A program made the translations under genes and the position numbers. From Aurantimonas endophytica (GTDB taxonomy: Bacteria; Pseudomonadota; Alphaproteobacteria; Rhizobiales; Rhizobiaceae), in assembly GCF_014196845.1 (NCBI RefSeq), contig NZ_JACIEM010000003.1:496001-560000 (forward strand): a stretch of DNA of 64,000 nt. The letters are read 5' to 3'. Below are positions 1 through 64,000 of this stretch, piece after piece. Position 1 is the stretch's first letter; each line of letters opens with the position of its first letter. The notes under the pieces are model-generated. The model searched no databases. It saw nothing but the letters and a program-made list of their open reading frames with translations, and was not told where the DNA came from.

Positions 1-2
1 AC

Positions 3-383
3 GTGAACCGGAGCGCACACCGCGATCCGGTCGGCCTCAGCGATCTTCGCAACCTTGGGATCGGCGTCGTCACGCGCGTCGGAGATCCCTACAGCGAACG
101 GCTGGCGGCCCGGCTCGGACTGCCCAATGATGCCGTCGCGGTCGGGCTGGAAGCGGTGGCGACCCTCATCGCAAGCGGCAGCTATGTCGGATTTCTACCA
201 AAGCACTACGTCGATGTCCTTGCCTCGCGGTTCGTCTTCGAAGAAGTGCAGCAAGGCGAGACGCAACGCTACCGATCGCGCTTCTATCTCAATTACGAAC
301 GCAGCCGGCCGCTCACCGCATCCGGGCGCCGCTTCCGTGATCTCCTGCAAGCCTGCCATCCAGAGCAGGCTCTCCCGGCCTGA
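3..383 (+). CDS. LysR-family regulator, C-terminal part (cut by window edge)
   Basis: About 126 residues resembling the end of a LysR substrate-binding domain: the stretch GSYVGFLPKHYVD followed by a beta-rich end is typical of the effector-binding lobe. No helix-turn-helix is present because the gene runs off the left edge. The GTG at position 3 is probably internal rather than a true start. It stops just before an IS110 remnant, so its target genes are presumably to the left. The family assignment rests on this C-terminal pattern only. Confidence 0.55.
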   Translation: MNRSAHRDPVGLSDLRNLGIGVVTRVGDPYSERLAARLGLPNDAVAVGLEAVATLIASGSYVGFLPKHYVDVLASRFVFEEVQQGETQRYRSRFYLNYERSRPLTASGRRFRDLLQACHPEQALPA

Positions 384-420
384 TCGAGTTCTGGAATAGA
401 GCACTGCGCTGCCTGCATGC

Positions 421-672
421 GTCATCGCCATGGAGGCTTGTTGCGGCGCGCACTTCCTGGGACGCACCTTCGCCGGTCACGGCCACGAGGTGCGGCTGAT
501 GTTGCCCGAGTACGTGCAGCCCGACGTCAAGGTGCAGAAGACCGATGACCGGGATGCGAAGGCGATCGCCGAGGCGGCCACGCGGCCGACCATGCGGTTC
601 ATGTCGCTGAATTCCGAGGCGCAGCTCGACGTGCAGGTACTGCACCGTGCGCGCGAGCGGCTGGTGCGGTCT
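421..672 (+). pseudogene. IS110-family transposase remnant (N-terminal fragment)
   Basis: The reading frame gives MEACCGAHFLGRTFAGHGHE, then KTDDRDAKAIAEAATRPTM and LHRARERLV. These are hallmark blocks of the RuvC-like DEDD domain of IS110 transposases, and the DDRDAKAIAEA block carries catalytic acidic residues. The match stops near 672 and runs into unrelated sequence. The middle, the C-terminal serine-containing domain and the element ends are all missing, so this is a dead fragment. The start is approximate. It marks past mobile-element activity next to the first oxidoreductase operon. Confidence 0.7.
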
Positions 673-739
673 GTACTCCTCGAACGCGGGCTCTCTGCCC
701 CGAGCGTCGGCGATGCAGCGGATCGAGCGAATGGTCGCG

Positions 740-1213
740 TCAGACGAAGGCGATCCAACGGCCTGCGAAGACGGCCGCCAGCCAGAGAACGAGGGAGGTC
801 GCCGCGGCGACCGACCCCCGCCCTCTCCGAACCATGCCGGCCAGATCGCTGCCATGGGCGAACAGACGCAGTGCCCCCGCGTTGCCGCCTGCTACGGCAA
901 GGATGGCAAGCTTGGAGAGAAACGCCGGGTTCTGTGCGTAGCTTCCGATGCGGACCGACGCGAGCAGAAGGCCGCTCGCGGCGGCTAGCCCAAACCCCGC
1001 CAGCGCCATTCGGATCAGTGTGGGCATCACCGCGTCGAATTTCGGTCCGAGAATGCCCAGAAGACGGAAGTCCACCGGAGCGATCGATCCGACCAGGATG
1101 CCGATACCGAGGACGTGAAGGGCCGAGATCGTGGGGTATGCTCCCGGCACCGTAGCGATCAGACGAACGATCTGCAGTCCCTCGACCCACTCGAAGACAA
1201 CCGTCAGCTGCAT
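740..1213 (-). CDS. Small integral membrane protein, DUF6644-like
   Basis: A 157-aa protein with about four hydrophobic segments (including ISALHVLGIGILVGSIAPVD and a C-terminal segment ending AAVFAGRWIAFV). It resembles small bacterial membrane proteins of unknown function that are often encoded beside DUF6152 proteins and molybdenum hydroxylases. Its ATG overlaps the end of the upstream DUF6152-like gene by 10 nt, so it is probably the last gene of the 7.7-0.7 kb operon. A role in membrane electron transfer or in anchoring the periplasmic oxidoreductase is inference only. Confidence 0.6.
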   Translation of the reverse strand: MQLTVVFEWVEGLQIVRLIATVPGAYPTISALHVLGIGILVGSIAPVDFRLLGILGPKFDAVMPTLIRMALAGFGLAAASGLLLASVRIGSYAQNPAFLSKLAILAVAGGNAGALRLFAHGSDLAGMVRRGRGSVAAATSLVLWLAAVFAGRWIAFV

Positions 1214-1686
1214 CCGTCGATGCCTGGAGCCCAGTCTCCCGTGTAGGAGACGACGGCGCCATCCTCGAGTCGGACCCAGCTGCTGCGCAGCTGGTGCGGC
1301 GGAAGGCAGTTCCGCAAGGCGACGACGACGACCCTGTCTCCGACGCTGAGACGATCGGCGAGGTCGTAGAACATGCGGACCGGCGAAAGCTCAATCTTGC
1401 GCACCTCCCCGACGTCTTCGGTTCTGACCACCGATGGGCCGAAATACTCCGCCGGTCGGCCGACCTCGAACGGGGGAAGCTCGGGCGCATCAACCTGAAC
1501 CGTAATTACAGGATGCGGCGGCGAGAACGTGGCATCGGTCACGATCCCGGAGAGAACGATCGGTGTGGCCGCGTCGTACTGTCCCGTTACGCCATGATGG
1601 GCGAGGACTCCCCCTGCCAAGCTCAACATCGTGACGGCCACCCCACAGACGTAGCCGAATGCTTTGAACGTGCGACGTTCCTTCAT
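1204..1686 (-). CDS. Secreted DUF6152-like protein
   Basis: A 160-aa protein with an N-terminal signal sequence (MKERRTFKAFGYVCGVAVTM, then LSLAGGVLAHHG). The mature part begins HHGVTGQYD, followed by a beta-rich domain containing LSGIVTDATFSPPHPVI. The early HH plus a G-x-V strand pattern suits the DUF6152 family, small periplasmic proteins of unknown function. I chose the ATG at 1686 because the upstream in-frame extension lies inside paoC. It starts 13 nt after the paoC stop and overlaps the next membrane gene, so it belongs to the operon. Confidence 0.6.
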   Translation of the reverse strand: MKERRTFKAFGYVCGVAVTMLSLAGGVLAHHGVTGQYDAATPIVLSGIVTDATFSPPHPVITVQVDAPELPPFEVGRPAEYFGPSVVRTEDVGEVRKIELSPVRMFYDLADRLSVGDRVVVVALRNCLPPHQLRSSWVRLEDGAVVSYTGDWAPGIDGCS

Positions 1687-1699
1687 TGGTTGCGATAGC

Positions 1700-3877
1700 T
1701 CACAGGAGATCCTCAGTTCGGATGGGCATTCGGCGCAGCCGCTTTCCCGTGGCGTGGAAGATCGCGTTTGCAATTGCCGGCGAGGCGCCTGCCATCGCGA
1801 TCTCGGCAACACCTTTGGCACCCACCGAATTAAGCAGCGGATCGGGCTGATCGATGAAGCCAACCTCGATCTCGCCGATATCCGCGTTGACCGGTACGAC
1901 GTAGTCCGCGAAGTCGTTGTTCAACCAACCGCCGTAGCGCCCGTCGACCTCAGTTGCTTCGCGCAGCGCCCCGCCGAAAGCCCACACGACAGCGCCCTGC
2001 ACTTGGCTGATCGCAGTGCGCGGGCTGATCACCCGGCCGCAGTCGACGATGCTGACGGTGCGGGGAACCCGGACGCGTCGCGTCCTGGGTTCGACGTGCA
2101 CTTCCACAAAATGGGCGACATAGGCGTAGGTAGAAAACTCGGGGTATACCGGACCTGATATGATGTCGCCGGTACGCCGCAACGCATCGAGAGCGGTGCC
2201 GTCGCGTCCCGGAGGGACATGAGACACCTCGATCGTCAGGGATGGCCGACGGATTGTGGCCAGTTGTCGATGCAAGTTGCCCTCGATCTGGCGGCCGTCC
2301 AGCAACTCGGACATGGCGGCGCGCATCCGAGCAACGACCTTTGCTGTGACGGGGGCGACGCTGGTTGTCCCCCAGGAACCCGCCGTGGTGTGCTGTGGCG
2401 CGACAGTGGTGTCTCCGATCAGGATCTCCAACTGCTCGGGATCGATGGCGAGGCCCTCAAGGAGGATTGAAGCGATTGCGGTTCGTATGCCCTGACCCAT
2501 CTCGTGCCCGCCGACCGCGAAGCGTGTGCTGCCATCGGCACCGATCCGCAACGTTGCGATCGTCGGCGAACTGAGGACCGGATAGGATCCGCACGCCATT
2601 CCCCAGCCGATCTGGGTGCCATCGGAAAGGGTCGTGGAGGCGGGTCGCGGATCGCGTCGCGCCCATCCGAAGCGACTCGCGCCTTCACGAATGCATTCGT
2701 GAAGGAAGCGGGAGGACAATGGCCGACCGGTAACGATGTCTATCCGGGTGTCATGGGCGAGCCGGAACGCGACCGGATCCCGATCCAGTCCGATGGCCAA
2801 CTCGTCCACAGCACTTTCAAATGCGAAGCATCCCGCCTGGGGGTGTGGGCAACGCATTGAACCAGGAGACTGGGTGTCGATGCGGATGTGAGCGGCGGTG
2901 CCAAGATAGTCCGAGATACCGTAAAGCTGGACCGGCGCTGTATGATAGAATGGAGCGAAGCCGCCGGTGCGCGACTGCTGGTGTTCGGCATCGTAGTTGA
3001 CCGCGATCATCTTACCAGCAGCGTCCGCCCCGAGCTTGATCCGATGGCGGCTGTGGGGTCGGAATGTCGCGACGTGGAAGATTTGCCCGCGCGGCATGAC
3101 CAGCTTCACCGGCCTGCCGATCAGCATCGCTGCGTGTGCAACCAGGGCGGTCTGCCGCTGAAGCCCGTTCTTCTGGCCGAAGGCTCCTCCGATCGAAGGG
3201 CTCTTGACGTCGATGAGTTGGGGATCGAGTTGCAGCGCCTGGGCAACTACGTCCTTGATCCCGCGGCTATGCTGAGTTCCCTCGTGGATCGTCAGCCGTC
3301 CGCCGTCCCACACGGCTGTGGTGGAGATCAACTCGATGGGATTGTGGTGCTGCGGGGGCGACTCGTACTCGGCCTCAACGGTGGTCACTGCGCGGGTCAT
3401 GGCTTGGCGCGCGTCTCCGACGGCAAGATCGGCCACCGCTTCTTGGATCCCCCCGTCGCTCTCGATCAGGGGAGAGAAGTCCTCGAGGGTAAAGGTCGCG
3501 CGGACCGATTCCGCGCCCTCGATCGCGGCTTCCAAAGTTTCGGCCAGCACAAGCGCGACGGGCTGGCCCCGATGGGCGATCTGTCGTTCCAGGGTCGGCG
3601 GCGGCGCAGCCAGTTCCCCGCCGTCGCTCCCAAGAACCGAGGTGGCGGCCGGAGGCGGCGGTGGAAAGTCGTCCGGCGTCAGCACCCGTACGACGCCTTT
3701 TATGCGGAGGGCAGCCTCGGTCGAGAGCGACGTCATGCGGCCTTTTGCGACAGTCGCGGGGACGATCATGGCATGCAGGAGGTTGGAGAAGGGAAGGTCC
3801 GCGGCATACCGGATGGTGCCGGTCACCTTTTCTCGCGCGTCGACCCGTTCACGGTCGGGGAATGGTCCCGTGGGCAT
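1700..3877 (-). CDS. paoC: Molybdopterin-binding large subunit of PaoABC-type oxidoreductase, copy 1 of operon A
   Basis: A 725-aa xanthine-oxidase-family large subunit. It has the N-terminal alpha/beta hammerhead (REKVTGTIRYAADLP), the GGAFGQKNG molybdopterin loop and the C-terminal NSVGAKGVAEIA, whose Glu692 is the expected catalytic base. The usual KGxGE is KGVAE here. The active-site loop reads MRCPHPQ, unlike the MRAPxE of operons B and C, so the substrate may differ. The ATG follows AAGGAAACGCCG. It lies 69 nt behind a second large-subunit gene and is clearly its tandem paralogue. It should pair with the shared paoA and paoB products in the periplasm to oxidise aldehydes or related substrates. 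Confidence 0.88.
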   Translation of the reverse strand: MPTGPFPDRERVDAREKVTGTIRYAADLPFSNLLHAMIVPATVAKGRMTSLSTEAALRIKGVVRVLTPDDFPPPPPAATSVLGSDGGELAAPPPTLERQIAHRGQPVALVLAETLEAAIEGAESVRATFTLEDFSPLIESDGGIQEAVADLAVGDARQAMTRAVTTVEAEYESPPQHHNPIELISTTAVWDGGRLTIHEGTQHSRGIKDVVAQALQLDPQLIDVKSPSIGGAFGQKNGLQRQTALVAHAAMLIGRPVKLVMPRGQIFHVATFRPHSRHRIKLGADAAGKMIAVNYDAEHQQSRTGGFAPFYHTAPVQLYGISDYLGTAAHIRIDTQSPGSMRCPHPQAGCFAFESAVDELAIGLDRDPVAFRLAHDTRIDIVTGRPLSSRFLHECIREGASRFGWARRDPRPASTTLSDGTQIGWGMACGSYPVLSSPTIATLRIGADGSTRFAVGGHEMGQGIRTAIASILLEGLAIDPEQLEILIGDTTVAPQHTTAGSWGTTSVAPVTAKVVARMRAAMSELLDGRQIEGNLHRQLATIRRPSLTIEVSHVPPGRDGTALDALRRTGDIISGPVYPEFSTYAYVAHFVEVHVEPRTRRVRVPRTVSIVDCGRVISPRTAISQVQGAVVWAFGGALREATEVDGRYGGWLNNDFADYVVPVNADIGEIEVGFIDQPDPLLNSVGAKGVAEIAMAGASPAIANAIFHATGKRLRRMPIRTEDLL

Positions 3878-3946
3878 CGGCGTTTCCTTGGCTATGGGAC
3901 AAGCCGGCTGCGGCGAACGCCGGAGCTTGGCAGAGATCGGGCAGGT

Positions 3947-6076
3947 CTAAAGAAGATCCTCCACGCGGATGGGCAGCTTGCGCACCCGTATCCCGGTGGC
4001 ATGAAAGACGGCGTTCGCAACGGCCGCGCTCACGCCGACCATGGCCGATTGGCCAAGGCCCTTCACGCCCACCGAGTTCGCCATGGGATCGGGCTCATCG
4101 AGCAGCCCTACATCGATCTCGCCGATATCGGCGTTCACCGCGACGACATAGTCGGCGAGGTCGTTGTTCAGATAGCCGCCGTAGCGGGGGTCTATCTCCG
4201 TGGCTTCGAGCAGCGCATGGCTCACGCCCCATACGACCTGCCCGTAGACCTGACTGGCCGCCGTACGAGGGCTGACGACCCGGCCGCAATCGGCGATGGT
4301 CACAACGCGCGGAATCCGCAGGCGCCGGGTCCGCGGCTCGACGTGCACCTCTACGAAGTGGGCACTGTAGCTGTGGCTCGTGAAGCCGGGATACTCGGGT
4401 CCGATGGCAGCAAATCCGCCCTGGCGAAGGCTTTCGAGCGCATCCACCGTCTGCCCGGGAGCGAGCTGCGACACCTCCACCTGCAGGAACGGACGACGGA
4501 GGGTGGCGAGCTGGCGATGAAGGTTGCCGGCGACGGCCCGCCCGTCGAGCAACCGGGCGAAGGCGGATTGCATCGTTTCGACGGCGGACGCAGCAGCAGG
4601 AGCGACGCTCGCCGTGCCCCACGAACCCGCCGTCATGTGCTGCGGCGCAACGGTGGTGTCCGCGATCGCGATCTCGAGCCTTTCCTCGTCCAGATCAAGA
4701 CCGCTGAGCAGTATGGCGACGATGACGTTGCGCATGCCCTGGCCCATCTCGTGACCGGAGACCGTAAAGCGGCTGCTGCCGTCCGCGCCGATCCGCAGCG
4801 TGGCGATGGCTGGTGTTGCCGCGGATTGGAAAATCCCGGAGGCCACACCCCAGCCGACCAATGCTCCGTTTGTTGCGCGCATCGATAACGGCTCGGGCGT
4901 GCGACGCGACCAGCCGAAGCGGCGCGTGCCTTCGGTCAAGCAAGCGTCAAGGGACCGGGAGGAAAGCGTACGGCCGTTCTGTGGATCGACCGTCGTGCCG
5001 TTCGCAAGCCGAAGCTGCACCGGATCCATGCCCAGCTCGTACGACAGTTCGTCGATGGCGCTTTCCATCGCGAACACCGACGGCTGTGAATGGGTCCCGC
5101 GCATATAGCCCGGTGCATTGCGGTCCAGCACGAGGTTGGCTGCGGTGCCGTGGTAGTTGCCGATGCCATAAAGACGGGTCGCATCCTTGTGATGCTCTTC
5201 CGCCGGATAGTACCCGCCCTCGGATTGCTCCTGCACCACATCGTGAAGCAGAGCGACGATGCGGCCAGCAGGATCGGCACCAACCCGTATGTGGTGGAGA
5301 CTGTTCGGGCGATAGGTCGCGGTATGGAAGATCTGCCCTCGCGTCTGCACGAGCTTGACGGGACGCCCGGTCAGCATGGCGGCGTGGGCTACCAGAGCGG
5401 TCTGGCGCTGCGTTTCCTTCTGGCCGAAGCTGCCGCCGATCGTTGATCCTTTCACATCCACGCGCGTCGGATCGATCCCGAGTGCCGCGGAGACTGCATT
5501 CTTGACACCTTGGGTGTCTTGGGAGCTTTCATGGATAACGAGTTGTCCGCCGGTGAATACAGCGATGGTGGCAATGAGCTCGATCGGATTATGGTGCTGC
5601 GTGGGCGACTCATAGGTCGCTTCAATCGTGCGAGTAGCACTTGCCAAAACTGAATCGGCACTGCCGAAGGTCACCGCTTCGGCTGGGATTCTCCTTGCGC
5701 CAGCGCTATCGAGGACCGAGGCGAACGGCACAGGCTCGTAGAGGGGCCGGATCGCCTCGGCCCCCTCGATGGCCGCTTCAAGCGTTTGTGCGATGACCAG
5801 CGCAACCGGCTGACCGCGGTAGGCGACTTCGAATTCCAGCGTCGGCGGCGATGCAGGCGTTGGGAAATCGCTGGGCGTGAGCACCCGGACGACGCCGGGG
5901 ACTCGCATCGCGGCGTCCGTAGGGACTGACGATATCCTACCCTTGGCAATACCGGCGGGCACCGTCATTGCGTAGAGCATGCCGGTAAATTGCAGATCCG
6001 CGGCATATCGCACGATGCCCGTGACCTTGTCGTGAGCGTCTACTCTCGGTCGATCGGGGAAGGGAGCCGGAGGCAC
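3947..6076 (-). CDS. paoC: Molybdopterin-binding large subunit, copy 2 of operon A, catalytic Glu replaced by Gln
   Basis: A 709-aa large subunit of the same family (hammerhead DAHDKVTGIVRYAADLQ, loop GGSFGQKE). At the C-terminus the family motif KGxGE reads KGLGQ: codon 676 is CAA (plus strand 4049-4051), so the Glu that activates the Mo ligand in xanthine-oxidase enzymes is Gln. The active-site loop is also unusual (MRGTHSQ). The start is GTG at 6076, 2 nt after the paoB stop, with AGGAG just upstream. Longer in-frame starts would lie inside paoB. It may be inactive, altered in reaction, or a structural partner. Confidence 0.88.
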   Translation of the reverse strand: MPPAPFPDRPRVDAHDKVTGIVRYAADLQFTGMLYAMTVPAGIAKGRISSVPTDAAMRVPGVVRVLTPSDFPTPASPPTLEFEVAYRGQPVALVIAQTLEAAIEGAEAIRPLYEPVPFASVLDSAGARRIPAEAVTFGSADSVLASATRTIEATYESPTQHHNPIELIATIAVFTGGQLVIHESSQDTQGVKNAVSAALGIDPTRVDVKGSTIGGSFGQKETQRQTALVAHAAMLTGRPVKLVQTRGQIFHTATYRPNSLHHIRVGADPAGRIVALLHDVVQEQSEGGYYPAEEHHKDATRLYGIGNYHGTAANLVLDRNAPGYMRGTHSQPSVFAMESAIDELSYELGMDPVQLRLANGTTVDPQNGRTLSSRSLDACLTEGTRRFGWSRRTPEPLSMRATNGALVGWGVASGIFQSAATPAIATLRIGADGSSRFTVSGHEMGQGMRNVIVAILLSGLDLDEERLEIAIADTTVAPQHMTAGSWGTASVAPAAASAVETMQSAFARLLDGRAVAGNLHRQLATLRRPFLQVEVSQLAPGQTVDALESLRQGGFAAIGPEYPGFTSHSYSAHFVEVHVEPRTRRLRIPRVVTIADCGRVVSPRTAASQVYGQVVWGVSHALLEATEIDPRYGGYLNNDLADYVVAVNADIGEIDVGLLDEPDPMANSVGVKGLGQSAMVGVSAAVANAVFHATGIRVRKLPIRVEDLL

Positions 6077-6078
6077 AA

Positions 6079-7092
6079 TCAGCTCCTTTCGGCAGCGATG
6101 GTGATCGCATCGGCGACCGTCCGCGCGCCGAGCTCGGTCTTGAAGCTGTTGTGCCGACCGGCGGTAGCGTTCGAGAAGGCCGCCCGTCCTGCAGCGAGAG
6201 CCGTCTCCGCTGTCAGGGTTTGACCAGTCAGCTGCTTTTCGGCAGCGCTCGCACGCCATGGACGCGTGGCAACGCCGCCTAGGGCGATGTGAGCTCGCCC
6301 GACCCGTTCGCCGTTCATCTCCAACGCGACGGCCGCCGAAGTGAGCGCGAAAGCGTAAGACTCCCGGTCACGGATCTTGTGATATGTCGAACGGACACCC
6401 GCCGCGTTTTTCGGCACGATGATCGCCGTGATGATCTCGCCCGGTGCGAGCGTAAATTCCAGATCCGGCGTGTCGCCCGGCAAGCGGTACAGGTCGTCGA
6501 CTGGCAGCGAGCGGGAGCCGGAAGGACCGAGAACTTCCAGGGATGCGTCCATCGCGAGCAGTGCGACGGGCCAGTCACCCGGCGAGACCGCGGTGCAGGC
6601 TTCACTCGTGCCTAACACGGCCTGGCCACGATCCAGTCCGCCGATGGCAGCGCAGCCGCTACCCGCTTCTCGCTTGTTACACGGGTAGACACCGACATTG
6701 CTGGTGCCGCCCGAGCCGTTCCGGAAGTACAGGCAACGGGTGCGCTGCAGAAGATTGCCTCCTACGGTCGCCATGTTCCGCAATTGCTGCGAGGCTGCCT
6801 TCGTCAGGGACTCAGCGAGGATCGGATATTCACGCGCGACCACCGGGTCTCCGGCCACCGCACTCATCAGCGCGAGCGCCCCGAACCGGAGTTCTTCACC
6901 GTCGGTCTCGATCCGGTCGAGCCCGTCGATGGACGCGATGTCGATCAGATGGCTGGGACGCTCGATGTTCAGCTTCATCAAATCGTACATCGAGGTTCCA
7001 CCGGCGATGTAGCGCGCGCCTTCCCCGGAGTTCATGAACGCGCTCACGGCCTCTTCGGCTGAAGCTGGTCGCATGTAATGGAACGGGCGCAT
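6079..7092 (-). CDS. paoB: FAD/4Fe-4S subunit of PaoABC-type oxidoreductase (operon A)
   Basis: A 337-aa CO-dehydrogenase-flavoprotein-type subunit. The FAD-binding block is ARYIAGGTSMYDLMKL and the second is QLRNMATVGGNLLQRTRC. As in E. coli PaoB (YagS), it carries an insertion with four cysteines (RTRC, PCNKR, GSGC, SEAC) that fits an extra [4Fe-4S] cluster. The start MRPFHYMRPAS overlaps the paoA stop as TGATG. It would pass electrons between the 2Fe-2S subunit and an external acceptor. Part of the minus-strand operon starting at 7730. Confidence 0.88.
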   Translation of the reverse strand: MRPFHYMRPASAEEAVSAFMNSGEGARYIAGGTSMYDLMKLNIERPSHLIDIASIDGLDRIETDGEELRFGALALMSAVAGDPVVAREYPILAESLTKAASQQLRNMATVGGNLLQRTRCLYFRNGSGGTSNVGVYPCNKREAGSGCAAIGGLDRGQAVLGTSEACTAVSPGDWPVALLAMDASLEVLGPSGSRSLPVDDLYRLPGDTPDLEFTLAPGEIITAIIVPKNAAGVRSTYHKIRDRESYAFALTSAAVALEMNGERVGRAHIALGGVATRPWRASAAEKQLTGQTLTAETALAAGRAAFSNATAGRHNSFKTELGARTVADAITIAAERS

Positions 7093-7730
7093 CAGCTTCG
7101 CTCCATCACGGCTGCGGCATCCTCGATGGCCGCGACAATGCCGACATAGGCCCCGCATCGGCAGATGTTGCCGCTCATGTACTCGCGGATGCGTTCCCTA
7201 GAAGTCGCGTTGCCCTCCGCCACGCAGGCAACCGCCGCCATGATCTGGCCGGGCGTACAGTAGCCGCACTGGAGCGCATCGTGGTCGATGAAGGCCTGTT
7301 GCATCGGATGCAGCGCATCGCCCTGCGTAAGCCCCTCGATCGTTAGAATTTCCCGACCTTCCATCTTCGCGGCCAGGGTCAGGCACGAGGCGACACGCTG
7401 TCCGTCGACATGCACGGTGCAGGCCCCGCACTGTCCGTGATCGCACCCCTTTTTCGCCCCCGTCAACGCGAGACGCTCGCGCAGCAGATCAAGGAGGGAT
7501 GTGCGCGCGTCGACCTCAAGGTCGAAAGTTTCGCCGTTGATAGTCGTGTGCACGGCAATTGCGTGCTCGGCAGCAACAGGGAGGGCTGGCGAGGCTGCGA
7601 CCTCTTGCCCCCCCGCCCGTCCAATGAGCGGTGCGACGGAGGCCGTCGCCCCGGCGATTATAGCTGAGCGGCGCGTAAGCACGAGGGCGCCGTTTGTGAC
7701 CGGTGCTCCTTGGTTCGGTTTATCCGACAT
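7092..7730 (-). CDS. paoA: Tat-exported 2Fe-2S subunit of PaoABC-type oxidoreductase (operon A)
   Basis: A 212-aa protein. A twin-arginine signal (LTRRSAIIAG followed by a hydrophobic stretch) predicts export of the folded complex to the periplasm. The plant-type ferredoxin domain has KGCDHGQCGAC, and the second all-helical 2Fe-2S domain has CGYCTPGQ and GNICRCGAY. The ATG at 7730 was chosen for a nearby GGGAGAG and because the signal begins sensibly there. It is first in the operon and is read away from a divergent tetR, with a promoter and operator-like dyad between them. Confidence 0.9.
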   Translation of the reverse strand: MSDKPNQGAPVTNGALVLTRRSAIIAGATASVAPLIGRAGGQEVAASPALPVAAEHAIAVHTTINGETFDLEVDARTSLLDLLRERLALTGAKKGCDHGQCGACTVHVDGQRVASCLTLAAKMEGREILTIEGLTQGDALHPMQQAFIDHDALQCGYCTPGQIMAAVACVAEGNATSRERIREYMSGNICRCGAYVGIVAAIEDAAAVMERS

Positions 7731-7804
7731 AAGGACTCTCCCTTGCATGGCCGGGGACGCGGGGCGGCTTTGCCGAACACATGCCGCCCTGTATAAGGAC
7801 GGCT

Positions 7805-7841
7805 GGTACGCATATATGTACCGATCGTATCTATGAGTCAA
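7805..7841 (-). promoter_or_regulatory. Promoter of operon A with overlapping TetR-type operator dyad
   Basis: On the minus strand TTGACT (7836-7841) is followed after 17 nt by CATATA (7813-7818), a fair sigma-70-type pair pointing towards paoA. An imperfect inverted repeat GGTACGCATATATGTACC (7805-7822, 14 of 18 positions symmetric) covers the -10 hexamer. It sits between paoA and the divergent tetR, a standard position for a repressor site. Binding by that TetR is inference. Confidence 0.5.
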
Positions 7842-7864
7842 TTGCCCAGCGGTGACGTTGTTCG

Positions 7865-8446
7865 ATGAGTTCTGAGGTCAGCCGTCGCTCCATTGGCGCT
7901 CGTCCCAACCCCGACGCTGCGGACGCGATCCTCGACGCCGCGGCCTCTCTCCTGCAGCGCAAGGGCTTGCGGGGTCTGACCACCGACGCGATCGCGCGGG
8001 AGGCTCGTGCGAGCAAGACGACGCTCTATCGCTGGTGGCCTAACAGAGGGGCATTGCTTCTGGCCCTTTACGTTCGGCGTAAGGGCAGCAGCGTGCATGA
8101 GGACACGGGATCTTTAATCCAGGACGTTGCACGAACATACGAGCGAGTGTTTCGCACTTGGCAGAACGAAGGCCAGCTGTTCTCGCTCATCATCGCAGAG
8201 GCTCAACACGACGATGGTGTCGCAGAAGCGTTGGTTGCCTTCCGGAAAGAGCGTGTAGACGATTGGCTACCTGTACTGCGACGTGCGGAGGAGCGCTCAG
8301 AACTCGTAGATGGCGCTGATCTCGAGGCGTTGGCCGAGTCGATCGTCGCGCATGCGTGGTTCTATCTGATCACAAGGCGCTTGGGATCGGATCCAGCAAT
8401 TTTGGCAGCCAGAGTGATCGGTCCGTGGCTACGGAAGAACAGATGA
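7865..8446 (+). CDS. TetR-family transcriptional regulator
   Basis: A 193-aa protein. The N-terminal TetR helix-turn-helix is clear (AILDAAASLLQRKG, then TTDAIAREARASKTTLYRWW). The C-terminal ligand domain is helical (VARTYERVFRTWQNEGQLFS). It is transcribed divergently from operon A with 134 nt between the start codons, so it most likely controls that operon and itself, probably through an aldehyde-like inducer. This gene and the stretch after it look less GC-rich than their neighbours, suggesting separate acquisition. Confidence 0.85.
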   Translation: MSSEVSRRSIGARPNPDAADAILDAAASLLQRKGLRGLTTDAIAREARASKTTLYRWWPNRGALLLALYVRRKGSSVHEDTGSLIQDVARTYERVFRTWQNEGQLFSLIIAEAQHDDGVAEALVAFRKERVDDWLPVLRRAEERSELVDGADLEALAESIVAHAWFYLITRRLGSDPAILAARVIGPWLRKNR

Positions 8447-8549
8447 CGCTTAATACGATTTTCTGGGCCGGCCGCCGGAATCCCATCGCAAATACCAGGA
8501 TCGAGCGCAGCATCGAACCCCGACGATGGATCCGTTTAGTGGGGGAGGA

Positions 8550-8834
8550 TCACGAAACTGATTGGCCAGGAATGAGCCCAGTCAATCGGTAGCTTTGAAT
8601 AACACGATCGAACAGCGAAATGTCGTCCCTGCTCCGAGCCGCAAGCTGAGCCCCAACGACGGCAGCATAGATCGCCAATGCTCTCTCTTGCGTCGGCTGT
8701 CCATCTTGGGGGTCTAACTTCTCGAGAACCTTCGTCAACCACCTTACATTTACATCGACGAAGGCGCCAACCTCTACCTTTACTGGCTCAGGCAATACAT
8801 CGTACTCGGCACCCATGATCCCGCAGAGAGGCAT
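8550..8834 (-). pseudogene. C-terminal fragment of a second TetR-family regulator
   Basis: The minus frame gives MPLCGIMGAEYDVLPEPV, then a helical region with QERALAIYAAVVGAQLAARS. This pattern matches the ligand-binding half of AcrR/TetR regulators (CLFGxMxAE...LPExV). No DNA-binding half is found upstream: the stretch 8835-8940 has no in-frame helix-turn-helix. About 94 residues remain of a usual 190-200. It is a broken gene or, less likely, an expressed fragment. Confidence 0.55.
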
Positions 8835-8940
8835 ACAGCGGGTCGCGCGGCAACGACGACGCAGGATAGATGTCCCGCAGATGCAAAGGCTCCGGCGCCG
8901 CGGCCATCAAAACGGCGACGCTCAGCGGTTGCTGCGCGGA

Positions 8941-9858
8941 TCACGCGGAAGCCGATTGCCTGGTCTGGCCGAGTTCGCGCCTCAGCGTGGCGCGCAGCGT
9001 CGCCGCATCGTCGCTCGGCGTCAGGTTGAAGAGCCGGCGATAGTCGCGGTTGAACTGCGACAGGCTTTCGTAGCCGACATTGTAGGCGACCGCCGCGATG
9101 GTACTCGACCCGGAAAGTCCCCGGCGCGCCTCCTGCAAGCGGACGCGCTTCTGGAACTGGATGGGCGACATCGACGTCACCGCCTTGAAGTGTCGATGGA
9201 AGGTCGGAACGCTCATCCCGGCCTCGGCAGCGAGATCGGGAATGCTCAGCGCCTCGGCATAGTTTTCCCGGATCCAGGCCGTCGTCCGCCCGATCCGGGC
9301 GGCATGTCCGTTGGAGAACGCCAGCTGGCTGAGAAGCGGTCCATGCTCGGTGTGAAGCAGACGCCAGACGATTTCCCGCCGGATCAACGGCGCCATGACC
9401 TCGATGTCCCGCGGCCGATCCAGCAGCGAAAGCAACCGTATCAGCGGATCGAACAGTTCGGCGTCCAGCGTGTACTTGGCTGCCACGAGATTGTCCGGCG
9501 CCTTCGGACGAAAACCGGACTGCTCGCGCAGCAGGTCTGCGACCACCACGGGATCGATCTCGAGATGGATCGCGAGATAGGGCGCGGACGGGCTGGCTTC
9601 GGTGACCTGCGACGTCACAGGGACGTCGACGGCACAGAGCAGGGATTCCCCCGCGGCGTAGCAAAACGGATTCTCGCCGACCATCATCTCCTTCACGCCT
9701 CGCGCCACCAGCCCGAAAGAGGGTTGGTAGATGGAATGACCAACCTCCGACGGCATGTCCGTCCGGCCGACTTTCAACCCGTCGATCGGGGTCACGTAGT
9801 CATACCGGGCATGACGCTCGATGATGGCAAGCAAATCGGAGAATGTCGCTTTCGTCAT
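8941..9858 (-). CDS. AraC-family transcriptional regulator
   Basis: A 305-aa protein. The N-terminal domain (IYQPSFGLVARGVKEMMVGE, then YLAIHLEIDP) is of the AraC_N type found in regulators of oxidoreductase genes. The C-terminus has two helix-turn-helix motifs (LSIPDLAAEAGMSVPTFHRH and SSTIAAVAYNVGYESLSQFN). It is divergent from the Gfo/Idh and aldo/keto reductase genes. An 11-bp word just upstream of its start recurs upstream of those genes and of operon B, suggesting a regulon. Confidence 0.85.
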   Translation of the reverse strand: MTKATFSDLLAIIERHARYDYVTPIDGLKVGRTDMPSEVGHSIYQPSFGLVARGVKEMMVGENPFCYAAGESLLCAVDVPVTSQVTEASPSAPYLAIHLEIDPVVVADLLREQSGFRPKAPDNLVAAKYTLDAELFDPLIRLLSLLDRPRDIEVMAPLIRREIVWRLLHTEHGPLLSQLAFSNGHAARIGRTTAWIRENYAEALSIPDLAAEAGMSVPTFHRHFKAVTSMSPIQFQKRVRLQEARRGLSGSSTIAAVAYNVGYESLSQFNRDYRRLFNLTPSDDAATLRATLRRELGQTRQSASA

Positions 9859-10227
9859 GGGGCCAAACCTCCTGCATCAGGTGATCGGATCTCGGAAATC
9901 GCGCAGGGAACGAGCCGCAGCGGTGTTTCCGTCGCCAAGCAGTCCGGCCCGACGCTCGGCAAGTTCGTCAGTTAACCCTGCCGAACACTATGCACATCCT
10001 ATCAGGAGTGCGCCCGATCCTCTCAAACACCGCAAGTTGACCCGGAATTCTGACAGCGCCTTTCGGCCTCTTCACCCAGTCCGGTGTCGTTCCGAGCGGC
10101 TCGGGACGAATGAGAGGAACGGGCCGGCCGCTGATCGGATCCGCATAGCTCGCGCCGACACCCCCCGCCTATGTTCCGGCGCCGGCGCCGAGCGGCGCCC
10201 GATCACAGCGATGCCGGAGCATGGGAC
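9859..10227. other. 369-bp divergent intergenic region
   Basis: This region separates araC (minus) from the Gfo/Idh gene (plus). I see no convincing gene. It contains TGATCGGATCT at 9882-9892 close to the araC start and the longer shared word at 10131-10149. Both are proposed regulator sites. Confidence 0.5.
10131..10149 (+). promoter_or_regulatory. Shared 19-bp motif upstream of the oxidoreductase genes
   Basis: CTGATCGGATCCGCATAGC lies 78 nt before the ATG of the Gfo/Idh gene. An 18-of-19 match occurs at 13185-13203 before paoA of operon B, and its first part (TGATCGGATC) occurs at 9882 before araC. Spacing and location suit an activator site of the neighbouring AraC-family protein. This is a sequence observation plus inference. 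Confidence 0.4.
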
Positions 10228-11331
10228 ATGTCGGACAGGAATTTTCGCGTCGGGATCATCGGAGCGGATACGCAGGCCAGTTGGGCAGGCGCATCCCATA
10301 TCCCCGCACTGCAGTCGCAGCCGTCGCTGGTCCTGGCCGCGGTTGCTACCCGGCGGGAGAAGAGCGCCAGGGCCGCCGCGGCAGCGTTCGGCGCCGAACG
10401 CTGGTTCGCCGACCCGTTCGCGATGATCCGGGACGACGCGATCGACGTGGTCACGGTCGCGGTCAAGGTTCCGGCACATCGGGACCTGGTGATCGCAGCG
10501 CTTGAGGCCGGCAAGGCCGTCTATTGCGAGTCGCCTCTCGGCGCGACGCTCGCGGAGACCGAGGAAATGGCCGCCGCCGCCGGATCGCTGCACACTGCGA
10601 TCGGCCTGCAGGGTCGTTACAATCCCGCGGTCCGGCGTGCTGCCGAGCTGGTTTCGTCCGGAGCGCTTGGCCGGCTGATGTCGGCGCGGGTCGGCGCCAC
10701 GACCTTCGGCTACGGCCCGCAATCGCCCAGCGCCTACGACTATTTCAACAAGGCGGCGTCGGGCGCGAGCTTCATGACGATCACCACGGGTCATGTGCTG
10801 GACGTCGTCGAGGCGGTGCTCGGCGACATCACGGAAGTCGACGCGCGCACAAGACTTCTGTGGCCGCAGATCGAGATCGTCGACACCGGCGAGACCTCCG
10901 TCCGCGACATTCCCGACCATCTCGACCTGATCGCCATGACCGAGAGCGGCGCACCAGTCTCGGTCCAGGTCCTGTCCGGCGTACCGGCGGACGAGGCGAA
11001 TTTCACCCTGGAGATCCGCGGGTCGGAGGGTTGGCTGAAGCTCGCCGGCAACCACCTGGCCGGCGTCCAGGTCGGCGACCTGACGCTCACCGCGAGCGTC
11101 GACTTCGCCGCGCCCGACGCGCCGGTCGCCAGCGGCGTCGGGCCGACGGCTGCCGACTTCTGGGCGGGGGCCGCGATCAACGTCGGCGAGGTCTACGCTT
11201 CTCTCGCCCGCGATCTTGCCGCCGGCACAAGGGAGACGCTGGGCTTCGCCCACGCGCTCCACAACGGCCGCCTTGTCGCCGCGGTGGAGCGCGCGGCGCA
11301 GACGGGACAGCGGCAGCACCTCGCCGGCTGA
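10228..11331 (+). CDS. Gfo/Idh/MocA-family oxidoreductase
   Basis: A 367-aa NAD(P)-dependent oxidoreductase. The N-terminal Rossmann motif is FRVGIIGADTQASWAGASHI. The family EKP site appears as YCESPLGATLAE, as in the Gal80/sugar-oxidoreductase subgroup. The C-terminal dimerisation and substrate domain follows (TEVDARTRLLWPQIEI). I chose the ATG at 10228 (GGAG upstream, start MSDRNFRVG) rather than a longer in-frame start. It is followed after 33 nt by an aldo/keto reductase, probably one transcript. The substrate is unknown. Confidence 0.85.
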   Translation: MSDRNFRVGIIGADTQASWAGASHIPALQSQPSLVLAAVATRREKSARAAAAAFGAERWFADPFAMIRDDAIDVVTVAVKVPAHRDLVIAALEAGKAVYCESPLGATLAETEEMAAAAGSLHTAIGLQGRYNPAVRRAAELVSSGALGRLMSARVGATTFGYGPQSPSAYDYFNKAASGASFMTITTGHVLDVVEAVLGDITEVDARTRLLWPQIEIVDTGETSVRDIPDHLDLIAMTESGAPVSVQVLSGVPADEANFTLEIRGSEGWLKLAGNHLAGVQVGDLTLTASVDFAAPDAPVASGVGPTAADFWAGAAINVGEVYASLARDLAAGTRETLGFAHALHNGRLVAAVERAAQTGQRQHLAG

Positions 11332-11364
11332 CCCTTCGCTACACATTCGAGCAGGAGAAATCAC

Positions 11365-12381
11365 ATGCGCATGCGCAAGCTGGGTAGCAGCGGGCTGTTC
11401 GTATCGGAGCTGTGCTTCGGCGCCATGACGTTCGGCGGGACCGATGGCATATGGGGCCAGGTCGGCCAACTGGGCCAGGAAGACGCGGACGCGTTGGTGA
11501 AAGCCGCTTTTGACGCGGGCATCAACCTCTTCGATACGGCGAATATCTACGCCAATGGGCGCAGCGAGGCGATCCTCGGCCAATCCCTGCGCAACCTCGG
11601 CATCGCGCGGGAGGACTTCGTCGTCGCCACGAAGGTTGCCTCCGCGATGGGACCCGGGCCGAACAGGCGCGGTGCCTCGCGCGGCCACATCCTGAGCGAA
11701 GCCCGCGCCAGCCTCGAGCGGCTGGGGGTCGACCATATCGACCTCTACCAGATCCATGCCTTCGACCCGGCGACGCCGATCGAGGAGACGCTGGAAGCGC
11801 TCGATACGCTCGTGCGCGCCGGCGACGTCCGCTATGTCGGGCTGTCGAACTGGGCCGCCTGGCAGATCATGAAGGCGATCGGGATCGCCCGTGCCCGCCA
11901 GCTCGCGCCGATCGCCTCGCTGCAGGCCTACTACACGCTGGTCGGCCGCGACATCGAGCGGGAGATCGTGCCGATGCTGCTTTCCGAGGGCGTCGGCCTC
12001 ATGGTCTGGAGCCCGCTAGCCGGCGGCTATCTCACCGGAAAGTACTCGGGCGGCGGGACGGGCGACGGCGGCCGGCAGACGGCGCTGGACTTCCCGCCGA
12101 TCGACCGGGTCCGGGGCGAGCCGCTGATCGCAGTGCTGAGGGCCGTCGCCGAAAAGCACGGAAGCCGCCCGGCGCAGATCGCGATCGCCTGGCTCCTGCG
12201 GCAGGCGGTCGTATCGACCGTCATCATCGGGGCCAAGCGGGTCGAACAGCTCGTCGAGAACGTCCAGTCGACGGAGATCGCGCTGGACGACGACGACATG
12301 GCGGAACTGGATGCCGTCAGCCGTCTGCCGATCGAATATCCGGGCTGGTCGCTGAACGCGTCGCGCGACCGCAGCGCGTAG
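11365..12381 (+). CDS. Aldo/keto reductase
   Basis: A 338-aa AKR-superfamily TIM-barrel enzyme. Catalytic elements are visible: Asp-x4-Tyr in FDTANIYANGRSE, Lys in VVATKVAS and His in LYQIHAFDP. The NADPH-binding end includes VSTVIIGAKRVEQLVENV. The start codon follows GGAG by a normal distance. It lies directly after the Gfo/Idh gene, so the pair may act on the same sugar or carbonyl compound. It resembles AKRs annotated as general-stress or aryl-alcohol-dehydrogenase types. Substrate not determinable. Confidence 0.88.
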   Translation: MRMRKLGSSGLFVSELCFGAMTFGGTDGIWGQVGQLGQEDADALVKAAFDAGINLFDTANIYANGRSEAILGQSLRNLGIAREDFVVATKVASAMGPGPNRRGASRGHILSEARASLERLGVDHIDLYQIHAFDPATPIEETLEALDTLVRAGDVRYVGLSNWAAWQIMKAIGIARARQLAPIASLQAYYTLVGRDIEREIVPMLLSEGVGLMVWSPLAGGYLTGKYSGGGTGDGGRQTALDFPPIDRVRGEPLIAVLRAVAEKHGSRPAQIAIAWLLRQAVVSTVIIGAKRVEQLVENVQSTEIALDDDDMAELDAVSRLPIEYPGWSLNASRDRSA

Positions 12382-12516
12382 GCAAAAGGCCGGACCGACG
12401 GCACGGCGAAGGGGCGGATGGATCATCCCGACCGAGCCCGTCCTTTCGCGCGGCCGAGGGCGGCCCTGCGCAGAACGCTGTCGACGAACCCTCGGACGCG
12501 CGACTGTCTCCTCTGA

Positions 12517-13167
12517 CGGCCGGCGACGGGGTCAGGGCCGCTCCTCCTTGAACTGCCGTCGCACGGCGCGCCGGTGGGCCTGCGACTGGCGCTGCGCCAT
12601 CCCGAGCGCATGGCGGTGATCATCTCCCAGAACGGCAATGCCTATGTCGACGGCTTCAGCGACGAATGGGGGCCGTGGGAAGCCTGTTGGCGCGAGCCGA
12701 GCGCTGCCAACCGCGAAGCCCGCCGGCCCTCGCTCGCGCCCGACACGATCCGGAACTGGCAATACGGGACCGGTTCCGACCCGCAACACCTGTCGCCCGA
12801 CGGCTATAAACTCGACATCGCCTACATGGCGCGCCCCGGTGCGGAGGAGATCCAGCTCGACCTGATCCTCGACTACCGCAGCAACGTCGCGCTCTATCCT
12901 GCCTTCCAGTCCTGTTTCCGCGAGCACCGTCCGCCGCTTCTTGCGGCATGGGGGCGTCACGATCCGGCCTTCCTGCCCGCCGGCGCCATGGCCTACCGGC
13001 GTGACCTGTTGGACGCGGAGATCCACCTGCTCGACGCCGGACATTTCGCGCTGGAGACGCATGCCGAGGAAATCGCTGCCCTGATACGGTCGTTCCTCGA
13101 CCGGGTTTCGTCCCCTCGAAGGCGAAGTCCCGTGGAGACGCCGTGCCGGCCGCCGTCGGCCGGATGA
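12517..13167 (+). pseudogene. Alpha/beta hydrolase missing its N-terminus
   Basis: An open frame whose usable part begins near GAPVGLRLALRHPERM, which normally follows the nucleophile elbow of alpha/beta hydrolases related to haloalkane dehalogenase and epoxide hydrolase. The rest of the fold follows: the cap region, then LLAAWGRHDPAFLP (acid) and LLDAGHFALETHAEEIA (catalytic His). The first 90 or so residues, including the oxyanion loop and most of the elbow, are absent and an in-frame stop lies at 12514. A GTG at 12574 could start a 197-aa product, but it would lack a complete active site. Probably a decayed gene once co-transcribed with the AKR. Confidence 0.6.
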
Positions 13168-13184
13168 CAGTATCCGCCCAGCCA

Positions 13185-13203
13185 CTGATCGGATCTGCAT
13201 AGC
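13185..13203 (+). promoter_or_regulatory. Second copy of the shared 19-bp motif, upstream of operon B
   Basis: CTGATCGGATCTGCATAGC differs at one position from the copy at 10131-10149 and lies 125 nt upstream of the paoA start. No gene lies between. It is a candidate binding site of the AraC-family protein encoded at 8941-9858 or part of a shared promoter. Confidence 0.4.
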
Positions 13204-13327
13204 GGGCCCGTTGCCGCATCACCGATAAATGCGGCGACGCAACAGGAGCACCAGAAGGGAGACGCCGGCAAAGGCGGGCGGTCGCGGAAGCACCTCCTCG
13301 AAGGGCTCACCGGCACGGATCGGGTTC

Positions 13328-13951
13328 ATGATCAATGACGAGACAGACGGGGCACGGGGACACGCCACCAGCCGGCGCCGGTTCCTGATAGCCTCCGCGC
13401 TGACGGGGACGGCGCCGCTCCTGCCGCGTGAAGCGGCATCGCAGACGGTGGCCTACGCGCCCTCCCCGAGCGCCCACGCGTCAGTGGGCGTGACGCTCCG
13501 CATCAATGGCCGGGAGCACCGGCTGGACGTCGACGTCCGCACCACGCTCCTCGATGCGCTGCGCGAGCATATCGGCCTCACCGGCGTGAAGAAGGGCTGC
13601 GACCACGGCCAATGCGGCGCCTGCACCGTCCTCGTGGAGGGACGGCGCGAGCTCTCCTGCCTGACCCTGGCGGTTTCGGTCGGGCAGCGCGATGTGACGA
13701 CCATCGAGGGCCTCACCGAACCGGACGGCGAATTGCACCCCATGCAGCAGGCCTTCATCGATCACGACGCCTTCCAGTGCGGATACTGCACGCCCGGCCA
13801 GATTCTTTCGGCGATCGGCTGCGTCCGCGAGGGCCATGCCGGCTCGGCAGCGGAAATCCGGGAATACATGAGCGGCAATATCTGCCGCTGCGCCGCCTAC
13901 CCCAACATCGTGGCTGCGGTGACGCAAGCGCGCGATGCGATGGAGGGGTAG
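13328..13951 (+). CDS. paoA: Tat-exported 2Fe-2S subunit of PaoABC-type oxidoreductase (operon B)
   Basis: A 207-aa subunit with a twin-arginine signal (TSRRRFLIASALTG) and both 2Fe-2S domains: KKGCDHGQCGACTV, then CGYCTPGQ and GNICRCAAY. The ATG at 13328 (MINDETDGARG) places the Tat motif about 20 residues in; an in-frame start 99 nt upstream would give an implausible arginine-rich leader. It is first in a compact plus-strand operon A-B-C, with paoB starting 4 nt after its stop. Confidence 0.88.
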   Translation: MINDETDGARGHATSRRRFLIASALTGTAPLLPREAASQTVAYAPSPSAHASVGVTLRINGREHRLDVDVRTTLLDALREHIGLTGVKKGCDHGQCGACTVLVEGRRELSCLTLAVSVGQRDVTTIEGLTEPDGELHPMQQAFIDHDAFQCGYCTPGQILSAIGCVREGHAGSAAEIREYMSGNICRCAAYPNIVAAVTQARDAMEG

Positions 13952-13955
13952 AGCC

Positions 13956-14975
13956 ATGCGACCCTTCCATTACTCGCGCCCGGCCTCGATGGCGGAGGCC
14001 CTGCTCGAAATGCGCGACGTGCTTGCCACCGATGCGCAATCCTCTGCCGCCTTTCTTGCGGGCGGCACGACGCTCCTTGATCTCATGAAGCTCGATGTCG
14101 TCCGGCCCGAGCGGGTCATCGACCTCGGCGCGATGCGCGAAGAATTCGATTTCATCCGGCTGGAGGGGTCGACGCTGCGCCTTGGGGCGTTCGCGACGAT
14201 GGCGGCCGTGGCAGCCCATCCGGACGTCGTCAGGCTTTACCCGGTGATCGCACAGAGCCTGTCGCTGGCGGCCAGCGCGCAGCTGCGCAACATGGCGAGC
14301 CTCGGCGGCAACGTGCTGCAGCGTACGCGCTGCGCCTATTTCCGCGATCCGTCCTGGGACGCCTGCAACAAGCGCGTGCCCGGAAGCGGTTGCGCGGCGG
14401 TGGACGGCGCCAACCGCATGCATGCCGTGCTCGGGACGAGCGATCACTGCATCGCCACCTATCCCGGCGATTTTGCCCAAGCACTTCTCGCGCTCGACGC
14501 TTCCGTTGCCATCGCCGGCCCGCGCGGCAGCCGGACGATCCCGTTCGCGGCCCTGCACCGCTTGCCGGGAGACACCCCGGATCGCGAGACGAGCCTTGCG
14601 GCGGGCGAGATCATCACCGAGTTCGTCGTCCCGGCCGCAGAATGGACGCGCCGGTCGCTGTATCTGAAGATCCGCGACCGCCAGTCCTACGAGTTCGCCG
14701 TCGCCTCGGTCGCGGTCGCGCTGGATCTCGACGGCGCCACGGTGCGCCAGGCCCGTATCGCGCTCGGCGGCCTCGCGAGCGTGCCGTGGCGGGCACACGC
14801 GGCCGAGGAGGCACTGCGCGGAAGCGATCTGACGGAAGAGACGGCGCGCGCCGCCGCCGGGGAGGCCTTTGCCGGCGCCGTCCCGCAATCCCACAACGCC
14901 TTCAAGATCGCGCTCGGCCAGTCGACCCTGGTGCGGGGGCTGATGCACGCGGCATCGATGGAGATCCCAGGATGA
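13956..14975 (+). CDS. paoB: FAD/4Fe-4S subunit of PaoABC-type oxidoreductase (operon B)
   Basis: A 339-aa subunit. FAD-binding blocks are AFLAGGTTLLDLMKLD and QLRNMASLGGNVLQRTRC. The PaoB-type four-cysteine insertion is complete (RTRC, DACNKR, GSGCAA, SDHC). The ATG follows GGAGG by a normal distance; longer in-frame starts overlap paoA. Its stop overlaps the paoC start as ATGA, indicating translational coupling. It transfers electrons from the molybdenum centre to an acceptor in the periplasm. Confidence 0.88.
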   Translation: MRPFHYSRPASMAEALLEMRDVLATDAQSSAAFLAGGTTLLDLMKLDVVRPERVIDLGAMREEFDFIRLEGSTLRLGAFATMAAVAAHPDVVRLYPVIAQSLSLAASAQLRNMASLGGNVLQRTRCAYFRDPSWDACNKRVPGSGCAAVDGANRMHAVLGTSDHCIATYPGDFAQALLALDASVAIAGPRGSRTIPFAALHRLPGDTPDRETSLAAGEIITEFVVPAAEWTRRSLYLKIRDRQSYEFAVASVAVALDLDGATVRQARIALGGLASVPWRAHAAEEALRGSDLTEETARAAAGEAFAGAVPQSHNAFKIALGQSTLVRGLMHAASMEIPG

Positions 14976-17176
14976 ACCAGACGCTGTTTCCAACGCCCAG
15001 CGGCACGATGGGCCCGGCGCTCCCACGCTATGAGGGCCGCGCCAAGGTTACCGGAGACGCGCGCTACCCGAGCGACGTTCGGCTCGCGCGCACCGCTCAC
15101 GCCTATCTTCACACGAGCCGGATCGGGCGGGGCACGATCGAAGCCTTCGACCTTTCTGCCGCCCGCGCCGTTCCGGGCGTCATCGAGATCCTGACGAACG
15201 AGACGATCGGCGGCGAGATCCGGCAAATGCCGGCGATCTACCAGGGCGGCTATCTCGCCGACTCGGCGCAGCCGCTCGGCTCGGCCGATGTCGCCCACTG
15301 GGGCCAGCCGATCGCGATGGTCGTCGCGGAAACCTACGAAGCCGCCCGCGAGGCCGCCAACCGGATCGGCGTCACCTATCGGCCGCATGCCGCGTTGGCA
15401 GCCGATATGGACGCTGCCGAGGCGAGCGAACAGGCGCTCGATCCGATTAGCTTCGGCGTCGGCGATTTCGCTGCGGCCTACGAGGCGGCGCCGGTCAGGG
15501 TCGACGCGCGCTATTCCACCCCCGCGCAGCACCAGAACCCGATGGAACTCTTCGCCACGCAGTGCGCGTGGGAGGGCGACCGGCTGACGGTCCACGAGCC
15601 CAGCCAGAACCTCAACAACATCAGGTTCGGGCTCGCCGAACAGCTGGGCCTCGACGCCGAGAAGATTCGCGTCGTCAGCCCCTATGTCGGCGGCGCGTTC
15701 GGCGCGAAGGGGTTCCTGACCCAGCGCACGGCGCTGGTTGCCCTCGCCGCCCGACGGCTCGGGCGCCCGGTCAAGCTGGTGGCGACGCGCGAGCAGGGTT
15801 TCACCGTCTCGGGCTACCGGGCCGAGACCCGCCATCACGTCCAGCTGGCCGCGGATCGCGATGGCCGCCTGACCGCGCTCCGGCACGAGGGCTGGGAGCT
15901 GACCTCGCGGGCCGACAGCGTCGCCATGGGCGCGGTGTCGATGACCGCCCGGCTCTATGCCTGCCCCAACATCATCGGCCGCGTGAACGCCGTCGGCGCA
16001 GATCGCTCGACCCCCGGTTTCATGCGGGCGCCGGGCGAGATGTCCTACGGCTTTGCCATGGAGACGGCGCTGGACGAGCTCGCCCATGCGCTCGCGATGG
16101 ACCCGGTCGAGCTACGGCGGGTCAACGACACGCCGGTCGAGCCTGTCGGCGGCCTGCCCTATACCAGCCGCTCGCTGATGCAGTGCTTCGACGCGGCAGC
16201 GGGCGCCTTCGGATGGCACGAGCGGACACAGGCGCCGGGATCGATGCGCGACGGCGACTGGCTGGTCGGATGGGGCTGCGCCAGCGCCTTCTATCCCGCC
16301 CAGGCCGGCAATTCGGCTGCACGCGTCCGGCTCTCGGCCGACGGGCGGGTGCATGTGTCGAGCGCCGGCCACGAGCTCGGCCAGGGCATGTACACGATGA
16401 TGGCGCAGGTCGCGGCGGAGGAGCTCGGCGTGCCGGTCGACCGGGTGACGGTCTCGCTCGGCGACACCGACCTGCCCCCGGCGGTCGTTGCCGGGGGTTC
16501 CTCCTCCACCGCCAGTGTCGCGCCCGCCATCATGGCCGCCTGCGACGCGATCCGCCGACGGCTCGGCATCGAGGACGCCCCGCCCGCGAGCGTGATGCCG
16601 GCGATGGAAGCCTCCGGGATGGGCGTCATCGAGGAATTCGCCGAAGCCCGCGCGCACGGCCAGCCGCCGGAGAGCATCCAGGGCCTTTATCGCGGCATGG
16701 CCTTGCCGACAGGCGGCGCGCATCTGCCCAGCCGGGTCCAGTTCGCCCTCGGCGCCCAGTTCGTCGAGATCCGCGTCCATGCGCGGACGCACGAGATCCG
16801 CGTGCCCCGGGCCGTCGGCGCCTTTGCGGCGGGACGCATCATCAACCCGCGAACCGCCCACAGCCAGCTCGTCGGCGGCATGATCTGGGGCATCGGATCG
16901 GCGCTGCACGAGCACAGCGAGATCGACACTCGGAACGCCGGCTACGTCAACGCGAACCTCGCCGATTATCTGCTGCCGGTGAATGCCGACGTGGTCGACG
17001 TCCAGGCTATCCTTGTCCCGGAGGAGGACAGGCTGGTCAACCGCGCGGGGGTGAAGGGGGTCGGCGAGATCGGCGTCGTCGGCGTCGCCGCCGCAATCTC
17101 CAACGCACTCTTTCATGCGACGGGGCGGCGCCTGCGCGATCTGCCGATCCGGCTCGAGCACATCATGTCGACATGA
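14972..17176 (+). CDS. paoC: Molybdopterin-binding large subunit of PaoABC-type oxidoreductase (operon B)
   Basis: A 734-aa large subunit with hammerhead domain (EGRAKVTGDARYPSD), GGAFGAKGF loop, canonical MRAPGE active-site loop and intact catalytic Glu in GVKGVGEIG. It is full length compared with the E. coli homologue (about 730). The start is ATG at 14972 in an ATGA overlap with paoB. All three subunits look functional. Maturation would need MCD cofactor and an XdhC-type chaperone encoded elsewhere, since neither is in this window. Confidence 0.9.
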   Translation: MNQTLFPTPSGTMGPALPRYEGRAKVTGDARYPSDVRLARTAHAYLHTSRIGRGTIEAFDLSAARAVPGVIEILTNETIGGEIRQMPAIYQGGYLADSAQPLGSADVAHWGQPIAMVVAETYEAAREAANRIGVTYRPHAALAADMDAAEASEQALDPISFGVGDFAAAYEAAPVRVDARYSTPAQHQNPMELFATQCAWEGDRLTVHEPSQNLNNIRFGLAEQLGLDAEKIRVVSPYVGGAFGAKGFLTQRTALVALAARRLGRPVKLVATREQGFTVSGYRAETRHHVQLAADRDGRLTALRHEGWELTSRADSVAMGAVSMTARLYACPNIIGRVNAVGADRSTPGFMRAPGEMSYGFAMETALDELAHALAMDPVELRRVNDTPVEPVGGLPYTSRSLMQCFDAAAGAFGWHERTQAPGSMRDGDWLVGWGCASAFYPAQAGNSAARVRLSADGRVHVSSAGHELGQGMYTMMAQVAAEELGVPVDRVTVSLGDTDLPPAVVAGGSSSTASVAPAIMAACDAIRRRLGIEDAPPASVMPAMEASGMGVIEEFAEARAHGQPPESIQGLYRGMALPTGGAHLPSRVQFALGAQFVEIRVHARTHEIRVPRAVGAFAAGRIINPRTAHSQLVGGMIWGIGSALHEHSEIDTRNAGYVNANLADYLLPVNADVVDVQAILVPEEDRLVNRAGVKGVGEIGVVGVAAAISNALFHATGRRLRDLPIRLEHIMST

Positions 17177-17258
17177 TGGTCGGTAGACATCCGGGGGTTG
17201 CCGCGGGCGTCTTGTCGTTCAAGGCGGCGGTTATCGACGCGACACGAGGTTTCGAAAC

Positions 17259-18422
17259 ATGAGACGAGCAATCCAGCGCAGGATGGCGTGCGCCGTCCTG
17301 GCCACCCTCATGGGCACGCCCGCGATGGCGGACGAGGCGATGCGCGCGACCGTCGATGCAGTGGTGGAGCCGCTGATGGCCGAGCACGGCGTGCCCGGCC
17401 TGTCCGTCGCGGTCCTCCACGACGGCGAGCGCCACGTCTTCCATTACGGCGTCGCCTCCCGCGAGACGGGCGTGACGGTGGGCGACGAGACCCTGTTCGA
17501 GATCGGATCGCTGTCGAAGCCCTTCACCGGCACGCTGCTGGCGCGACTCGAGGCGGAGGGCGCCGTGGACCTGTCGAGCGAGGCTCAGAATATGCTGCCG
17601 GCGCTGGCGGAAAGCCCGATCGGCGGGGCCAGTCTGCTCGAACTCCTGACATATGCCGCTGGTGGGCTGCCGCTGCAGTTTCCCGATGGCGTCAACGAGA
17701 CGAATTTCGCCGAGTTCTACCGCGATTTCGAGCCGATCGACGAGATCGGCGTCAGCCGCCTCTACTCGAACCCGTCCATCGGGCTGGCGGGGCATCTGGC
17801 TGCCGCAGGCGCCGGCGACTCCTTCTCGTCGCTGATGGCGGACAGGATTTTCGAGCCGCTGGGCCTGACCGACACGTTCCTCGCCGTTCCCGAGGATCGC
17901 CTGGACGACTACGCCCAGGGCTATACGCGCGACAATTCGGCCGTGCGCGTCAATCCGGGGCTCTTCGACGAGGAAGCCTACGGCATCAAGACGACGGCCA
18001 GCGACTTCCTCCGCTTCGTCGAGGCTTCCATCGATCCGGTCGGGCTCGACGCCGACCTCCAGGCAGGCCTGTCGAAAGCGCGCACCGGCGTCTACCGGGT
18101 CGATGCCATGCATCAGGGCCTTGGCTGGGAATTGTACGGCGCGCCGGCGCGGCTCGACGACCTGCTCCAGGGCGCCGACACGGCCTTCGTGCTCGAGCCG
18201 AACCGCGTGGAGCGGCCCGCTTCGTCGGTGACCGGCGACGCCGTCGGGACGGTGTCGAAGACCGGCTCCACCGGCGGTTTCGGCGCCTATGCGCTGTTCC
18301 AGCCCGAGCTCGGCACTGTCATCGTGCTGCTCGCCAACCGGTTCTGGCCGAACCCGGCCCGCATCGAAGCGGCGCACGCGATCCTGGCCGCGATCGATCC
18401 GGACTTCGTGATGCAGCAATAG
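17259..18422 (+). CDS. Class C beta-lactamase / serine hydrolase
   Basis: A 387-aa protein with a signal peptide ending near GTPAMADEAM, so periplasmic. The three serine-hydrolase motifs are in class C form and spacing: S84-L-S-K87 in FEIGSLSKPFTG, Y169-S-N171 in LYSNPSIG and K334-T-G in VSKTGSTGGFGAY. The C-terminal LLANRFWPNPARIEAAHAIL is also AmpC-like. No ampR-type regulator is adjacent; it follows operon B by 82 nt. It could be a true cephalosporinase or an esterase/peptidase of the same fold. A strong hairpin follows the stop. Confidence 0.85.
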   Translation: MRRAIQRRMACAVLATLMGTPAMADEAMRATVDAVVEPLMAEHGVPGLSVAVLHDGERHVFHYGVASRETGVTVGDETLFEIGSLSKPFTGTLLARLEAEGAVDLSSEAQNMLPALAESPIGGASLLELLTYAAGGLPLQFPDGVNETNFAEFYRDFEPIDEIGVSRLYSNPSIGLAGHLAAAGAGDSFSSLMADRIFEPLGLTDTFLAVPEDRLDDYAQGYTRDNSAVRVNPGLFDEEAYGIKTTASDFLRFVEASIDPVGLDADLQAGLSKARTGVYRVDAMHQGLGWELYGAPARLDDLLQGADTAFVLEPNRVERPASSVTGDAVGTVSKTGSTGGFGAYALFQPELGTVIVLLANRFWPNPARIEAAHAILAAIDPDFVMQQ

Positions 18423-18429
18423 GATCGCT

Positions 18430-18466
18430 GCGGCCGGCGTCGCCCCGACTATGCATCGCCGGCCGC
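18430..18466 (+). terminator. Strong hairpin after the beta-lactamase gene
   Basis: Perfect 10-bp arms GCGGCCGGCG (18430-18439) and CGCCGGCCGC (18457-18466) with a 17-nt loop start 8 nt after the stop codon. There is no clear T-tract, as is common in GC-rich genomes. It is a likely transcription end. Confidence 0.5.
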
Positions 18467-18575
18467 GTCTGCTTCGTTGGAATTCAAGCAAGGACGGACT
18501 TGGATTCCAGCGTGCTGCATGCCGCCCTTGATCAAGAGGCTGCATCTGGCCAGGCAGAATGAAAGGATCGAAGCC

Positions 18576-19583
18576 ATGCGCGTTGCGAAGGTTGCCATCG
18601 CGGGCCTCGGCGGCGTCGGTCGCGCCACGGCGATGCTGCTTCTGTCGCGCCGCGAGCGCTATCTGCGGCTCTACGGAACCGAGGTTCGCCTAGTCGCGGT
18701 CTGCGGTTCGCGATCCGGACTGAGTGACGCGAGCGGGCTCGAGGCGGATCGGCTGGCCACGCTGCAAGCCGGCCTGTCAGGCCCGGAGTTCGTGGCGGCC
18801 AGCGGCGCCGACATCCTGATCGAGGCAGGGCCCAGCGATTTCCGCACGGGCGGTCCGGGCCTTGCCTATATCCGCCCTTCCCTGTCCGACGGACGCGACA
18901 CGATCGTCATCTCGAAGGGAGCGCTCGTCCACAGTGGGCGGGAGCTGCAGGCCCTCGCCGAGGCCTCAGGCGCGACCCTGAAGATCAGCGGAGCCACCGC
19001 AGGGTCTCTCCCGACGATCGACCTCCTCGAGCATAGTCTCCTGGGCTGCACAGTCCTACGGATGGAAGGCATCCTGAACGCCACGACCAACTATCTGCTC
19101 GACGCCATGACGACGCGGGGGATCGGGTTCGACGAAGCGTTGCGGGAAGCCCAGGCCGGCGGGTTCGCCGAAAGCGATCCGCGCAACGACACGGAAGGAT
19201 GGGATACCGCCAGCAAGCTCCTGATCCTGGGTAATTTCGAGCTGGGCCTCGATCTGGCGATGGACGATATCCCCGTCGAGGGCATTCATTCGGTGACGGA
19301 AGAGAGGATCAAGGCATGGCAGGCGGACGGCCTCGTGCCCAAGCTCGTCGGCAGCCTTGTCCTCGATGACGGCGCGGCGCGAGCCAGCGTCGGCATCAAG
19401 ACCTATCCACGCGCCGATCCGCTCGCGCAGGTGCGGGGAAAGAACAAGGCAATCCGCATCACCACCGATGCGATGGGCGAGACGATCGCCATCGGCTCCG
19501 GAACCGAGCCCCTCGCCACCAGCGCGGCGGCACTGAAGGATCTCGAGCACATTCTGGCGGCACGATCCGCCCACCGGCCCTGA
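18576..19583 (+). CDS. Homoserine dehydrogenase-like protein without ACT domain
   Basis: A 335-aa protein. The N-terminal Rossmann motif is VAIAGLGGVGRATAMLLLS. The homoserine dehydrogenase catalytic domain includes VISKGALVHSGRELQALAEA, EGILNATTNYLLDAM and AQAGGFAESDPRNDTEGWD. It ends without the C-terminal ACT domain of biosynthetic Hom proteins (about 430 aa), so it should not be feedback-inhibited by threonine. A dedicated pathway role is inferred. The ATG at 18576 follows AAGGA; upstream in-frame ATGs have no such site. The next gene starts 18 nt after its stop. Confidence 0.8.
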   Translation: MRVAKVAIAGLGGVGRATAMLLLSRRERYLRLYGTEVRLVAVCGSRSGLSDASGLEADRLATLQAGLSGPEFVAASGADILIEAGPSDFRTGGPGLAYIRPSLSDGRDTIVISKGALVHSGRELQALAEASGATLKISGATAGSLPTIDLLEHSLLGCTVLRMEGILNATTNYLLDAMTTRGIGFDEALREAQAGGFAESDPRNDTEGWDTASKLLILGNFELGLDLAMDDIPVEGIHSVTEERIKAWQADGLVPKLVGSLVLDDGAARASVGIKTYPRADPLAQVRGKNKAIRITTDAMGETIAIGSGTEPLATSAAALKDLEHILAARSAHRP

Positions 19584-19601
19584 CGCTTTCGGAGACAGTT
19601 C

Positions 19602-20318
19602 ATGCCCCAGCGATCCGTACAGGCTCTCCGCCATGTCGGCTTCGAGGATCTCGGCAGCTTCGATCCGGTCCTGCGGGAGGCGGGCTACGATATCGCCTAT
19701 GTCGATGTCGCCGAAAGCGACATCGGGCGCCTCGATCCGCTCGGGGCTGACCTCCTTGTCGTCCTCGGCGGCCCGATCGGCGTCTACGACGACGCGGCCT
19801 ATCCCGTCGTCACCGAGGAACTGCAGCTCCTGCAGGCGCGCCTTCAAGCCGGCAGGCCGACACTCGGTATCTGCCTCGGCGCGCAGCTCATGGCGGCCGC
19901 TCTCGGCGCCCGCGTCTATCCGGGGCCGGCCAAGGAGATCGGCTGGTCGCCGCTCGACCTGACCGGTGCCGGCGAGCGCCATCCGCTGGGCGCCCTGCGC
20001 GGCATCCCCGTTCTTCACTGGCACGGCGATACGTTTGACCTGCCGGATGGCTGCGACCGCCTCGCCGCCACCCCGCTCTGCCGCAACCAGGCCTTCTCGC
20101 GGGGTCCGAACGTCCTGGGCCTGCAGTTCCACCCGGAGGTGCTTTCGGCCCGGTTCGAGCACTGGCTTATCGGCCATGCCAGCGAACTGGCGACTGCCGG
20201 CATCAGCCCTGTCGCCCTGCGCCGCGACGCGGAGCGATACGGAAAGCAGCTCGAAAAGGCCGGTGCCGGCCTGATCGATCGATGGCTGGCCGGCCTCGAC
20301 GATCAGCCCGAACAATAG
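19602..20318 (+). CDS. Class I glutamine amidotransferase (GATase1) protein
   Basis: A 238-aa stand-alone GATase1 domain. The nucleophile elbow is LGICLGAQLMAAALGA with catalytic Cys, and LQFHPEVLSARFEHW supplies the His-x-Glu pair. It resembles the GMP-synthase-like amidotransferases that release ammonia from glutamine or hydrolyse gamma-glutamyl compounds (PuuD-like). Its partner synthetase is not obvious. It is probably co-transcribed with the homoserine-dehydrogenase-like gene and converges on operon C. Confidence 0.82.
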   Translation: MPQRSVQALRHVGFEDLGSFDPVLREAGYDIAYVDVAESDIGRLDPLGADLLVVLGGPIGVYDDAAYPVVTEELQLLQARLQAGRPTLGICLGAQLMAAALGARVYPGPAKEIGWSPLDLTGAGERHPLGALRGIPVLHWHGDTFDLPDGCDRLAATPLCRNQAFSRGPNVLGLQFHPEVLSARFEHWLIGHASELATAGISPVALRRDAERYGKQLEKAGAGLIDRWLAGLDDQPEQ

Positions 20319-20423
20319 GCGACCCGACCTCAAGCCGATGATCTATAATCCGGCCGGCATCACCGACACGCAGAAGATGCGCCGGCTGTGCAGCCCGGAC
20401 GGCGGGGCGTGCCCGTCGGCAGG

Positions 20424-22598
20424 CTACAGCAGGTGTTCGACGCGGATCGGCAGGTCGCGGAGCCGGCGGCCGGTCGCATGCCATGTCGCGTTGGCGATCG
20501 CCGCCGCGACGCCGGTCATCACCACCTCGCCGAGACCCTTGAGGCCGGAAGCGTTCAGCCGCGGGTCGGGCCGGTCGATGAAGGCGACCTCGGTGCGTCC
20601 GACATCGGCGTTCACCGGCACGACATATTCGGCGATGTCGGCGTTGAGGAAGCCGCCATAGCGGGGATCGACCTCGGACGCCTCGCGAAGCGCCGCGCCG
20701 ATGCCCCAGGCCACGCCGCCCCTGACCTGGCTCGGCGCCGTGCGGGGACTGACGACGCTGCCGCAATCGACGACGCTGACCACGCGGGGCACCCGGATCC
20801 GCCGCGTCGTCGGCTCGATCCGCACTTCTACGAAATGGGCAACGTAGCTATAGGCGACGAACTCGTCGTAGACCGGGCCCCAGGGCGCGGGCCGCCCCTG
20901 ATGCAGGGCGCCCGCCATCTGCTCCGGCTGGCCGGCAGGGCGGCGCTCGACGCGCACCTCGTAGCTGTCGAGGCCTCTCTCGGCCAACGCCGCCAAGGGA
21001 TCGGCACCGAGTTCCTCAAGAAGTTTCTCGGCAGCTTCGACCGCCGCGGGGACGGCCGTGGCGGTGCCCCACGACCCGGCGGTCAGATGCTGGTGCGCGC
21101 CGCGCGTGTCGCCGATCACGGCGTCCACCCGCGTCGGCTCGATACCGAGAATCTGACCGACGGCGTTGGCAAGGGCGGTGCGGATGCCCTGGCCCATTTC
21201 ATGGACGCCGACCGACACCGATACCCGCCCATCTTCCGTCAGTCTGAGGGTGGCGATCGCCGCTGCCGTCGCCGCCTTGTAGCAGCCGCAGCCGACGCCG
21301 AGGCCGATGAGTTGGCCGTCGCCCGCCCGCATCGAGCCGGGCTCGGGCGTCCTTGCGGACCAGCCGAACATCTCCGCGCCGCGGCTCAGGCACGCGTTGA
21401 GGAAGCGGGACGAGAGTGGCAGCCCGGTGACCGGGTCCGTGTCGGTATCGTGCGCCATCCGGTATTCGACCGGATCGCGCCCCAGCCGTTCGGCGATCTC
21501 GTCGACGGCCGTGTCGAGGGCGAAGGCGGCAAGATGCTCGAACGGCGCGCGCATGTAGCCCGGCGTCTGGACATCCGTCTGGACGATCCGCTGGTGGCCG
21601 CGGAAATTCGGGATGCCGTAGAGCCGCGCCGCGGCATTCGCATAATCCAGCGGGAAAAGGTCGTGCCGCGAACTCTGGGCATCGACGTCGTAGAGGACCG
21701 ACGTGAGCCGGCCCGCTGCGTCGGCGCCGAGGCGGACGCGATGGGTGGATTCCGGGCGAAAGCTCGCATTGCCGAAGAGCTGGTAGCGCGGGACCACCAT
21801 CTTGACGGGCGCGCCAAGCTCCCGGGCCGCCCAGGCGACGAAGGCCGTCTGCATCTGCAGCGAGTTCTTCTGGCCGAATCCGCCGCCCGCCTGCGGCGAG
21901 ATCACCGTCACGCGCTCGGGCGCGACGCCGAGGATCTGCGCGACGCCGAACTTCAGGGCACCGGCATTCTGCGTGCCTTCGTGAATGATCAGGTCGTCGC
22001 CGTCCCATTCCGCATAGGTCGCCACCAGTTCCATCGGGTTCTGGTGCTGCGGCGGGCTGCGATAGGCGGCGTCGACCGTCACGGCCGCCGCCTCGAAGGC
22101 GGCGACGGCGTCGCCCGCCACGGTGTCCCCAAAGAGCTGCTGCGGGAGCGGCGACTCGGCTTGGGCGATGATGCCGGCGTCAGGACTCGCGATCGACGAC
22201 GCGAAGGCCTCCTCGCTGTAGGCGGCGTCGACCAGCGATGCCGCGTGCATTGCGGCTTCCAGCGTGTCGGCGACGACCATCGCGATCGGCTGGCCGCGAT
22301 AGGCGATGGCGTCCGACATGAGCGGCATGAAGCTCTGAAACGCAAAGCCCCCCGACAGCAGGAAGCCGCCCTGCTCCAGCGCGCCGGTGCCCCGATGCGT
22401 CAGCACCAGCCGGACGCCCGGCACCGCCTCGGCGCGGGCGACGTCCAGCTGAGTCAGACGGCCTTTCGCGATTGTGCTGACGGCGAAGACAGCGTGCATC
22501 GGCGTTTCCGACCGTCGGTCGGCGGCATAGATCGGCGCGCCGGTGACCTTCGCCCGCGCATCGATACGGGCGATCTCGGGGAAGCTTCCATCGGCCAT
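20424..22598 (-). CDS. paoC: Molybdopterin-binding large subunit of PaoABC-type oxidoreductase (operon C)
   Basis: A 724-aa large subunit. Visible are RIDARAKVTGAPIYAADRR (hammerhead), GGGFGQKNS, the active-site loop MRAPFEH, MGQGIRTALANAVGQ and the catalytic Glu in GLKGLGEVVM. The start MADGSFPEIAR is 3 nt after the paoB stop. It is full length with all key residues, so probably an active enzyme. The large subunits of operons A, B and C are divergent paralogues, suggesting different substrates. Confidence 0.9.
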   Translation of the reverse strand: MADGSFPEIARIDARAKVTGAPIYAADRRSETPMHAVFAVSTIAKGRLTQLDVARAEAVPGVRLVLTHRGTGALEQGGFLLSGGFAFQSFMPLMSDAIAYRGQPIAMVVADTLEAAMHAASLVDAAYSEEAFASSIASPDAGIIAQAESPLPQQLFGDTVAGDAVAAFEAAAVTVDAAYRSPPQHQNPMELVATYAEWDGDDLIIHEGTQNAGALKFGVAQILGVAPERVTVISPQAGGGFGQKNSLQMQTAFVAWAARELGAPVKMVVPRYQLFGNASFRPESTHRVRLGADAAGRLTSVLYDVDAQSSRHDLFPLDYANAAARLYGIPNFRGHQRIVQTDVQTPGYMRAPFEHLAAFALDTAVDEIAERLGRDPVEYRMAHDTDTDPVTGLPLSSRFLNACLSRGAEMFGWSARTPEPGSMRAGDGQLIGLGVGCGCYKAATAAAIATLRLTEDGRVSVSVGVHEMGQGIRTALANAVGQILGIEPTRVDAVIGDTRGAHQHLTAGSWGTATAVPAAVEAAEKLLEELGADPLAALAERGLDSYEVRVERRPAGQPEQMAGALHQGRPAPWGPVYDEFVAYSYVAHFVEVRIEPTTRRIRVPRVVSVVDCGSVVSPRTAPSQVRGGVAWGIGAALREASEVDPRYGGFLNADIAEYVVPVNADVGRTEVAFIDRPDPRLNASGLKGLGEVVMTGVAAAIANATWHATGRRLRDLPIRVEHLL

Positions 22599-22601
22599 GG
22601 G

Positions 22602-23582
22602 TCAGATCCTCGTCTTGGCGATCATCAGGGCGTCGGCGACGGCGCGGGCGCCGAGTTCCGTCTTGAAGGCATTGTGCTGCGTGGTGCTGGCGCCGGCGAA
22701 GGCCGCAACCCCTGCCTCGCGGGCCGTCGCTTCCGTCAGGGGGCGACCGACGAGCAGGCGTTCTGCGTCGCCCGCCCGCCACGGGCGCGTCGCGACGCCG
22801 CCGAGGGCGATCCGCGCGTCCCGGACGATATCCCCGTCGAGATCGAGGCCCACGGCGGAGGACACGAGGGCGAAGGCGTAGGATTCCCGGTCGCGGATCT
22901 TGTGGTAGGTGGAAGCGCGCGCGGCGTTGCTGCGGGGCACGCGGATCGCCGTGATGAACTCGTCGGGCTCCAGATTCGTCTCCCGCTCGGGATTGTCTTC
23001 CGGCTCGCGGTGCAGCGACGCCAACGGGATGCGACGTGTGCCCGAAGGGCCGAGCAGGTCGATCTCCGCATCGAACGCCATGAGGGCCGTCGCGAAGTCG
23101 CCTGGATAGATGGCGATGCAGGCATCCGAGCCGCCGAACAAGGCGTGGGCGCGGTTGAGGCCCTCCACCGCCGCGCAGCCCGATCCTGGCTGGCGCTTGT
23201 TGCAGGCATAGGGCGCGCCATGTCGGAAATAGCTGCAGCGGGTGCGCTGCAGCAGGTTTCCGCCGAGCGTCGCCATGTTGCGCAGCTGCTGTGAGGCGGC
23301 ACGCCAGAGCGATTCCCGCAGGGCCGGAAATTCCGTCCGCAGGATCTCGTGTTCGACCGCGTCGCTCATCCGGGCGAGTGCGCCGAGCACCAGGGTCTCG
23401 CCCTCCATCCGGATCTCGGTGAGATCAAGCGCGCTGATGTCGACGACCCGCTCCGGGTGCTCGACGTCGAGCTTCATCAGATCATAGAGGGTCGTGCCGC
23501 CGGCCAGGATCCGGGCGCCGCCCGAAAGGGCCGACACGACGTCGTTCGCCGTCTCGGCGCGGTAGTATGAGAATGGCTGCAT
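22602..23582 (-). CDS. paoB: FAD/4Fe-4S subunit of PaoABC-type oxidoreductase (operon C)
   Basis: A 326-aa subunit. FAD-binding blocks are ARILAGGTTLYDLMKLD and QLRNMATLGGNLLQRTRC. The four-cysteine [4Fe-4S] insertion is complete (RTRC, YACNKR, GSGCAA, SDAC). The start MQPFSYYRAE is 3 nt downstream of the paoA stop, so the operon is tightly packed. Function is as for the other PaoB copies: electron transfer out of the complex. Confidence 0.88.
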   Translation of the reverse strand: MQPFSYYRAETANDVVSALSGGARILAGGTTLYDLMKLDVEHPERVVDISALDLTEIRMEGETLVLGALARMSDAVEHEILRTEFPALRESLWRAASQQLRNMATLGGNLLQRTRCSYFRHGAPYACNKRQPGSGCAAVEGLNRAHALFGGSDACIAIYPGDFATALMAFDAEIDLLGPSGTRRIPLASLHREPEDNPERETNLEPDEFITAIRVPRSNAARASTYHKIRDRESYAFALVSSAVGLDLDGDIVRDARIALGGVATRPWRAGDAERLLVGRPLTEATAREAGVAAFAGASTTQHNAFKTELGARAVADALMIAKTRI

Positions 23583-23585
23583 GGG

Positions 23586-24227
23586 TCAGCTTTCCATCGC
23601 GGTGCGGGCATCCTCGATGGCGTCGACGATGTTCTCGTAGGCGCCGCAGCGACAGATGTTTCCGCTCATGTATTCCCGGATCTCGTCACGCGAGCCGGCG
23701 TGGCCCTCGCGGACGCAGGCGATCGCCGCCATGATCTGCCCCGGCGTGCAGTAGCCGCATTGCAGGGCGTCATGATCGATGAAGGCCTGCTGCATGACGT
23801 GCAGGCGGCCTTCGACCTCCAGGCTCTCGATCGTTTCGACATTCCGGTTCGCGCACTGGACGACGGGGGTGAGACAGGCTGCGACGCGCTCGCCGTCGAC
23901 ATGGACCGTGCACGCGCCGCACTGGCCGTGGTCGCAGCCCTTCTTGGTGCCGAAAAGCCCCTGGGCCTCGCGCAGATGGTCGAGAAGCGATGTCCGCGGA
24001 TCGACGACGTCGGACGTCGTCCGCCCATTGGTCGAAAAGGTCAGCTCGACCGTTTCGCTGTAGCGGACGTTACCGGTGCCGGTCGCGGGTTGCGCGAGCG
24101 CCATCCCGTCGTAAGGCAGCGCGACATTGGCGACGCCGATGCCGACGGTGCCGATGATGACCTGGCGGCGACTGAAGCTCGGCCCCTGGTGCAGGTCGGT
24201 CTCTTCGCTATGGCTGATTTGGCTCAT
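23586..24227 (-). CDS. paoA: Tat-exported 2Fe-2S subunit of PaoABC-type oxidoreductase (operon C)
   Basis: A 213-aa subunit. The Tat motif is FSRRQVIIGTVGIG. 2Fe-2S ligands are in KKGCDHGQCGACTV, CGYCTPGQ and GNICRCGAY. The ATG follows AGGAG. It is first gene of operon C. A lysR gene on the same strand ends 242 nt upstream, leaving room for its own promoter in 24228-24469, although no convincing hexamers stand out. Confidence 0.88.
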   Translation of the reverse strand: MSQISHSEETDLHQGPSFSRRQVIIGTVGIGVANVALPYDGMALAQPATGTGNVRYSETVELTFSTNGRTTSDVVDPRTSLLDHLREAQGLFGTKKGCDHGQCGACTVHVDGERVAACLTPVVQCANRNVETIESLEVEGRLHVMQQAFIDHDALQCGYCTPGQIMAAIACVREGHAGSRDEIREYMSGNICRCGAYENIVDAIEDARTAMES

Positions 24228-24469
24228 CCGCGGCTCCTCTGCGTTCCATGGATTTCGTCCGGGTCCTGCGGGCAGCTGGCCGTCGGATCCGTGTCATGGT
24301 TGCCTGGAACGGTAGAGGTGACGGGTATCGGCGCAATTGCGGGTTCGCCGGAGCGAGAATTCGCGATTACCGGATAATGTCCCCGCATTCCCCGGATTTC
24401 ACGGACGAGCGGCGGCTTCCCCGCGCTGGCCGGCTGATCGTGCGCCGCACAAGAAAAATTGAACCGCGG

Positions 24470-25357
24470 TCAGTTCGAGAAGTCGATCGTGCCGACCCAT
24501 TGCAGGAAAGCCCGCACCCGCGGCGACAGCTGGCGGTGTCGCGGATAGAGCACCGAGACCGGCGAGGGCGAAGGCGGCGTATCGGCAAGGATCTCGACCA
24601 GGCGGCCAGCCATCAGGTCGTCGGCGAGACGATAACGAGGGACCTGGATGATCCCCAGGCCGAGCCGGGCCGCGCTGACCATCGTCTCCGCCCCGGTCGT
24701 CAGGAGGGTGGCGGGCAGAATTCGCTCCACCTCGTGCTGGCCGATGGTGAAATAAAGCGGCATTGGGCGGCCGGTCGCGGACGACAGGAAGCCGACCACA
24801 TGGTGCCCGTCGAGTTCGTCCAGCGTCCTCGGCGTGCCGTGGCGACCGAGATAGTCCGGAGACGCGACGGTGATCTCGCGCAGTTCTCCCAGCCGGCGCG
24901 CCGCCAGGTCGCTGTCGGCCGGCACCCCGACCCGGACGACGCAGTCGATGCCCTCGCGCACGAGGTCGACCAGCCGATCTCCCTCCGACAGTATGAGCTC
25001 GAGCTTCGGGTAGGCGGCGATGAAGGCCGGAATCTTCGGCATCAGGAAATGCCGCGCGAGGGTACCATGCACATCGATGCGAAGCCGACCTTCCGGTTGG
25101 CCAAGACCGAAGCTTGCTTCGGCGTCCTCGAGTTCGTGGACGATCCGCAGGCATCGCTCGTACCACTGCTCGCCGTCGGGGGTGGGCGCCACGACGCGGG
25201 TGGTCCGCTCGAGCAGCTTGACCTTCAGGCGGCTTTCCGTCCGCTTGACCACGTCGCTCGCGGTCGATGCCGGGATGCCCAGCGTTTCGGCCGCCTTGCG
25301 GAAGCTGCGCATCTCGACGACACGCAGGAAGACGATCATTTCATCGTAGCGATCCAT
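24470..25357 (-). CDS. LysR-family transcriptional regulator (upstream of operon C)
   Basis: A 295-aa protein. The N-terminal winged helix-turn-helix begins MDRYDEMIVFLRVVEMRSF and contains KAAETLGIPASTASDVVKR. The substrate-binding domain includes ALLTTGAETMVSAARLGLGI. The C-terminus LSPRVRAFLQWVGTIDF is typical of the CrgA/DmlR-like subgroup. The start is ATG at 25357; longer frames run into an upstream gene. It lies 29 nt after the hxlR-like gene and upstream of operon C on the same strand, so it may be co-transcribed with the former and act on the latter. Confidence 0.85.
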   Translation of the reverse strand: MDRYDEMIVFLRVVEMRSFRKAAETLGIPASTASDVVKRTESRLKVKLLERTTRVVAPTPDGEQWYERCLRIVHELEDAEASFGLGQPEGRLRIDVHGTLARHFLMPKIPAFIAAYPKLELILSEGDRLVDLVREGIDCVVRVGVPADSDLAARRLGELREITVASPDYLGRHGTPRTLDELDGHHVVGFLSSATGRPMPLYFTIGQHEVERILPATLLTTGAETMVSAARLGLGIIQVPRYRLADDLMAGRLVEILADTPPSPSPVSVLYPRHRQLSPRVRAFLQWVGTIDFSN

Positions 25358-25386
25358 GCAGGAACCTGACGTTTGAACCGATGGGA

Positions 25387-25827
25387 TCACGCACGGGGCG
25401 ATCGGGCCTTCCGCACCACGGTTCGGTCCTGACCCTCGTCGTGCACGCGACGACACGCCTCGATGCGGGGCCAGTTTTCCCGGATCCACGTGGTGAAGCC
25501 TTCCAGGGCAGGCAGCATGCTCGCGCCCATTTCGGTCAGCTCGTATTCCACCCGGGGCGGCACCTCGGGGAAGTAGTGGCGCAGAAGAAGGCCGTCGCGC
25601 TCGAGATTGCGCAGCGTGACGGTTAGCATGCGCTGGGTGATGCCCTCGATCCCCTTCTTCAGCTCCGAGAAGCGAAGCCGGTGTCCGGACGCCACCGCCA
25701 GATGGCTCATGACGAGGATGGTCCACTTGTCGCCCAGCCGCGCCAGGACGCTGTGCGGAGCGCACGGGCGGAACACGGGGCCATGCTCCGTTTCCGCGTA
25801 GGGCCGCCCATGGATCAGTCTCTCCAT
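25387..25827 (-). CDS. HxlR-family transcriptional regulator
   Basis: A 146-aa winged-helix protein. It has the HxlR pattern CAPHSVLARLGDKWTILVMS, LRFSELKKGIEGITQRMLT and YFPEVPPRVEYELTEMGASM. The ATG at 25827 was chosen because AGGA lies 9 nt upstream; an ATG 9 nt further out has no room for a site. It is divergent from an NmrA-like gene with 99 nt between the starts, the usual arrangement for HxlR control of a redox gene. It contains a Cys near the N-terminus that could sense electrophiles. Confidence 0.85.
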   Translation of the reverse strand: MERLIHGRPYAETEHGPVFRPCAPHSVLARLGDKWTILVMSHLAVASGHRLRFSELKKGIEGITQRMLTVTLRNLERDGLLLRHYFPEVPPRVEYELTEMGASMLPALEGFTTWIRENWPRIEACRRVHDEGQDRTVVRKARSPRA

Positions 25828-25926
25828 TCGTATCATTCCTGTGCCTGACGCTGGCAAATGTGCCGTCTTCCGGCGCCGCGGCATCAGTATATATCGGTAA
25901 CCCTCGAGCCAACAGGAGGGACCTCC

Positions 25927-26844
25927 ATGCCGCAGAATCCGCAGCCCGTTCTGGTCTTCGGTGCCACCGGCCAGCAGGGCGGATCCGTCGCCGACGCGCT
26001 GCTGAAGGCCGAGTGGCCGGTCCGGGCCTTCGTCCGGAACCCCGCCGGCGACCGGTCGATCGCGCTTCGCGATGCGGGCGCCGAACTGATCCAGGGAAGC
26101 TTCGACGATTCCGAAGCCATCCGTTCGGCGATGCAGGGCGTCCGGGGCGTCTTCAGCGTCCAGCCCAGTTCCCCAGGCGGCACCGTGACGGACGAGGAGG
26201 AGGTTCGCTACGGCATCGCCATCGCCGACATGGCGGCCGAGAGCGGCGTCCGGCATCTCGTCTACAGTTCGGGCAGCGCCGTCGGCGACGAGCCGACGGG
26301 CGTTGCCCATTTCGATACGAAAGCCCGCATCGAGGCGCATGTGCGAACGCTGCCGATCACCTGGACCATCGTGCGCCCGGCAGTGTTCATGGAGATGCTG
26401 ACAATGCCCGGCTTCGGACTGGACGAAGATCGGTTCACGTTCTTCGCCCGGCCGGATCAGTCGATGCAGTTCATCGCCGTAGCGGACATCGGCAAGATCG
26501 TCGCTGCGGTGTTCGCCGATCCCGACCGGTTCGGCGGCCGGAGCTTCGAGATCGCCGGCGATCGCGCGTCGGGACTCGATCTGGAGGCCCTCTTCACGGA
26601 AGCTGCGGGTCGTCCCATCGCCTATTCCCGGTTCTCCGAGGCGGTTCTGGCCGCCAATCCTTTCCTCGCCAAGCTGACCGCGCTGCTGGATGCGGGGCCG
26701 CTGTCGGGCCATGCCGATCTCGCGGCGCTGCGCAGGATCAATCCGGGAATGCTGACATTCCGCGCGTGGCTGGCGGGAAGCGGGCGCGAAGCCTTCGCGA
26801 AGGCGCTCGGGACGAAGGGGGCCTGGGTCTACAACGACGCCTGA
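25927..26844 (+). CDS. NmrA-like NAD(P)-binding protein
   Basis: A 305-aa atypical SDR of the NmrA/HSCARG type. The nucleotide-binding glycine motif is VLVFGATGQQGGSVADALL, followed by VRHLVYSSGSAV and WTIVRPAVFMEML. Such proteins act as NAD(P)H sensors or quinone reductases. The start ATG has a strong GGAGGG site. It is divergent from the hxlR-like gene, which probably represses it. Confidence 0.82.
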   Translation: MPQNPQPVLVFGATGQQGGSVADALLKAEWPVRAFVRNPAGDRSIALRDAGAELIQGSFDDSEAIRSAMQGVRGVFSVQPSSPGGTVTDEEEVRYGIAIADMAAESGVRHLVYSSGSAVGDEPTGVAHFDTKARIEAHVRTLPITWTIVRPAVFMEMLTMPGFGLDEDRFTFFARPDQSMQFIAVADIGKIVAAVFADPDRFGGRSFEIAGDRASGLDLEALFTEAAGRPIAYSRFSEAVLAANPFLAKLTALLDAGPLSGHADLAALRRINPGMLTFRAWLAGSGREAFAKALGTKGAWVYNDA

Positions 26845-27202
26845 CCCCGGCCGCCGCAACGTGTCTGCTTCCTGGCGGCGCGGCAGGATAGCCGCGCGGC
26901 GGCGGGCGGCTCTCCGTGCGGCGTCTCCAGCGGCAAGGCTTGCGATCGGCGGAGACGATCAATCCGCCGCTTTGCGAAGGCGATTGGCGTTCCTGGCGGG
27001 AGGGCCTACCGCGAGGCGGGATGATGAACGATTGCCTTATGTTTCGACGAGCCCGTCGACCGGGTGCATACGCTCGGACTGGGCGTCGTCGCCCGTTGCG
27101 AAAGCAGGATAAGCCCGTCTGCAACGCATAGCCCCGCAAGTGGAAGCAGATGCTATCGCCGCACGCCGCATTCGTGAAAATCAGTCAGCGAGAGCGGCGA
27201 CT
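26845..27202. other. 358-bp convergent intergenic region
   Basis: This lies between the ends of the NmrA-like gene (plus) and a lysR gene (minus). Short open frames here have arginine-rich composition and no recognisable domain. I see no gene, RNA or clear terminator. Confidence 0.5.
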
Positions 27203-28099
27203 TCAAGTCAAACGTGCCTTGAGATCGTTGAGGAGCCAGCCACCCGCTCGCCCGAGCGGACGGTCGCGGAGGTGGGCGGCATAGATCGTCAAGGGTCCGG
27301 GACCCGTTGCCGGATCGTCCTCCAGGACCAGTCGCACCAATCGTCCATCAGCGAGCAGTCGTGACACGAGCTGCTCGGGCATCCGGCACCAGCCCAGCCC
27401 CGCAACGAGAAAATCCAGCCGCCGGCCGAGTTCGACGAAGCGCCACGCCTTGGTGCCGAGGACTCCGTAGCTGGGTCCATGGGGCGCGGCCGGATCGGAC
27501 AGCACGAGCTGAACATGCTCGCCAAGGTCCGCTCGCGTTGCCGGGCGGCCGAGCCGGGCGAGCGGATGCCCCGCCGAAACGACAGGGATCAAGTCGATGC
27601 CGAGAAGGGGCAGCGCGACCATGTCGTCGGGGACCGCCGGCAAAAGGACGCAGAATGCCAGCGCGGCATTGCCCTGGCGCAGGCGACGTTCGGCCCCGCC
27701 CAGGCCCTCCGTCGAGAAGCTGAGCGGCAGATGCGGGAAGGCCGCGCGCAGCGCGTGCAGGCTGTCGATGAGGGCCGCAGTCGGCACAAGGGGATCGATC
27801 GCGACCGCCAGCTCCGGTTCGACACCTTCCCGCGTGCTCGCCGCCAGCGCCTCAAACTGCGTTGCGCCGGCGAGAACGGCCCGCGCCTGCGTGACCAGGG
27901 CATGCCCGACGTCAGTGAGGCGCGGGCGGTGCCCCGACCTGTCGAACAGGTTGACACCCTGTACGCTCTCCAGTGTTGCGACGGTCTGGCTGATCGCCGA
28001 TTGCACGCGCCCGAGCTTGCGCCCGGTTGCCGAAAAGCTGCCCGTCTCCGCGATGGTCACCAGAACGCGCAGCTGATCGAGCGTCAGGCTCCCAATCAT
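27203..28099 (-). CDS. LysR-family transcriptional regulator (divergent from azoR)
   Basis: A 298-aa protein. The helix-turn-helix region is LTLDQLRVLVTIAETGSF with GRKLGRVQSAISQTVATLES. The effector domain includes ELAVAIDPLVPTAALIDSL and VAGLGWCRMPEQLV. It is divergent from azoR with 217 nt between starts. A dyad centred on TGATCA lies just upstream of its own start, suggesting autoregulation and control of azoR by quinones or azo compounds (inference from family precedent). Confidence 0.85.
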   Translation of the reverse strand: MIGSLTLDQLRVLVTIAETGSFSATGRKLGRVQSAISQTVATLESVQGVNLFDRSGHRPRLTDVGHALVTQARAVLAGATQFEALAASTREGVEPELAVAIDPLVPTAALIDSLHALRAAFPHLPLSFSTEGLGGAERRLRQGNAALAFCVLLPAVPDDMVALPLLGIDLIPVVSAGHPLARLGRPATRADLGEHVQLVLSDPAAPHGPSYGVLGTKAWRFVELGRRLDFLVAGLGWCRMPEQLVSRLLADGRLVRLVLEDDPATGPGPLTIYAAHLRDRPLGRAGGWLLNDLKARLT

Positions 28100-28116
28100 C
28101 CATCACCTCAGCCGAT

Positions 28117-28132
28117 AGAGATGATCATATCT
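28117..28132. promoter_or_regulatory. Inverted repeat between lysR and azoR
   Basis: AGAGATGATCATATCT is a 16-bp near-perfect dyad (7 of 8 paired positions) centred on TGATCA, 18-33 nt upstream of the lysR start. It is noticeably AT-rich against its surroundings, as LysR-type sites often are. Proposed operator. Confidence 0.45.
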
Positions 28133-28316
28133 TTATCACTCCTGCCGAACCAGTCCAGATGGCACATAGACCGCGATGTCACTGACATTCGTGATTCAAG
28201 GCGGCGATCGTGCTTGCGAAGGCAGGCAAAGTGCTCCGCGAGCCTTCGACGGTCACGCCACGTCGAGCGGATCTGCGGATCTGCCTCGGCCGACCTCTGC
28301 TGAGACAGGACCCCCC

Positions 28317-28931
28317 ATGACCAAGCTTCTCGTTGTCGAAACCAGTCCACGCGGCGACCATTCCATCTCACGCGGCCTCACCCGGCGCTTCGTTGCCGAG
28401 TGGCAGGCGGCCCACCCGAACGGAGAGATCGTCGAGCGCGACCTGATGGAAACCGACCTGCCCTTCGTAACCGCGCCGTGGCTTGCGGCCTATTTCACGC
28501 CGCCCGAACAGCATTCCTTCGACATGAAGCAGCTGCTGCGCCTGTCGGACACGCTTGTGGCTGAGGTGCTGGCAACCGATCACCTCGTGATCGCAACGCC
28601 GGTCTACAACTACAACGTGCCGGCTGCCCTCAAGGCGTGGATCGATCACATTGTGCGCAAGGGAATGACGCTGGGAATGGACGGCAGCGGCCTCGTGACC
28701 GGCAAGAAGGCAACCGTGCTACTGGCCTCCGGCGGCACCTACACGAAGGGCTCCCCCCTCGCGGATCGCGACATTGCGACCCAGTATCTCCGGCTTATCC
28801 TCAGGGTCATCGGGATCACCGACGTGACCTTCATCGCGGCCGGCAACGCCAAGGCCGTCGACATGGGCCAGATCGGCCGCGACGACTTTCTTGCCGCGTT
28901 CCAAAGCGCGATCAAGGCTGAAGCCGCTTGA
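28317..28931 (+). CDS. azoR: FMN-dependent NADH:quinone oxidoreductase / azoreductase
   Basis: A 204-aa flavodoxin-like protein. It begins [20 protein letters not shown], with the flavin-binding blocks [19 protein letters not shown] and [18 protein letters not shown] characteristic of AzoR. It reduces quinones and azo dyes using NADH in the cytoplasm, protecting against thiol stress. The ATG at 28317 follows AGGA and gives the usual family length; the in-frame extension upstream is non-conserved. It is divergent from a lysR gene. A GC hairpin follows. Confidence 0.9.
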
Positions 28932-28945
28932 TCCGTATGGGCATC

Positions 28946-28972
28946 GGGGAGGATGCGCAGACGTGCCTCCCC
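28946..28972. terminator. Hairpin between convergent azoR and lysR genes
   Basis: Perfect 7-bp arms GGGGAGG (28946-28952) and CCTCCCC (28966-28972) with a 13-nt loop lie 15 nt after the azoR stop and 51 nt past the end of the convergent lysR gene. It could terminate both directions. No T-tract. Confidence 0.4.
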
Positions 28973-29022
28973 TGGCGCAAAGGTCGGATGTGCCGCCGCG
29001 GCGCCCGAACGAGGGCCGTCCC

Positions 29023-29931
29023 TCACGCCTTGTCGATGCCCTCGACGGTCTGCAGGTTATCGAGGACGAAATCAGCGAAGGCGCGGACCGCCGGGCGCAT
29101 GAATTTCACGGACGGATAGGCCAGGAACAGTTCGGTGGGACGCACTTCCCAGTCGGGGAGGATACGGACCAGTCGTCCGGACGCGAGTTCGCCCGTGACC
29201 AGAAGATGCTGCACAGGCCCGGCGGCGTGACCTTCGAGCAAAGTCCTGCCGATCACATGCGCATCGTTGCTCTGCAGGATCGAACGCACTTCCAGCTCCG
29301 TCGACGAGCCCTCGAACAGCAGCGCCAGCCGGTTCTTCGTCGTCATCGAGCGCGCCGTCGTGACGAGCGGGACCTGCGACAGTCGCTCCAGCGTGTCGAC
29401 CGGACCGTATTCTGCAAGGAAAGCCGGGCTGGCGACGAGGATGCGGCGGGCGAGACCCAGCCGGCGAATGATCAGGTCCTGGGCGCTCGGACGTCCATGG
29501 ATGAACGCCATGTCGAAGTTCTCGAAGACGAGATCGACCGTGCGGTTCTCGAGCATCAGCTCGAATGAGACGTTCGGATGGATGCGCTGGAATTGCATGA
29601 GGAGGGGATGCAGATACTTGCCCCCGATGCACGACGGCGCATGGACGCGGATCGTCCCCTCGATGCGCCCCGTCGTCGCATGGAGCCCTTCTACCGCGGC
29701 ATCGATGGAGGCAAGCGCCGACCAGCTCGCGTCGTAGAGCGCCTGACCCTCCGGCGTCGGGCGGACAAGCCGAGCCGAACGTTCCAGAAGGCGCGCTCTC
29801 ACCCGCCGTTCGAGGTTGGCGATATGCTTCGAGACGGCCGGCTGCGAGATCGAGAGATCCTGTGCGGCCGCGGTGATCGAACCGCGCTCGACCGTCCGGG
29901 TGAAAGCGCGAAGGGCGGCTGCCAGATCCAT
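29023..29931 (-). CDS. LysR-family transcriptional regulator
   Basis: A 302-aa protein. The helix-turn-helix has VERGSITAAAQDLSISQPAV, followed by the long linker helix. The effector domain includes RIEGTIRVHAPSCIGG and FIHGRPSAQDLIIRRLGLAR. The ATG at 29931 was chosen for GGAG 6 nt upstream; an in-frame TTG 33 nt further out lacks one. It converges on azoR and diverges from the L,D-transpeptidase gene. The target is unknown. Confidence 0.83.
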   Translation of the reverse strand: MDLAAALRAFTRTVERGSITAAAQDLSISQPAVSKHIANLERRVRARLLERSARLVRPTPEGQALYDASWSALASIDAAVEGLHATTGRIEGTIRVHAPSCIGGKYLHPLLMQFQRIHPNVSFELMLENRTVDLVFENFDMAFIHGRPSAQDLIIRRLGLARRILVASPAFLAEYGPVDTLERLSQVPLVTTARSMTTKNRLALLFEGSSTELEVRSILQSNDAHVIGRTLLEGHAAGPVQHLLVTGELASGRLVRILPDWEVRPTELFLAYPSVKFMRPAVRAFADFVLDNLQTVEGIDKA

Positions 29932-30178
29932 TTCGAACTCCGCGATCCCTGCTTCGTAAGGCAATCACCATCCGGAGCGCTTCACCCGCACCGCCCATGT
30001 GAAAGCCAGTCTGCCGCGCAAGGGAACTAGTCCACTCTTGCCTTGGACAAGCGACGAAGAACGACAGGCGCGCTCACCGCATTCCAATCGGTTATGGTTC
30101 TCATAATTCATAACTGGATATCGGGCGGCGTGGCAAGATGTAGACTGGGGCCTTCCGCCATGAGCCCGAGTAAACGAT

Positions 30179-30922
30179 TTGACCGCCTCTCCCCTGTCGC
30201 GCCGCGCCTTCGTTCTCGGCGCGGTCGCAATGAATGTCCTTTCCGCTGGCTGCGCCGTGACGCGGGGCAGCCGGCCGCTTTCAAGCTCCCTCCAACCCGC
30301 CCCCGTTCTTCCGCCCGTCACTGCGGCGACGATCGGTATCGATGCACTGCGTACACCGGAACTGGACGCCCGCTACGCCGCGGTCCTCGACGACGGCTAC
30401 GAGATCCCGGCGGTCCCCTACTGGAAGATCGATCCGAAGTTCTTCCGGCAGCAGGTTCTCGACCCGACCGGCGAGACGCCCGGGACGCTGGTCGTCGACA
30501 CCCCGAACCGCTTCCTCTACCTCGTCGAGGTGGGCGGCACCGCCATGCGGTACGGCGTCGGCATCGGGCGGATCGGCTTCACCTGGGAAGGGCGCGGCAT
30601 CGTCCATTGGCGTCAGCATTGGCCCCGCTGGAAGCCGCCGACCGAGATGATCGCGCGCAAGCCCGAGCTGGCGCGCTACTCGGTGGCGAACGGTGGCATG
30701 GAGCCGGGGATCGGCAATCCGCTGGGTGCGCGGGCGCTCTACATCCATCAGAACGGTGAGGACACGCTCTATCGGGTCCACGGCTCGCCGGAATGGTGGA
30801 CGATGGGAACGGCCGCCTCGTCGGGCTGCGTCCGGCTGGTCAACCAGGAAGTGATCGATCTCTACGAGCGCGTCCCCCACCACGCGCCGATCGTCGTGAT
30901 GCAGACGCCGCTCACCGCCTGA
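30179..30922 (+). CDS. L,D-transpeptidase (YkuD domain) lipoprotein
   Basis: A 247-aa protein. The N-terminus has both a twin-Arg pair (LSRRAFVLGA) and a lipobox LSAGC (Cys25), so it is an exported lipoprotein. The YkuD catalytic motif is HGSPEWW...TAASSGCVRL with the nucleophilic Cys. Such enzymes make 3-3 peptidoglycan crosslinks or attach proteins to peptidoglycan. The only start that keeps the signal is TTG at 30179. The family is abundant in Hyphomicrobiales. Confidence 0.85.
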   Translation: MTASPLSRRAFVLGAVAMNVLSAGCAVTRGSRPLSSSLQPAPVLPPVTAATIGIDALRTPELDARYAAVLDDGYEIPAVPYWKIDPKFFRQQVLDPTGETPGTLVVDTPNRFLYLVEVGGTAMRYGVGIGRIGFTWEGRGIVHWRQHWPRWKPPTEMIARKPELARYSVANGGMEPGIGNPLGARALYIHQNGEDTLYRVHGSPEWWTMGTAASSGCVRLVNQEVIDLYERVPHHAPIVVMQTPLTA

Positions 30923-30965
30923 CCCTCGTCCATTGTGAACGCGGCCTCTTGAAGAGCCGACCCTG

Positions 30966-31110
30966 TCGAAAAGCGCTGCCGTGTGCCCTTGCCGTCGGTG
31001 GCATCGCTCGGCCAGCATGGCGTTCAACTCATCGAAGCTCACCGCGTGCGGGATCGGCGTCATGAAGTTCGACCGGGCGTACTTCACCAGCCCCGCGACC
31101 TTCCCTCTTC
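30966..31110 (-). pseudogene. IS21-family transposase (IstA) remnant
   Basis: The minus frame reads KVAGLVKYARSNFMTPIPHA, then SFDELNAMLAERCHRRQGHT. This is the conserved segment of IS21 IstA proteins (GLVGYARRNFMVP...FNAHLEEQCRRR). Only about 48 residues survive, between the L,D-transpeptidase and an hxlR gene. No IstB or terminal repeats are visible. It is a relic. Confidence 0.7.
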
Positions 31111-31129
31111 CAGGGCGCCCAGTCGGCTG

Positions 31130-31516
31130 TCACGACGTTCGATTGGCAGAAGTCTGATCAACCACAGGGGAGTCCAGTATCCCCTCGACGTAAACTCGGT
31201 GCGAGGTTCCCCACGCGCACAGTGGCCGGAGCGCCTCGACAAGCGTCTGGCCGAAAGGCGTCACGGTATAGTCGACCTTCGGCGGCACTTCCCGGTAGTC
31301 GTGCCTGACCAGCACGCCGGCCCCGACCAGCTCGCGCAACTGCTGAATCAGCACCTTCTCGCTGATGCCTGTCACCAACCGGCGAAGGTCTCCGAACCGC
31401 TTCGGGCCGTGCCCGAGATGATACAGAATCAGCGGCTTCCACTTGCCGCCCATGACGGCCAGCGCGACGTCGAGGCCGCAATCGGGATCACTTTCGCTCA
31501 TATCGAAATCCAGCAC
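31130..31516 (-). CDS. HxlR-family transcriptional regulator
   Basis: A 128-aa winged-helix regulator. It has DCGLDVALAVMGGKWKPLIL, KRFGDLRRLVTGISEKVLIQ and YREVPPKVDYTVTPFGQTL. The GTG at 31516 with AAAGG just upstream is preferred; an ATG at 31501 is an alternative. It is divergent from the SDR gene with 72 nt between starts that contain a TACC-TTTT-GGTA dyad, so it probably represses that gene. Confidence 0.85.
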   Translation of the reverse strand: MLDFDMSESDPDCGLDVALAVMGGKWKPLILYHLGHGPKRFGDLRRLVTGISEKVLIQQLRELVGAGVLVRHDYREVPPKVDYTVTPFGQTLVEALRPLCAWGTSHRVYVEGILDSPVVDQTSANRTS

Positions 31517-31517
31517 T

Positions 31518-31529
31518 TACCTTTTGGTA
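31518..31529. promoter_or_regulatory. Possible HxlR operator
   Basis: TACC-TTTT-GGTA (31518-31529) is a perfect short inverted repeat immediately upstream of the hxlR start and 60 nt before the divergent SDR gene. Position suits an autoregulatory operator. The assignment is inferred. Confidence 0.35.
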
Positions 31530-31588
31530 TGTACTAGTCGTGATGTGCGCGCCTGTCTACATCGCTGTCATCGTCAAAGGAGACAACG

Positions 31589-32344
31589 ATGGGCAGGCTC
31601 GACAACAAGATCGCGGTCATCACCGGCGCCAACAGCGGCATTGGGCTGGCGAGCGCCAAACGTTTCGCGCAAGAAGGCGCGCGCGTGTTCATGACCGGAC
31701 GCCGGCAGCGTGAGCTCGATGCCGCGGTAGCCGAGGTCGGCAACGGTGCCCGGGGAGTCCGAGGCGACATCGCGAACCTAGGCGATCTCGACAGGCTCTA
31801 TGACGTTGTAAGGAACGAAGCCGGCCGGATCGACGTGCTGTTTGCCAATGCCGGCGGCGGCCGGTTCGCTTCCCTCTCCGAGATCACCGAGGAGGACTAC
31901 GACAGCACCTTCGCGACGAACGTCAAGGGAACGCTGTTCACCGTGCAGAAGGCGCTGCCGCTTCTCGTCGATGGCGCCTCGGTGATCCTGACCGGGTCAA
32001 CGGCGGCCAGCACGGGCTCGCCGGCCTTCAGCGTCTACGGTGCCAGCAAGGCGGCGATCCGCAGCTTCGCCCGCGGCTGGATCCTCGACCTGGCACCCCG
32101 CCGGATCCGTGTGAACGTGCTCGTCCCGGGTCCCACCTCGACCCCGGGATTGCACGGGCTCTCGCTCTCCCCGACCGCGGAGGCAAAGCAGGCCTTCGTC
32201 ACGGCGATGGAAGCGCAGGTTCCGCTGGGCCGGATGGGGACGCCCGACGAAACGGCCGCTGCGGCGCTCTTTCTGGCTTCCGATGAGAGCAGCTTCGTCA
32301 ATGGCAGCGAACTCTTCGCCGATGGCGGACAGGCGCAGATCTAG
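31589..32344 (+). CDS. Short-chain dehydrogenase/reductase
   Basis: A 251-aa classical SDR. The cofactor motif is VITGANSGIGLASAKRFAQE, the structural motif is FANAGGG and the catalytic pair is in SVYGASKAAIRSFARG (Tyr-x3-Lys) with Ser in ILTGSTAAST. The arginine pair after the first strand (MTGRRQRE) suggests NADPH preference. It is probably repressed by the divergent HxlR protein and co-transcribed with the downstream SnoaL-like gene. Substrate unknown. Confidence 0.88.
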   Translation: MGRLDNKIAVITGANSGIGLASAKRFAQEGARVFMTGRRQRELDAAVAEVGNGARGVRGDIANLGDLDRLYDVVRNEAGRIDVLFANAGGGRFASLSEITEEDYDSTFATNVKGTLFTVQKALPLLVDGASVILTGSTAASTGSPAFSVYGASKAAIRSFARGWILDLAPRRIRVNVLVPGPTSTPGLHGLSLSPTAEAKQAFVTAMEAQVPLGRMGTPDETAAAALFLASDESSFVNGSELFADGGQAQI

Positions 32345-32420
32345 ACCGGACGCCGAGAAGGTTCGCGACCGTGCGAACATGCGCCGAGGAACGGAAAATC
32401 AAAAACCGAAAGGACACGCC

Positions 32421-32846
32421 ATGCGTGACAATGAGACGATCATTCGGGAGCTCTACGCTGTCGCGGAAGGAGACCGCCTCGATATGGAGACGTTCGTTTC
32501 CGCCTTCTCCGACGATGGATACATGACCGACATTCCCGCCGGAGCGACGCTGCGCGGCGAGGCCATCGGCGACTACATCGGCGCGCTGACCACGGCCTTT
32601 CCGGATATCCACCGCGAGTTGTTCCAGATCTACGTCACGGGAGATGTCGTCGTCGTCGAGCTCGCCATTCGCGGGACGCACAAGGGCGACCTGCCGCTTC
32701 CTTCGGGTACCTTGGCGCCGACCGGGCGGACGATCGACGTGCCGTGCTGCGACGTCTTCCGTCTTGAGAACGGCAAGGTTACCGCGTTCCATTGCTACAA
32801 TGCCGCTTCCGTAACCCAGCAGCAGCTTGGCCTTGCCGGCACTTAG
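32421..32846 (+). CDS. SnoaL-like/ester cyclase family protein
   Basis: A 141-aa NTF2-like fold protein (MRDNETIIRELYAVAEGDRL, then VELAIRGTHKGDLPLPSGTL and CCDVFRLENGKVTAFHCYN). This pattern fits the SnoaL-like polyketide cyclase-related family, which has many uncharacterised members. The ATG has AAAGGA at good spacing. It is 76 nt downstream of the SDR gene on the same strand. A reaction cannot be assigned. Confidence 0.75.
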   Translation: MRDNETIIRELYAVAEGDRLDMETFVSAFSDDGYMTDIPAGATLRGEAIGDYIGALTTAFPDIHRELFQIYVTGDVVVVELAIRGTHKGDLPLPSGTLAPTGRTIDVPCCDVFRLENGKVTAFHCYNAASVTQQQLGLAGT

Positions 32847-32937
32847 AGCCGCGCCTGCGTTTGGTGACGCCGGCTGATCGAAGCAAACAACGGAAGGGAC
32901 GGGGAGGCAGAATGCCGGAAGAACGGGGTTTTGAAAT

Positions 32938-33048
<111 letters not shown>

Positions 33049-33577
33049 GGCCGTCCGCCCGCATCGTCCGGGCGGCATCGTCTCTTCGGCGGGCTGAACC
33101 GGTGCGGCCAAGGCCGCCCGCGTCCGCCGCCGAACTGCCGAGGCATGGTCGGCGCCTGTCAGCGCGCCGGTCTCTTATCAAAGCCGGGTGCCTCGGCACA
33201 AGCGAAAAGGCACGGGGTCCTCTCCGCCGACCGGCGGAGCGCCCGCCGGGGGTGGGAAAACCTCGCCAGATCGCGTTAGACGAGACTGATGAACCGTCCC
33301 CCGGGCACAGGCAGCGAGAAGACCGCGGGCATCCGTCCCCGGGGTCGCGGCCGCTCTGGCGCCGGTTGCCCGGCTGTCGCCGGCTGGCGGCGTGCGGGGT
33401 GCGGTCTCCGTCGTGCGGTGTGCGGTGTGGACGATGGTCGGACATGCAGCGACGGACGGACCGAGTCAGGCGTCATGACAGGACGGGCGCTGCCCCTGAC
33501 GCCACGCTCCGCACGACTATGCAGAGGGAAGACGGCGCAGAGGGCCGAGGCCCGGCGCGTGCCGCGCCGTGGCGGGT
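33049..33577. other. 529-bp region without convincing gene
   Basis: Between the tRNA-Ser gene and a polysaccharide-deacetylase-like gene. Open frames on both strands are long only because of high GC and are rich in Arg, Gly and Pro, with no domain. It contains a G/T-rich stretch near 33395-33435 (repeated GTGCGG). The tRNA promoter must lie at its left edge, but I cannot pick clear hexamers. Confidence 0.45.
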
Positions 33578-34339
33578 CTATCGCGCTGGCGGTGCCAGAA
33601 GCGACGGCAGGGCGGGCCAGGAGACGACGGGTGGATCCGGCGCGAGCAGATCGAGCAGCCCGGCAAGCAGCGTCCAGGCCGCTTCGTCGTGCTGCAGATG
33701 ATGACTGAGCAGGCCGATCGGCTCGCTCAACGATCCGGCGGCGGTGCGCCGTGCGATCTCCCCGGCGAGCCGCGCGTCGGCCTCGGCCGGAGACAGCCCG
33801 CGCCTCGCGCGCCAGTCGATGATGTCGAGATGGGTGTTCACCTGATGCGGCGGGGCGCCGGCAGCCGGGCCGAATATCGAGAGGACCGGCAGGCCGAGCC
33901 CCGGCAGCGCGGTGCGGAACCCGGCGCCGACGCGGTTCCAGGGCGGCACGAAGACCGGCAGCAACTGGCGCGGGAAGAGGCCGGCAAGCGCCGCATGACC
34001 GGCCGCGACCTCTTCCCGCATCACGCCCGGCGGCCGATGGTCGCCGAATTCGGCACGCTTCTCGCTCCCGGGCGCATGGTTTTCATGACAGAGCCCGTGC
34101 TGCAGGAGGGCAACGTCCGCTTCGCCAAAGAGCCTGTCGGCGAGCGCGCGCCCGCTGCCGGCCGGTATCGCCGCCAGCGCCAGCGGCACCGCCGTCGCGC
34201 GGCGCAGCGCCAGCAGCCGGTCAAGCGCGGCGCCGGGCGCCTCGACGTCGTCGTCGCGCCACCACAGGTGGAGGCGGCATCCGGCTTGCCGCGCCGCGTC
34301 GAGCCGCGCGGCGGCCAGCGGGAACAGTGCCCGGCTCAC
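33578..34339 (-). CDS. Polysaccharide-deacetylase-like protein (cluster left edge)
   Basis: A 253-aa protein with NodB-fold hallmarks: the metal-binding WWRDDDVEAP (Asp-Asp), LLQHGLCHENH, FVPPWNR and the late LLSHHLQHDE histidine. No signal peptide is seen, so a cytoplasmic or cytoplasm-facing enzyme on a nucleotide- or lipid-linked sugar is possible. The start ATG overlaps the upstream glycosyltransferase stop by 4 nt (ATGA). A clear paralogue sits at 53342-54118 at the other edge of the cluster. Confidence 0.78.
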   Translation of the reverse strand: MSRALFPLAAARLDAARQAGCRLHLWWRDDDVEAPGAALDRLLALRRATAVPLALAAIPAGSGRALADRLFGEADVALLQHGLCHENHAPGSEKRAEFGDHRPPGVMREEVAAGHAALAGLFPRQLLPVFVPPWNRVGAGFRTALPGLGLPVLSIFGPAAGAPPHQVNTHLDIIDWRARRGLSPAEADARLAGEIARRTAAGSLSEPIGLLSHHLQHDEAAWTLLAGLLDLLAPDPPVVSWPALPSLLAPPAR

Positions 34340-35577
34340 GCTTCCTGGTGCTCGGCGGCGCGGCGCAGCAGTCGCGCGACCGCGTCGATGCCGGGCTCGG
34401 GCGAGAAGGCGGCGCGCACCCGCGCCTCGCCGGCTTCGGCCAGCGCGGCGGCCAGGGCCGGCTCGTTCATCAGCCGGGCGATCGCCGCCGAAAGCGCTGC
34501 CGGGTCGCGGGATTCCACCAGCAGGCCGGTGACGCCGTCCTCGACGAGCTCGGGAATTGCCGAGATGCGCGTCGAGACGACCGGCAGTCGGTGCGCCTGC
34601 GCCTCCATCAGCACGTTCGGCAAGCCGTCGCGATCGCCGGACCGGGCGATGCGCGAGGGCAGGACGAAGAGATCGGCGCCGCCCAAGAGCTTGAAGACGT
34701 AGTCGCGTTCGCGCGCCCCGTGCCAGGTGATGCGCTCGCCGATCCCGGCCCGCGCCGCCTGCGCTTTCAGCCTCTCCGTCAGCGGGCCGCCGCCGACATG
34801 GTCGAGATGCCAGTCGCGATGCTTGAGCCTGGCCAGCGCCCGGACCAAGTCGCCAAACCCCTTCTTCTCGACGGTGCGCCCGATCGTCACGATGCGGAAC
34901 GGCCCCTTGCGGCCGTGCGGCGCCGGCGGGCGGACCTCGGAGAGGTCGAGGCCGTGATAGACCAGCCGCACGCGTGCCGGATCGGCCGCGAGGCCTTGGA
35001 GTTGTTTGAGATTGACCTTGGTGCAGGTGACGCCGAAGGCGGCGGAGGCGAGCTTGTCGCGCAGTTCCCAGTCGGGGCTCGTCCAGATGTCCTTGGCATG
35101 CGCCGAGAACGACCAGCCGACGCCGAGGATCGCCGCGGCATAGCGGGCGACGGAAGCCGGCGTGTGGAGATAATGGGTGTGGATCCAGCGAACGTCGCCC
35201 GGCAGTTCGCGGGCAAGGACGCAGGCCTGGCCGAAGCGGCGATGGCGGTTCGCCGTCCTGTCGCGGGCAAGATCGGCCTCGAATATCTCGCGCGCGGCCT
35301 CATAACCCGGCTGGCGCTCGGCGAAGTCCCGGCCAGCGCGCACCCGCTGCGGATCGTCCTTCAGATATTCCGGCAGATACAGGATCTCGGCGCGGATCCG
35401 GCGATGCACCGGATGCAGCTGCCCTTCCGCCGGCTGCCGCAGCGAGACGATCAGCTGGTCGATGCCGCGCGCCTCGAGCCCGGCGATCTCCTGCGCGATG
35501 AAGGTCTCCGACAGGCGCGGATAGCCTTTCACGAGGGTCGCGATGCGCCCTCTGACGGGATGCGCCCGATCATCCAA
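34336..35577 (-). CDS. Glycosyltransferase family 4 protein
   Basis: A 413-aa GT-B enzyme. The N-terminal acceptor domain has LVKGYPRLSETFIAQEI, a block shared by exopolysaccharide GT4 enzymes, then HTHYLHTPASVARYA. The C-terminal nucleotide-sugar domain has IVTIGRTVEKKGFGDLVRAL and GLPNVLMEAQAHRLPVV. The apparent start is TTG at 35577; a GTG shortly before KGYPRL is less likely because it would cut a beta strand. It is first in a two-gene unit with the deacetylase-like gene and divergent from the peptide-type ABC transporter genes. Confidence 0.85.
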   Translation of the reverse strand: MDDRAHPVRGRIATLVKGYPRLSETFIAQEIAGLEARGIDQLIVSLRQPAEGQLHPVHRRIRAEILYLPEYLKDDPQRVRAGRDFAERQPGYEAAREIFEADLARDRTANRHRRFGQACVLARELPGDVRWIHTHYLHTPASVARYAAAILGVGWSFSAHAKDIWTSPDWELRDKLASAAFGVTCTKVNLKQLQGLAADPARVRLVYHGLDLSEVRPPAPHGRKGPFRIVTIGRTVEKKGFGDLVRALARLKHRDWHLDHVGGGPLTERLKAQAARAGIGERITWHGARERDYVFKLLGGADLFVLPSRIARSGDRDGLPNVLMEAQAHRLPVVSTRISAIPELVEDGVTGLLVESRDPAALSAAIARLMNEPALAAALAEAGEARVRAAFSPEPGIDAVARLLRRAAEHQEA

Positions 35578-35731
35578 TGGCTGGGTCTCCGGTTCGTCGA
35601 CGCGTCCCTTGCACCGACGCTGGCTGGCCGGGCGGCGCCGGCATCTAGGCGAATTGCCGCGGCCACCGCAAGCCGTGGGTTGGTGGAGGATTTATGACGG
35701 TTTCGTCCGCGGTGGCACCGCATACGGTCGA

Positions 35732-35760
35732 TTGACAATCGCCCCGCGCTCGCCGCTAAC
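35732..35760 (+). promoter_or_regulatory. Possible promoter of the ABC transporter operon
   Basis: A perfect TTGACA (35732-35737) is followed after 17 nt by GCTAAC (35755-35760), 33 nt before the start of the binding-protein gene. The -35 is strong and the -10 is weak. It lies in the 215-nt divergent region between the GT4 gene and the transporter genes. Confidence 0.4.
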
Positions 35761-35792
35761 TGCTAAAGTGGCCGTACGACAGGGACATTGCC

Positions 35793-37766
35793 ATGCGGGA
35801 AACGACCAGGGCGGGATTGGCGCGGCGGCGGGGCAGCCGTTCCGTCGCCTTGGCTTTGTCGCTCTATCTGGCCTTGCCCGGATTTCCCCGCGCTGAAGCC
35901 GGACCGGTCGAAACCGCGGGGCTCGCCGCCGCCGTTGCCGACGGCAGCCTGCCGCCGATCGCCGAGCGCCTGCCGTCGCTGCCGCGAGTCATGCCGATCC
36001 ACAGCGCCTGCCCGAGCGACCAGCTGGGCGGCACGCTGCGGATGCTCGGCGGCAGCGCCAAGGACACGCGCAACCTGCCGGTCTTCGGCTATTCGCGCCT
36101 CGTCGGCTACGACACCGATTTCAACATCGTCCCGGACATTGCCGCCGGTGTCGATGTCGAGGATGGCCGCGTCTTCAATTTTCACCTCCGCCCCGGCATG
36201 CGCTGGTCCGACGGCGCACCGTTCACCTCCGAGGACTTCCGCTATTTCTGGGAAGACATGGCGAAGAACCCGGCGATCGCGAAATTCGGCGTGCCGGTCG
36301 AGCTCCTCGTCGACGGCGAGGAACCGCACGTCAGCTTCCCCGGTCCCTACGAGGTCCGCTATGCCTGGAGCCGGCCGAACCCCAATTTCCTCGCCTCCCT
36401 GGCGGCGGCAACGCCGCTCGAGATCTTTCGCCCGGCCCATTATCTCAAGAAGTTCCACGCCAGCCATCAGGACGAGGCCGCGCTGGCCGCGAAGGTCGAG
36501 AAGGCGGGCCAGCGCAACTGGGCCGCGCTGCATTTCAACAAGGATCGCAGCCAGCGCAACGACAATCCGGACATGCCGACAATCCAGCCATGGAAGCTCG
36601 CTACCGAGCCGCCGGCGGAACGGCTGATCTTCGAGCGCAATCCCTATTTTCACCGCGTCGACCAGGAGGGGCGGCAGCTTCCCTATATCGACCAGGTATC
36701 GCTCACCGTCGCCAATCCGGAGCTGATCCCGGCCAAGGTGGCGAATGGCGAGGCAGACCTGCAGGCCGCTTACCTGGCCTTTCCGAACTATCCGTTCCTG
36801 AAGCGCGGCGAGGCCCGCAGCGACTACACGGTACGGCGCTGGCGTTCGGGGCGCGGCTCGCACGTGACGCTGTTTCCGAATCTGAACGCCGCCGACCCTG
36901 TCTGGCGCGCAGTGCTGCAGACCGCAGATTTCCGGCGCGCCCTGTCGCTGGCGATCAATCGCGACGATATCGACAAGGCGATCTTCTACGGGCTGGCCGA
37001 GCCGGCGGCCAACACGATCCTGCCCGGATCGAAGCTCTTCGACCCGGCGCTGCGCACGAGCTGGGCCAATTATGACCCGCAGGCCGCCAACGCGCTGCTC
37101 GACAGGCTCGGCCTGATGCGCGGGCCGAACGGGCTGCGCCGCCTCCCCGACGGGCGCGAGATGCGGATCGTCGTCGAGACCGCCGGCGAAAGCAGCGAGC
37201 AGAGCGACGTCCTGGAACTCGTTCGCGAGGATTGGCGCAAGATCGGCATCGACCTCCTCACCCGGGAAGCCCAGCGCGAGATATTTCGCAACCGCGTCAA
37301 GGCGGGCTCGACGCTGATGTCGGTGTGGAGCGGGCTCGACAACGGCCTGCCGACGCCGGCAACGGATCCGCGCGAACTTGCGCCGGCGACCGCCGAGCAG
37401 CTGCAATGGCCGGGCTACGGCATGTGGGTGGAAACCGGCGGCACCGGCGGCGAGGCGCCCGGCGACGTCGCGGCCTTGGCCGGCGTCCGGGATCTGATTG
37501 CCCTGCGACGTGCCTGGCGGGAGACCCTCGACGAGGCCGAGCGGACGGCGATATGGAAGAAGATGCTGGCGATCAACGCCGACGAGGTCTTCACCATCGG
37601 CATCGTCACCGAGGTCGACCAGGTGGTCGTCGTCTCGAACAAGCTGAACAACGTGCCGACGCGCGGCGTCTACAATTACGATCCGGGGGCGTATTTCGGC
37701 ATCTACAATCCGGACGGCTTCTATTTCGACTGCGCGGCCGTGGCGGTGGCAGGCAACCCCTCGTGA
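35793..37766 (+). CDS. ABC transporter substrate-binding protein, family 5 (oligopeptide type)
   Basis: A 657-aa periplasmic binding protein. It has a signal peptide ending near GFPRAEAGPV. The SBP_bac_5 fold is visible from LGGTLRMLGGSAKD, FHLRPGMRWSDGAPFTSEDF and ADFRRALSLAINRDDIDKAI. It is longer than DppA/OppA (about 540), like the large variants that bind bulky ligands. It is followed by two permease genes with GTGA and ATGA overlaps. The matching ATPases are encoded on the opposite strand at 45229-47250. The ligand could be a peptide, glycopeptide or oligosaccharide. Confidence 0.88.
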   Translation: MRETTRAGLARRRGSRSVALALSLYLALPGFPRAEAGPVETAGLAAAVADGSLPPIAERLPSLPRVMPIHSACPSDQLGGTLRMLGGSAKDTRNLPVFGYSRLVGYDTDFNIVPDIAAGVDVEDGRVFNFHLRPGMRWSDGAPFTSEDFRYFWEDMAKNPAIAKFGVPVELLVDGEEPHVSFPGPYEVRYAWSRPNPNFLASLAAATPLEIFRPAHYLKKFHASHQDEAALAAKVEKAGQRNWAALHFNKDRSQRNDNPDMPTIQPWKLATEPPAERLIFERNPYFHRVDQEGRQLPYIDQVSLTVANPELIPAKVANGEADLQAAYLAFPNYPFLKRGEARSDYTVRRWRSGRGSHVTLFPNLNAADPVWRAVLQTADFRRALSLAINRDDIDKAIFYGLAEPAANTILPGSKLFDPALRTSWANYDPQAANALLDRLGLMRGPNGLRRLPDGREMRIVVETAGESSEQSDVLELVREDWRKIGIDLLTREAQREIFRNRVKAGSTLMSVWSGLDNGLPTPATDPRELAPATAEQLQWPGYGMWVETGGTGGEAPGDVAALAGVRDLIALRRAWRETLDEAERTAIWKKMLAINADEVFTIGIVTEVDQVVVVSNKLNNVPTRGVYNYDPGAYFGIYNPDGFYFDCAAVAVAGNPS

Positions 37767-38761
37767 TCCGGTATCTCGGCGGGCGTCTCTTCACCATGGC
37801 CTGGACGCTCGTCGCCATCAGCGTCATCGTCTTCGTCATCATCCAGCTGCCGCCAGGCGACTACCTGACCAGCTACATCGCCGAGCTGCAGGCCCAGGGC
37901 GAAACCGTCAGCGGCGACAAGATCGCCTTCCTGCGGGAGGAATACGGTCTCGACCGCCCGCTCTGGGAGCAATATCTCGTCTGGGCCGGCGGCCTTCTCC
38001 AGGGCGATCTCGGCTATTCGTTCGAGTACAACCAGCCGGTTGCCGACATCGTCGGCGACCGCATGCCGATGACCATCCTGCTCAATGCCGCCACGATCCT
38101 CTTCGTCTACCTGGTGTCGTTCCCGATCGGCATCTACTCGGCGACGCATCAGTATAGCTGGGCCGATCACGGGCTGAGCTTCCTCGGCTTCCTGGGGCTG
38201 GCGACGCCGAACTTCCTCTTGGCGCTGATCCTGCTCTATCTCGCCAATGTCTGGTTCGGCACCTCGATCGGCGGGCTGATGGCGCCGGAATTCATCGACG
38301 AGCCTTGGTCGCTGGCCAAGATCGGTTCGGTCCTGTCGCATCTCTGGGTGCCGGTGCTGGTCATCGGCACCGCGGGAACTGCCGGCATGATCCGGCGGCT
38401 GCGGGCGAACCTCCTCGACGAGCTGAACCGGCAATATGTCGTCACCGCCCGGGCGAAGGGCCTGACGGAGGGCCGCCTGCTGCTGAAATACCCGCTGCGC
38501 ATGGCGCTCAACCCGTTCGTCGCCGACCTCGGCACGCTGCTGCCGCAGATCGTTTCCGGGTCGGTGATCATCTCGGCGGTGATGTCGCTGCCGACGACAG
38601 GGCCGATGCTGCTCGCGTCGCTGCGCAGCCAGGACATGTATCTCGCCGGCTCGTTCCTGATGTTCCTCGCCGTCCTCACCGTCGTCGGCATGTTCGTCTC
38701 CGACGTGCTGCTCGCTTTGCTCGATCCCCGGATCCGGCTGGGCAAGAGCACGCCGCGATGA
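37763..38761 (+). CDS. ABC transporter permease, DppB type
   Basis: A 332-aa membrane protein with about six transmembrane segments, starting with the usual RYLGGRLFTMAWTLVAISV. The periplasmic loop carries LREEYGLDRPLWEQYLVW and the EAA loop is VVTARAKGLTEGRLLLKYPL, which docks to the ATPase. The start is GTG in a GTGA overlap with the binding-protein gene, so the two are translationally coupled. Together with the next gene it forms the import channel. Confidence 0.9.
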   Translation: MIRYLGGRLFTMAWTLVAISVIVFVIIQLPPGDYLTSYIAELQAQGETVSGDKIAFLREEYGLDRPLWEQYLVWAGGLLQGDLGYSFEYNQPVADIVGDRMPMTILLNAATILFVYLVSFPIGIYSATHQYSWADHGLSFLGFLGLATPNFLLALILLYLANVWFGTSIGGLMAPEFIDEPWSLAKIGSVLSHLWVPVLVIGTAGTAGMIRRLRANLLDELNRQYVVTARAKGLTEGRLLLKYPLRMALNPFVADLGTLLPQIVSGSVIISAVMSLPTTGPMLLASLRSQDMYLAGSFLMFLAVLTVVGMFVSDVLLALLDPRIRLGKSTPR

Positions 38762-39912
38762 GCAGCCTGCCGCATTTCGTCTCGCAGGAGCGCTTCGACC
38801 CGGAGGCGACGATCGCCGAGGGCTCGATCGTTTCGGGCGCCTATGCGCGGGCCTCGCAGGCGAAGCTGATCTGGTGGCGATTCCTGCGCCACCGCGTAGC
38901 CGTGGTATCGCTGGCCTTCCTCCTGATCAGCTACGTCTCGATCGCCTTCATCGAGTTCCTGGCGCCCTACGAGCTGCAGTCGCGCCACACCGACCACATC
39001 TTCGCCCCGCCGCAATCGGTGCATCTGTTCCACGAAGGCAGCTTCGTGGGCCCGTTCGTCTATCCGCTGCAATACCAGCTGGACCTCGACACGCTGCGCC
39101 GCGTCTATACGTCCGACACCAGCCGACCGATGCCGCTCCGCTTCTTCTGCCAGGGCGAGACCTACCGTTTCTGGGGCCTCGTCGAGGCACAGACCCACCT
39201 CGTCTGTCCGCCCGAAGGCGGCACGCTGTTCCTGCTTGGCACCGACCGCCTCGGACGGGACATGTGGTCGCGCATCCTCTACGGCGCGCGCATATCGCTC
39301 ACCGTCGGCCTGGTCGGGGTGACGCTCAGCTTCCTGCTCGGCATCACCATCGGCGGGGCGGCGGGCTATTTCGGCGGCTGGGTGGATTCGGTCGTCCAGC
39401 GTGTCACCGAAATCCTGCGCTCGATCCCGGAACTGCCCCTCTGGCTGGCGCTTTCGGCGGCGCTGCCTGTCACCTGGAGCCCGCTGCTCGTGTATTTCGG
39501 GATCACGCTGATCCTGGCGCTGCTCGACTGGCCGGGGCTTGCCCGCGCCGTCCGCTCCAAGCTGTTCGCGCTGCGAGAGGAGGATTTCGTCGTGGCCGCG
39601 GAGATGCTCGGCGCGCGGCCGCGCCGGATCATCTTCCGCCATCTCCTGCCCAATTTCATGAGCCATCTGATCGCCTCGGCGTCGCTGTCGATCCCGACGA
39701 TGATCCTCGCCGAGACGGCGCTGTCCTTCCTCGGCCTCGGCCTGAGGCCGCCGATCACCAGCTGGGGCGTGCTCCTCTCGGAGGCGCAGAACATCGAGGC
39801 GGTGGCGCTCTATCCGTGGCTGCTTTTGCCGATGCTGCCGGTGGTGCTGACGGTCCTCGCCTTCAGCTTCGTCGGCGACGGGCTGCGCGACGCCGTCGAC
39901 CCGCACCATTGA
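38758..39912 (+). CDS. ABC transporter permease, DppC type
   Basis: A 384-aa permease with N-terminal TM (AVVSLAFLLISYVSIAFIEF), a large periplasmic insertion of about 130 residues, then LLGTDRLGRDMWSRILYGAR and the EAA loop VAAEMLGARPRRIIFRHLLP. It is longer than typical DppC (about 300) because of the insertion, which also occurs in permeases paired with large binding proteins. Its start overlaps the previous stop as ATGA. It converges with the cyclase gene, leaving only 9 nt between stops and no terminator. Confidence 0.9.
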   Translation: MSSLPHFVSQERFDPEATIAEGSIVSGAYARASQAKLIWWRFLRHRVAVVSLAFLLISYVSIAFIEFLAPYELQSRHTDHIFAPPQSVHLFHEGSFVGPFVYPLQYQLDLDTLRRVYTSDTSRPMPLRFFCQGETYRFWGLVEAQTHLVCPPEGGTLFLLGTDRLGRDMWSRILYGARISLTVGLVGVTLSFLLGITIGGAAGYFGGWVDSVVQRVTEILRSIPELPLWLALSAALPVTWSPLLVYFGITLILALLDWPGLARAVRSKLFALREEDFVVAAEMLGARPRRIIFRHLLPNFMSHLIASASLSIPTMILAETALSFLGLGLRPPITSWGVLLSEAQNIEAVALYPWLLLPMLPVVLTVLAFSFVGDGLRDAVDPHH

Positions 39913-39921
39913 CGCCGGCGA

Positions 39922-41157
39922 TCATTCCGCTGCGGCGGCCAGCCCGAGCGCGGCCTGGGTCTCCGGGCAGAGCGTGAACAGCTCCATTTGCCGCTCGACG
40001 CCGTTGAGCATGTGCAGCCCCGTAGAACACCAGCGACCGGGCACCAGAGCGGCGACATTGGCGCTGGCGAGCACATTCGTGTCGAGCGACTTGGTCAGCT
40101 TCTCGATGCGCTCCACCTCGGTCACGGTCGAGCCGATGACGGTGAAGGCAAGCCGTTCGGGCACACCGATATTGCCGAAGACGACTTCGCCTATATTCAG
40201 GCCGATGCCGAACTCGATCAGGTCCCGTCCGGCGGCCGCGCGAACGGCGTTGGCCTCGTCGCGCATCTTGAACGACTCGCCGACGGCATCCAGAACCCGG
40301 GCGGTGATCGCCTCCGGGTCGGTTTCCTCGTCGATCGGATAGATCACCAGGACCGCGTCGCCGATGAAGGCGAGAACCTCGCCGCCGGCACGGATCGCCG
40401 GGCGGGCGGCGCATTCGAAATAGTCGTTGAGGAGCTGGAGGAAGTCTTCGCTCGGCAGACTGCCGGTGAGCCGCGTCGAGTTTCGCAGGTCCGAATACCA
40501 GACGAGTGCCCGCGTGGTGGCGCCGCCGCCGAGACGGATATTGCCGTTGAGCACGCTCCGGCCGGCCTTCTGGCCGAGATAGGTCTCGACGATGTTGCTG
40601 GTGATCTGCGACTGGATGATCGACTTGCAGGCCAGCGCGAAGGACTGCTGGATCTCCTGCAGGACCCGCAGGTCCTCGTCGGTGAAACCGGCAGCGCGGT
40701 CGCTGGCCCAGATCACGATGATGCCGCCCGGGCGGCCCTCCATGAACATGCCCGGTTCGGAGAATTCGGTCCGCAGCGCGAGATAGTCGGTGTAGCCCTC
40801 CGCGGCGAGTTCCTCGAACAGCGGAAAGTCGAGCGTATGGCCAGGCCCCACGAGACGGCGCCGCAGTACCGGCAGATCGGCCTCCAGCATATAGCGCAAG
40901 GGGCTGCGCTGCCACGCGTCGGTGTTGGCGTCCTGGTGATGGAAGTGATCCAGCACGGCTGAAGGCTGGTTGCGATGCCAGCTGATCATCTCGGCGCGGA
41001 ACAGCGGATGCAGGGTCGGCCAGTTGAGCCGCGCCCGGGCGATCGGCACGCCGATGCCGTTCAGCCGTTGGCACAGCTGCTCGAAAATGGTTTCCAGCCT
41101 CGGCTTGCCGAGGGCTTCCTTCAGCAGCCAGTCGTCGACCTGTTGCGTCAGGCTCAT
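39922..41157 (-). CDS. Class III adenylate/guanylate cyclase (writer of the triad)
   Basis: A 411-aa soluble protein. The first half resembles the N-terminal domain of many rhizobial cyclases (RARLNWPTLHPLFRAEMISW) with a GAF-like stretch. The C-terminal class III catalytic domain has metal-binding Asp223 in VWYSDLRNST and Asp267 in EVLAFIGDAVL. The region FTVIGSTVTEVERIEKL differs from the usual GDxVNLAARLE: the substrate Asp is Ser and the transition-state Asn is Thr, while Arg350 is kept. Product nucleotide and full activity are therefore uncertain. Its ATG directly abuts the stop of the hydrolase gene (TAG-ATG). Confidence 0.85.
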   Translation of the reverse strand: MSLTQQVDDWLLKEALGKPRLETIFEQLCQRLNGIGVPIARARLNWPTLHPLFRAEMISWHRNQPSAVLDHFHHQDANTDAWQRSPLRYMLEADLPVLRRRLVGPGHTLDFPLFEELAAEGYTDYLALRTEFSEPGMFMEGRPGGIIVIWASDRAAGFTDEDLRVLQEIQQSFALACKSIIQSQITSNIVETYLGQKAGRSVLNGNIRLGGGATTRALVWYSDLRNSTRLTGSLPSEDFLQLLNDYFECAARPAIRAGGEVLAFIGDAVLVIYPIDEETDPEAITARVLDAVGESFKMRDEANAVRAAAGRDLIEFGIGLNIGEVVFGNIGVPERLAFTVIGSTVTEVERIEKLTKSLDTNVLASANVAALVPGRWCSTGLHMLNGVERQMELFTLCPETQAALGLAAAAE

Positions 41158-42012
41158 CTAGCCCGCCTCCACGATCCGTACCCGTTCGGCGATATCGAGA
41201 GTGAGACCGGTTTCCGCAACCAGCATTCCCGGAAAAACCGCCTGCGCCCGCCCGACGAGATCGGCGAGCCAAGTGTCGGTCCGGGAGATGTCATGGTGAA
41301 AGGCGACGAGGCGGGGCACGCCGGCGGCGCGGCAGAGCCGCACGCCCTCTTCCCAGGTCGAGTGCCCGAAGCCGCGATACTTGGGATATTCCTCGTCCGT
41401 ATACATGCTGTCGTAGATCATGATGTCTGCGCCTTCGATGAGGTCGCAGATACCCTGGTCGAGGCCGCCGGCGCGGTGTTCGGTGTCGGTGATGTAGCAG
41501 ACGGCCCGGCCGCCATATTCGACCCGATAGCCGACCGCGCCATTGGGGTGGTTCAGCCGCACGGTGCGGATGCGCACGTCCGGGAACAGGTCGAGCACGT
41601 CGGGCGGCCGGAAGTCGCAGTATTTGATGTCGGCGGCGAACTGCTTCGGCGTGACCGGGAAGTAGGGCGGGCACATGAAGCGCTCCACCATGTTCCGGCA
41701 GGTCGTGTTGTCCTCGAAATGCCCGGCATGGATGCGCACCGACGTGCCCGCATGATAGAGCGGCATGAAGAACGGCAGGCCGATGATATGGTCGAAATGG
41801 CAGTGGGTGAGCAGCACGTCGACGTCGCGCACCTCGCCATTGTAGAGTTTGCGGCCACAGCCGACGATCCCGGTGCCGGCATCGAGCACGATGACATGGT
41901 CACCGCAGCGCAGCTCGACGCAGCTCGTGTCGCTGCCGAAGCGTGTATTGGCGGCGGCGGGCGCCGGGATGCTGCCGCGCGCGCCCCAGATGGTCAGTTC
42001 GAACCGGCTCAA
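41158..42012 (-). CDS. Metallo-beta-lactamase-fold hydrolase, probable cyclic nucleotide phosphodiesterase (eraser of the triad)
   Basis: A 284-aa MBL-fold protein. Metal ligands are visible: THCHFDHIIG (H70, H72, D74, H75), LNHPNG (H155), DTEH (D176) and HHD near 240. The beginning FELTIWGARGSIPAP and the motif GHSTWEEGVRLCRAAGV put it in the group that includes cyclic-nucleotide-degrading enzymes such as Apyc1 and PhnP-type phosphodiesterases. The start is TTG in a TTGA overlap with the cNMP-binding gene; no ATG fits. Between a cNMP reader and a cyclase, degradation of cNMP is the simplest role (inference). Confidence 0.8.
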   Translation of the reverse strand: MSRFELTIWGARGSIPAPAAANTRFGSDTSCVELRCGDHVIVLDAGTGIVGCGRKLYNGEVRDVDVLLTHCHFDHIIGLPFFMPLYHAGTSVRIHAGHFEDNTTCRNMVERFMCPPYFPVTPKQFAADIKYCDFRPPDVLDLFPDVRIRTVRLNHPNGAVGYRVEYGGRAVCYITDTEHRAGGLDQGICDLIEGADIMIYDSMYTDEEYPKYRGFGHSTWEEGVRLCRAAGVPRLVAFHHDISRTDTWLADLVGRAQAVFPGMLVAETGLTLDIAERVRIVEAG

Positions 42013-42482
42013 GCCTCGCCGCCTCTCGACGCCGCGAGATTGCGCGCGCGGACAAGCTCCTCGTTGGTGTGGGTCAGGCGTTCGGCGAGACCGCGCATGA
42101 CCTCCGCGGCGATCTCGGGGAACTGTTTCAAGAGCTGCAGGAACGACTCCTTGCGCACCCTGAGCGCGGTCAGGCCGGTCCGGGCGGTGACCGTCGCGGT
42201 GCGGGGCGTGTCGCATAGGATCGATATCTCGCCGACGACGTCGCCTGAGCGGAGCGTCGCGACCAGATAGTCGCCGGCCTCCGTTGCCACGGAAACGTCG
42301 GCTTCGCCATCCACCAGCACATAGGCCGCGTCACCGGGCTGCCCCTGCCGGCAGATGACCTGCCCGGCACGATAGGCGATCGAATCCGAGGTGAAGGCGA
42401 TCAACTTGAGCCGCGCCGGCTCGATGCCGGCAAATATCGGCACGGACCGCAAGAGGTCGATTTCGGACTTCAGGAGCGTCAC
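42009..42482 (-). CDS. Stand-alone cyclic nucleotide-binding domain protein (reader of the triad)
   Basis: A 157-aa single cNMP-binding domain without a DNA-binding domain. The phosphate-binding cassette is GDVVGEISIL followed by PRTATVTA (Glu85, Arg94, Thr95). The Arg that contacts the cyclic phosphate is present. A C-terminal helix of about 35 residues (EVMRGLAERLTHTNEELVRA) may form a coiled coil to a partner protein, for instance the ABC-like protein encoded 39 nt upstream. It is not a Crp-type transcription factor because no helix-turn-helix follows. Confidence 0.85.
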   Translation of the reverse strand: MTLLKSEIDLLRSVPIFAGIEPARLKLIAFTSDSIAYRAGQVICRQGQPGDAAYVLVDGEADVSVATEAGDYLVATLRSGDVVGEISILCDTPRTATVTARTGLTALRVRKESFLQLLKQFPEIAAEVMRGLAERLTHTNEELVRARNLAASRGGEA

Positions 42483-42521
42483 TTCAGGCCTCTTCGATTC
42501 ACCGTTATGGTCGCCATCACA

Positions 42522-45227
42522 TCACGCAGGCTCATCGACCGGATGCGGGACATGGGCGTCGATCATGGTCATCCGGCCATCCCGAAATTCCAGGGTCCGG
42601 TCGAAGAAATGCGCGTGTTCGGCATGGCTGAGAACCCAGAAAACCGTTTGCCGCGGGACACCAAGGGCCTCTCGCGAGGCAAGGACGCGCCCAATTGTCG
42701 CCTGCTGGCTGTCCCCGTCAAGGGCCGAGAGCGGTCGGTTGAGGACGAGCAGGTCCGGCCGCTTCAGCAATGCCCGCGCCAGAGCCAGCTTCTGCTGCTG
42801 CCCGGCCGACAGCCGCTTGGCACCGCTGCCGATGTCGAAGTCGAGGCCGATCTCGAACACCACCTCGGCGAGGCCGGTATCGTAGAGCGTGGCCACCAGC
42901 ACCTCGTTGATCCGCGCCGCGGCCTCGGCATAGCGGTCGACCACGCGCCCGAACAGCACATTGTCCTGGAAGCTGGCAGCGGGATTGAGCGCCGTCGGCG
43001 AATGCACCGATACCGCCTGGGCAAGGTCCGGCTCGAGCTTTTCGCCGAAGCGGGCACGGGCCGCCAGCACCGCGCTCCTGATCCGGTCGTCGAGAAGGCC
43101 CAGCCTGTGCTTGGGTTCGATATAGCCGAAGGCGAGTTCCTGGAAGGCTCGCCGATACTTGCCGGAATGGGGCCCCTCGCCCGAGGTGCGGCGCAGCGCC
43201 GTGCGATAGTCGTCCACCTCGTCCGGCGACATCAGGTCGACGCTCTCCATCAGCGGATTGTCCGGCGACAGGTCGCCGAAGATCTCGATCAGGGTCTCGG
43301 CGATCTGCCGTCCCATATCGAAGAGCATGACGTCGAGCCCGGTCTGCTTGAGCACCTCGCGCATCTGCGGGCGCTCGGCCAGCGAATTGCCCATCAACGC
43401 CTCTGGCAGCGGAATGCCGAAGACGAGGTTCTCGATCAGCGACGCGTAGTCGGAATAGCGTTCCGGATCGAATGTCTCGAAATAGTCCTCGTCGCCGCCC
43501 TCCGCGAGCCGCTCGCGGAACCGCGCGCGGGCCGCGAGCACCCGTGGCCCGACCTCCTCCGGCAGATCCGCCGGAAGCCGGTTGCGCAGGCCTAGACGGG
43601 CGATGTCGACCCGCAGTTCGACGATCTCGAGCACCTCCGCCAGCCGCCCGGAGAGCTGCTGCGGGCCTTCGATCCCCGCCGCGGCGTAGTCGATCCATTC
43701 TTCCGGGCAAAGGCTGCTGGCGTCACCCGATCGCCATGCCTCGGAGAGCCGCTCCGGGTCCGGCCGCCCGGTGCCGTCGTGGCCGTTAACGGGTGCGTGA
43801 CGCAGGCCGTAGACGAGCGCGTCGCGCACCGACATCTGGGCGAAATAGAGCCCGGAGGTGCTGTAGCCGAAGCGTCGTCCGACGAAGGCATCGGGAAGAC
43901 TGTCGAGCGAGCGGCCATCAATGCTGATCCGCCCGCTGGCGGGTTCGACCAGGCGGACCAGAGCGTCGGCCAGGTATTCGCCGCCGCCGCTGACCGGCCC
44001 CACGGCCGCAACCGCCTCGCCGGGCGCCAGCCGCAGGCTGGTCGGCTCGAGGAGATCGTTGCCGCTCTCGTCGGCGATCCTGAGGCCAACGATGGCGATA
44101 TCGCCCTCGATGTGCGGCGGTGTCTCCTGCGAGACCTTCTGACGTTCCGGGTCGATCAGGTCCGGCATGGTGAACTGCTCGGTGATCTGGGCGTATTTCG
44201 ACTGCACGTCGACGCGGAACTGGTCCCAGGCGATGAGCTCCTTGAGCGGCGCGGGAAGATCCTTATAGGCGGCGATGACAGCGACGAGCTGGCCGATATC
44301 CAGCTGCCCGACGATGACGAAATAGCCGCCGGCGAGATAGAAGATGAAGGGTGTCGTCTGGGCCAGCAGGTTGTTGATGAAGTTGACCAGGAACTTCCAG
44401 CGGAAGAAGTCGGTGCGGATCTGCAGGATGCGGCCGAGCCGCCCGCCGATCTCAGCCCGCTCCCAGCTCGACGTGTCGTTGACCCGGATCGACGGGATGC
44501 TGTCGACGATCTCGCCGATCCGGCCGGACAGAAGCCGGGCGGTCAGCTGCCGGGCTCGCGCCAGGACCACGAGGCGCCGGCGCATGCGCGGAATGATGAT
44601 CAGCTGGACGAGCACCACCGCGCCGGCGACGCCGCCGAGCCAGACATTCTGCAGGAAGATGAACAGCAGCGCCGTGGCCGCCTGGCTGAGCAGCAGCGCC
44701 GGATCGGCGAAGGCGCTGCCGCCGAAGCCGCCGACAGGCTCGGTCTCGTCCTTGACCATCGAGGCGATCTCGGGCCCGCGCACCTGCTTGAACCGTCCGG
44801 TCGGAAACCGCAGCACGCGATCGACCAGATCGTAGCGAAGGCGCCTGAGCAGCCGCTCTCCGAGCTGGCCCTTGTAGTTCGAGAGATAGAACTTGAAGAG
44901 CCCGTTGACGACGACGAAGAACAGGAAGGTGAGGCTGAGCGCCACCAGCATGCCGAACCGGTCGACCTCGATGCCGCCGAACAGCTGCAGCGTGCCGCCG
45001 CCGAGGAAGTCCGGCAGGGTCGGCGTCCAGCGGAACAGCGGCTGCGTCTCGCCCGCCGCCCATTCGCCCTGGATCGGACCGTTGACGATCCGCTTCGGCA
45101 GGTCGAGCGTCAGGTAATAGAGCGGCAGCGACAGCGCGAGGACGAAGAACAGCCAGAGCTGCTGGCGCTTCGTATGGCGCCAGACATAGCCGAAGATGCT
45201 CTCGTCGAGCTGGTCCCCCCTTGCCAT
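42522..45227 (-). CDS. Degenerate ABC-exporter-like protein with expanded nucleotide-binding domain
   Basis: A 901-aa protein. Residues 1-340 form an ABC-exporter membrane domain with about six TM segments. The following ATPase domain is abnormal. Its P-loop reads VGPVSGGGEY (409-418) without the Lys-Ser/Thr. The Walker B is LLVLNRPLSALD, where Asp-Glu became Asn-Arg. The signature LSAGQQQK (806-813) and His868 remain. P-loop and signature are about 390 residues apart instead of about 100, filled by modules that repeat the normal helical-subdomain start (SVRDALVYG 466, LIENLVFG 597, FQDNVLFG 753). The ATG at 45227 follows GGAGGG. Confidence 0.8.
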   Translation of the reverse strand: MARGDQLDESIFGYVWRHTKRQQLWLFFVLALSLPLYYLTLDLPKRIVNGPIQGEWAAGETQPLFRWTPTLPDFLGGGTLQLFGGIEVDRFGMLVALSLTFLFFVVVNGLFKFYLSNYKGQLGERLLRRLRYDLVDRVLRFPTGRFKQVRGPEIASMVKDETEPVGGFGGSAFADPALLLSQAATALLFIFLQNVWLGGVAGAVVLVQLIIIPRMRRRLVVLARARQLTARLLSGRIGEIVDSIPSIRVNDTSSWERAEIGGRLGRILQIRTDFFRWKFLVNFINNLLAQTTPFIFYLAGGYFVIVGQLDIGQLVAVIAAYKDLPAPLKELIAWDQFRVDVQSKYAQITEQFTMPDLIDPERQKVSQETPPHIEGDIAIVGLRIADESGNDLLEPTSLRLAPGEAVAAVGPVSGGGEYLADALVRLVEPASGRISIDGRSLDSLPDAFVGRRFGYSTSGLYFAQMSVRDALVYGLRHAPVNGHDGTGRPDPERLSEAWRSGDASSLCPEEWIDYAAAGIEGPQQLSGRLAEVLEIVELRVDIARLGLRNRLPADLPEEVGPRVLAARARFRERLAEGGDEDYFETFDPERYSDYASLIENLVFGIPLPEALMGNSLAERPQMREVLKQTGLDVMLFDMGRQIAETLIEIFGDLSPDNPLMESVDLMSPDEVDDYRTALRRTSGEGPHSGKYRRAFQELAFGYIEPKHRLGLLDDRIRSAVLAARARFGEKLEPDLAQAVSVHSPTALNPAASFQDNVLFGRVVDRYAEAAARINEVLVATLYDTGLAEVVFEIGLDFDIGSGAKRLSAGQQQKLALARALLKRPDLLVLNRPLSALDGDSQQATIGRVLASREALGVPRQTVFWVLSHAEHAHFFDRTLEFRDGRMTMIDAHVPHPVDEPA

Positions 45228-45228
45228 C

Positions 45229-47250
45229 TCACCCTCCGGTGGCGGCGCCGGCGGGCGCTGCGGCGAGGAAGTCGACATTGGCTGCACGGACGAAGTGGCC
45301 GGGCGCGGCTTCGAGCAGTGGCCTGTCGCGGGCCTCGACGACGGCGAACGGTTCCGGCCAGTCGCGATGCCCGATCTGCCCGACGGCCGGCAGATGGTCG
45401 AAATCCAGCGGCCGGGACGGGTCGGCATGCGGCACCGCCTGCATCAGCAGGCGGGTATAAGGATGCAGCGGCGCGCGGAACAATTCCTCGCGCGGCGCGA
45501 GTTCCACGATCTCGCCGTCGCACATCACCGCGATCCGGTCGGCGACGTAGTTCACCACCGCCAGATTGTGCGAGATGAACAGGTAGGTCAGGCCGCAGAG
45601 ACGCTGGAGGTCCTTCAGGAGGTTGAGGATCTGCGCCTGGACCGAGACGTCCAGCGCCGCCACCGGCTCGTCGCAGATCAAGAGTTCCGGCTCCAGCGCC
45701 AAGGCCCGGGCGATGCCGATCCGCTGGCGCTGCCCGCCGGAGAAGCTGTGCGGGTAGCGGCCGGCATATTGCGGCTCGAGCCCGACGGCGGCAAGCAGCC
45801 GCTCGACCCGTTGCCGCCGGTCGCCGGCGACGCCGATCCCATGGATTTCCAGCGGTTCGGCGAGGATCGCGCCGACCGTCATGCGCGGGTCGAGCGAGGA
45901 GAACGGATCCTGGAAGACGTACTGCATCCGCCGCCGCGCCTCGAAGAGCGGCTGGCGCGAGGCCGAGGCGAGGTCCACCGTCCCCTCCCGGCCGCCATGC
46001 AGGAGCACCGAGCCTGTCGTCTGCGGCACTGCCCCCATGATGGCCCGCGCCAGCGTCGTCTTGCCGGAGCCGGATTCGCCGACGAGGCCCAGGCACTCGC
46101 CGCGCCTGACGGTGACCGAGACGTCGCGAAGCGCGTGGATGGTCAGCCCCGGCGCCCGCGACAGCAGCCGCCGGTCCCGCCGCAGCGAGAAACTCTTGCT
46201 GAGCCCCCTGACCTCGAGGAGCGGTGCCCCGGGCGGCACCTGGTCCGCATCCTCGCCGCGCTGCATCAGCGCCTTTGCATCGACCTTGATCTCGCGGATC
46301 GGCTTCAACCGCCGCGCGTCGCCCGGTTCGAGATCGGGCACCGCCTTCATCAGCGAGATCAGATACGGATGCTGCGGCTCATGGAAGATCGCCGCCGCCG
46401 TACCCGACTCCACGACCCGGCCGTGATGCATCACCACCACTTCCTCGGCGAGATTGGCCACCACGCCGAGATCGTGGGTGATCAGCAGCACGGCCATCTT
46501 CAGCCTGGCCTGCATGTCGCGCAGCAGCTTGATGATCTGCGCCTGCAGCGTCACGTCCAGCGCGGTGGTGGGCTCGTCGGCGATCAGCAGCGCCGGCTTG
46601 GCGATCACCGCCATGGCGATCATCGCCCGCTGGCGCAGCCCGCCGGAGAGTTCGAACGGATAGGATCGCATGGCCCGCGCGGGGTCCGGAAAGCGCACCA
46701 GCCGCAGCGTCTCCAGCGTCAGCTCGCGCAACTCGGCGCCGCTGGCGCGGCCATGCACTTCCAGCACCTCGCCGATCTGGTCGCCGAGCGTGTGCAGCGG
46801 CGAGAACGACGTCATCGGCTCCTGAAAGACGATCGAGATCGCCCGGCCGCGGATCGCCCGGAAACGCGCGCTGCGCGGCGACAGGGCAGCGAGGTCGACG
46901 AGCCCCTGCTCCGGGTCGCGGAAGAGGATGCGGCCCGAGGTGATCGCCGCGCTTTTCGGCAGAAGGCCGAGGATCGCCTGCGACGTGACGGACTTGCCGG
47001 AGCCGGATTCACCGACGAGCGCGACCGTGCGCCCCGCCCCGACCCGCATCGAGAGGCCGGAGACCGCCTTGACCATGCCGGCCATGGAGCGGAACTCCAC
47101 CGACAGATCCTCGATCGACAGGAGCGTGTCGGCCGCAGGCCCGGCGCTCGTCGCGAGGGGCAGGCGTTCCAGAACCGGTGCGTCGCTGGCCAAACCGGCC
47201 CCCTCCCCGACCACGAACGAAGGCGGCGGCGAGCCGTGCGGGCGGTTCAC
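45229..47250 (-). CDS. Fused double ATPase of oligopeptide-type ABC transporter (DppD-DppF fusion)
   Basis: A protein of about 673 aa with two complete ATPase domains. The first has [17 protein letters not shown] and [12 protein letters not shown]; the second has [17 protein letters not shown] and [12 protein letters not shown]. Both carry the oligopeptide-family C-terminal block with HPYLISLM or HPYTRLLM. It should energise the DppB/DppC-type permeases encoded on the opposite strand at 37763-39912, since no other matching permease is nearby. The start is uncertain: GTG at 47250 is preferred, and an ATG at 47340 is possible. The next gene begins 1 nt after its stop. Confidence 0.88.
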
Positions 47251-47356
47251 GCGACGGCCACCGCGAGGCCAGTCGAGAAGCCGCGACGCGCCGATCGCGC
47301 GCCACCCGCGGGAGCGCTGCAACCCCTGCCGGCATAGCATCTGGGCTGCTGGCAAG

Positions 47357-48547
47357 TCATGCCGATTTTCGCCCCTCGGGAGATCGCGCATCAGCGGCCG
47401 GAGCCGCGGCCAACGCGCCTTGCGCCAGCGCCTCGATCATCCGGGCGGCATGGGCCGCGCCTTCGAGGTCCATGGCCGGGCGCGGCCTGGCCGATCCGGC
47501 CAATGCGGTGCCGATCGCCGCCGTAAGCGCGTCCGGCGTCAGGGCCGTCTCCGAAACCACCGAAAGCAGGCCGAGCGCTTCCATGCGCCGGGCACGGTAT
47601 TCCTGCTCGGTCTCGTCCCCCTCGGCATAGGGCACCACCACCGCCGGCACTTCGGCCCGCAAGAGGTTCATCACCGTGTTGTAGCCGGCCTGCGAGATCG
47701 ACAGCGCGCAGCCGTCCAGACGCGCCTGGAACTGCGGATCGAAGCGCTCGACGATCGTCCGCTCGTCGGCATGGCTGCGCAGATCCCGAAACACGTCCTC
47801 CGGGCAGCGCGGCCCGGTGAAGAAACGCCAGACGCGGTCGGCAAGCGGCGTCTGCGGGCGCGCCGCCATGGCCGTCGCCAAGAGCGAGCCTGCGGCCGCG
47901 CCGCCGCCGGCCGAGACGATCACGTCGCCGGTCGGCACGCCCTTGCGCCGATCGCCCGCCTCCGTGACATAGCCGGTGTAGTGGATACGGTCGGCAAGGC
48001 TGGCAGCGTGCGGATAGGTCTCGTCGAAGGTGAACAGTGCCGGGTCGGAATGGACCAGCACCGCATCCAGATGGTCCCGCGCCAGCTCGGCGCCCCGGGC
48101 CGCCCGTTCCGGATGCTTGGTCTCGACCAGTATGTCGCGGACCGAGGCGACGCACTTGACCCGCGGCCGGTCGAGAGCGGCCCGCGCCAGCAGCGGCTCG
48201 AGCTCGAAGCGGAACCGCCAGCGGCCGAACGGGAACATCTCCATGAGCACGATGTCCGGCTGCAGCCGCTCGTAGACGGCGAGCAGCGCGTCGCGCCGCG
48301 CATCCCGCCAGGCGTCGGTGACGGGGTTGTCCTCGCCGTCATAGAGGATCTTGAAGTTCGCTCCGTCGAGCCGAACCGGCGGCAGCTGCGCGATGTCTGC
48401 GCCGGCGAACGGCATCTCGGCGACCGGCATGCCGCCGAGCGCGACGGTCACCGCCATGCCGCGATCGGCCATGGCCGCGACGAGCAGTTCGGCGCGGCGG
48501 AGATGGCCGACGCCGAGCAGATGCTGGACATGGAACAGGACGCGCAT
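47357..48547 (-). CDS. MurG-like predicted glycosyltransferase (COG4671-like), copy 2
   Basis: A 396-aa GT-B protein starting MRVLFHVQHLLGVGHLRRAE. The C-terminal donor-binding half includes DVIVSAGGGAAAGSLLATAM, LSISQAGYNTVMNLLRAEVP and EYRARRMEALGLL, as in MurG and diacylglycerol glucosyltransferases. It is paralogous to 49704-50957. The ATG at 48547 forms TGATG with the stop of the preceding GT4 gene. The acceptor is unknown. Clustering with deacetylases and a transporter suggests a glycan or glycolipid. Confidence 0.8.
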   Translation of the reverse strand: MRVLFHVQHLLGVGHLRRAELLVAAMADRGMAVTVALGGMPVAEMPFAGADIAQLPPVRLDGANFKILYDGEDNPVTDAWRDARRDALLAVYERLQPDIVLMEMFPFGRWRFRFELEPLLARAALDRPRVKCVASVRDILVETKHPERAARGAELARDHLDAVLVHSDPALFTFDETYPHAASLADRIHYTGYVTEAGDRRKGVPTGDVIVSAGGGAAAGSLLATAMAARPQTPLADRVWRFFTGPRCPEDVFRDLRSHADERTIVERFDPQFQARLDGCALSISQAGYNTVMNLLRAEVPAVVVPYAEGDETEQEYRARRMEALGLLSVVSETALTPDALTAAIGTALAGSARPRPAMDLEGAAHAARMIEALAQGALAAAPAADARSPEGRKSA

Positions 48548-49707
48548 CAGCCCGCCACCGCCTGAAGCCGCCCGCCGCAATCGGCGGCGACGGCGCAAAG
48601 CGCCGCGTCGAGCCGTGCGGCGGCGACGTCCATATCGTGATGCGCCAGCGCCCACTCGCGTGCCGTCTGCCCCATCGCCGACCGCGTCGCCGGATCGAGC
48701 AGCCGCCTGACGCCGTCCGCAAAGCCGGCGACGTCGCCTTCCGCCGCCAGGAAACCGGTGACGCCGTCCGCGACGACGCCGGCGACACCGCCGCTCCGCC
48801 CGGCGACGACCGGCAGTCCCGCCGCCTGCGCCTCGATGAATGCCATGCTCCAGGATTCCTTGATCGCCGGCCAGACATAGAGGTCGGCAGCAGCGTAGAG
48901 TTCGGGAAGCTCGGCGGGCTCCGCCGCGCCGTGAAAGACGACGCGGGACCCGAGCGGCGCGAAGGCGGCCCTGACCGCGGCTTCGGCGGAACCCGCTCCG
49001 ATCACCAGAAGCTGGAAGCCCGGCGCTTCGATCCCCGCCAGCGCCGCCGCAAGCACGCGATAGGAGGCAAGCTTCTGATCATCGCGCATCATCGCCACCG
49101 TGATCAGCCAGGGCAGCGCGGGGGCCAGCCCATGGCGGGCGGCGAGCATGGCGCGGGTTGCCGCGCGGGCGCCGGTTGCGGCCACGAAGGGCCGCGCGTC
49201 GACGAAAGGCGGCAGATCGAGATAGCCCGCCTGCGGCTTGAGATGCGCCGCGACGCCCGGCCGGTCGGCCGGATTGAGCCCGATCACCAGCTCGGCGCGT
49301 GCGAGGGCTGCAAGGCTCGCCTCATAGCCCGTGTTCCACCGACCGCCGCGCTGCTTGCCCGCGACCGAGGCCTCGGCGACGACGTAGGGAATGCCGAGAT
49401 GCGCGGCGACGCGTGGCCCGATCCAGTCGGGCGCCTTGTGATAGAGGTGATAGGTGAACCACAGGTCGAACGGGCGGGCCTGCCCCGCGTGACGCGCGAC
49501 GAGCCTGTCCGCGACCCGCCGGCCGAGGCCCCGCAGCCGGCGCTGGCGCGCTTGATCGCCGCGGTCGTAGCTGCGCAGGCGGGTCGGAATCACGACCTCG
49601 TGGCCCGCCTTCCGCAGGGCCGCGACCAGCATGCGGCCGACCGTGCGGTCGCCGGAAGGTGTCGGATCGTCCAGCGCCTTCATCGGCGCATAGAACGCCA
49701 CTCTCAT
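48547..49707 (-). CDS. Glycosyltransferase family 4 protein
   Basis: A 386-aa GT-B enzyme. It starts MRVAFYAPMKALDDPTPSGD. The C-terminal GT4 donor site is present: FHGAAEPAELPELYAAADLY and ESWSMAFIEAQAAGLPVV, with the EX7E-type pattern. The ATG overlaps the upstream stop by 4 nt (ATGA), and its own stop overlaps the next start, so the three glycosyltransferases are translationally coupled. Sugar and acceptor cannot be told from sequence. Confidence 0.83.
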   Translation of the reverse strand: MRVAFYAPMKALDDPTPSGDRTVGRMLVAALRKAGHEVVIPTRLRSYDRGDQARQRRLRGLGRRVADRLVARHAGQARPFDLWFTYHLYHKAPDWIGPRVAAHLGIPYVVAEASVAGKQRGGRWNTGYEASLAALARAELVIGLNPADRPGVAAHLKPQAGYLDLPPFVDARPFVAATGARAATRAMLAARHGLAPALPWLITVAMMRDDQKLASYRVLAAALAGIEAPGFQLLVIGAGSAEAAVRAAFAPLGSRVVFHGAAEPAELPELYAAADLYVWPAIKESWSMAFIEAQAAGLPVVAGRSGGVAGVVADGVTGFLAAEGDVAGFADGVRRLLDPATRSAMGQTAREWALAHHDMDVAAARLDAALCAVAADCGGRLQAVAG

Positions 49708-50957
49708 CCGGTACCGGTCCTCGGCAGCAGCGGTCGGGCCTTGCCGGCCCAGGCTTCGCCTCGCGAGCCGGAGCCCCGGCCGGCCGCGATATAGCTGTCG
49801 GTGAGGGCGCAGACCGTTTCGAGACCCCCCAGGATGCCGTCGATCGCCGCCGATTTCGGTCGCGCCTGGGTCGGCAGCGCCCTGATCGCGTCGGCCATGG
49901 CCGAGGCATCGGCGAAACGGTCGTCCGGCAGCATGCGCAGGAGCCCGAGCGCCTCGGCCTGCGAGGCGCGGATCTGCTGCTCCAGCCGCGGCTGGCTGCG
50001 CGGCACCACGACGGCCGGCTTGTCGAAGGAGAGGATCTCGCAGAACGTGTTGTAGCCGCCCATCGCGACTACGCCCTCGGCGTTCTCGAACAGCGGCTCG
50101 ATGCTCGCGGCGAAGGTGATCGCGTCGACGTCGTCCAGTTCGGCTGCGCGGCGCTTGAAGTCGGTCTGCAGGGCGGCGTCCATGAACGGCCCGAGCACGA
50201 TCTTGGCGCGCACGCCGATCGCCTTGTCGCTCTCGTAGGCGCGCAGCACCCAGTCGACCAGCATGGCGCCGTCGCCGCCGCCGCCGGTGGTCACCAGCAC
50301 ATACGGCTTCTCGCCGAGGCGGATGCGTTCCGGCAAGGCGCCCGATGGCTCGTCGGCGCGATGCAGATAGCCGGTGAACACCGCCTTGCGGCGCACCGCC
50401 TCCGAGACGCCGATGCCGGCGAGCGGATCGCAGATCTGCGGCAGGCCATAGATCCAGATGTCGTCGTAGAGGTCCTCGATCGCGGCGAAGGAGCCCTTGC
50501 GGGTCCACTCCTCCACCAGCCGGGACGGCTCGTCCATGATGTCGCGAAGGCCGAGCACCAGCCGCGCGCCGTTCCGGCGCAGGAGCTTCAGCGAGTCCTC
50601 GACCTCGCCGCGCATGCCCAGCGGCTCCTTGTCGACGATGAAGATGTCCGGGTTGAAGATCTCGGCGGTCTTCTTGATTACCGCGCTGCGGATCTCGGTG
50701 AGGTCCTCGAGCGTCAGGCCCGGGTTGGACGGCGCATAGGTATCGGCGCCGAGCTTCACCACGCCGGGGACCCGGATGAAATCCACCTGCGGCGGGAAGC
50801 TGAACGAGCCGACGACCGGGGAACCGGCGACGATAAGGATGGTGATGTCGGGACGATGCGCCACCAGCGCCTGGGCAATTACCCTGCAGCGTCGCAGATG
50901 GCCGAGGCCGAACGTGTCATGGCTGTAGATCAGGACGCGGGGAGGCCGAGCTTGCAT
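49704..50957 (-). CDS. MurG-like predicted glycosyltransferase (COG4671-like), copy 1
   Basis: A 417-aa GT-B protein, first gene of the minus-strand operon. The N-terminus VLIYSHDTFGLGHLRRCRVI and the motif PYVLVTTGGGGDGAMLVDWV are characteristic of a family of predicted bacterial glycosyltransferases related to MurG. The donor part has EGVVAMGGYNTFCEILSFDK. The ATG at 50957 follows CAGGAG; upstream in-frame codons are outside the conserved domain. It shares the LGHLRR signature with its paralogue two genes downstream. Confidence 0.82.
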   Translation of the reverse strand: MQARPPRVLIYSHDTFGLGHLRRCRVIAQALVAHRPDITILIVAGSPVVGSFSFPPQVDFIRVPGVVKLGADTYAPSNPGLTLEDLTEIRSAVIKKTAEIFNPDIFIVDKEPLGMRGEVEDSLKLLRRNGARLVLGLRDIMDEPSRLVEEWTRKGSFAAIEDLYDDIWIYGLPQICDPLAGIGVSEAVRRKAVFTGYLHRADEPSGALPERIRLGEKPYVLVTTGGGGDGAMLVDWVLRAYESDKAIGVRAKIVLGPFMDAALQTDFKRRAAELDDVDAITFAASIEPLFENAEGVVAMGGYNTFCEILSFDKPAVVVPRSQPRLEQQIRASQAEALGLLRMLPDDRFADASAMADAIRALPTQARPKSAAIDGILGGLETVCALTDSYIAAGRGSGSRGEAWAGKARPLLPRTGTG

Positions 50958-51136
50958 CAAAAACTCCTGGCACCGCTGCCCTGCTTCCTGCACCATACAG
51001 TGGCGTCTTTTCTGCTGCGACGCAAGATCGCATGGCCCGGCTTCGGCTGCTTCGGCGGATGCTGCACCGAGATGGTGCCGTCTTCGCCGCATACACGGCC
51101 GCGGACCGCAGGACAACGGCGAGCCAAGGCGCTGAC

Positions 51137-52483
51137 ATGGCCAAACGATCCCAACTGCTCGCGCCTTTCAAGGGGACTTCCGCCAGACGGACGATCCCCG
51201 ATCGCGTCCAGGACGTCGTCCAGCAGTTCGATCGACGCAGCGAGCAGCTGATCGGCTGGGTCCAGCTCACTCTCGGCAGCTTCCTGGCGATTCTCTATCT
51301 GGTCGCGCCGCGGCCGACCGACGGGCTGATGCAGCAGCCCGTGCCGGTGAGTCTGGCGATCTATCTGGCCTTCACCGGCCTGCGGCTGTTCCTGTCCTAC
51401 CGGATGCGCCTGCCCGACTGGTTCCTCGGGTTCTCCATCCTGGTCGACATCACCCTCCTGTTCGGGCTGATCTGGTATTTCCACATCCAGTACGGGCAGA
51501 CCGCGAGCTTCTATCTGCGGGCGCCGACGGTGATGTACGTCTTCGTCTTCATCGCCATCCGCGCCTTCCGCTTCGAGCCCGCCTGGGTGCTGGCGACGGG
51601 GGCGTCGGCCGCTGTCGGGTGGTTCCTCCTGACGGCCTACGCGATCTGGGCATCCGGGCCGGAGAGCATCACCCGCAGCTACGTCGCCTACCTGCAGGGC
51701 AACGGCATCCTGATCGGCGCCGAGATCGACAAGATCGTCGCGATCCTGCTTCTGACGACGGTGCTGGCGTTCGCGCTGGCGCGGGCCAAGCAGCTTCTGG
51801 CGGTGGCAACGCGCGAGCAGATCGAGCGCGAGGAGCTGCGGCGGTTCCTGCCGCCAGACGTCGAACGGGCCATAACCGAAGCGCCGTTGGGTATCGTGGC
51901 CGGTGCCGCGGAAGAGCGCGACGCGGCGATCATCGTCCTCGACATTCGCGGCTTCTCGGCCTTCGTCAACCGCAGCCAGCCGAAGGAGGCGGTGCAGACG
52001 CTCGTCGGCCTGCACCGCCTGATCGTGCCGGTGGTCCAGCGCCACGGCGGCGTCGTCGACAAATATCTCGGCGACGGCGTCCTCGCGACCTTCGGGGCCA
52101 CCCGGCCTTCGCCGACGGCGGCGGCGGATGCCCTCCACGCACTGGTCGAGATCATGGCGATCGCCCGCGAATGGTCGACGGCGAGCGAATTGGCCGGGCT
52201 GAGCTTGCGCATGAACGGCGCGGCGACCGCGGGAAAGGTCGTTTTCGCGGCGCTGGGCGACGAATTCCGCCTCGAGTATACGGTGATCGGGGACGCTGTG
52301 AACCTCGCCGCCAAGCTCGAGAAGCACAACAAGGCCGAACGCACTGCCGCGCTGACGACGCGCGAAACATACGCGCTGGCCTTGGCGCAGGGGTTCAGCA
52401 CCGAAGTGCCGGCGGAACTGCGCAGCGCCTGCCTGGTGCAGGGCGTGCCCGGAGCGATCGATATCGTCGTGCTCGATCCGTAG
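51137..52483 (+). CDS. Membrane-bound class III adenylate/guanylate cyclase
   Basis: A 448-aa protein with about six hydrophobic segments (LTLGSFLAILYLVAP, LVDITLLFGLIWYF and others), then a coiled linker of the QIEREELRRFLPPDV type and a C-terminal catalytic domain. The metal Asp residues are in IIVLDIRGFSAFVN and KYLGDGVLATFG. YTVIGDAVNLAAKLEKH keeps Asp and Asn but has Lys for the usual Arg. The ATG at 51137 is preferred over one 105 nt upstream because hydrophobic topology starts later and AAGG precedes it. It is divergent from the glycosyltransferase operon, so it may signal to it. Confidence 0.85.
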   Translation: MAKRSQLLAPFKGTSARRTIPDRVQDVVQQFDRRSEQLIGWVQLTLGSFLAILYLVAPRPTDGLMQQPVPVSLAIYLAFTGLRLFLSYRMRLPDWFLGFSILVDITLLFGLIWYFHIQYGQTASFYLRAPTVMYVFVFIAIRAFRFEPAWVLATGASAAVGWFLLTAYAIWASGPESITRSYVAYLQGNGILIGAEIDKIVAILLLTTVLAFALARAKQLLAVATREQIEREELRRFLPPDVERAITEAPLGIVAGAAEERDAAIIVLDIRGFSAFVNRSQPKEAVQTLVGLHRLIVPVVQRHGGVVDKYLGDGVLATFGATRPSPTAAADALHALVEIMAIAREWSTASELAGLSLRMNGAATAGKVVFAALGDEFRLEYTVIGDAVNLAAKLEKHNKAERTAALTTRETYALALAQGFSTEVPAELRSACLVQGVPGAIDIVVLDP

Positions 52484-52487
52484 CCCT

Positions 52488-53345
52488 TCAGGGTAGCTTC
52501 TGGTTGAGCAGGATCACTTCGGAGAACAGATGATCGACCGCCGCCGGGACAAGGTCCGGCGAGCGGTACCATCGCGGCAGGGCGATCGGCTCGACGGTCC
52601 CCTGGTCGTCTAGCGGCGCCATCCAGCGCGAATCCACCGCCAGGACGCCGTTCTCGCCAGCGACCAGCGTGTCGGCGATGGCCTGCGCCTCGGCCGAAAG
52701 CCGCGCCGGGTCGCTGGCGTGGAGGATCTCGTGATAGGCGACGGCATCGCCCTTCAGCTTGCGCTGGTAGACCAGCCACAGCCCCGGATCGCCGACCAGC
52801 ACGTGATGGATGTCGAAGCCCTCATGGGCGTCGAGAACCAGCTGCTGCGAGGCCGTCAGGCGGTCGCGGATCGCCGCCGGATCGCGCAGGCAGGACAGCA
52901 CCATGCGTTGCGGCCCGCTGCGCGGCCGGAACAGGCTGCGCGTCGCGTCGAGCACTGCGAAGCCGAGGGCGCGGATCTTGCGGCCGGTCGCCCGGCGCGC
53001 GGTCATCGTCGCATAGGTGACCCCCGGTTGCGCCATTCCCGCCTGCAGCAATGCATCGCCGGTGCCGTCGCCGCGATACTCGGCGAGGAGATACCATGAC
53101 GACAGGTCGCAGAAGCGCTGCAGCCGCCCGCCGACCGGCCGGTCGCTGTAGATCGTCCCCATGAAGCCGACGATGCGGCCGCGATCCTCCACCAGCCAGC
53201 CGCGCTCCACTTCCGCCGGCCGCCACGGATAGTCGAGCAGGCGGCGCCAGCGCTCCCCCGGAATCCGGGCATTCATCCGCTCGTGCAGCAGCCGCGCGAC
53301 GGGCTCAATATCCGCCTCCCCGGCAGGTCGGACGATGGCGCTCAT
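52488..53345 (-). CDS. GNAT-type acyltransferase-like protein
   Basis: A 285-aa protein. The first part has a GNAT pattern (VRPAGEADIEPVARLLHERM, GWLVEDRGRIVGFMGTIYS, YRGDGTGDALLQAGM, where the acetyl-CoA loop is weakly conserved). The C-terminal half is a second, poorly conserved domain that may be another GNAT fold. Acyltransferases of this type sit in polysaccharide loci. It is coupled by a 4-nt overlap to the upstream deacetylase-like gene and converges with the membrane cyclase (4 nt between stops). Confidence 0.65.
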   Translation of the reverse strand: MSAIVRPAGEADIEPVARLLHERMNARIPGERWRRLLDYPWRPAEVERGWLVEDRGRIVGFMGTIYSDRPVGGRLQRFCDLSSWYLLAEYRGDGTGDALLQAGMAQPGVTYATMTARRATGRKIRALGFAVLDATRSLFRPRSGPQRMVLSCLRDPAAIRDRLTASQQLVLDAHEGFDIHHVLVGDPGLWLVYQRKLKGDAVAYHEILHASDPARLSAEAQAIADTLVAGENGVLAVDSRWMAPLDDQGTVEPIALPRWYRSPDLVPAAVDHLFSEVILLNQKLP

Positions 53346-54118
53346 CGGGATGCAGCGCCGGCGGCGGGAGCTGCAAACAGCGCCGCGGCGCTGCGGAACC
53401 GGACCGCACCGTGCGCGGCCAACATATCGAGCAATTCGCTGAGGAACTCCCAGGTTTCGGCATCATGATCGAGGTGGTGGGTCAGAAGGCCGAACGGCTC
53501 ATCCTTGTCGGTCCGGCCAAGGCGCCGGTCGGCAATGCGCTCGGCCGCCAGCCGAAGCAGCTTCTCGCGGCCCGCAAAGCGCGCGCCGCCCTTCCAGGTC
53601 AGGAGGTCGAGATGCGCGTTGATCTCGGCGAGACCGAGTGCCGCCTCCGGCGCCGCGCGCGGTCCGAACACCGAGACGCCGCGAAAGCCAAGGCCGGGCA
53701 GCGGGGCGATCACGCTGGGCTCGATGCGGTTCCAGGGCGGCACCAGTACGGGGACGAAGCGGGCGCCGAAGCACGCCTGGAGCCGCTGGCGTCCCGCAGC
53801 CAGCTGGTTCAGCAAAGCGTCGAGCGCCAGCACGCCACCGCATTCGACAGCGCGGGCGCCTTCTGCCGCATGGTTGCGGTGGGCAAAGCCGTGCTGCAGC
53901 ACCGTCAGCTGCGGATCGTCGAGCGCCTCCGGAAGCTTCGGGAGCATGGCGTCAGGGATGACCGCCAGCGCCAGCGGGATCGCCCGGCGCACCGCTGCCT
54001 GCGTCAGCTGGCCGAGCGCCGACGACGGGCCGATCGCGTCGTCATCGCGCCACCATACGTCGAGTGTGCGACCCTCGTCGGCCCATCTGTCCAGCTCGTC
54101 GACCAGTTCGTCCTGCAT
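53342..54118 (-). CDS. Polysaccharide-deacetylase-like protein (cluster right edge)
   Basis: A 258-aa paralogue of the protein at 33578-34339. It shows the same hallmarks: VWWRDDDAIGPS, VLQHGFAHRNH, VLVPPWNRIEPS and LLTHHLDHDAETW. The conserved Asp pair and His residues suggest a metal-dependent NodB-fold hydrolase, and again no signal peptide is seen. It starts a two-gene unit with the GNAT-like gene. Two such paralogues framing one cluster suggest two deacetylation steps or substrates. Confidence 0.78.
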   Translation of the reverse strand: MQDELVDELDRWADEGRTLDVWWRDDDAIGPSSALGQLTQAAVRRAIPLALAVIPDAMLPKLPEALDDPQLTVLQHGFAHRNHAAEGARAVECGGVLALDALLNQLAAGRQRLQACFGARFVPVLVPPWNRIEPSVIAPLPGLGFRGVSVFGPRAAPEAALGLAEINAHLDLLTWKGGARFAGREKLLRLAAERIADRRLGRTDKDEPFGLLTHHLDHDAETWEFLSELLDMLAAHGAVRFRSAAALFAAPAAGAASR

Positions 54119-54217
54119 CGCCGATGCCTAGACCGGAAACGCAGCTCACGGCAACGCCGGCGCGGTTCCGCCGCTTTCCGGCTTGACCACTGCAGCGTTC
54201 ACCCCCAAACCAGCGTC

Positions 54218-54697
54218 ATGGAGACCCCCGCCCCGGACATCGACATCAGACGGCTTCGCCTCAGCGACGCCCGAGAGCTTGCGCCGCTGATCTCGGCATA
54301 TAACCAGTCGCTGTTTCGCGGCGCCCCCGGCGCGCCGGACACGTTCTACGCCGAGCAGCTGCTCCAGGACCGCACGGCGGAAGTGCTGGGCGCGCGCCTC
54401 GACGGCGAGCTGGTCGGCTTCATCCTCTATTACGACATTCCCGATCTGTGGACCGGCATGCGCTCGGGCCTGGCGGACCACATCTTCGTCTCCCACCGCC
54501 ACCGCCGCAAAGGCATCGGCAAGGCGATGATCGACCTTCTGGCGGAGGAAGCAGACAGTCGAGGCTGGTCGAAGCTGGTGCTGCACGCACCGCGCAATCC
54601 GGGGGCCGGGCGCGGCCTCTACGAGCGCGTGGCCGAGCCGGCGGACTGGTCGAGCTTCGTCATCCGCTTCAACGACCGCGCGCTGGAGAAGCGCTGA
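54218..54697 (+). CDS. GNAT-family N-acetyltransferase
   Basis: A 159-aa protein with a clear GNAT fold: IRRLRLSDARELAPLISAYN, LVGFILYYDIPD, and the acetyl-CoA-binding HIFVSHRHRRKGIGKAMIDL (R-x2-G-x-G/A). It ends NPGAGRGLYERVAEPADWSS. It resembles small diamine- or aminoglycoside-type acetyltransferases, but the substrate is unknown. The ATG at 54218 starts the conserved domain. It is divergent from the deacetylase-like gene. Confidence 0.8.
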   Translation: METPAPDIDIRRLRLSDARELAPLISAYNQSLFRGAPGAPDTFYAEQLLQDRTAEVLGARLDGELVGFILYYDIPDLWTGMRSGLADHIFVSHRHRRKGIGKAMIDLLAEEADSRGWSKLVLHAPRNPGAGRGLYERVAEPADWSSFVIRFNDRALEKR

Positions 54698-54921
54698 TTC
54701 GGGCGAGGGACCGGTAGGCCCCGGGGGGCCGGAAGGATTGCCCGCGCGCTGTTGACGCAACTAATCGATTAAGCCGCCGATGGCTTTGCGGCGGCGCGTG
54801 CCCGGCCTTGCGTTCGCAGCTGCGATAGTCCTTTTAGGCGACGTCTCATCGCTGTGCAGCATCGCGCAATCCGCCTATACCGCGCGGCGAAGAAACCGAA
54901 TGCGAGGACGAGAAGGCACCC

Positions 54922-55314
54922 ATGTCCGACCTCAGATCAGCGCGGCCTTTGTCGCCGCATCTTTCGATCTACAAATTTCGCCCGACCATGGCGATGTCGA
55001 TCCTGCACCGCATCACCGGCGCGGCGCTCTACGGCGGCACGCTGCTGCTCGTATGGTGGCTCGTCGCCGCGGCGAGCGGCCCGGAGGCCTTCGAGACCGC
55101 GTCGGACTTCTTCGGCTCGATCGTCGGGCGCCTCATCCTGTTCGGCTACAGCTGGGCGCTGCTCCACCACATGTTCGGCGGCATCAGGCACCTGATCTGG
55201 GATACCGGCCACGGCCTGTCCAAGGAGACCTCGACCAAGCTGGCGATCGCCACGCTGGTCGCGTCCCTGACCATGACGCTGATCCTCTGGATCGCCGTCC
55301 TGGCGTTCGGTTGA
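54922..55314 (+). CDS. sdhC: Succinate dehydrogenase cytochrome b556 subunit
   Basis: A 130-aa membrane subunit with three TM helices. The family signature RPLSPHLSIYKFRPTMAMSI, the RITG after HIS-containing SILHR and the heme-ligand region LLHHMFGGIRHLIWD are present. It anchors SdhAB to the membrane, binds heme b and forms the ubiquinone site with SdhD (complex II, TCA cycle and respiration). First gene of the sdh locus; the 224 nt upstream should hold the promoter, although I see no convincing hexamer pair. Confidence 0.95.
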   Translation: MSDLRSARPLSPHLSIYKFRPTMAMSILHRITGAALYGGTLLLVWWLVAAASGPEAFETASDFFGSIVGRLILFGYSWALLHHMFGGIRHLIWDTGHGLSKETSTKLAIATLVASLTMTLILWIAVLAFG

Positions 55315-55324
55315 GGAGGCGGTG

Positions 55325-55705
55325 ATGCAGAATTTCAAGACACCGCTCAGCCGTGTCCGCGGTCTCGGTTCCGCCCGCGAGGGCACCGGTCACTTCTGGC
55401 AGCAGCGCCTGACGGCGATCTCCAACATCGTCCTGATCACCTTCTTCGTCATCCTCCTCGTCGCCCTGCACGATGCCAGCTTCCTCGAGCTGCGTTCGGC
55501 CTTCGCCAATCCGCTCGTCGGGATCACGATGGCGCTGGTGACGATCTCGGCGACCATCCACATGCGCCTCGGCATGCAGGTGATCATCGAGGACTATGTC
55601 CACGGTGCCGCCAAGCTGCCGCTCCTCATCCTCAACACCTTCTTCGCGGTCGTCGTCGCCGGTGCCAGCCTGTTCGCGATCGTCAAGATGAGCTTCGGAG
55701 CCTGA
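55325..55705 (+). CDS. sdhD: Succinate dehydrogenase hydrophobic membrane anchor subunit
   Basis: A 126-aa subunit with three TM helices. Its start region is [20 protein letters not shown], as in alphaproteobacterial SdhD. The heme-ligand helix has [16 protein letters not shown] with the Asp-Tyr near the quinone site. The ATG at 55325 is chosen over a GTG 3 nt earlier because the GAGGAGG site is then ideally spaced. It lies 10 nt after sdhC and 2 nt before sdhA. Confidence 0.95.
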
Positions 55706-55707
55706 CC

Positions 55708-57564
55708 ATGGCCAGCAACGGAAAAGTCAACGGCGCCGGCCAGCCGCATCGCTCTGCCCCGGCACAGAACGGCAAGGCCTACAGCTTCGTCGACCACACG
55801 TTCGACGTCGTCGTCGTGGGCGCCGGCGGCGCCGGCCTTCGCGCGACTCTCGGCGCGGCGCAGGCCGGGCTGAAGACCGCCTGCATCTCCAAGGTCTTCC
55901 CCACCCGTTCGCACACCGTCGCGGCGCAGGGCGGCGTTGCCGCCTCGCTCGGCAACATGGGCGCGGACGACTGGCGCTGGCACATGTACGACACCGTCAA
56001 GGGATCGGACTGGCTGGGCGACCAGGATGCCATCGAGTATCTGGTTCGCGAGGCGCCCAAGGCCGTCTACGAGCTGGAGCATTTCGGCGTGCCGTTCTCG
56101 CGCACCGAGGACGGGCGCATCTACCAGCGCCCCTTCGGCGGCATGACCACCGACTACGGCAACGGCCCGCCGGCGCAGCGCACCTGTGCCGCCGCCGACC
56201 GGACCGGCCACGCCATCCTGCACACGCTCTACGGCCAGTCGCTGCGCTATTCCTCGGAATTCTTCATCGAGTATTTCGCCATCGACCTGATCATGGACGA
56301 GGAAGGCGTCTGCCGCGGCGTCGTCGCCATCAACATGGATGACGGCACGATCCACCGCTTCCGCGGCAAGAAGACGATCCTTGCCACTGGCGGCTACGGC
56401 CGCGCCTATTTCTCGGCAACCTCGGCCCATACCTGCACCGGCGACGGCGGCGGCATGGTGCTGCGCGCCGGCCTGCCGCTGCAGGACATGGAATTCGTGC
56501 AGTTCCACCCGACCGGCATCTACGGCGCCGGCTGCCTGATCACCGAAGGCGCCCGCGGCGAAGGCGGCTACCTGACCAATTCCGACGGCGAGCGCTTCAT
56601 GGAGCGCTACGCCCCCTCGGCCAAGGATCTCGCCTCGCGCGACGTCGTCTCGCGTTCGATGACGATGGAGATCCGCGACGGCCGCGGCGTCGGCAAGAAC
56701 AAGGACCACATCTTCCTGCATCTCGACCATCTGGATCCGGCGGTGCTGCACGAGCGGCTGCCGGGCATCTCGGAATCGGCGCGGATCTTCGCCGGCGTCG
56801 ACGTCACCCGCGAGCCGATCCCGGTGCTGCCGACGGTCCACTACAACATGGGCGGCATCCCGACGAACTATCACGGCGAGGTGCTGACCAAGAAGAATGG
56901 CGACCCGGATTCGGTTGTGCCCGGCCTGATGGCCGTCGGCGAGGCAGGCTGCGTCTCGGTCCACGGCGCCAACCGGCTTGGCTCGAACTCGCTGATCGAT
57001 CTCGTCGTCTTCGGCCGCGCCGCGGCGCTGCGCTGCGCCGACACGGTGACGCCGGGCGAGGACCAGCCGGACCTGCCGGTGGGCGCCGGCGACAACTCGC
57101 TCGCCCGTCTCGACCGCTTCCGCTACGCGAGCGGCGGCACGCCGACGGCGGTGCTGCGCGACCAGATGCAGCAGACCATGCAGTCCAACTGCGCCGTCTT
57201 CCGCACCGGCGAGATCCTCGAGGAAGGCCACGAGAAGATCCACCAGGTCTGGGCAGCTTCCGAGGATGTGCGAGTCACCGACCGGTCGCTGATCTGGAAC
57301 ACTGACCTGATCGAGACGCTGGAATACGACAATCTCATTGCCCAGGCGGTGGTGACGATGGACTCGGCCCGCAACCGGACGGAGTCACGCGGCGCCCACG
57401 CCCGCGAGGATTATCCCGACCGCGACGACGCCAACTGGATGAAACACACGCTGTCCTTCTGCGACACCGTGGGCAAGACCGTGACGCTCGAGGACCGCCC
57501 GGTGCACACCTACACGTTGTCCAACCAGATCGACTATATTGAGCCGAAGAAGCGGGTTTACTGA
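55708..57564 (+). CDS. sdhA: Succinate dehydrogenase flavoprotein subunit
   Basis: A 618-aa FAD subunit. Dinucleotide motif [21 protein letters not shown]-attachment His in [16 protein letters not shown]; active-site blocks [11 protein letters not shown] and [13 protein letters not shown] with catalytic His/Arg; C-terminus [10 protein letters not shown]. It oxidises succinate to fumarate on the cytoplasmic face. It follows sdhD by 2 nt. Unlike the common sdhCDAB order, sdhB is not next: two other genes intervene. Confidence 0.96.
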
Positions 57565-57568
57565 GCAT

Positions 57569-57585
57569 CGCGGCGAGGAGCCGCG
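57569..57585 (+). terminator. GC hairpin after sdhA
   Basis: Perfect 6-bp arms CGCGGC and GCCGCG with a 5-nt loop begin 5 nt after the sdhA stop. There is no T-tract. It could terminate or attenuate sdhCDA transcription, or stabilise its 3' end, before the two inserted genes. Confidence 0.35.
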
Positions 57586-57740
57586 AGATCGGCCGGCCAT
57601 GCGCCGGCTGGTCAGGCTTGCCGTTGCCGCGACGCGGTGACCCGCCCGGGATGCCACATCGCGGCTGCGGCCCTAGGTCTGGGTGGGGACACCTTTCACC
57701 GGCCCAAGCAAGCGGCCGGATCAAGCAATTCGGAGGAATG

Positions 57741-58478
57741 ATGGACAAGTTCAAACGCGCCGGCCTCGCCGGCCTGACGATCCTCGCGCTCGGCGCCCTG
57801 CCGCTCGGCGCGCAGGCGCAAAGCGATCCGGCGCCCGCCGCCTCGCAAGCGCCGGCCGAATCGACCGGCAGCGAAAACGCGCCCGACCCTGCGGCCACGG
57901 AGACGCCGCAGGATCCCGCTGCCTCCGGCGGCGACGCCAGCGACATCACCCCCTCGGGCGGACCGGGTGGCGGGACGACGACGGACGACGGGTCCACCGA
58001 CACGGACACGGACACGGACACGGACACGGACACGGACACGGACACGGACACGGGCGAGCAGCAGTCCGGGCAACCGCGCAACGCCGTCGGCGACAAGTTC
58101 GAGCTGCCGCGCGTCTCGGAAGGCAACCAGGTCGAGCTGATCGCCGGACTCTGCGGCGTACAGATGAAGCAGATGACGCCGCTGGCCTGCACGTGCCTGG
58201 CCGAACAGGCGCTGGAGAAGCTCTCCGATCCGCAGCGCGACTACCTGATCGCCAGCGTCGTCGCGCCCCCGGTGGCCGAGCGGATGCTGGGCGACGGGCG
58301 CGTCGGCCAGCCGGACCAGGAGACCATCTTCGCGTTCCTCAACGCCACCTCCGAGGCCTGCGTGACCGGCCGCTTCGTCGAACCGACGCCAGGCGCGGCA
58401 CCGCAGGCGACGCCGCCCGCGACTGCCCCTTCACCGGACGGCACCGCGCCGGCCGACGGCGCCGCACCCGCCAACTGA
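57741..58478 (+). CDS. Secreted protein with Thr-Asp repeat, unknown function
   Basis: A 245-aa protein I do not recognise. It has a signal peptide (MDKFKRAGLAGLTILALG, cleavage near AQAQ), a low-complexity linker rich in Pro, Ala, Ser and Gly, and about nine Thr-Asp dipeptides. A compact domain of about 95 residues follows, beginning FELPRVSEGNQVELIAGLCG, with Cys residues (GLCG, ACTCLA, EACV) that may form disulfides. A Pro/Ala-rich tail ends it. The second of two adjacent ATGs is favoured by the GGAGG spacing. It lies between sdhA and sdhB; a functional link is unproven. Confidence 0.7.
   Translation: MDKFKRAGLAGLTILALGALPLGAQAQSDPAPAASQAPAESTGSENAPDPAATETPQDPAASGGDASDITPSGGPGGGTTTDDGSTDTDTDTDTDTDTDTDTDTGEQQSGQPRNAVGDKFELPRVSEGNQVELIAGLCGVQMKQMTPLACTCLAEQALEKLSDPQRDYLIASVVAPPVAERMLGDGRVGQPDQETIFAFLNATSEACVTGRFVEPTPGAAPQATPPATAPSPDGTAPADGAAPAN
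57999..58052 (+). repeat. Hexanucleotide tandem repeat (GACACG)9
   Basis: Nine perfect, uninterrupted copies of GACACG inside the preceding gene encode alternating Asp and Thr. Changes in copy number keep the frame and would alter the length of the acidic linker by two residues per unit. This is a candidate variable-number locus. Confidence 0.9.
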
Positions 58479-58539
58479 TCGCGGCCGGGGGCCGGCGGCA
58501 GCCGGTTCCCCGTCCCTCCACACCGCTAAAAATCGCGCC

Positions 58540-59697
58540 ATGCCCGGATCGACGCTCCACTCACTGGTCCTGCGTGCCGAACGGCGCTGGTCGCGCTTGC
58601 GACACGGCGTGAAGCGCCGCGCCGGCCTCCTCGGCACGCCGATCATCCTGCCCTATCGCGGCTTCGGCACGGCGAAGGGTCTCTGGGTGCGCGGGCGGGT
58701 CATCGAGGACGAGGGCGTGGTGTCGGCCGCGCACAGCGATTCGCTGCTGACCAATCTCCGCCTGACGTTCCGCCGCTACGAGTCCGACGAAATCGCCGGC
58801 GCCGAACTCGCTTTCGAGGGCGCCGGCCGGTCCGGCACCGCCACCACCGATCGCGAAGGCTTCTTCGATTTCGCCATCGAGGCGCCGGACATCCCGGCCG
58901 GCGAGGCCTGGACCCATGTCGACCTGACGCTGACGGACGTCCCGGGCTACGACTGGCGACCGCTGGGCGCCAGCGTCCCGGTGCGGCTGGTCTCGCCGGA
59001 GGCCCGCTTCGGGATCATCTCCGACATCGACGACACGATCGTCGAAACCGGCGCGACCAACCTCTTCCGCCATTGGCGAACCGTCGTCGCCAATTCGGCG
59101 GAGAGCCGGACGGCGTTTCCGGGCGTCACTCATCTCTACCGTGCGCTGACGCGGGGCGAGGCCGGGCCGGAAACCAACCCGATCTTCTACGTCTCCTCCA
59201 GCCCGTGGAATCTCTTCGACCTGTTCGAGCAGTTCATGCGGCTGCATGCCATCCCGGTCGGCCCGATGCTGCTGCGCGATTTCGGCATCGACGAGACCAA
59301 ATGGTTCACCGGCAGCCACGACACCCACAAGCTGGCGATGATCGAGCGCGTCATGGACGCCTATCCGCATCTGCGCTTCCTGCTGATCGGCGACTCCGGC
59401 CAGCGCGACGCGGCGATCTACGCCGAGGCGAGCCGGCGTCACCCCGGGCAGGTCCTCGCTGTCCACATTCGCGACGTCACGCCGGACGGCCACAGCCCGG
59501 CGGTGACGGAGGCGCTTGCCGCGCTTCGGGCGGCGGGGATCCCGGTGACCATCGGCGCGAGCCTGGAGGCGGCCGCGGCGCTCTCGGCCGAGCAGGGGCT
59601 CATATCCGAACGTGCCGCGCGTGATGTCGCCGAGGCGGTGGGCAAGCGCGACGCCGGTATCCGCGAAACCCCGCTCGGCCAGATCGAAGACCACTGA
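58540..59697 (+). CDS. App1/DUF2183-family phosphatase-like protein
   Basis: A 385-aa protein. The HAD-like signature GIISDIDDTIVETGATN carries the nucleophile-type D-x-D-D-T. Further motifs are FYVSSSPWNLFDLFEQFM, WFTGSHDTHKLAMIERV and LLIGDSGQRDAAIYAE. This is the C-terminal catalytic region of the App1 phosphatidate phosphatase family. Its N-terminal half is a beta-sandwich-like region (VRGRVIEDEG). The substrate in bacteria is unknown; a phospholipid or phosphoprotein is possible. It lies between the TD-repeat gene and sdhB. Confidence 0.82.
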   Translation: MPGSTLHSLVLRAERRWSRLRHGVKRRAGLLGTPIILPYRGFGTAKGLWVRGRVIEDEGVVSAAHSDSLLTNLRLTFRRYESDEIAGAELAFEGAGRSGTATTDREGFFDFAIEAPDIPAGEAWTHVDLTLTDVPGYDWRPLGASVPVRLVSPEARFGIISDIDDTIVETGATNLFRHWRTVVANSAESRTAFPGVTHLYRALTRGEAGPETNPIFYVSSSPWNLFDLFEQFMRLHAIPVGPMLLRDFGIDETKWFTGSHDTHKLAMIERVMDAYPHLRFLLIGDSGQRDAAIYAEASRRHPGQVLAVHIRDVTPDGHSPAVTEALAALRAAGIPVTIGASLEAAAALSAEQGLISERAARDVAEAVGKRDAGIRETPLGQIEDH

Positions 59698-59835
59698 AAA
59701 TACCGGTCAAATCTCCCGATAATTCAACCGATTCAATGGCCCGCTGCGCGGTTTCGTCTCTGGCGTTTTGCAGCGCAACCTTTATGTTGCGAACGATTCC
59801 AATCGCACTGATCCCCACCTGAAACTGGACTGATC

Positions 59836-60615
59836 ATGGTCGAGCTTGCGCTTCCGAAAAACTCCACCCTCACCAAAGGCAAGGTGTGGGACCGGCCGCA
59901 GGGCGCGACCAATATCCGCGAGTTCAAGATCTACCGCTGGTCGCCGGACGACGACGCCAATCCGCGCACCGACACGTTCTATGTGGATGTCGATGATTGC
60001 GGGCCGATGGTCCTCGACGCGCTCTTGTGGATCAAGAACAAGGTCGACTCGACGCTGGCGCTACGCCGCTCCTGCCGCGAGGGCATCTGCGGCTCCTGCG
60101 CCATGAACATCGACGGCGCCAACACGCTGGCCTGCACCAAGGGCATGGACGAGGTCAGCGGCGCCATCGCCGTCTACCCGCTGCCGCACATGCCGGTGAT
60201 CAAGGACCTCGTGCCCGATCTCACCGTGCCCTATGCCCAGCTGCGCTCGATCGAGCCGTGGCTGAAGACCGAGACCCCGGAGCCCGAGCGCGAATGGCGC
60301 CAGAGCCATGGCGACCGCGAGAAGCTCGACGGGCTCTACGAGTGCATCCTGTGCTTCTGCTGCCAGACCGCATGCCCCTCCTACTGGTGGAACGGCGAGC
60401 GCTATCTCGGGCCAGCCGTGCTGCTGCAAGCCTATCGCTGGCTGATCGACTCGCGCGACGAGGCGACCGGCGAGCGTCTCGACGACCTCGAGGACCCGTT
60501 CAAGCTCTATCGCTGCCACACCATCATGAACTGCACCCAGACCTGCCCGAAGGGCCTGAACCCGGCGAAGGCCATCGCCGAGATCCGCACGATGATGGTC
60601 GAGCGCCGGGTCTGA
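59836..60615 (+). CDS. sdhB: Succinate dehydrogenase iron-sulfur subunit
   Basis: A 259-aa subunit with the three cluster sites: 2Fe-2S in [16 protein letters not shown] plus LACTK, 4Fe-4S in [16 protein letters not shown], and 3Fe-4S in [17 protein letters not shown]. It transfers electrons from SdhA FAD to quinone. It starts 138 nt after the App1-like gene, so it may have its own promoter. No strong Shine-Dalgarno is seen (ACTGGAC). Confidence 0.95.
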
Positions 60616-60636
60616 GCGGCGCGGCGACTGACGCAG

Positions 60637-60656
60637 CACGGCCACACCCGGCCGTG
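60637..60656 (+). terminator. Hairpin after sdhB
   Basis: Perfect 7-bp arms CACGGCC and GGCCGTG with a 6-nt loop, 21 nt after the sdhB stop. No T-tract, but it is the only strong dyad before the next gene. Confidence 0.45.
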
Positions 60657-60729
60657 AAACGGCTCGCCGGAGATACCGCGGCGATGGCCTGCCCGCTTGC
60701 GGTCATTTTTGTGCGGTCACGGATGCGTC

Positions 60730-61653
60730 ATGAAGACGATCCGATCCTCCCGCCGCCTCTCGCTTTCCGCCATCGTGCTGTTGCCGCCGCTCGCCCTTGC
60801 CGGCTGCGTCGGCACGGGTACCGATCTCGAGGAAGCGGTCACGCCGCTCAGCTACGGCCCCAGCCAGGAATGCCTCGCCCGGGCGATGTATTTCGAATCC
60901 AACCGCTCCAGCGAAAGCGGCATGCTGGCGGTCGGGACCGTGGTGATGAACCGCGTCGAGTCGGGCGAATATCCGAGCGACGTCTGCGCCGTGGTCGCGC
61001 AGCCGAAGCAGTTCGCGCCAGGCGTCATGACGCGACCCATGGGCGCCGGCAAGGAACTCGCCATGGAGACGGCGCACAAGGTGCTGTCCGGCCAGCGCCA
61101 CGAGCCGGTCCGCGACGCACGGTTCTTCCACACCGCCGGCCTGTCGTTCCCCTATGGCAACATGCACTACACGGCGATCGCCGGCGGCAATGCCTTCTAC
61201 GAGAAGGTTTCGCGCCGCCATCGTCCGGACTTCAAGCATGCCTCGCAGGCCGAAGTCGCCGCTGCCGGCGCATCGGGGGCGATCGACGGGATGCGGCAGG
61301 GCAAGACCGCCGCAGCGCCGACCTCGACGGCCGCTGCCCTCAAGCCGGCACGCAAGCCGGCCGAGGAGAGCCCCTTCATGGCCTTGTGGAACGGCCTTGC
61401 CCGCAAGGACACGGCGCCGCCGGCCAGCCCTTCGGTCGGGCTTGCAGCGTCGGCGGCCGATGTGACCGTCGCCCAGGCAACGACCGCAACGGATGCGGCT
61501 TCGATCGCGCCGGCCGCGGACGCCGCCCTGCCCGGCGTGACGGCCACCACCGCCGTTCCGGCCGCGGAGACGCAGATAGCCGCATCGCCTTCGACAGGGA
61601 ACGGCCTGGCCGAACGCGGCGGCCGCGTTGCCAGCCCGACACCGCGACCCTAA
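60730..61653 (+). CDS. SleB-like cell-wall hydrolase lipoprotein
   Basis: A 307-aa protein. The signal ends in the lipobox LALAGC, so it is a lipoprotein. The Hydrolase_2 (SleB) domain spans roughly residues 38-170 with ECLARAMYFESNRSSESG, TVVMNRVESGEYPSDVCAVV and the aromatic end FPYGNMHYTAIAGGNAFYEK. The remaining 135 residues are an Ala/Pro/Thr-rich, probably disordered tail. Homologues cleave the glycan or cortex of peptidoglycan; here it likely remodels cell wall. The ATG at 60730 gives a clean signal peptide. Confidence 0.82.
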   Translation: MKTIRSSRRLSLSAIVLLPPLALAGCVGTGTDLEEAVTPLSYGPSQECLARAMYFESNRSSESGMLAVGTVVMNRVESGEYPSDVCAVVAQPKQFAPGVMTRPMGAGKELAMETAHKVLSGQRHEPVRDARFFHTAGLSFPYGNMHYTAIAGGNAFYEKVSRRHRPDFKHASQAEVAAAGASGAIDGMRQGKTAAAPTSTAAALKPARKPAEESPFMALWNGLARKDTAPPASPSVGLAASAADVTVAQATTATDAASIAPAADAALPGVTATTAVPAAETQIAASPSTGNGLAERGGRVASPTPRP

Positions 61654-61690
61654 CCTTCGGCGCTTTCCGGAAGCTGCCAGGGGTCTCCCG

Positions 61691-63151
61691 ATGATCATCG
61701 ACCGTCCTGCCGCCGCGACGGCTGACGCAGCCGCCGGGCCGATCCTTTACGCCCGCGGCGGCGATGAAGAGCAGCATCTCCTTGCCGCGCTGCTGGTCCT
61801 GCCGGAAGGCGCCGCCGCCCCGGAATTGGCGCCGGAGGACAGCGCGGCAGCCGTGCCGATCGTGTTGGCGAATTGTTTCGGCAAGACCGTCTGGCGTTAC
61901 GATTTCTCGTTGCCGGCCGACCGCAGCGCGAGCTACCGGCTGGGCGACCAGCATTTCACTGTCGCCGCGCCGGCCGCCAGCGACCGGCGGATCGTCTACG
62001 TTTCCTGCAACGGCCAGGAAAGCGGCGATCTCGACCGCGAGGACGGCGAGCGCGACGCGATGTGGACGCGCCTTGCCGCCGAGCACCGCCGTGCGCCCTT
62101 CGCTCTGATGCTGCAGGGCGGCGACCAGCTTTATGCCGACGACGTCCTCTATGCCCATCCGAGCGTCGAGCGCTGGGCTTCCGCACCGCGCGACACGCGC
62201 GGCGACATCGCCTTCGAGCCGGCGGCGGACAAAGCCGTCCGGCGCTTCTATTTCGAGCGCTATCTCGGCAATTTCGGCCGCGCTGCGATGCGGACCGTCG
62301 CGGCCGAGATCCCGTCGGTGATGATGTGGGACGACCACGACATCATCGACGGCTGGGGCAGCCATCCGGCCGCGCTGCTCGACAGCCCCGTCGGCCGCGG
62401 TCTCTTCGCCGCGGCCCGCGACATGTTCCTGCTCTTCCAGGTCGCCGCGACCGATGCGACCCTTCCCTCGACCATCATGGACCGGAGCGGCGCGACGCTG
62501 GGCCTTGTGCTGCGCTATCCGGACCTGGCGCTCCTCGCGCCGGATCTTCGCAGCGAACGGCGTCCGGATCGTGTGATGGGGCCTCAGGGCTGGGCTCATT
62601 TCGAGGCGGCCCTGGCGGCAACGCCGCCTTGGGACCGCGTCCTCCTGATGTCCAGCGTGCCGGCGATCGGTCCACGGCTGAGCTGGCTGGAGGCGCTGGC
62701 CGACATGCTGCCGGGGCGCAACAAATACGAAGACGACATGCGCGACCAGTGGCAGAGCCGCGTCCACCGCGACGAATGGGTCCGCTTGCTCTCCCTCCTG
62801 GCCGAGCGACAGGAATATGCCGACCAACCGGTCACCCTCGTTTCCGGCGAGATTCATCTGGCGACACGGGGCGAGATGCTCCTCGCCGACGAGTCGCTGC
62901 TGCACCAGCTGGTCGCTTCCGGCATCTCCCATCCGGCGCCGTCCTGGGCCTACCCGACGATGCTCGAGCTCTTGGCGCAGTGGGGCGAGTCGCCGCTGCC
63001 GGGCTATCCGATCCAGCTGCGGCCGCTGCCCGGTCAGCGCAGGACATACGCGGCAGAGCGGAACTATCTTGTGCTGTCGTTCGACGACGAAGCGCTGGAG
63101 GCGGAGTGGGAACTCGAGCGCAGCGGCCGGACGCCGCCGCTGCCGATCTGA
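61691..63151 (+). CDS. PhoD-like metallophosphatase
   Basis: A 486-aa protein. The metallophosphoesterase core is visible: IVYVSCNG, ALMLQGGDQLYADDVLYA (Gly-Asp-Gln metal site), VMMWDDHDIIDGWGSHPA (Asp-Asp-His-Asp) and LVSGEIHLATRGEML. These match PhoD-type phosphatases, with a family-typical N-terminal beta domain. No signal peptide is seen, unlike exported PhoD, so it may act in the cytoplasm on phosphodiesters. The start is ATG at 61691; the in-frame extension upstream overlaps the preceding gene and is not conserved in type. Confidence 0.8.
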   Translation: MIIDRPAAATADAAAGPILYARGGDEEQHLLAALLVLPEGAAAPELAPEDSAAAVPIVLANCFGKTVWRYDFSLPADRSASYRLGDQHFTVAAPAASDRRIVYVSCNGQESGDLDREDGERDAMWTRLAAEHRRAPFALMLQGGDQLYADDVLYAHPSVERWASAPRDTRGDIAFEPAADKAVRRFYFERYLGNFGRAAMRTVAAEIPSVMMWDDHDIIDGWGSHPAALLDSPVGRGLFAAARDMFLLFQVAATDATLPSTIMDRSGATLGLVLRYPDLALLAPDLRSERRPDRVMGPQGWAHFEAALAATPPWDRVLLMSSVPAIGPRLSWLEALADMLPGRNKYEDDMRDQWQSRVHRDEWVRLLSLLAERQEYADQPVTLVSGEIHLATRGEMLLADESLLHQLVASGISHPAPSWAYPTMLELLAQWGESPLPGYPIQLRPLPGQRRTYAAERNYLVLSFDDEALEAEWELERSGRTPPLPI

Positions 63152-63398
63152 TCGGGCACAAGCACTCGGGTTAATTCGCCGCCGTCGCGCACCTGCGAAC
63201 CATGGCGCGAATGCGACGGCATTGTCGCAATGACGCCAGTCGCAAGGCGGAAATTCTCCAGCTGTGACCGGGCTTGCGTCAAACTCGCAAAAAGTTCCCT
63301 GATCTTGGAATGACCCTATTCCTGCCGGGGTCTGTTCAAGTTTTCGTCACAGGAGTTGCCGACAGAGACCCCATCGAAATGACTGCAGGAAAAACCGC
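63152..63398. other. Intergenic region upstream of rlpA
   Basis: 247 nt without a gene. It holds a small dyad GGAAT-N6-ATTCC at 63307-63322, of unknown meaning, and AGGA just before the rlpA start. The promoter of rlpA must lie here. Confidence 0.4.
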
Positions 63399-63788
63399 AT
63401 GAAGCTTCTTCTGAGAACCGCCCTGACCGCAGCCCTCTTCGCCGGCACGCTTGCCGGTGGCTACGCAGTCGGGACGGACGAGGTCGTCGCACAATCACGC
63501 CACGCGGCATCAGGCGCCGCATCCTACTACGGCAAGCGCTTCCACGGCCGCACCACGGCGAACGGCGAACGCTTCAACATGAACTCCATGACCGCCGCCC
63601 ACCGCACGCTGCCTTTCGGCACCAAGGTGAAGGTGACCAACCGCCGCAACGGCAAGTCGGTGGTCGTGCGGATCAACGATCGCGGCCCGTTCCATGGCAA
63701 GCGGATCATCGACCTGTCGCAGGGCGCCGCCTCGCGCATCGGCATGATCAGTTCCGGCACCGCCAGCGTCAGCCTGGACGTGCTCTGA
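63399..63788 (+). CDS. rlpA: RlpA-like double-psi beta-barrel protein
   Basis: A 129-aa protein with a signal peptide ([19 protein letters not shown]) and a double-psi beta-barrel typical of Rlp[41 protein letters not shown] and [20 protein letters not shown] with the conserved Asp. The SPOR domain of long RlpA proteins is absent, as in the short alphaproteobacterial forms. It is exported and probably a septal or general lytic transglycosylase. The ATG follows AGGA. Confidence 0.88.
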
Positions 63789-63810
63789 GCCAGCGGCTCA
63801 CGACAAGGGG

Positions 63811-63827
63811 GACCGCCATCGGCGGTC
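63811..63827 (+). terminator. Hairpin after rlpA
   Basis: Perfect 7-bp arms GACCGCC and GGCGGTC with a 3-nt loop, 22 nt after the rlpA stop, preceded by a smaller dyad GAGCC-AGC-GGCTC over the stop codon. No T-tract. The remaining bases to 64000 show no gene. Confidence 0.45.
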
Positions 63828-64000
63828 GGGGAGACGGCGCCTGCACGGCGATCCGTCGATACTGAGGGGGGCGGGGCCAGCTGCGGCTTTCCCGCCTGTC
63901 ATGCCGCCTGAAAAGGCCTTTCCCACATTGACGAGTACGACCCGCCGGCCTCCGGCCATGGCCGCTCTGCGCGCCTCTACGGCGCCCGATGCCCGCCCTT

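Follow-up and report, generated by a model that had tools for sequence, protein, structure and literature searches.

A conserved pairing of a cyclic-nucleotide-binding protein with a degenerate ABC-exporter-like protein at an alphaproteobacterial glycosyltransferase locus

Cyclic-nucleotide-binding (CNB) domains are known as regulatory modules of membrane proteins or protein partners, as in SthK, MloK1 and the regulatory subunits of PKA. A CNB protein coupled to an ABC exporter is represented by TIGR03896, which we take to describe the CNB proteins tied to NHLP bacteriocin exporters. In Pycsar anti-phage systems, a cyclase (PycC) acts together with a CNB effector, and these cyclases have the class III fold as well. 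In class III cyclases, a Lys and an Asp specify the purine, an Asn serves the transition state and a pair of Asp residues binds the metal. Many of the class III cyclases in the bacteria considered here are not known to have a target other than Crp-type regulators. Among open-licence papers, we found no literature on the module described below.

The window (the whole 64,000-nucleotide stretch of Aurantimonas endophytica DNA that was analyzed) contains a minus-strand run in the order pABC (an ABC-exporter-like protein), CNB, MBL-fold hydrolase and class III cyclase (Table 1). The end of the CNB gene and the start of the MBL gene overlap in TTGA, and the TAG of the MBL gene directly joins the ATG of the cyclase gene, which confirms the sequence-only reading on the adjacency of these three genes. 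The pABC gene belongs to the same run and is separated from the CNB gene by 39 nt. Upstream, the oppDF-like gene stops with a TGA at 45231–45229, and an ATG is present at 45227. Because of this ATG, and because the relatives are 901 aa long, the listed pABC ORF (968 aa, P0004) probably carries 67 surplus N-terminal residues. The pABC-CNB-MBL-cyclase run was found again in all 10 loci of the closest relatives (L051–L060) and is therefore not a chance arrangement.

Table 1. Predicted features of the locus, with positions in the window.
Feature	Coordinates	Strand	Remarks
Polysaccharide-deacetylase-like, copy 1	33578..34339	-	Name from annotated relatives; no Pfam/NCBIfam match
GT4-type glycosyltransferase GT_B	34336..35577	-	
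oppA-like solute-binding protein	35793..37766	+	SBP_bac_5
oppB-like permease	37763..38761	+	64% identity to L090 permease; GTG start by eye
oppC-like permease	38758..39912	+	63% identity to L090 permease
Class III cyclase	39922..41157	-	411 aa, ATG start; PF00211 32.2 bits (cut-off 21.9)
MBL-fold hydrolase	41158..42012	-	284 aa, TTG start over CNB stop; PF12706 71.6 bits
CNB, stand-alone cyclic-nucleotide-binding protein	42009..42482	-	157 aa, GTG start; PF00027 78.6 bits
pABC, type IV ABC-exporter-like	42522..45227	-	901 aa; degenerate Walker A/B; NBD helical subdomain repeated
oppDF-like, two NBDs keeping Walker A	45229..47391	-	Listed ORF; true start probably further in
GT28-like glycosyltransferase GT_C	47357..48547	-	PF04101; start = first conserved Met
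GT4-type glycosyltransferase GTx	48547..49707	-	PF13692, PF00534; start = first conserved Met
GT28-like glycosyltransferase GT_A	49704..50957	-	PF04101; start by eye
Second class III cyclase	51032..52483	+	483 aa; residues D-K-D-D-N-K
Polysaccharide-deacetylase-like, copy 2	53342..54118	-	Name from annotated relatives

Across genomes, the pair of CNB and pABC is the best-supported unit, and the three-gene set is less constant. CNB adjoins pABC, downstream and on the same strand, in all 80 named loci. It lies beside pABC in 27 of the 28 relatives other than the genome itself; the 28th has a fusion of the two. In the class-wide sample, CNB is found within 1.5 kb of pABC in 26 of 29 loci, and none was seen nearby in the other 3. 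Fusions of pABC to CNB occur in 8 loci of 7 genomes and also in Azospirillum B510; Pfam confirmed the fusion in the five that were scanned and in B510. Of 60 genomes (own included), all 29 with pABC have a CNB ortholog and none of the 31 without pABC does, the ortholog line being 140 bits, set after the scores were seen in a gap between 149 and 124 bits. Weaker CNB paralogs are present in 41 of the 60 genomes at E 1e-25. The Fisher values for co-occurrence are all inflated by shared ancestry. The earlier proposal that the partner of the reader is the ABC-like protein is thus borne out by the adjacency, the natural fusions and the shared presence or absence. pABC is present in 96 of 289 sampled Alphaproteobacteria, about a third.

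The MBL hydrolase and cyclases are common yet exchangeable neighbors of the pair. Within 8 kb, an MBL gene is found in 42 of the 80 loci and a cyclase likewise in 42. Both are present in 30 of the 70 full-length loci and neither in 25, and the type of cyclase is swapped between loci. The direct order CNB-MBL-cyclase, read by hand from the locus listing, is seen in 17 of 80 loci. On account of this count and of the 25 loci lacking both genes, a self-contained three-gene circuit was dropped as the general unit. The compact circuit that the sequence-only reading had proposed is not supported in that form at this locus either, where there is a second cyclase, a non-canonical site in the operon cyclase and a far larger cluster. 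Conservation beyond close relatives was found for pABC-CNB and only partly for the precise order of the three genes. Many Rhizobium and Sinorhizobium loci carry the pair without MBL and cyclase within 8 kb; R. johnstonii 3841 has a cyclase at a distance of about 10 kb upstream, beyond the 8-kb flank. The MBL family itself follows pABC: it occurs in 25 of 29 genomes with pABC and in 1 of 31 without, and at E 1e-40 there is no match in 34 of the 60 genomes. A cyclase is within 1.5 kb in 5 of the 29 class-sample MBL loci (L026, L028, L032, L033 and L050).

The phosphate-binding cassette of CNB reads GEISILCDTPRTATV. Glu85 and Arg94 in this cassette are invariant in an alignment of 20 rows. In CNB cassettes, the Glu contacts the ribose and the Arg the phosphate. 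The strict pattern GE...RxA is present in 135 of 147 distinct sequences; 5 of the 12 that fail it are fused proteins. A Pfam scan of CNB gave PF00027 alone, in keeping with the earlier description of a stand-alone reader, and showed no TIR or TM output of the Pycsar type. CNB is a predicted cNMP-binding protein. It matches SthK, MloK1 and the PKA regulatory subunits in sequence. Unlike these, it has an ABC-like partner rather than a channel or a kinase and is mostly a separate protein. The NHLP models stay below their cut-offs, with 59 bits for CNB against TIGR03896 (cut-off 161) and 113 bits for pABC against TIGR03796 (cut-off 853). This locus also differs from the NHLP systems in its degenerate ABC protein and its neighborhood.

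Both PF00664 and PF00005 are above cut-off in pABC, and Foldseek relates it to exporter folds with E 7.8e-16 to 3.2e-13 among the 50 matches listed, at low TM-scores. The fold of the membrane domain and the NBD is that of type IV ABC exporters such as PCAT1, MsbA and TmrAB, but pABC differs from these in the loss of catalytic residues, a repeated helical subdomain and CNB as a partner or fusion. In the window, the Walker A Lys and the Walker B Asp and Glu are replaced by G, N and R. The Walker A Lys and Ser/Thr and the Walker B Asp and Glu are all missing in 107 of 124 pABC NBDs; all four are kept in 2, both fused to CNB. At the H-loop position, 13 of the 124 NBDs retain His. A signature-like region (LSAGQ in the window) is recognizable in most members. 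The distance from Walker A to the signature is about 400 residues, compared with 121 and 112 in the two OppDF halves, and the NBD carries a repeated helical subdomain. Conservation is higher in the membrane domain (0.75) than in the NBD parts (0.55–0.60). From the missing Walker residues and the repeated subdomain, pABC is therefore probably a pseudo-transporter under cNMP control.

The catalytic domain of the operon cyclase shares its fold (Foldseek, TMt up to 0.86), its metal-binding Asp pair and its Arg with CyaC (1wc1) and Cya2 (2w01). The residues at the six canonical positions are D-A-D-S-T-R. Unlike in the class III adenylate and guanylate cyclases, the Lys, the purine-specifying Asp and the transition-state Asn are replaced by A, S and T, respectively. 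All 14 members of the group have these changes (K to A, D to S/P/A, N to T) and all 14 keep the Asp pair; the Arg is kept too. After the loss of the purine-specifying residues, the Aurantimonas-group cyclase may form a cNMP other than cAMP or cGMP. Its N-terminal domain may be GAF-like, judging from the order of helices and strands in the model. The second cyclase seems to be of membrane type, with an N-terminal half that is hydrophobic by eye. The genome has 8 Guanylate_cyc matches; the median number of class III cyclases per genome is 8 in the 29 genomes with pABC and 1 in the 31 without.

The MBL hydrolase contains the motif THCHFDH, which fits [T/S]HxHxDH; this pattern is present in 24 of 24 MBL sequences. 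According to PMC9293780, [T/S]HxHxDH is the motif of the atypical class-II cNMP phosphodiesterases, among them Rv1339, YhfI (6KNS) and C. glutamicum CpdA. The MBL protein has PF12706 and this motif in common with these enzymes and, like them, is related to RNase Z. Its profile matches 6kns with E 1.2e-9. The NCBIfam cNMP phosphodiesterase model NF041851 gives 51 bits and does not reach its cut-off of 400, and the RNase Z model NF000801 gives 74.8 bits, short of its cut-off of 252. The assignment to the cNMP phosphodiesterase type made in the sequence-only reading therefore stands at the level of the family, by motif and PF12706, but, unlike in curated cNMP phosphodiesterases, RNase Z models score higher than the phosphodiesterase model. 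No match above cut-off was found in this genome with NF000801, the sole RNase Z model tried, which passes in just 9 of its 14 control genomes. A housekeeping RNase Z role for the MBL protein fits poorly with the lack of the family in 34 of the 60 genomes and with its link to pABC, though the missing NF000801 match leaves this role some probability. Activity of the MBL protein on cNMP is predicted from its sequence.

The pABC-CNB module is part of a larger gene cluster that encodes glycosyltransferases together with an Opp-type importer. This sugar-chain cluster is old and widely shared among Alphaproteobacteria. A search with the ORF extending to 51116 detected GT_A in 28 of the 29 pABC-bearing genomes and in none of the 31 others. 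In 21 of these 28 genomes, GT_A and pABC share a contig and are no more than 20 kb apart; in the other 7, GT_A is away from pABC in the assembly. Neither the glycosyltransferases nor the Opp genes searched for were found in 11 of 70 full loci.

In the mechanism that we propose, one of the two class III cyclases encoded here, either in the operon or at 51032–52483, would produce a cNMP, which CNB would bind through its intact cassette. CNB would act as a detached regulatory subunit and dock onto the ATPase-dead, enlarged NBD of pABC. Docking would switch the conserved membrane domain to another state; this domain might serve as a gate, as a brake on a flippase or as a scaffold for glycosyltransferases. 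The MBL hydrolase would destroy the cNMP and so reset the switch. The complex of CNB and pABC, its effect on the membrane domain and its tie to a glycan output are predictions. We put the probability of a cNMP-controlled pseudo-transporter module within the glycan-synthesis and Opp-importer cluster, with writer, reader and eraser in these roles, at about one in two.

It is conceivable, though doubtful, that the CNB-pABC complex is real but does not have its writer in the operon cyclase, its eraser in the MBL hydrolase, or either of the two. The cyclase could be weak, altered, inactive or a sensor, the MBL substrate could be RNA or a glycan/phosphodiester, and CNB could read a cell-wide cNMP pool made by other cyclases. 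The replaced residues in all members of the cyclase group, the exchangeable cyclase type and the several other Guanylate_cyc matches fit such a case, as does the closeness of the MBL protein to RNase Z; a role in RNA processing would also fit the missing NF000801 match. The enrichment of MBL and cyclases next to the pair, the cyclases close to MBL genes in the class sample and the retained metal-binding Asp pair argue against it. An unusual ATP-driven exporter, with non-canonical nucleotide use or as an ABC heterodimer, and with CNB as an allosteric regulator, is improbable. It would account for the type IV exporter fold, the retained LSAGQ and the two fused members that keep the Walker A Lys and the Walker B Asp-Glu, and a two-NBD OppDF protein is encoded next door. 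However, the key residues are gone in most members, the H-loop His is rare and the Walker A–signature distance is far from that of the OppDF halves. Moreover, NBDs of the OppDF type are established components of importers.

That the genes of a surface-glycan island are co-transcribed by chance and share no circuit is very improbable given the constant adjacency of pABC and CNB and their fusions, even if many Rhizobium and Sinorhizobium pairs lack nearby MBL and cyclase genes. We give still less credence to a Pycsar-like anti-phage system, in which infection would trigger cNMP synthesis by the cyclase and CNB with the membrane protein would be the effector. The locus resembles Pycsar in combining a class III cyclase with CNB, and in PADLOC the cyclase scores 63.8 bits with PycC models and the CNB part 59.3 bits with PycTIR models. 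These matches are confined to shared domains, though, and the Pfam scan found no effector domain on CNB. Unlike mobile defense islands, the locus recurs with glycosyltransferases and Opp genes in distant Alphaproteobacteria, and a hydrolase is encoded within the same operon.

Returning to the cNMP-controlled pseudo-transporter, we tentatively suggest a cNMP-gated pseudo-ABC transporter in which an exporter fold that has become independent of ATP, and is powered or gated through a detachable CNB subunit, would control glycosyltransferases or the passage of glycans, often with a local hydrolase and cyclases; the Aurantimonas cyclase would possibly make a cNMP other than cAMP or cGMP. Through its pairing with CNB, the membrane protein pABC is a candidate cNMP target outside transcription, and a conserved one. 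It is, in addition, an example of an ABC fold whose ATPase residues were lost in evolution while the membrane domain was retained. The contribution of pABC-CNB to the co-occurring glycosyltransferase cluster is a question that can be approached in ordinary rhizobia.

The sequence-only reading had described a self-contained operon of reader, eraser and writer, made up of a stand-alone cNMP-binding protein (CNB), an MBL-fold hydrolase (MBL) and a class III cyclase. The DNA and the translated proteins bear out the three genes at their positions, and Pfam bears out the families (cNMP_binding, 78.6 bits; Lactamase_B_2, 71.6; Guanylate_cyc, 32.2 against a cut-off of 21.9). The junctions were also confirmed in the DNA: CNB and MBL overlap in TTGA, and MBL and the cyclase abut as TAG-ATG. 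Upstream, a gap of 39 nt separates CNB from pABC, a 901-aa ABC-exporter-like protein. The stop codon of the oppDF-like gene (45231-45229) is followed by one base and then the ATG of pABC at 45227. These tight junctions make the run part of a longer minus-strand series, oppDF-pABC-CNB-MBL-cyclase, which is probably one operon as predicted from the DNA. It converges with the plus-strand oppA-B-C genes. One deacetylase-like copy of the window, scanned with Pfam and NCBIfam, gave no match.

Features of the locus in the window
Feature	Position	Strand	Remark
Glycosyltransferase GT_B	34336-35577
oppA-B-C	35793-39912	+	oppC identity by comparison with a relative's permease
Class III cyclase (operon)	41157-39922	-
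MBL	42012-41158	-
CNB	42482-42009	-
pABC	42522-45227	-
oppDF-like gene	45229-47391	-
Glycosyltransferase GT_C	47357-48547		start by eye
Glycosyltransferase	48547-49707		start by eye
Glycosyltransferase GT_A	49704-50957		start by eye
Second class III cyclase	51032-52483
Polysaccharide-deacetylase-like proteins (two)			name from annotated relatives and BLAST

The suggestion that the partner of the reader is the ABC-like protein encoded just upstream held up on adjacency, natural fusions and co-occurrence. CNB adjoins pABC in 80/80 named genome loci, the best 80 of at least 560 confirmed relatives. Homologs of pABC are present in 29 of 60 genomes, the A. endophytica genome included. In 27 of the 28 others CNB is the next gene downstream, in the same orientation, and in the 28th (L078) the two are fused. 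Class-wide loci with 1.5-kb flanks have CNB downstream of pABC in 26/29 cases; none was seen within these flanks at L199, L207 and L209. Both proteins form one polypeptide in eight loci of seven genomes (L078, L079 and L162-L167); the L079 copy is a fragment located at the end of its contig. The fusion was confirmed by Pfam in the five loci scanned and in Azospirillum B510. CNB orthologs scoring over 140 bits occur in 29/29 genomes with pABC versus 0/31 without; this line was chosen after the scores were known and falls in the empty interval from 149 to 124 bits. P values for this co-occurrence are optimistic owing to the shared ancestry of the genomes. When the threshold is E 1e-25, the genome count rises to 41/60 through weaker paralogs. 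The A. endophytica genome has a second CNB paralog (G000:C3:643617-644054, 94 bits) at a distance of about 105 kb. Of 147 distinct CNB sequences from the fetched loci, 135 match the strict cassette pattern GE...RxA, and the window CNB is canonical. Among the 12 that deviate are four GD variants retaining the Arg and five fused proteins.

In the window pABC, Pfam recognizes the membrane domain of an exporter and a partial nucleotide-binding domain (NBD). An AlphaFold2 model built from 31 sequences (pLDDT 82.6, pTM 0.76) matched type IV exporters in Foldseek (E 7.8e-16 to 3.2e-13 among the 50 matches listed), with low TM-scores that indicate likeness at the fold level only. The Walker A Lys and Ser/Thr and the Walker B Asp and Glu are all absent in 107 of 124 aligned NBDs (127 sequences less three truncated ones). 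All four are kept in two, both CNB-fused. Conservation is 0.75 in the membrane domain versus 0.55-0.60 in the NBD parts. The distance from Walker A to the signature is 395 residues in the window protein, with a median of 400 and a minimum of 286 over 125 rows (two truncated rows excluded); in the two OppDF halves it is 121 and 112 residues. We compared three stretches by profile (A 455-584, B 585-741, C 742-832, in 907-residue numbering). B and C matched at 97.6% probability over 61 columns, A and C at 92.6% over 57, and A and B at 73% over 22 columns only; none of twelve control pairs exceeded 1.1%. The B-C and A-C matches above the controls suggest that the insert is a tandem of the Q-loop/helical subdomain, with strong support for two copies and fair support for three.

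By distribution, pABC is present in 96/289 genomes of the class (1e-100) and, with another alignment, in 32/398 of the phylum (1e-60). Proteins of 381-413 aa at L178 and L181, the latter on a 3.2-kb contig, match the membrane domain only and are possible stand-alone relatives. In S. meliloti NC_003078.1 (841744-844375, H64) and CP050561.1 (H63) the match is split in two pieces, possibly by a frameshift; it is unbroken in six other S. meliloti records listed (H31-H36).

The MBL protein has the motif and Pfam family ascribed to atypical class-II phosphodiesterases (PMC9293780). Its profile matched RNase Z at 4e-14, better than YhfI (6kns) at 1.2e-9, and the anti-Pycsar enzyme Apyc1 weakly (0.008). 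Curated models for phosphodiesterase or RNase Z scored the window protein far below their cut-offs. A search of its genome with NF000801 gave no RNase Z over the cut-off, the window MBL being the top match. Phosphodiesterase activity is plausible. MBL occurs in 25/29 genomes with pABC versus 1/31 others (18/22 versus 1/31 with the genus counted as one genome), and in the class sample in 87/96 versus 49/193. Where pABC and a listed MBL share a contig, 30 of 43 lie within 30 kb and 13 farther apart. A class III cyclase is within 1.5 kb of MBL in 5/29 class-wide MBL loci (L026, L028, L032, L033, L050), and a response regulator seems, by eye, to adjoin several, as Pfam confirmed for L033.

A cyclase was found in 37/70 full loci, with a different model from that of the genome counts. 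Eight cyclases in the 5.04 Mb of the A. endophytica genome give an expectation of about 3% per 19-kb stretch; with 23 in 5.7 Mb, the most in any of the 60 genomes, it is about 8%. Chance therefore does not easily explain the link. The operon cyclase belongs to a group of 14 that retains the metal Asp pair and the Arg, with A, S/P/A and T at the canonical Lys, Asp and Asn positions. Its catalytic-domain model (pLDDT 81.0, pTM 0.56) fits CyaC (1wc1) at 2.3-2.4 Å. Related cyclases elsewhere read DSDSNR (14/96 rows) or DDDPNR (4/96). The canonical DKDDNR is found in 25/96 rows, among which are the cyclases of 550-620 aa present at many loci. Of these, a 592-aa enzyme directly upstream of pABC (L069:7683-9461) was scanned; it carries a 2Fe-2S (Fer2) domain, which suggests a redox-sensing writer in some loci. 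A further group has Lys and Asn, with Lys replacing Arg. It includes the second window cyclase, which also keeps the canonical Asp. Relatives L082-L086 carry a similar cyclase on the same side of the locus. We take the roles of these positions from the cyclase literature. From the residue patterns, a more canonical cyclase is often in the locus, and the Aurantimonas operon's own enzyme is atypical.

Among 70 full-length named loci, GT_A occurs in 56, GT_B in 54 and GT_C in 56 (all three in 53), and any Opp gene in 48; 11 have neither. GT_A is present in 28/29 genomes with pABC (absent from G041) versus 0/31 others. In 21/28 it shares a contig with pABC and lies less than 20 kb away, and in 7/28 it is elsewhere in the assembly. 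Opp genes and glycosyltransferases surround pABC in R. johnstonii 3841, Phyllobacterium (with a polysaccharide lyase), Mesorhizobium WSM1497 and Azospirillum B510. The order MBL, opp genes, deacetylase-like gene and glycosyltransferases is common to four of six class-wide stretches (L222, L223, L225, L226). pABC-CNB ends the cluster in L222, L223 and L226, and the L225 stretch stops short of pABC. This cluster of about 17 kb also has a Methyltransf_24-like gene and, in all but one of the four stretches, a histidine-phosphatase-like gene. Distant Alphaproteobacteria carry it, one of them with a genome of 1.8 Mb (G135). In L224 the Opp and glycosyltransferase genes run in the reverse sense and CNB was not recognized; L221 has no glycosyltransferase or oppABC gene in its 20 kb. 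An O-antigen enzyme, pRL110056, is described as important for root colonization in PMC11103875. Judging by the gene number, it may belong to L184 (R. johnstonii 3841 pRL11) or its vicinity.

Each component is a member of a known fold family. Full-text searches of an open-licence library gave no match to an exporter fold that is ATPase-dead, has repeated helical subdomains and is partnered by or fused to a cNMP-binding protein. This combination may be new, or it may already have been published. Beyond the gene anatomy, we infer every step of its working. CNB is probably a detached regulatory subunit of the pseudo-transporter pABC. A cNMP from a cyclase of the locus or the cell pool would bind CNB, the bound form would alter the state of pABC, and the MBL hydrolase would reset the switch. 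The output may be glycan assembly or passage, to which the co-occurrence of pABC with GT_A points.
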